Virus record (IMG/VR): IMGVR_UViG_3300033153_013470
Span: 1-21,339 of that record
From: a virus
DNA length: 21,339 bases
Reading direction: 5' to 3' (one strand)
In this document: in pieces, positions 1 through 21,339 of the stretch
Layout: the number at the start of each line of letters is the position of its first letter
Position numbering within the stretch: the stretch's first letter is position 1
Translations under genes and position numbers: made by a program
Notes under the pieces: generated by a model
What the model was told of the DNA's origin: nothing
Seen by the model: only the letters and a program-made list of their open reading frames with translations
The model's database searches: none

Positions 1-1
1 A

Positions 2-190
2 AAAGTCCTTGAAGCTGTAAAAATCTTACTAAGTTCACCAGATGATATAGAAATTTTTAATAAGAAAGCTATTTATTTGTACATGAGAGAGATTACTGGC
101 TTGAACACAAAACAGATTGTAAATTCTCTAAATAGGATGAGAAAAAAATATAAAACGTTCAAGACAAAATGGGATCGGGGAGATCAATGA
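2..190 (+). CDS. 3' end of an unrecognised protein (partial)
   Basis: An open frame enters from the left edge and ends at a TGA at 188-190, leaving the last 62 residues of a protein whose start lies outside the window. The segment is lysine-rich and looks helical: a first helix (VLEAVKILL), then an acidic turn, then a run of basic helices ending in a K/R-rich patch (RMRKKYKTFKTKW). The section ITGLNTKQIVNSLNRMRKK could be read as a helix-turn-helix or as one amphipathic helix; the fragment is too short to decide. It is coding because the frame is open to the edge, the composition is protein-like, and the next gene starts 3 bases after its stop with its Shine-Dalgarno inside this frame. I do not recognise the family. 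By position it belongs to the tail gene operon. Confidence 0.7.
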   Translation, partial: KVLEAVKILLSSPDDIEIFNKKAIYLYMREITGLNTKQIVNSLNRMRKKYKTFKTKWDRGDQ

Positions 191-193
191 GAT

Positions 194-487
194 ATGAAAA
201 AGACAGAGAAATATATTGAAGAAGTCATCAAAAATATCAGAGATGATAGGGACATAACTCGTCGTCTTCTTGATGATGTTATGGTTTATCTTAGTAAAAG
301 CGAAGAAAGACACAAAGAGGTCGGTTTAACCGCCGCTAAATATGTTGAGACTCTTCAAAGATCAAATGAACAGTTAGTTAAAATCTCTGCTCTTTTACAA
401 AAGGATGAATCGAAAAATATTGGTTTAACTGATGATGACAAAAAAGGTATCTTTGATTTGTTGCAGGAAAACCGAGATGACAGTTAA
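194..487 (+). CDS. Small helical, coiled-coil-like protein of unknown function
   Basis: A 97-residue, highly charged and almost wholly helical protein. Leucine, isoleucine and valine spaced 3-4 apart (for example IEEVIKNI, LLDDVMVYL, LVKISALL) suggest a coiled coil along residues 5-70. There is no signal peptide or membrane segment. The ATG at 194 is preceded by a GGGGAG Shine-Dalgarno at 177-182 that sits inside the upstream gene. The 3' end overlaps the next gene by 11 bases, so the two are probably translated together. I do not recognise the family. Its place just before a tail lysin fits a small tail assembly or chaperone role, but that is inference from position only. Confidence 0.8.
   Translation: MKKTEKYIEEVIKNIRDDRDITRRLLDDVMVYLSKSEERHKEVGLTAAKYVETLQRSNEQLVKISALLQKDESKNIGLTDDDKKGIFDLLQENRDDS
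465..468 (+). promoter_or_regulatory. Shine-Dalgarno that decides the start of the M23 gene
   Basis: AGGA (in CAGGAAA) ends 8 bases before the ATG at 477. The earlier in-frame ATGs at 432 and 435 have no purine-rich site upstream and would force an overlap of more than 50 bases with the preceding gene. The start at 477 is therefore preferred. Confidence 0.65.
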
Positions 488-1802
488 AACCGTAGAAGAA
501 GTACTTCATGAGGCAGATAGAATAAATCGTCTCGGCCAAGAGAATACATGGGAATTGCCGTCAGGCAGATATACGCAGGATGAATTGGACACGCGCGGGA
601 CTTCGAATATTATAGCCAGCGCGGTAAATAAGGGAATTTTTAGAGACGGAGTAAATAAAAATCCAGGTATCCAGCGCAATACATTGGTAATGGCGACTAC
701 CGATCCAAAGAAAAAAACCCTCCCCATTTCGGCTTATGAGGAATTTCTCCTATCTCCGCCGGCAAAAGAAGGAACAACCCATAATAAAATAAAAGTTAAG
801 ACACGCTGTGCGGAATCAAAGGCTTATTGTGGAAAACCTAGCTGGAAATATTCTAACCCGTCGCCTGCTGAAATATATGAGAGAGAAATTAATTCTTCTT
901 TGCAGTCCACCATTTTCGTTGATAAGGGCCGTAATCTTAAAGCAGGCCAATTTATTAATCAGATATATACAGACGACACACAAGATAATGCGAAATTTTT
1001 ATCGATCGACACAGAGCGAGGTATTCTTGAGGATTTGGATGAGCTTGCAGCAAGCATGGATCCTAGCTCCTCAACTCCGTTCTTTGGCGATGGTACAATA
1101 CGCACCGTAGCTGAAACAACAATATCAGATATTAGTACGCTCCCTGTCCGAAAAAAGCCTGACGAAACCCCAACAGTTGTAGAAGTTCTAGAAAAGAATA
1201 TTTGGAAACCCGCATATAATCCTATAGTTGTTGGAACAACTATCTACAAAAAACCGTTGTGTTGGAGCAAATTCGGCCCACGAACTCTTAGTGGAGCAGG
1301 CACTACCAAGAAGGGTACGCGCTTTCATGCGGGTATCGATATCGGTGTCAGGGGCTTGATGCCAATATGCGCAGTCGCTGATGGCGTCGTTGTGTCCGCT
1401 CGCCCAATTACAAGTACTAAAATTAGTGTTATTATTATTGAACATACCAATGTTGTCGATGTTGATAATAAGGGGTGGAAGGTTAAAACTGCCTATATGC
1501 ATAACTGTAAGATAGAAAAAGGAATTAAAAAGGGAGTTACCGTTAATGCAGGAGATATAATAGCTTATGTGGGGGGAAAACCGGATATGCCCGGCGCGGG
1601 CGGCACGACCGGTTACCATCTTCATTTCGAAGTTAGAATAACAAACAATGAAGATCAGGGTATGAAATTAAAGTATGGGACTGGCTATGTCGACCCACTT
1701 AGTTTTGAATATCCAAAATTATTAGTAATTCCGGATAAAAAGGCCAAAGATATTGTAAAAGCTCTTCAAAAGGAATTTTTCAATGGAGAAAAAGATTATT
1801 AA
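477..1802 (+). CDS. M23 (LytM-type) zinc endopeptidase, probable tail-associated lysin
   Basis: This 441-residue protein has a complete M23 domain at about residues 275-405. The HxxxD motif (HAGID) gives H284 and D288. The middle histidine is H342 in AYMH. The HxH motif (HLHFE) gives H381 and H383. By homology with LytM, H284, D288 and H383 bind zinc, while H342 and H381 act in catalysis. The family cleaves peptidoglycan cross-bridges or stem peptides. The roughly 280-residue N-terminal part matches nothing I recognise. It holds two cysteines (C111, C118) and predicts mixed strands, and may be a virion-docking or hub region. There is no signal peptide, so secretion is unlikely. Lying directly upstream of a spike-like gene and the wedge genes, it is best read as a lysin carried on the tail tip that opens the cell wall during DNA injection, the job gp5 lysozyme does in T4. 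A free endolysin is less likely, since no holin is nearby. An antisense frame over this gene is a shadow. Confidence 0.9.
   Translation: MTVKTVEEVLHEADRINRLGQENTWELPSGRYTQDELDTRGTSNIIASAVNKGIFRDGVNKNPGIQRNTLVMATTDPKKKTLPISAYEEFLLSPPAKEGTTHNKIKVKTRCAESKAYCGKPSWKYSNPSPAEIYEREINSSLQSTIFVDKGRNLKAGQFINQIYTDDTQDNAKFLSIDTERGILEDLDELAASMDPSSSTPFFGDGTIRTVAETTISDISTLPVRKKPDETPTVVEVLEKNIWKPAYNPIVVGTTIYKKPLCWSKFGPRTLSGAGTTKKGTRFHAGIDIGVRGLMPICAVADGVVVSARPITSTKISVIIIEHTNVVDVDNKGWKVKTAYMHNCKIEKGIKKGVTVNAGDIIAYVGGKPDMPGAGGTTGYHLHFEVRITNNEDQGMKLKYGTGYVDPLSFEYPKLLVIPDKKAKDIVKALQKEFFNGEKDY
1224..1243. repeat. Perfect 9-bp inverted repeat inside the M23 gene
   Basis: ATAGTTGTT at 1224-1232 and its reverse complement AACAACTAT at 1235-1243 are separated by only GG. 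As RNA it would fold as about 8 pairs with a 4-base loop. No T-run follows on either strand, so it is not a rho-independent terminator. It lies within codons for residues just before the peptidase domain. Confidence 0.6.
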
Positions 1803-1814
1803 AGGAAACAAAAA

Positions 1815-2762
1815 ATGGGATTAAGTTTATTATCACTAGTAGCAGATTCTTTATATATTAACTCGGCAGCAGATTTTTTCTTCAACCAAACACAAAAAAA
1901 TATTGTCTCTAATATAGCAAGCAACACTACAGTGGCGCGAGGAATTGATGGAGACACAAAGTTTGTTAGTTTACCAGTATATAATTCCATAAAAAGTTCT
2001 AGGATTTATTCAAATCAGGGGTCTTCAATCTGCCTCGCGTCGGATGCTCCTGGTGGCCCAGGCACCGGCCACTCGGCTTTAGGTACTCCTGCTTCGAGTA
2101 TAGATTTGGTAACGGGGAGACTTTCTTGCGTTCCAAATGCAGCAAACAATGGAAATATATATGTGAATGATAGTTTTGCGCATGACGCCGCTAGAATATA
2201 TTGTTCTCAAACAACCGATTTATATAGTGCATTCGATTTGGTAAAAGGGGATAATCCTTCTTTTGAATCGCGATCTGGTGTGGGAATAAAGGCCGATGGG
2301 ATTGCAATGATTGGCAGAAGTGGAATAAAACTCGTTACTTCTCCTCACGGAGATCATAATTCGAAAGGAGGAAAAGTTAGATCGGGTACAGGGATAGAAT
2401 TAATAGCCAAAAATGATGATTCAGACATCCAGCCTCTTGTAAAGGGAGATAATTTAATCTTAGTTTTAAAAACTATATTTAAAAGAATTGACGTTCTTAC
2501 TGATATGGTTATGAATTTGGCACAAACTAATATGAATTTAACAATCCAACTCGCGGCCCACACACATGTAACCACAGTTCCAATAATTATTGCGCAACCT
2601 TCCGTAGATTTAGCTCCTCAGGCCGCGCTGGCGATCGCCGATTACGCTGGCTATATGATAGGTGGTACATCATTAAAAATGAATTTATTATTTGATGATT
2701 TTAATCACCTGACTTCACTTGGGGGTGAATATATTAATAGCGACCTAAATAGGACCACTTAA
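1815..2762 (+). CDS. Putative tail spike / baseplate hub spike protein
   Basis: This 315-residue protein has a clear AAAGGAAA Shine-Dalgarno 7 bases before its ATG. The middle (about residues 60-200) is rich in glycine, serine and alternating hydrophobics. It includes short strand repeats such as GIKADGIAMIGRSGIKLVT (157-175) and GIELIAKN, the pattern of the intertwined beta-helix or beta-prism in the central spikes of contractile tails. Next comes PLVKGDNL and a helical segment (about 208-248), then an HTH tripeptide, H249-T-H251. In P2 gpV and relatives an HxH motif near the tip binds iron across the trimer. Here about 64 residues follow it, so it is not at the extreme C-terminus. No OB fold could be confirmed. 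The position after a cell-wall peptidase supports a spike role, possibly with lysin and spike split over two genes where T4 gp5 combines them. Alternative: another baseplate trimer or a short tail fibre. Confidence 0.55.
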   Translation: MGLSLLSLVADSLYINSAADFFFNQTQKNIVSNIASNTTVARGIDGDTKFVSLPVYNSIKSSRIYSNQGSSICLASDAPGGPGTGHSALGTPASSIDLVTGRLSCVPNAANNGNIYVNDSFAHDAARIYCSQTTDLYSAFDLVKGDNPSFESRSGVGIKADGIAMIGRSGIKLVTSPHGDHNSKGGKVRSGTGIELIAKNDDSDIQPLVKGDNLILVLKTIFKRIDVLTDMVMNLAQTNMNLTIQLAAHTHVTTVPIIIAQPSVDLAPQAALAIADYAGYMIGGTSLKMNLLFDDFNHLTSLGGEYINSDLNRTT

Positions 2763-2766
2763 AAAA

Positions 2767-5700
2767 ATGGCTTTTCATAACATAAGCTGTCCTTCTGTTT
2801 TTCAAGACTGGACATTATCTAAAAACAAGAGAGTATATTTTGATTCCTCTAAAAATTCTTATGTCTCAAGCATTATAACAGCCCATGAGGTAATAAAAGA
2901 TGAAAATTTAGGCAGCACATCCGCAGAATATTATAGAGATTTTATTATTGATGTTTTAGAAGAGGTGGCCAAAGATTACGACGATAAAATAATAGATGAT
3001 TTGGTGTTAAAGGTTTCTTTACTCTCACATTATATTGACCCCTCTCCATATATAAAAGAAAAAATATTATTAGGCATCGCAGAAAGCGAGATAGGGGATC
3101 TACCAGATAAAAAATTATCAACGACAGACATAGAAAATACAACAGAAACTATTTTTAGTGTATCTACTTTTTTTACAAGAATAGAAAGTGTTGCTAATAA
3201 GTTTATAGAATATCAAAAATCATATATAATAAATCTCCATAAAGGCTCCGGAATAGTTTATTCCAATTTAGATTTTCAGATGGAATCTGAAAAACTTTAT
3301 AAATTTAGAAAAAGCTTAAATGACTTAATCGATGCCAACGGTATTAATATCAGTGAATACGACACACTTAACATGGTTTTTGATGAAAATTTTATTCCAA
3401 TAAGAATTCTACTATCAAGCGTCTCAATTGAAAATGAACCATTGACAAAACAATTTAAAGATTTTGGAAATTCGGATCCACAAAATAGAAATATAACGAT
3501 GTTTTTTGTGTATAATCTTTCTAACTTGGAAAAAGATACAAAGAGGAATAATTTTACCTATCAAGACATAATTGATTCATATTTTTTTATTAAACCAAAA
3601 ATTTCCACCTCCAATATTAATATAATAAAGAGGGCAGACAATTCTGGCGCGGCCTATTCTGTTTCCAATAGCGATACAACAAAGAAATTTGATTCATTAA
3701 GTAATATATCGCAACGCAGTATCCCCTTACTAAAAGATGAAATCTTATCTTCTGTGAGCAACTCACCCTGCTTAACCCCCGAAGATAGAAAGAAATTAAA
3801 TGAAAAATTAGAAAGAGAATCCGAAAAGAAAGCAACCTTTGCTCAACAATATACAATGGCGGTACAGGATACCTTTTTTGTTAGTTTGCCCGAAGTTTTA
3901 CAAAAAGTAGCCAAAAAACAAGGAGACGAAGCTCTTCAAGAGTTGGGAAAAAGCTTTCTAAACCGCTTGGGGTTGTGCGGAATCGGAGATTTGACTTCTT
4001 TGGTTGTTAATACAGTATTTTCTTATTTAAAACCTCAAGAATATGCTGATGAATTATCCAAATGTGCAATAAAAAATTTAAAAAATGAAAATCTTTCGAA
4101 ATTAGAAATAGAATTAATCAGACTTGGGAAGAATACGGAAGTTTTAGAAAGGTATCGAGGCTTTGTGGGAGATACTATCCCTCCGTGGAAGACCGCCGGC
4201 TATGTTCCTCCTGATTATTATAAAGATTTAGAAACAGATGATCCTATAATAGAAGCATACACATTTAAAATTGGAGGCGCTGTTGATGATACAGAGATAG
4301 ATTTTAGATTTTCGGCATATAAAGACTCAATCGTTGCCTCCGTTAACGCGCAAGACTTACTAAATACATTAACTAACGTATTCCCAGATGAAATGGGATG
4401 GTTAAGCTTCTTTACTGACTTAACTAAGAGTATTCTTGATAAGTGCAAAGCTCCAAAGCTCCACGCCCAGTCTGGAGCTACGGCTAATTGGTGCCAAGGA
4501 CGCTTTCAATTACCTAAACTAAAAGAACTTCCAATTGCAGTTAGTGGTCTTACTCCCAAGGCGTCAGTAATTACGGGAATAATAGTAGAAGAGGTAAAAA
4601 GTCTGATAATCACTCTTACTGTGAAATTAATTGTTGCGACAATGAACCAATTATTTCAAATAATATCTGCGGGTGTCTCTGGAGATACAAATTATTTTAA
4701 GGAAAATGAATACATTCCAGATTTTTTTCAAAATGAAGATTATTTGCAAAATGCAATTTTATCTAAATCTGGGAAAAGCAAAAAGAATACAGATAATATC
4801 AATAAAGCAGTCAAAGAGGTAGCACAGAACAACTCACCAGGAATTAGCATAGAAATAGATAACGAAGAAGTTGATAAATTTTTAAAAGCTATTTCTATTG
4901 CGTTAGGAGAATATGAAAAAATAAAGCTTTTAAAGGGCGTAGCGGGAGATACTACTTTTCAAAAAGTTGAAGGGCTATTAGAAAGCGGAGATTTTCCTGG
5001 ATTAAGACAAATTTTAAAAAATTATGGAGATATAGAGGCATTTTTCCTGGAATTGGGAAAAATGATAGATGTATCAAGCTTGGAAAAAGCATATTTTGAT
5101 GGTTTATACAAATCACAAGGCTCCTTTTCTTTTTGTGAAGACGAAGATTTCGATTCGCTATCTCAGGCATATTCTCTAAATAAGCCTGGGATTACTGACG
5201 AACAAATAGAAAAAATGAAGGAAACCCTCAAGGACATCCAGCGAGATAAAATATGTTTTGCAGTGGATATGATTGGCGATCCATCCGGTCCAATTATTGG
5301 AAAAATTTCAGAAATTTTATCTGATAAAAATGGCCCGGTCCATAAAAAGATGAATGAACAACAGGCCGAATATCATAATTTAGTCGTTGAAAGCACTGTA
5401 AACACCCTAAAAGAGCTATATTATGCTGATTTGTTCAACTATTTGGGTCTTTTAGATTTAATTCTAAGTGTAAATGGAAATAGTTATGGCAATACTATTG
5501 CAATGATAAATAATTTAGTGCTTTCATTGAGGGCTTTCCCTGGCGCAACTATCGGTACCCTTAGTCCTGACAAATTAGAAGAAGAAGCAAAGTCAAAAAT
5601 AAAAGTTTTGCTTATATATAAAAAACAATTAGAACTTAGTGAAGCAGATTATAATCCATCTCTTAATAAAACAAATATCGAAGTTAATTATGATGGAAAA

Positions 5701-7335
5701 AGTATATCTTATTTGGACAATGGCACAATCCGGATTAAAAGTGGTACCACCTCCATTTTGGATATAAAATCAAAGGAAACCACAGATTCTTTTGAGCCGG
5801 GATCCCAAAAAATTGCCGATCTTTTATCTGACTCTCTTTCTTTTCTGAGCGAAGCAGATAGAAGTACAATTATAATTAATTATATAAACGATATTCAGCC
5901 TTCAAACGTTAAAAAATATTATAGTGAAATTAGAGATAATTTGGAAAATAAGGGGTGGTTTTATCTTGGGTGGAAAAAAGATATGGGGATATATGACACA
6001 TTAAATAATTCCAAAGACTTGATACCTCTTCTTTTAGGATCTCCGAGTACTTCAGCCAAAGACCTTTATAAGAATCTGGACGAGTTACCTCCGATAAAAA
6101 ATATATTTAAAGCAAAGAAAATTCCATTTAATGATAGGTTAACAAAATCGGAAACAGTACAGAGATATTTGTATTTTAATTTAATAGTTCGAGTTATAAT
6201 TTCGGAAATGTGTTGGAAAGCAACTGAAATGTTCGAAACATATTCCCCAACTCTCTTTTCAGAAGGCGATATAATATCTTCATATATATATGAAAAATTA
6301 ATTCAAAATATGGATGAATATGGATTTGGTTCTGATAAAAATAAATTATCTTTTTTTGAAGATATGACTCAGGTGTATTTAAAATCTCTCGAAGCAGAAG
6401 CGTATGAAATAAAAAACAGTAATACACTACAAAGTATTGATAATATAAATGATCAAATTGCAAGTTGGATTAAGGGACAAACTACAAATGATAGAATAGA
6501 TTTTTTAACTGATTTGGAAGGCGATATGAAAATTGTTATAACCGATATGATTGAAAATATTTTAGAAGATTGTATAGAAAGTTTTCAACTTGGATTGCGA
6601 GCAATGGAGGGTTTCACGCGCCCGATACCAGCATATTCTTCTATAAAAAATTATGTTTTAGAGAATTCTAGTTTAATGGGGGATTTGAAAGATGTCTTTC
6701 CAGATGTCAATGATATTGGGAAAGTTTCTCTTTCGTCAGATTTTGTTGGAGTTCGTTTGGAAAAATATATAAAAATATTTTATAAAGATGGTACAGAGAG
6801 TGTAAAAAAATTAGAAGATTTTCAAAAAACGATTGCAGATACCAGCCTAAATGGCGATATAAGTGATTTTTACGATAGTTGGAAATTTGGTATAAGAATT
6901 TCTTTAATTGGCCTGTATGATCTTTTGGGAGTTAGTTCTGATTTATTTAGCTTGGAAGATCGAGATTCAGAAAAGGCTTTCCTGTTAAAAAGCAGCGATC
7001 CAGTATTTAATTTTTATTTATTTCCATTGGTGAATTATGAAAAGCAAATTGACGATCAAAAAATAAGTTCATCTATTATTAATGGTTATAATAATGAAGA
7101 AATGATAGATAGTTTGTCAAAAACTGACAAATTCAATAATTTTTATTATAAGGGAATGAATATAGAAAATTTATTGTCTTTGAACACTATTTATACTAAT
7201 GAAAACTTTTCCGATCTCTTAGAAACTGGCGATGATATTCGAAAATGGAAGGCACTTGATTTGAATAATCGCTCAGGAAAAGCATTTATTAATTCTAAAA
7301 AATATTTGTTTAAATCATTGAAAAAGGAACTTTAA
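2767..7335 (+). CDS. Very large virion protein of unknown family, baseplate region
   Basis: A 1522-residue open frame with no internal break; its ATG is 4 bases after the preceding stop and AGGA lies at 2751-2754. It is rich in Lys, Asn, Ile, Asp and Ser and looks mostly helical, with long charged helices (about 330-400 and 430-460). Two more hydrophobic stretches stand out: around 399-418 (NRLGLCGIGDLTSLVVNTVF) and about 601-635 (VITGIIVEEVKSLIITLT continuing to QLFQIISAGVS). Either could be an amphipathic or membrane-inserting helix. Cysteines are few and cluster in short motifs (SPCLTPED, LGLCGIG, ANWCQG). There is no signal peptide and no enzyme motif I recognise. Its place between spike and gp25 suggests a virion part: a large baseplate or hub protein, or, less likely, a tape measure, which usually sits further upstream and is more uniformly helical. 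The DNA looks more A/T-rich than the 3038-residue gene downstream, judged by eye only. Confidence 0.75.
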   Translation: MAFHNISCPSVFQDWTLSKNKRVYFDSSKNSYVSSIITAHEVIKDENLGSTSAEYYRDFIIDVLEEVAKDYDDKIIDDLVLKVSLLSHYIDPSPYIKEKILLGIAESEIGDLPDKKLSTTDIENTTETIFSVSTFFTRIESVANKFIEYQKSYIINLHKGSGIVYSNLDFQMESEKLYKFRKSLNDLIDANGINISEYDTLNMVFDENFIPIRILLSSVSIENEPLTKQFKDFGNSDPQNRNITMFFVYNLSNLEKDTKRNNFTYQDIIDSYFFIKPKISTSNINIIKRADNSGAAYSVSNSDTTKKFDSLSNISQRSIPLLKDEILSSVSNSPCLTPEDRKKLNEKLERESEKKATFAQQYTMAVQDTFFVSLPEVLQKVAKKQGDEALQELGKSFLNRLGLCGIGDLTSLVVNTVFSYLKPQEYADELSKCAIKNLKNENLSKLEIELIRLGKNTEVLERYRGFVGDTIPPWKTAGYVPPDYYKDLETDDPIIEAYTFKIGGAVDDTEIDFRFSAYKDSIVASVNAQDLLNTLTNVFPDEMGWLSFFTDLTKSILDKCKAPKLHAQSGATANWCQGRFQLPKLKELPIAVSGLTPKASVITGIIVEEVKSLIITLTVKLIVATMNQLFQIISAGVSGDTNYFKENEYIPDFFQNEDYLQNAILSKSGKSKKNTDNINKAVKEVAQNNSPGISIEIDNEEVDKFLKAISIALGEYEKIKLLKGVAGDTTFQKVEGLLESGDFPGLRQILKNYGDIEAFFLELGKMIDVSSLEKAYFDGLYKSQGSFSFCEDEDFDSLSQAYSLNKPGITDEQIEKMKETLKDIQRDKICFAVDMIGDPSGPIIGKISEILSDKNGPVHKKMNEQQAEYHNLVVESTVNTLKELYYADLFNYLGLLDLILSVNGNSYGNTIAMINNLVLSLRAFPGATIGTLSPDKLEEEAKSKIKVLLIYKKQLELSEADYNPSLNKTNIEVNYDGKSISYLDNGTIRIKSGTTSILDIKSKETTDSFEPGSQKIADLLSDSLSFLSEADRSTIIINYINDIQPSNVKKYYSEIRDNLENKGWFYLGWKKDMGIYDTLNNSKDLIPLLLGSPSTSAKDLYKNLDELPPIKNIFKAKKIPFNDRLTKSETVQRYLYFNLIVRVIISEMCWKATEMFETYSPTLFSEGDIISSYIYEKLIQNMDEYGFGSDKNKLSFFEDMTQVYLKSLEAEAYEIKNSNTLQSIDNINDQIASWIKGQTTNDRIDFLTDLEGDMKIVITDMIENILEDCIESFQLGLRAMEGFTRPIPAYSSIKNYVLENSSLMGDLKDVFPDVNDIGKVSLSSDFVGVRLEKYIKIFYKDGTESVKKLEDFQKTIADTSLNGDISDFYDSWKFGIRISLIGLYDLLGVSSDLFSLEDRDSEKAFLLKSSDPVFNFYLFPLVNYEKQIDDQKISSSIINGYNNEEMIDSLSKTDKFNNFYYKGMNIENLLSLNTIYTNENFSDLLETGDDIRKWKALDLNNRSGKAFINSKKYLFKSLKKEL

Positions 7336-7338
7336 AAT

Positions 7339-7737
7339 ATGGCATATGGATTTTCTCCAAAATTACCACTAACAGTTGATCAAATAGACGGTCCTTATAA
7401 ACTACTTAAAACTGTTAAGGCAGTTGGTGCTCAAAATTTAAAGATGTTAGTTTTAACAAATCCTGGAGAAAGAATCATGAACCCAGATTTCGGAGTCGGT
7501 ATAAATAAATATCTTTTTGAACAAGAAGCGGACTTTGCGTCAGGAGCAGTTAAAGAGCGGATTTATAATCAAACATCAAAATATTTACCATATATTAATT
7601 TAACAAATGTTGATATATTTCCAAGACAAGATCTTTCCAATGCGTGGGGAGTAAGAATAACATATTTCATTCCAGGTTTTACTACAACAGAAGAATTATT
7701 TTTAGATTTATTTTCTGATGGAAGTGAAGGAATTTAA
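7339..7737 (+). CDS. 25: Baseplate wedge protein, GPW/gp25 family
   Basis: This 132-residue protein is of the usual length for T4 gp25 and P2 gpW. The family signature is plain at about residues 33-62: an aligned helix-strand (AQNLKMLVLTNPGERIMNP) followed by DFGVGINKYLFEQ. The P-G-E-R and N-P-D-F-G-x-G cores are what identify gp25/TssE. The C-terminal part gives strands ending in a hydrophobic, acidic tail. In contractile systems gp25 sits in the inner wedge, contacts the first sheath disc and the gp6/gp7 bundle, and helps start sheath assembly. The ATG is 3 bases after the previous stop, with AAGGAA at 7324-7329. The next gene, gp6-like, follows at 13 bases, the normal W-J order of contractile tails. 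This is one of the two firmest assignments in the window. Confidence 0.95.
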   Translation: MAYGFSPKLPLTVDQIDGPYKLLKTVKAVGAQNLKMLVLTNPGERIMNPDFGVGINKYLFEQEADFASGAVKERIYNQTSKYLPYINLTNVDIFPRQDLSNAWGVRITYFIPGFTTTEELFLDLFSDGSEGI

Positions 7738-7750
7738 GCGGGGAAAATAG

Positions 7751-9544
7751 ATGGCTAAAAAGAAAGTTGCAATAGATTATACTTCAAGAGATTTTAATTC
7801 AATAAAACAATCATTAATTGATTATACAAAAAGATACTATCCAGAAGTTTATCAAGATTTTAATGAAGCTTCTTTTGGCTCTCTTATGATAGACACTGTT
7901 TCATATGTTGGTGATGTATTATCTTATTATTTGGATTATCAAGTTAATGAGTCTTTTTTACAGACTGCTTTTGAAAAGAAAAATATCATCAATTTGTCAA
8001 GACAGTTGGGATATCGATTTCAAGAAGTAGCGTCCTCGGCCGGCGAAGTATCTTTGTATGTTTTAATTCCTGCAAATGAATTTGGATTGGGCCCAGATAC
8101 AAATTATTATCCAATTATTAGACAAGGAACTACGTTCACTACCGATCAAGAAAATAATTTTATATTAACAGAAGATATAAGATTTGACGATCCGGCAAAT
8201 GAAATAGTTGTTGGAAGAATTAATCCCACCAATGGTCTGCCCACTCACTATGCAATCAAGGCAACAGGAAAAGTTATTTCTGGAGATATAAAGATCCTGC
8301 GCCGCACTATTGATGATTTTGTAAGATTTAGAAGATTGGATCTAGACATTTCAAATATAGTAGAGATAATATCCGTAGAGGATACGGATGGAAATAATTA
8401 TTACCAAGTTAGTAATTTGGTTCAGAATGTTGTTTATAAATCTTTTCCAAATAAAAGTAACAATTTTGATACGGTAAAAGAAATATTGAGGCCAATCGAA
8501 GTACCTCGAAGATTTATTTTTGAATTTGATGGAGAAAATTATTATTTGCAGTTTGGTTTTGGCTCCGAGGATGAATTAACAATAAATCCCGTAGCAGATC
8601 CTTCTTCGGTTTCATTAAAACTATATGGCAGAGATTATGTTAGCGAGCTTGATTTGGATCCCTCAAAATTAATGTCCAGTGATACTCTTGGAATATCTCC
8701 TTCTAATACACAATTAAAAATAACATATAGAAGAAACACTAGTTCTAATCCAAATGCTCCATCTGGAGCAATAAGAAATATTTCCAACATGATTATTGAT
8801 TTTGTAGACTTGATTTCTCTCGATGCGGCAAAAACGAATGCAGTTCGTTCTTCTTTAGAGGTTAAAAATTCTGAACCTATAGTTGGAAGCTCTGTTTCTC
8901 CATCTAATGAAGAGATAAAACAAAGAGCAATTTCTTATTTTGCTACACAAAATCGTGCCGTCACTTTAAATGATTATGAAGCAACAACATATGCGATGCC
9001 GGGGAAATATGGTTCAATTACTAGATGTAATGTGATTGTTGATCAAGATTCTTTTAAGAGGAACTTAAATTTATATATTTTAACGTCTGACAAAAATAAG
9101 AAGCTCGTTGTTGCTAATAGCGTTTTGAAAGAAAATTTAAGATTTTGGATATCAAATTACAAAATGATTAATGACACAATCGATATTGTGGACGGCAAAA
9201 TAGTGAATATCGGTATAAATTTTGAAATAATCAGCGATCCAGATTTTAATAAAGTAGAAATTTATTCTAAATGTATAGATGTGTTAAAAGAAAGGCTTCA
9301 AAATCCACTACAAATGGGTGATCCATTTTATTTGACAGATATTTATTATGAATTAAATAGAATTCGCGGCGTCGTCGATACTCAAAATGTATTTTTAGTC
9401 AATAAGAAAGGCGGCATTTATTCAGACGTTGGATATAATATAGCTGAAAATATATCTCCAGACGGTAGATATTTGGCGTGTCCATCAAATGTATGTTTAG
9501 AAATTAAATTTCCAGATGTTGACATCAAGGGTACGGTTAGATAA
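7751..9544 (+). CDS. 6: Baseplate wedge protein, gp6 / baseplate J family
   Basis: This 597-residue protein has both hallmark regions of gp6/gpJ. Residues 10-90 carry YTSRDFNSIKQSLIDYTKRY, then FGSLMIDTVSYVGDVLSYYLDYQVNE, TAFEKKNIINLSRQLGYRF: the conserved N-terminal helix bundle in which a large assembly domain is grouped around paired wedge copies. Residues about 387-490 carry the J core (EEIKQRAISYFATQNRAVT, then DYEATTYAMPGKYG, NLYILTSD and a run of strands). T4 gp6 is about 660 residues, so this is close to full length. In the baseplate gp6 dimers link neighbouring wedges into a ring and the gp6-gp7-gp25 core transmits the trigger for contraction. The ATG has a GGGGA Shine-Dalgarno at 7740-7744. 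The stop TAA shares one base with the next ATG (TAATG at 9542-9546), suggesting re-initiation. Confidence 0.95.
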   Translation: MAKKKVAIDYTSRDFNSIKQSLIDYTKRYYPEVYQDFNEASFGSLMIDTVSYVGDVLSYYLDYQVNESFLQTAFEKKNIINLSRQLGYRFQEVASSAGEVSLYVLIPANEFGLGPDTNYYPIIRQGTTFTTDQENNFILTEDIRFDDPANEIVVGRINPTNGLPTHYAIKATGKVISGDIKILRRTIDDFVRFRRLDLDISNIVEIISVEDTDGNNYYQVSNLVQNVVYKSFPNKSNNFDTVKEILRPIEVPRRFIFEFDGENYYLQFGFGSEDELTINPVADPSSVSLKLYGRDYVSELDLDPSKLMSSDTLGISPSNTQLKITYRRNTSSNPNAPSGAIRNISNMIIDFVDLISLDAAKTNAVRSSLEVKNSEPIVGSSVSPSNEEIKQRAISYFATQNRAVTLNDYEATTYAMPGKYGSITRCNVIVDQDSFKRNLNLYILTSDKNKKLVVANSVLKENLRFWISNYKMINDTIDIVDGKIVNIGINFEIISDPDFNKVEIYSKCIDVLKERLQNPLQMGDPFYLTDIYYELNRIRGVVDTQNVFLVNKKGGIYSDVGYNIAENISPDGRYLACPSNVCLEIKFPDVDIKGTVR

Positions 9545-11019
9545 TGACTATTAAAAAATATTTTTCAAATTCTGATAATACGATAACAAACGCGTTCAGG
9601 GCAAACTTGCAAACTCGCGGCACAGGCGCAAATATGGGCCTATCAGATGTCCTTGAGACCTTTTCTATTTACGGACAAGCTTCTTCCGGGTCTACTGAAC
9701 TTGAGAGAATACTAATCGAATTTCCAGTTAGTCAAATTACAGCAGATAGGGCGAGTAACATTATTCCGGCATCTGGCAGCGTTAGTTTCTATCTCAATAT
9801 GTATAACGCGCGCAGCAATCAAACATTGCCGCGAGAGCTTAAATTGGTAGTTCTTCCCATATCTCAATCTTGGCAAGAAGGAACCGGCTTGGATATGGAA
9901 GAATATAAGGATGTCACAAAGGGTAATGATGGCTCCAATTGGGTTAATGCAGGAAAAGCTGCCCCCTGGACAAAAGAGGGTGGTGACTATTTAACTTCTT
10001 CATATTCTCAAATTTTTCCAATAGGAAATGAAGATTTGGAAATTGATATAAGTGCACTTGTCGAAGATTGGATTGACGGAACAATTACAAATTATGGTAT
10101 CGGAATTCACCTAACGTCGAGCCAGGAGGCTTATTTTTCAAATTCTTTGGGTGCAGATGTTGGAAGTCAGTTATTTAATCCAAGCGGATCCACGGATACT
10201 TATTATACAAAGAAATTTTTTGGAAGAGGAACTGAATTCTTCTTCTCAAGACCAACAATACAGGCCCGGTGGGATTCCTCGATAAAAGACGACAGGGGAA
10301 ATTTCTATGCCAGTAGTTCTTTAGTGCCCGCAGTAGATAATATAAGAACACTTTATCTCTATAATGTAATAGGGGGAAGATTAAGAAATATCCCAGCAGT
10401 TGGAACCGGTGAAATTTATGTTAAAGTATATACATCAGCATCAGCAGGGACAGATTTAACCCCGACCCCTATAACAGGAGGTTATGTTTCACTTGGTATT
10501 TATTCGGCATCTTTCGCTTTAGACACGACCGCCAGTACAGTATACGACAGGTGGTATAGTTCTGGATTGTCGGATGTTTATCATACTGGGGCCTTTAATA
10601 TAAAACAATATGCAGCAAGCACATATAATCCATATGGAAATTTAGTGACAGCGCTTACAAATCTGAGACCGGTTTATACAACTTCCGAGACAGCAAGATT
10701 CAGATTTTATGAGCGACAAAAAGATTGGGCCCCGACTATTTACACAGTGGCCACCACAGTAACAGATACACTTGTTAATGAAAGCGCATCTTATCAAATT
10801 TATAGGGTAATAGACGAACTAGTTGTAGTTCCATATAATACGGGAAGTGATAGGGGAACACAAATGTCTTTTGATGTAAGTGGAAATTATTTTGATTTTA
10901 AAATGGATCTTCTAGAGGCTGGGTATTCTTATGGGATTAAAGTAGCTTATTACAATGAGACAGTTAATAGTTATGTCGAACAGCCTTACGAGTGGAAATT
11001 TAGGGTAGAAGAAGTATGA
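9544..11019 (+). CDS. DNRLRE-like beta-sandwich structural protein
   Basis: This 491-residue, strand-rich protein is low in cysteine and high in Ser, Thr, Tyr and Gly. The first half (about 1-240) looks like a DNRLRE (disaggregatase-related) domain. It has a strand ERILIEFPVSQI near 53-65 and a conserved-looking S-Q-S-W-Q-E-G-T-G at 107-115 followed by D-M-E-E-Y and GSNWVNA. The core motif DISALVEDWIDGTITNYGIGI begins at 168. The second half (about 245-490) is further beta structure, with repeated Tyr/Ser-rich strands, and may be one or two immunoglobulin-like or fibre-knob modules. DNRLRE domains are known mainly from secreted or surface proteins and are thought to act as carbohydrate-associated modules. 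Sitting between the J and I-like wedge genes and overlapping both (1 base and 4 bases), it is probably a baseplate-peripheral or fibre-docking protein. The domain call is by eye and needs a profile search. Confidence 0.65.
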   Translation: MTIKKYFSNSDNTITNAFRANLQTRGTGANMGLSDVLETFSIYGQASSGSTELERILIEFPVSQITADRASNIIPASGSVSFYLNMYNARSNQTLPRELKLVVLPISQSWQEGTGLDMEEYKDVTKGNDGSNWVNAGKAAPWTKEGGDYLTSSYSQIFPIGNEDLEIDISALVEDWIDGTITNYGIGIHLTSSQEAYFSNSLGADVGSQLFNPSGSTDTYYTKKFFGRGTEFFFSRPTIQARWDSSIKDDRGNFYASSSLVPAVDNIRTLYLYNVIGGRLRNIPAVGTGEIYVKVYTSASAGTDLTPTPITGGYVSLGIYSASFALDTTASTVYDRWYSSGLSDVYHTGAFNIKQYAASTYNPYGNLVTALTNLRPVYTTSETARFRFYERQKDWAPTIYTVATTVTDTLVNESASYQIYRVIDELVVVPYNTGSDRGTQMSFDVSGNYFDFKMDLLEAGYSYGIKVAYYNETVNSYVEQPYEWKFRVEEV

Positions 11020-14000
11020 GTATTAGAGACCTTTTTGATGGCGATGTTCCATACAAAATATTAGCCGAAGAGCCCTCTGATTTAAGACGAAATGGTGAAT
11101 CTCTAGATAATATAAGTGAGACTTTTAAAAATCGTAATCGTCTTATTCCACAAGTTGACTTTTCTGATCCTGAGAGTTTTGCTCGATATGGATCCGCTAA
11201 AACATATTATGAAGATGCTATAGCGAGGATCTATGAAGAATATCCCTACGATGGCTCTTCGAAAGAAAAGCAAAAATATTTAAACGAATCAATATATATT
11301 GATTTATATATTTTAGATAATCTTTACCCACGAAGAAATGGATATATTGAATTATCAGCAGATGGGTGGGGATCCACTGCCCCTGGCGGTTTCCCCAATG
11401 CATTAAACTATTATTATGGCCATCCTGTTGTTGATGAATACATCTATTTTGAAGGAGGGCCCCATACTGCTTCGGAAGGTATGATTGGAAAGACACTTAA
11501 TTCAACTTTTGATGATTCAAATGTTTATGATACCAACATATATGATGATGTTGGATACACCGGCAAAGGATCCAGAGAGAGTAATCTTAAAACCAATTTT
11601 GATAATGGAATAACTATTGAATTTTGGTTGAAGAAAGAAGGTGTCGACATAAATAAGACCCGAAAAGAAGTGATTTTTGACTTGTGGAATAACACAACGT
11701 CGTCGCTAGGATCTTATGGGAGAGTCACCCTTGAATTAAACGCCCTTGACTTGGTTACATCGTCTCCTCAACCATTTAAATTAACTGTTAGGTCTGGTTC
11801 TGATGGTTTCATGAATCAACCTTTCGGATCTTCCATCACCCTGACGACCCTGAGAACTTTTGGGCATTATGCTTTTAGAGTATATAATTCTGGATCAACA
11901 TTAAATACTGATTTTTATATAAACGGAGACCTGATAGAATCAACTTCATCCGGATCAAACCTTAATGAAATTACAGGCGCCCTGAATGCACAAATAGGCG
12001 CTCTTATCACATCTGCATCAAATGGAACCTCGGATTTTGCAGGTCGCGGATGGGGAAAACTTTCTGGCTCTGTTGATGAGTTTAGATTTTGGAAAGAGTC
12101 AAGAACCTCTGAAAACATTGGGCGAAATTGGTTCACACAAGTATATGGAGGGTCAAACACCGATATATCAAACGCATCTCTTGGTGTTTATTATAAATTC
12201 AACGAAGGAATCACGGGATATTCTTCTATTGACTCAACAATTCTTGACTATTCTGGCCGTGTTACGAATGGCGCTTGGACAGGATACACCTCAAATTCAA
12301 GAACAACCGCCTCCGCGATGGTCGAGGCAGGCGCCGCCCTATCTGAATTTAAAGATCCAATTATTTATTCAGAACATCCTAGTGTTGTAGTACTAAATAA
12401 TTCATTATCTGCCACCGGCAGCTATCATGATTACCAAAATTCAACATCTTTATACAATAACTTTCCCAATTGGATTATTGACCAGGATGCCGATGGCACT
12501 GGAAATATTAAAAAACTTACACAAATAATTTCAAGCTATTTAGACTCCCTTCATCTTCAAATTGAACAAGTTAACAAGATTAAAAATATAACATATGTGA
12601 GTGGTAGCGATAAACCACTTCCCTTTGCGACCGAACTACTCGAAAATGTCGGATTGGTGGCACCAGAAATATTTGCTGATGCCTCGGTGTTAAATCAGGT
12701 CTTTTCCAGAGATGAAAAAAAGGATTTTGCCGATACTTTATCTAATATTAAAAATATTATATATAAAAACATTTACAATAACATTGTATCCATCTATAAA
12801 TCAAAAGGAACATCAAATGCTTTTAGAAATTTGATTAGATGTTATGGAGTTAGTGAAGATTTAGTCAAAATAAATGCATATGCCAACAATTTAGTCTATA
12901 ATTTAAACGAAAATTATGATTTTTCATCAGCAAAAAAGAAATTTGTAGATTTTTATAGACCAGATACCTTTAATTCTACCATTTATCAACAAACGGCGTC
13001 CGGAAACCCAAACAGCGTATCTTTTATTTCGGCATCTGGCGGATCTCTGGAAGAATATACGTCTTTTACGACAGAAATAGAGGTAATTTTCCCCAAAAAG
13101 AAGTCAATAGACAATCTTACTTTCTATATAACTCCTTTTATAACCTCTTCGATATGTGGTTTTCATACTGCGGTCCCTTCAACACCCACAGACCTTACTT
13201 GGGCCTCCACAGACTACGATTTACAGGTATATTCAGTAAAACCAGATACAAATGGGAACACTAAAGATGGATATTTTCTAGTTACTAGCTCCTTTTTTGG
13301 AATTGAGCTACAGAGTGACACGATCAAGGACCTATACGATAATAAGAAGTGGAATATCGCGCTAAGGGTTAAATCATCGAAGAATCATGCAGATTTGGTA
13401 GACGGAACAACCTCAACAAACTATGATTTAGAGTTTTATGCCCTCAATACAATTGTGGATGTCCCTCAAGAAGAGATATCGTTGACAAGCTCCATCACTG
13501 TTGATGGAGAAAAGTACTTAACGGAGCCAAAAAGGCTCTATGTGGGCGCTCACCGCCAGAACTTCACTGGATCAACCATACATAGATCAGATATTAAAGT
13601 ATCCAGCTTCCGATACTGGATGGATTACTTAAATGACAGCGTAATTCAGTCGCACGCTAGAAATACCAACAATTTTGGTACCTATTCTCCTTATAAAAAC
13701 GCTTATAACTTTGTAACATCTTTAACTGGCACAAAAATTCCAGAAATTGAGACTCTTGCTCTCCACTGGAGATTTGATCAAATAAGCGCCTCGGATAATG
13801 GGGGGGGAGTACCAACTGTTCCCGATGCTGGCTTCAATGTATTGGATTATTCCTCCGGATCTTCGGAAATGGCTTCAAGATATTCTTGGTTGGGAAATGT
13901 TGTCGGAAAACAGCACTCTGGCCGGGCAGACTTCTTTTATCCAAATGATAATAAGGTAATAAATGTCGAATTTATACCAATCGCTAAACAAACCACACCA

Positions 14001-17000
14001 GAATTAGTCAATTCTTATGATATGGTGAAGGTTTTTAATATTGAGGACGAGCAACTCTTCACAAAGCAAACACGTCCGGTTAATTTTTATTATATGATAG
14101 AAAAAAGCATGTACCGAGCAATAACTGACGAGATTGTTAATTACTTTGCTACTATTTTGGATTTCAACAACCTAATCGGTGATCCCATCAACCGATACCG
14201 TCAGGAATATAAAAATTTACAGAAATTAAGGAACTTATTTTTCGAAAGAGTCCAAAATACCGTTGATATTGAAAGATATATCGAGTATTATAAGTGGATA
14301 GACGAATCTTTATCACAAATGTTAGTGAGTTTGTTCCCAGCCAGCGCCGTTAAACAAGATGGCATGCGTATAATGGTGGAAAGCCATATTTTAGAGAGAA
14401 ATAAGTATTGGAACAAGTATCCAACCCTTGATTTGAAGCGGGATGATCCAGAAGGGGGAATTCGCGGGATAAACGAGCTACTTTATGATTGGGAATATGG
14501 TCACCGCCCTATAAACGATTCCGAGAGTGAATCGTGTTTCTGGTGGAAAGAGAGAGCAGCAAGGGACAAAGCGCCTCTTGCAACCGGAGACGCAGGAGTC
14601 GATGCAGATAAAGAAAAGATCTTATCGGCCACATTATCGGTTTTGACAAGAAAATATTCCACTCCATTTAGGATGACAGTGGAAAGATCTGAAATTATAA
14701 GCACCGGTTTAACTTCAAATAACAATAATATCCGCTCTAATGTAAAAAGCGCGATACAATTTGGTAATTCTGCCGGAATTATCATCGAAGAATCACAAGT
14801 TAAAGGATTGAAGGTTTGTAGTGATATTTTAATTCCTAATTTGAAACAAAAATTCTCTTTCGAGGCAGCGAATCAAGATGATAGGGAGGGTTATGCTACT
14901 GGTGAGGGCGATCTACTTGTTCCATTCATTGCAGTTAGTTCATCTGTCACAACAGGGTACAATAATAAAATTAATGCGGATTTTAAGCCGGGATTTGGGG
15001 TAAATAATCTTCATATTGATTCATATATAGATTCCGAAGTCCCATTACAGGGCCCATTTACTGAGAAGTGGGTTGGTGGAAACCAACACAGACACGTTCC
15101 TCTTAATCAGGGTACTGATACTGTCACAGACCGACCCGAAGCCTGGGCATTAGAATTTCAGACCGGCCCAACGGCGATGAAATTTGTACATCAGCCTGTG
15201 AATTTGCCCCGAGCCGTGTTTTATCGAGATTTGGTAGCAAAAAGTCCACTCAATATCAAGAATATCAAAGATAACACGACTACTGGGGAACTTGGAAACT
15301 ATAGTCAAGATTATCAAATTGTTCAAACTTGCGGAAGAACTGAAAATAATTCCGCTTTTGTAAAAGCCGGCGGCTTTGAAGCTCCAGAAATTCCATCTCC
15401 CTATATTGCTGGATTAGATGATTACACAAAATTACAACGAGGAAGATCGGCGTGGGTCTTTGTTAATCGGTTTTCTTGTCCTGGAGATGCTTCCACAGCC
15501 GGTGATTCTGATGGCGGGCCTGGTTTAGATCCGGATGCTGCTGAATATTCTCTGTATAATAGCATTAATTATAGAAATTTCGCCGTAAGAGATCCTTATA
15601 GACTCTTGCTGGCATCGCATGTAAACCAATTTGGGTATTATGCCGATACATTTAACCTCGGTGTTGGCTCTTCTTCAGTTAATTCGCTGAATTATAATGG
15701 AACCGGCAGTATATACCAGGTTAATCGCAACCCGATCAAACAAATGAAGGAATCAGGCTCAACAACGATTACAGCATCGGTCTATGACAACTTTTATGTC
15801 CAGCACCCAATTCCGAGAACAGATTTACAGTATGCTTGGATAACAGCTTCGGCTATTTCCTATGATATATTTGGGTATCTTCCTTATAGCGGAGAGGGGG
15901 ATTTGGTGACATTCTCTTCTGCGAGTGATTTCGCTTCATATTATAATCCCGGACCAATTTTGGCATTTGATCAACAATTCGGAAAAGATAAAAGAGCATT
16001 CATTGTTGGCGGAGGAGTAAATGAAACAGAATATCTCCCGACAGTCTATAATTGGTTAAATTATAATGTCTATGAGCCGCTGGAATATTTGAATTCTTTT
16101 ATAGGATTCAGTCCAGAAGATGTGGACATTTCAAGTTCTTTAAATATCGATTTAATTTACTCTGGTTTATTTGCCTCCGGAAAGCCCTCTTTATTGAACG
16201 CCACTCTCCTCAAAAGAAACGGCCCATATCAACACCCCTCTTGGAAACAAACCCGAGGCTATGAAAATCCATTGGTTAAAAAGTGGAATAGCTCGAATAT
16301 AACTGCGTATAATTTGGAAGATGATAGCTTTAAATTGAGAGAAGATCCTCCCATCATTTCCAAATATAAGTCGCTTAGGCACATTTTAAAGGTCGCTAGA
16401 CAAGATATCGCAGGTGGCGCACCGGTGATAACTCTCGATGATTTAAAAATCTATAGTACTTACGGAAATGAAATAACACTATTTGCCAATAAACTCATTT
16501 CCCCAGATATTGAAAAATCAAATGAAAATATACAAACTTCTTATAATAAGATTTTAAATTTGTATATCAATAATGCCCTAGACGCTACATCTAATCCTGT
16601 ACAAGCACTTGTATATCTGGCTTATGAAGAACAAGTATATCCATCATCAATTAATTGCTATAGCAAAAGAAATAGAGAAAGAACTGGATATCAAAATACT
16701 TTTTGGAGAGATTCCAGATTAAATAGAACAACTCTTGGCGAATCTAAATTCGGAGGAGCAAATTCACAAGGATTTGTGGTTTCTCAAAGCGCCTGGGGAT
16801 TGGACACAGCAGAGCAATTTGGAACAGGTCTTTCGACATATATAGCTGAAAGCGCATCTATTGGCGCCGCAGGCGAGCTTCAAAATGACTATACGTTTGC
16901 ATATAGACTTATCGGAGGTCTCACAGGAGAAAGGAAAAATTTACGACCATCGCCAATATATGCAAGAAAACACACACTTGGATCTTGTTTATCTGTTATG

Positions 17001-20000
17001 GATCCCTTCGCAATCAATCAATGGATTGGCACAAAATCCCCTTGTAACCCCCCAGTGCCCGGCAGCCAAGAATGGCGATATGTGTCCGTTCTTACGGCTT
17101 CAATATATTTGGATCCCACCGAAGGCTTAGGTCAAGATTCTTGGCCTGGGGTTACGGAATTTAACGACCTTGGTCATGTTTCAATTTTTGGTGGTAATGC
17201 TAAATTTGAAGCACACGAACAAGCAGGTTATGTTGAGGATGGATCTTTTGTTTCTTCTCCTTCAACTCCTTTTTACGATAAATATGAATTATATAATCTT
17301 AATATGAGATTAAAAAATAAAGACTTGTCTCTTATTCCGGAATTTAGAATAAGTGATCATATTTCTAAATATTTAAATAACAGCAATGGTTGGCTCGCGA
17401 CGAACTCTTCACAGTTTTCAATTTTTGGAGTTAACGAGAATAATACTCAAACAGTTTTATACAAAAAAACAGATGGAAATGTCGCTTCGTATTCCACTCA
17501 AATCTCGGAAAACACCCCACAGAATAGTTCTGAAAATGAATTTTATAGAATTTACTCTTTCTCGGATTTTATGGAACATTTTGAAATTATTAATGACAAG
17601 CATGAGGATTTTGTTGGTGATGAATTTCCAAAAACCCTAACTCTTTCCTGTAAAGCATTAATGAAATTTATTCCTTATGATGGCTTTTACCCCGCTGAAA
17701 GAACTTTAGAGATAGCCGAAAAATTTAGAGATATTTATGAACCCGCCATAGAGGGATCTGAGACTTTTTCTGGCGATGACCAACATTTGAAGATGAGGCC
17801 AATAATGGCGCCCCTGTTTTCTCCCGGAATATTATATAACACAATTAAGTCTGGAATAGCAGTAGATTATCCAATTTATACTAGCTCATATGACCCCATT
17901 CATTATTATAATAATAGCGGCAACGCTACACCACCCGCACCGGAAGATTTTAGTGATTATTATGCAATAGGTACTGCAAGTGTAGATATCGGCCGCTGGC
18001 ACTTTAGAGTTCCATTTGAATCTATTTTAGAACCAGAAAGCCTAAATGGTTTGCCGATGCAGGATATGGAGCCCCACCCATCTTGCTCATTAAACGGCCT
18101 TTATTCAAAAATTAATACAACCGATAAGTCTACTAATGAGTATAAATTGGCTATTAATAATTTTTTAGGAGAGACAATAAAATTCTTCCTTAAGGACGGG
18201 GAACTTACAACTATACAAAGTCGTCAGGAAAATTATTTTAAAACGGTGAACTCCGCCGTCTCTTATGCAATGAGAATAAAAATAAGAAGAAGCATGACGG
18301 GGATAAAAAGAGAAACGTCCGAATGGGCAACTCCGCAGGAATATTTTTCAACAGAGATAACTAAGAATATAAATACCGACAACAATACTTTCACAGATTA
18401 TAGGATGGCAACATTAAATATGTACAGCCGCCCCACCGCATTTGGGCCCCCTGTTGCCGGAACCGGATCTTTTGGCGACGACGCCACGATTCCAGGCGGT
18501 AATTCTATGAATAATCCTAATTTTCTCGGCGCCGATGGCTTCTTCGCCACCTGCATTAGTACCACACCGGTGCAATGGATTTACGCGCCTCCGCGAGTAA
18601 ACGACGGACTATATGGCTACAATGTTTCACATACACCACCATATTATAGTGGGGAATCTTGGATAGATATTATTTATACTCCCACAGCAGGAGGAAAACC
18701 AACAATCGATGACATCCAAGCAAATTCAAAAATAGTTTGCTGGAGAATCGACGGGCTTGATCCACTCGCGTGGTCAAGTGGTGAAGATATTTCTGATCAA
18801 AAATTTCCAATGCATAGCTCAAGTGTTAACGAATATGCAATGCAACTTACTTCTTCTATAAATATCTTTAATAAGTTGTTTGTAGAATCTGCAACAGATG
18901 AAACACAAAAAAATCCAAGTTGGGCAATTCAGACAAAATTTGAAACCCCAATTTTGAATTTCGGCCCGTTTGGAGAGGCAAATTATTCAGATATTAGAGG
19001 GAATCATTATTTAGATAATATAACTCTCCCGACAACGAGTAGCGCTCCGTGGGAAGGGTACGGCGGACAAACAACGACTCCAATAGGTATGTGGCACCAG
19101 TTTGGATCTATACCCTCCGGAGATCAGGGAGTATATTTAGAAGTCGGTCCAATACCAACGCCATGGCTGAATACCAGAGCAACAAAGGGTGATATATCTA
19201 CCATATACGCCTCTATCGACCAAGATCAATCATTATCAGAGATTACTGGATTTACTGGAAAAATAAATAAGAAAAGTAAGACAATTGGAAAACTCGCAGA
19301 TTCAAAAACGGTTTATGAAGCCGTCGTTGCCGTCCCATTTATTGAGGGAGTACATTTGGCTGCAACCTCTCGCAAAATAACAGACAAAAATATCGGAAAT
19401 AGTTTGTTTTTTGAACTTCCTACTATTGCCTCGTTCGGCCCGGATACAAAAATTGAAAATAGAGATCCCAAAGGATTATTTCCATCTGGTACGAGTCAGG
19501 ATATTCTAAACATGGCCGATATGGTTTGGAAAAAATATGTTTTCCCTCCTCAATTTGATTTTATAAGAAATCCGTCCGCAAAACCGGTTGCGATGTATGT
19601 CTTCGAATTTGATCACACATTTGATAAAAATGATTTATCTTATATCTGGCAAAATATCGCTCCAAAGTTTGGGACACAATTTAAAGAGGCGACTGCAACT
19701 ATTTCTCATAAACTTTTAGGTAAGGAAATGTTGGACGAAATGAAAGATAAGGTAAAATGGATGGTATTCAAAGTAAAACAGAGAGCAGAAACTAGTTATT
19801 ATAACAATTTATTAACGAGACCCCCAGAAGATACTAATTCTGAAATAAATTATGGTTATAATTGGCCTTATGATTATTTCTCGATGGTTGAGTTTGCAAA
19901 AATAAATGCCACAGTATCGTATGGTACAGATCCCTTCGAGCCACTCGCTAGCGGAGTCCCCACTACTTCTATATCTAGTCCAACTTCTCAAGGCTCCCTC

Positions 20001-20132
20001 CCTCCATTGGCTGGTCAGGATAAGGGAAATACAAACAATACATCTACTAAAAATACTAGACAAGCAAAAACACAGGAACAAATAGGCGCCTCAATCGCAG
20101 CTAAAATAAAATTAGAGGATAAAAAGAAATAA
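11016..20132 (+). CDS. Giant baseplate protein with LamG domains and a tail-I (gp7/gpI)-like segment
   Basis: A 3038-residue uninterrupted frame; its ATG overlaps the preceding TGA (ATGA). Order seen: residues 1-185, an acidic Tyr-rich N-terminus; about 190-425, a LamG/concanavalin-like domain (ITIEFWLKKE at 199, VDEFRFWKESRT at 353, YYKFNEG and DYSGRVTNG after it). About 490-660 is helical and contains NIVSIYKSKGTSNAFRNLIR (KGT at 597-599), closely resembling the KGT-x-x-A-x-R signature of P2 gpI tail proteins, related to T4 gp7. About 685-935 is a second LamG-like lobe (RLYVGAH at 840, FRYWMDYLND at 865, LALHWRFDQ at 914). About 1040-1170 is long helices (NRYRQEYKNLQKLRNLFFER). Then come about 1700 residues of unassigned, mostly beta sequence, with landmarks HRHVPLN (1358), NRFSCPGD (1484) and QVYPSSINCYSKRNRERTGY (from 1873). 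About 2860-2975 has a helical end domain, then a Ser/Thr/Gly/Asn/Lys-rich tail (2979-3038). T4 gp7 is about 1030 residues, so this is roughly threefold larger. Role inferred: wedge core plus rim or receptor-binding modules. Confidence 0.8.
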   Translation: MSIRDLFDGDVPYKILAEEPSDLRRNGESLDNISETFKNRNRLIPQVDFSDPESFARYGSAKTYYEDAIARIYEEYPYDGSSKEKQKYLNESIYIDLYILDNLYPRRNGYIELSADGWGSTAPGGFPNALNYYYGHPVVDEYIYFEGGPHTASEGMIGKTLNSTFDDSNVYDTNIYDDVGYTGKGSRESNLKTNFDNGITIEFWLKKEGVDINKTRKEVIFDLWNNTTSSLGSYGRVTLELNALDLVTSSPQPFKLTVRSGSDGFMNQPFGSSITLTTLRTFGHYAFRVYNSGSTLNTDFYINGDLIESTSSGSNLNEITGALNAQIGALITSASNGTSDFAGRGWGKLSGSVDEFRFWKESRTSENIGRNWFTQVYGGSNTDISNASLGVYYKFNEGITGYSSIDSTILDYSGRVTNGAWTGYTSNSRTTASAMVEAGAALSEFKDPIIYSEHPSVVVLNNSLSATGSYHDYQNSTSLYNNFPNWIIDQDADGTGNIKKLTQIISSYLDSLHLQIEQVNKIKNITYVSGSDKPLPFATELLENVGLVAPEIFADASVLNQVFSRDEKKDFADTLSNIKNIIYKNIYNNIVSIYKSKGTSNAFRNLIRCYGVSEDLVKINAYANNLVYNLNENYDFSSAKKKFVDFYRPDTFNSTIYQQTASGNPNSVSFISASGGSLEEYTSFTTEIEVIFPKKKSIDNLTFYITPFITSSICGFHTAVPSTPTDLTWASTDYDLQVYSVKPDTNGNTKDGYFLVTSSFFGIELQSDTIKDLYDNKKWNIALRVKSSKNHADLVDGTTSTNYDLEFYALNTIVDVPQEEISLTSSITVDGEKYLTEPKRLYVGAHRQNFTGSTIHRSDIKVSSFRYWMDYLNDSVIQSHARNTNNFGTYSPYKNAYNFVTSLTGTKIPEIETLALHWRFDQISASDNGGGVPTVPDAGFNVLDYSSGSSEMASRYSWLGNVVGKQHSGRADFFYPNDNKVINVEFIPIAKQTTPELVNSYDMVKVFNIEDEQLFTKQTRPVNFYYMIEKSMYRAITDEIVNYFATILDFNNLIGDPINRYRQEYKNLQKLRNLFFERVQNTVDIERYIEYYKWIDESLSQMLVSLFPASAVKQDGMRIMVESHILERNKYWNKYPTLDLKRDDPEGGIRGINELLYDWEYGHRPINDSESESCFWWKERAARDKAPLATGDAGVDADKEKILSATLSVLTRKYSTPFRMTVERSEIISTGLTSNNNNIRSNVKSAIQFGNSAGIIIEESQVKGLKVCSDILIPNLKQKFSFEAANQDDREGYATGEGDLLVPFIAVSSSVTTGYNNKINADFKPGFGVNNLHIDSYIDSEVPLQGPFTEKWVGGNQHRHVPLNQGTDTVTDRPEAWALEFQTGPTAMKFVHQPVNLPRAVFYRDLVAKSPLNIKNIKDNTTTGELGNYSQDYQIVQTCGRTENNSAFVKAGGFEAPEIPSPYIAGLDDYTKLQRGRSAWVFVNRFSCPGDASTAGDSDGGPGLDPDAAEYSLYNSINYRNFAVRDPYRLLLASHVNQFGYYADTFNLGVGSSSVNSLNYNGTGSIYQVNRNPIKQMKESGSTTITASVYDNFYVQHPIPRTDLQYAWITASAISYDIFGYLPYSGEGDLVTFSSASDFASYYNPGPILAFDQQFGKDKRAFIVGGGVNETEYLPTVYNWLNYNVYEPLEYLNSFIGFSPEDVDISSSLNIDLIYSGLFASGKPSLLNATLLKRNGPYQHPSWKQTRGYENPLVKKWNSSNITAYNLEDDSFKLREDPPIISKYKSLRHILKVARQDIAGGAPVITLDDLKIYSTYGNEITLFANKLISPDIEKSNENIQTSYNKILNLYINNALDATSNPVQALVYLAYEEQVYPSSINCYSKRNRERTGYQNTFWRDSRLNRTTLGESKFGGANSQGFVVSQSAWGLDTAEQFGTGLSTYIAESASIGAAGELQNDYTFAYRLIGGLTGERKNLRPSPIYARKHTLGSCLSVMDPFAINQWIGTKSPCNPPVPGSQEWRYVSVLTASIYLDPTEGLGQDSWPGVTEFNDLGHVSIFGGNAKFEAHEQAGYVEDGSFVSSPSTPFYDKYELYNLNMRLKNKDLSLIPEFRISDHISKYLNNSNGWLATNSSQFSIFGVNENNTQTVLYKKTDGNVASYSTQISENTPQNSSENEFYRIYSFSDFMEHFEIINDKHEDFVGDEFPKTLTLSCKALMKFIPYDGFYPAERTLEIAEKFRDIYEPAIEGSETFSGDDQHLKMRPIMAPLFSPGILYNTIKSGIAVDYPIYTSSYDPIHYYNNSGNATPPAPEDFSDYYAIGTASVDIGRWHFRVPFESILEPESLNGLPMQDMEPHPSCSLNGLYSKINTTDKSTNEYKLAINNFLGETIKFFLKDGELTTIQSRQENYFKTVNSAVSYAMRIKIRRSMTGIKRETSEWATPQEYFSTEITKNINTDNNTFTDYRMATLNMYSRPTAFGPPVAGTGSFGDDATIPGGNSMNNPNFLGADGFFATCISTTPVQWIYAPPRVNDGLYGYNVSHTPPYYSGESWIDIIYTPTAGGKPTIDDIQANSKIVCWRIDGLDPLAWSSGEDISDQKFPMHSSSVNEYAMQLTSSINIFNKLFVESATDETQKNPSWAIQTKFETPILNFGPFGEANYSDIRGNHYLDNITLPTTSSAPWEGYGGQTTTPIGMWHQFGSIPSGDQGVYLEVGPIPTPWLNTRATKGDISTIYASIDQDQSLSEITGFTGKINKKSKTIGKLADSKTVYEAVVAVPFIEGVHLAATSRKITDKNIGNSLFFELPTIASFGPDTKIENRDPKGLFPSGTSQDILNMADMVWKKYVFPPQFDFIRNPSAKPVAMYVFEFDHTFDKNDLSYIWQNIAPKFGTQFKEATATISHKLLGKEMLDEMKDKVKWMVFKVKQRAETSYYNNLLTRPPEDTNSEINYGYNWPYDYFSMVEFAKINATVSYGTDPFEPLASGVPTTSISSPTSQGSLPPLAGQDKGNTNNTSTKNTRQAKTQEQIGASIAAKIKLEDKKK
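13800..13807 (+). repeat. Run of eight G inside the giant gene
   Basis: Eight consecutive G encode part of a D-N-G-G-G-V linker in the second LamG-like lobe. The reading frame is intact as given. Such a run stands out in an A/T-rich sequence and is a classic place for slippage or sequencing error. Confidence 0.85.
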
Positions 20133-21166
20133 TGCTTTTTTTAAATAAACAAGAAGAGGTTTTAGATATTCAATTAACTCCATACGGAAAACATCTTCTA
20201 TCTAGAGGAAAATTCAAGCCCGTTTATTATGCTTTTTTTGATGATAATATTTTATATGATTCTGAGTATGCCGGGTTTGAAGAAGATCAAAATGAAATTC
20301 AAGCCAGAATAAAAGATTCTACTCCTCAACTACAAGCACAATATAAATTTACTGGGAAGTTCGAAAAGACAATTGAGGTTGATTTTGGTACTGGCGATAA
20401 GTTAGTACCAACAATTCCGTCGATGAGGACCAGTCTAACAAGCGATTTAGGAAACTCCAAACCACTGGAAAATAAATATCCGGCCATTAATTTAAGATTT
20501 TTGAAAGGAGAAGCCAACTCTTATGACTTGTCATACAGGACAAAATTTGGTGATAAAATAATTCCACAAATTAATTTAACTTTGGAATATTTAATATATA
20601 TCAATGCTATCTCTCTCGATTCAACCGCAGAGATAGGAACACCAATGGATTCACACGATGCAGATGTATATTTTGAAGATCAGTTGTTGGATTCAAGTTT
20701 TTCTTCCCCCATAGCACAAGATGGAACCTTTTTGTCAATTGTCAACGATTATATATTGGCCGATATTGTTGAGGAGAATACTGATTTTAAAATGGAAAAT
20801 TTTAATATTGAAGTTTTTAAGGTTGTTACCAACCCACCGGAAGAAGAAGAACTTATTTCTTTAAGTTTTGCCAAGAATATTCAAGAAAAAATTGTTAATA
20901 ACATACTTTTAGACAGTCCAGATGAAGATGCAGATTTAGAGTTAGTTTTATGTCCTGATAATGTAGAATACTATTTTGATATTTTTTATGATCATGACAT
21001 AGACAGAGAATTAATCAGTAATTCTGTAAGTCTTTTGAGATCCGAGGGCTTTTATACAGATGAAGATTTTGTTTCAGAGGACAATCCCTTTGTGAGACTG
21101 GCAAATTCTGATATTTATGGAACAAATGTTACACCAGATGATATAGAAGATTGTGAAGGAGAATAA
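20132..21166 (+). CDS. Conserved-looking virion protein with acidic C-terminus, unknown function
   Basis: This 344-residue protein starts at an ATG sharing one base with the upstream stop (TAATG); GAGGA at 20115-20119 may serve as Shine-Dalgarno. The N-terminus is distinctive (LNKQEEVLDIQLTPYGKHLL, then RGKFKPVYYAFFDDNILYD) and reads like a conserved folded domain. The middle (about 90-200) is strand-rich with charged loops. The last 80 residues are strongly acidic (many Asp and Glu, few Lys or Arg), ending in DDIEDCEGE. There is no signal peptide, membrane segment or enzyme motif. I do not recognise the family. Being coupled to the giant baseplate gene and inside the late operon, it is most likely a structural or assembly protein, perhaps a connector between wedge and fibre; the acidic tail could mediate docking or metal binding. 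Function is inference from position. Confidence 0.85.
   Translation: MLFLNKQEEVLDIQLTPYGKHLLSRGKFKPVYYAFFDDNILYDSEYAGFEEDQNEIQARIKDSTPQLQAQYKFTGKFEKTIEVDFGTGDKLVPTIPSMRTSLTSDLGNSKPLENKYPAINLRFLKGEANSYDLSYRTKFGDKIIPQINLTLEYLIYINAISLDSTAEIGTPMDSHDADVYFEDQLLDSSFSSPIAQDGTFLSIVNDYILADIVEENTDFKMENFNIEVFKVVTNPPEEEELISLSFAKNIQEKIVNNILLDSPDEDADLELVLCPDNVEYYFDIFYDHDIDRELISNSVSLLRSEGFYTDEDFVSEDNPFVRLANSDIYGTNVTPDDIEDCEGE
21156..21161 (+). promoter_or_regulatory. Shine-Dalgarno for the last gene
   Basis: AAGGAG, one of the strongest sites in the window, ends 12 bases before the ATG at 21174. It lies inside the end of the 344-residue gene. The spacing is longer than ideal, but no better ATG is nearer. 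Confidence 0.6.
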
Positions 21167-21173
21167 TATATAA

Positions 21174-21339
21174 ATGGCAACAAAAGATACATCAGGAGCC
21201 ACAGGTACGGGGGCAACAACATATAAAAATCCAGCTTTGAGTTCTCTATCGGCGCAAAATGTGGCAGTCATAAAAACAAAAGTAATGGATATAACGCTTA
21301 ATTCTACAGTCGAGGGCTATTCAGTAGAAATTAATTATG
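21174..21339 (+). CDS. 5' end of an unrecognised protein (partial)
   Basis: The frame opens with an ATG 7 bases after the previous stop and stays open to the right edge, giving the first 55 residues. The first 20 are a flexible Thr/Gly/Ala-rich leader (DTSGATGTGATTYKNP), followed by a more regular, probably strand-forming part (NVAVIKTKVMDITLNSTVEG). A flexible leader before a beta domain would suit a small virion or fibre protein, but the fragment is too short to identify. It continues the same operon, and there is no terminator between it and the gene before it. Confidence 0.7.
   Translation, partial: MATKDTSGATGTGATTYKNPALSSLSAQNVAVIKTKVMDITLNSTVEGYSVEINY

Follow-up and report, generated by a model that had tools for sequence, protein, structure and literature searches.

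The window analyzed here, virus record IMGVR_UViG_3300033153_013470, comprises 21,339 bases. As the preliminary description had stated, positions 11016-20132 of its plus strand form one single open frame encoding a protein of 3038 aa, which shares four bases with the preceding gene and one base with the following gene. The features of the locus are:

7339..7737, + strand: gp25-like wedge gene (GPW_gp25, E 1.3e-8, 35 bits)
7751..9544, + strand: gp6-like wedge gene (phrog_219, E 1.4e-24; family profile versus T4 gp6, P 1.7e-8)
9544..11019, + strand: conserved gene of 491 aa separating gp6 from the giant gene (same order in 112/119 loci; same gene in Mel-JY01 and immuto)
11016..20132, + strand: probable giant gp7-type baseplate wedge protein, 3038 aa (open frame; gp7-core profile)
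11331..12344, + strand: LamG/pentraxin-fold domain, residues 106-443 (Laminin_G_3 above cut-off; model and structural alignment, Z up to 19.8)
12345..12995, + strand: gp7 core, residues 444-660 (gp7-core profile comparisons)
12804..12827, + strand: KGTSNAFR, residues 597-604 (aligned with T4 gp7 STKG and P2 gpI KGT)
13053..14015, + strand: beta-rich second lobe, residues 680-1000, possibly LamG-like (model and profiles; suggestive only)
14016..14705, + strand: second conserved core segment, residues 1001-1230 (conserved in 3/3 named relatives)
14706..20129, + strand: variable, separable C-terminal part, residues 1231-3038 (conservation; split genes in relatives; no known domain found)
20132..21166, + strand: conserved gene of 344 aa downstream of the giant gene (residues 1-45 match the following gene of Mel-JY01 and immuto)

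Scanning IMG/VR with the 3038-aa protein recovered 38 loci, and scanning with an alignment of residues 450-690 recovered at least 477 relatives among at least 599 candidate stretches; 80 of these relatives were retained. Bacterial and archaeal genomes yielded 37 candidates, of which 2 were relatives; the contigs of both carry a coverage of ~0.1 in their titles. A tblastn search of INPHARED with residues 1-2995 found no record. The family HMM reached the syntenic proteins of Microcystis phage Mel-JY01 (1336 aa), Flavobacterium phage immuto (1265 aa) and LR756508 (about 1400 aa), all recorded as hypothetical proteins. All three share the gene order and both core segments with the giant family, but their proteins are half the length of the 3038-aa protein, the first LamG domain was detected in none of the three (clean HMM), and immuto lacks the second lobe. 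Complete family frames (n=75) fell into a group of 60 with 2422-4217 aa and a group of 15 with 687-1951 aa, the latter including the three named relatives. The rows and matches counted below are not independent, since the family loci are related to each other and some repeat a single contig. A sheath gene was present at E <= 0.01 in 12 of 16 family contigs (6 above cut-off), and the tails of the family are therefore contractile.

Upstream of the giant gene, gp25, gp6 and the 491-aa gene were found in 112 of the 119 loci, while the remaining 7 loci end within 1.84 kb upstream of it. Thus, the earlier placement of the gene after gp25 and gp6 was correct as to order, but the 491-aa gene (9544-11019) intervenes after gp6. 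A gp8 identity for the 491-aa or the 344-aa gene found no support in comparisons with three gp8 sequences, and Pfam had no match at E <= 0.01 in nine proteins encoded downstream in relatives.

The preliminary description had drawn attention to a KGT-x-x-A-x-R segment at residues 595-606. KGTSNAFR indeed lies at residues 597-604 and is the sole KGT in the protein, and K[ST]KGT occurs in 115 of the 121 family frames of testable length. Pfam and PHROGs scans of the 3038-aa protein returned no gpI or gp7; the direct library match proposed as a check is thus missing, and the link emerges only with family profiles. We used a gp7-core alignment of 22 rows (15 from IMG/VR, plus Sf-CH8, P-SSM2, S-SM2, P-HM2, S-SM1, phiM7 and T4) that included no giant-family member. 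In a profile-profile comparison this alignment matched 106 giant-family rows with P = 1.2e-6, compared to P 0.84, 0.68 and 0.24 for control slices covering LamG, the second lobe and the second core, respectively. Searched over 1769 frames, the gp7-core HMM gave 74 matches at E <= 0.1, namely 73 of 123 giant-family frames and T4 gp7 (itself in the alignment), with zero matches among the other 1645 frames. At E <= 1 there were 106 matches, including 101 giant-family frames, and the KGT segment was covered in 100 of these 101. The window protein was matched at residues 561-615 (E = 0.008, 1769 frames). Among 14 whole family contigs 7 were matched (E 1.3e-6 to 0.0026), all where the KGT lies in the giant frame, as computed from coordinates; the other 7 contigs and the genomes of Mel-JY01, immuto and LR756508 (0/3) gave no match. 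As to the possibility raised earlier that another gene is the true gp7 or gpI, none scored as gp7 in these 14 contigs, which may be incomplete, or as gpI in 16 family contigs; the window itself is a fragment.

At its KGT-like motif, T4 gp7 matches phrog_2885 ('baseplate wedge subunit', 4179 positions), and because of this match and the annotation of Sf-CH8, cyanomyophage gp7 was taken up as a comparison. A profile of the cyanomyophage gp7 N-terminus matched family residues 540-640 with P = 2.9e-7, whereas four other family slices gave P 0.28-0.53. The same profile matched T4 gp7 at the same place with P = 9e-7, and gpI with P 0.0083. Direct profile comparison of the family with the T4 gp7 set was weak (P 0.006-0.013), with control slice 1-190 reaching P 0.028 and slice 440-1200 aligning elsewhere. 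Furthermore, the family-gpI, family-gp7 and gpI-gp7 alignments pair the same residues. Together, these comparisons demonstrate that residues about 540-640 are homologous to the gp7 core of T4 and cyanophages, over a short similarity of about 55-100 residues. Folded by itself, the core gave a poor model (pLDDT 67.5), and a fold search with it returned nothing usable; the absence of gp7 and gpI among the matches listed excludes nothing. Profiles of the core, the lobes and the C-terminal part, searched against PDB sequences, found no baseplate protein. PF23786 had zero matches in the window and in 19 records; as Sf-CH8 and T4 are among these, it is uninformative.

The same KGT segment had been read as a tail protein I signature. 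P2 gpI / Tail_P2_I (PF09684) does carry KGT in the same register as the giant family, but the profile match at this segment was weak (P 0.02-0.04; P 0.063 in an initial comparison with five gpI sequences, a set too thin) and no score exceeded the Pfam cut-off. Tail_P2_I had no match in the window, and among 106 family members it reached E <= 10 in 4 (best E 0.019); as two unrelated families gave 7 matches each, such single-sequence scans do not separate signal from background. In 16 family contigs Tail_P2_I was above cut-off in none. Weak sub-cut-off scores were seen in the corresponding giant frames of LR756508 (E 0.024), the L126 genome (0.36) and the L032 contig (0.015). Likewise phrog_5726, which P2 gpI matches at 2.4e-44, was reached by 3 of 29 family members (best E 0.043). 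At the level of sequence profiles, these data support a stronger link of the core to cyanophage/T4 gp7 than to P2 gpI, which is reached weakly.

Cyanomyophage gp7 is likewise giant, lies directly after gp25 and gp6 and has the homologous core. By record coordinates its lengths are 5195 aa in P-SSM2, 4156 aa in S-SM2, 4454 aa in P-HM2, 6180 aa in S-SM1 and 4878 aa in Sf-CH8; the P-SSM2, S-SM2 and P-HM2 proteins bear the GenBank name 'baseplate wedge initiator', while those of Sf-CH8 and S-SM1 are named otherwise. However, the core lies near residue 200 in cyanomyophage gp7 and near residue 600 in the giant family, and in cyanomyophages gp6 adjoins gp7 whereas the giant family has an intervening gene. 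The added domains also differ: a YHYH domain was found in 3/3 cyanomyophage gp7 proteins scanned (P-SSM2 only to residue 4404) while the giant family showed none that was significant (best E 0.18), and conversely the family's LamG had no significant match in cyanomyophage gp7 (best whole-sequence E 0.016, S-SM1). Gp7 of Escherichia phage T4 follows gp6 and shares the KGT-like motif at T4 residues 732-752, with its core near the C-terminal end of 1032 aa. T4 gp7 and P2 gpI (176 aa versus 3038 aa here) are thus smaller, as had been noted, but size as an argument for novelty fails, for giant gp7 proteins of 4156-6180 aa are already annotated in cyanomyophages. Passages of PMC7029224 describe T4 Gp7 as absent from pelagi- and cyanomyophages and apparently replaced by VrlC; the GenBank names and the T4 gp7 match (P 9e-7) argue against such an absence in cyanomyophages.

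Before the core lies a lectin-like LamG fold. On slice 190-440 of the window protein, Laminin_G_3 matched residues 196-368 with 29.8 bits (cut-off 27.6), whereas nothing was listed in the scan of the whole 3038-aa protein, and 28 of 30 family members matched at E <= 0.1. In a structure model of residues 1-1200 (78 alignment rows, pLDDT 77.9), residues 107-443 adopt the LamG/pentraxin fold, with structural alignments reaching Z up to 19.8 over 220 residues at 3.1 A. The domain is present in 120/120 family rows (clean HMM). The LamG domain initially proposed at residues 190-425 is therefore confirmed, with the model giving it wider limits, and its joining to a gp7-like wedge segment is supported by the core profile, Laminin_G_3 and the fold match alike. 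Insertions inside the LamG domain were observed in some relatives.

Conservation was measured as median pairwise identity among 51 non-redundant rows including the window. Over aligned columns it was 0.473 (gp6), 0.444 (first LamG), 0.475 (gp7 core), 0.561 (residues 575-640), 0.373 (lobe 2) and 0.27-0.36 (C-terminal part). When gaps were scored as mismatches, it was 0.467 (gp6), 0.342 (first LamG) and 0.13-0.21 (C-terminal part). Over aligned columns the first LamG evolves at roughly the pace of the wedge, which makes a structural role more likely than a host-specific one. Glycan binding is not common to every LamG domain, and LamG folds also make structural contacts.

The model shows a beta-rich second lobe at the residues proposed earlier (685-935), whose assignment to LamG is suggestive only: profile comparison gave P 0.015 against the first lobe and P 0.002 with a profile of the named relatives, and a PDB sequence search returned no LamG match. 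In immuto the second core segment begins 86 residues past the gp7 core, and lobe 2 therefore looks like an optional insertion.

Residues 1231-3038 are the most variable part of the giant protein, and a domain search with them found no known domain. This part is separable: it is a separate gene in three loci (L008, L090, L097), with the split near residue 1230, and in six others (L049, L056, L066, L117, L118, L123) the protein is split further on. Neither part of the C-terminal region was found in L069, and the flanks searched in Mel-JY01, immuto and LR756508 gave no match to it. Additional LamG-like copies occur in the C-terminal part of some relatives (e.g. L012, residues 1614-1739, E 2.3e-7).

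Altogether we consider it highly probable that the 3038-aa protein is the phage's gp7, a T4-type baseplate wedge subunit that carries a LamG domain, most likely structural, and ends in a variable part that can be separated off. The gp7-type chain would build the wedges of the contractile tail's baseplate together with the gp6-like and gp25-like products. According to PMC3004832, T4 gp7 is present in six copies and, together with gp8, makes up a platform for gp6; during the hexagon-to-star change, domain A of gp7 swings by about 45 degrees. By analogy with T4, one giant chain may be present per wedge, its gp7 core would bind the gp6 dimer, and the chain may help to pass the conformational change of the baseplate to the sheath. 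Judging by its conservation, LamG would most likely be a structural domain for docking at the wedge periphery.

The preliminary description had instead seen the contraction trigger and host recognition merged in one chain, a claim that finds no support in a first LamG about as conserved as gp6 over aligned columns. Binding of host glycans by the LamG lobes, with receptor sensing and contraction trigger in one wedge chain, would agree with the LamG/pentraxin fold itself, with the LamG-like copies in the C-terminal part of some relatives and with the YHYH domain on cyanomyophage gp7; where structural proteins carry concanavalin A or YHYH domains, PMC7029224 also treats these as putatively receptor-binding. 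We nevertheless judge it unlikely, since LamG folds serve structural contacts too and the first LamG, present in every family row, is conserved to a degree unlike that of a host-specific part. It is a doubtful proposal, with perhaps a slim chance of being right, that the LamG before the core is a putative receptor sensor whose contact with glycan would move the core and, in this phage lineage, trigger contraction inside the wedge without relay through separate fibres. Receptor contact, if made by the giant chain, more likely sits in the variable 1800 C-terminal residues.

The KGT match might also reflect local convergence in some other baseplate structural part, such as a VrlC-type counterpart replacing gp7. 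The matched stretch is short and has no match in solved structures or libraries, and a VrlC-type protein is said to replace gp7 in the portion of PMC7029224 cited above; however, the gp7-core matches are specific and correctly placed, the gene order fits, and Sf-CH8 and phiM7 have gp7 just after gp6 and the VriC/VrlC gene further downstream, making convergence improbable. That the long frame is an assembly artefact fusing two or three genes might be suggested by the parts of the giant protein that occur as separate genes in some relatives, but this reading is already contradicted by independent long frames, 60 of the 75 complete ones spanning 2422-4217 aa on many contigs, and has almost no probability left.

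A giant gp7 with an added domain is already known from cyanomyophages; what is new is that the added domain is LamG and precedes the core, that a further gene separates gp6 from gp7, and that a widespread, so far unannotated family gains a proposed function. Literature listings, which cover a minority of the subscription journals, gave no recognized description of a LamG-bearing gp7. The gp7 assignment would give a function to this large giant-protein family, whose members are hypothetical in public records, including those of the cultured phages Mel-JY01 and immuto, and suggests that gp7 is a conserved core with differing add-on modules, LamG here and YHYH in cyanomyophages. If LamG did sense the host, recognition and trigger would be open to study in one chain. 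The gp7 of A-1(L) is, by the excerpted account in PMC10966104, a neck protein and unrelated.

Nearly invariant islands were observed inside the otherwise variable C-terminal part of the giant, probably gp7-type protein, at residues 2051-3010 (window 17166-20045), and one of these, the NWPYD motif, lies close to the end of the protein. The C-terminal part of the relative encoded at L012:10001-21184 contains an additional LamG-like copy (residues 1614-1739, E 2.3e-7), and weaker additional copies were found in this part of several other relatives. A YHYH domain was present at about residues 1235-1355 in all three of the giant cyanomyophage gp7 proteins scanned, which are encoded at the following positions:

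L323:1956-16589, cyanomyophage gp7 with YHYH domain
L404:11992-25203, cyanomyophage gp7 with YHYH domain
L405:11995-24462, cyanomyophage gp7 with YHYH domain

In three related loci (L095, L075, and L051) the giant gene is split over several frames, which could result from fission, introns or assembly errors. Two metagenome-bin contigs carrying the gene, L125 and L126, were assigned one to a Flavobacteriales and one to a Poseidoniales bin; their titles state a coverage of about 0.1, and both are probably mis-binned virus.

The gene that separates gp6 from the giant gene (window 9544-11019, 491 aa) is as conserved as gp6, and its counterpart in Microcystis phage Mel-JY01 gave a below-threshold match to CBM96 (E 5.5e-5). 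Ahead of gp25 lies a further large gene:

window 2767-7335, 1522-aa gene

Family-profile scans of the window returned no family match for its product, and some of the loci, but not all, contain related frames. The domain scan identified an M23 peptidase match (residues 297-405, E 3.5e-16) in the product of window 432-1802, a gene located upstream of those for the wedge; this product is probably a tail-associated cell-wall enzyme.
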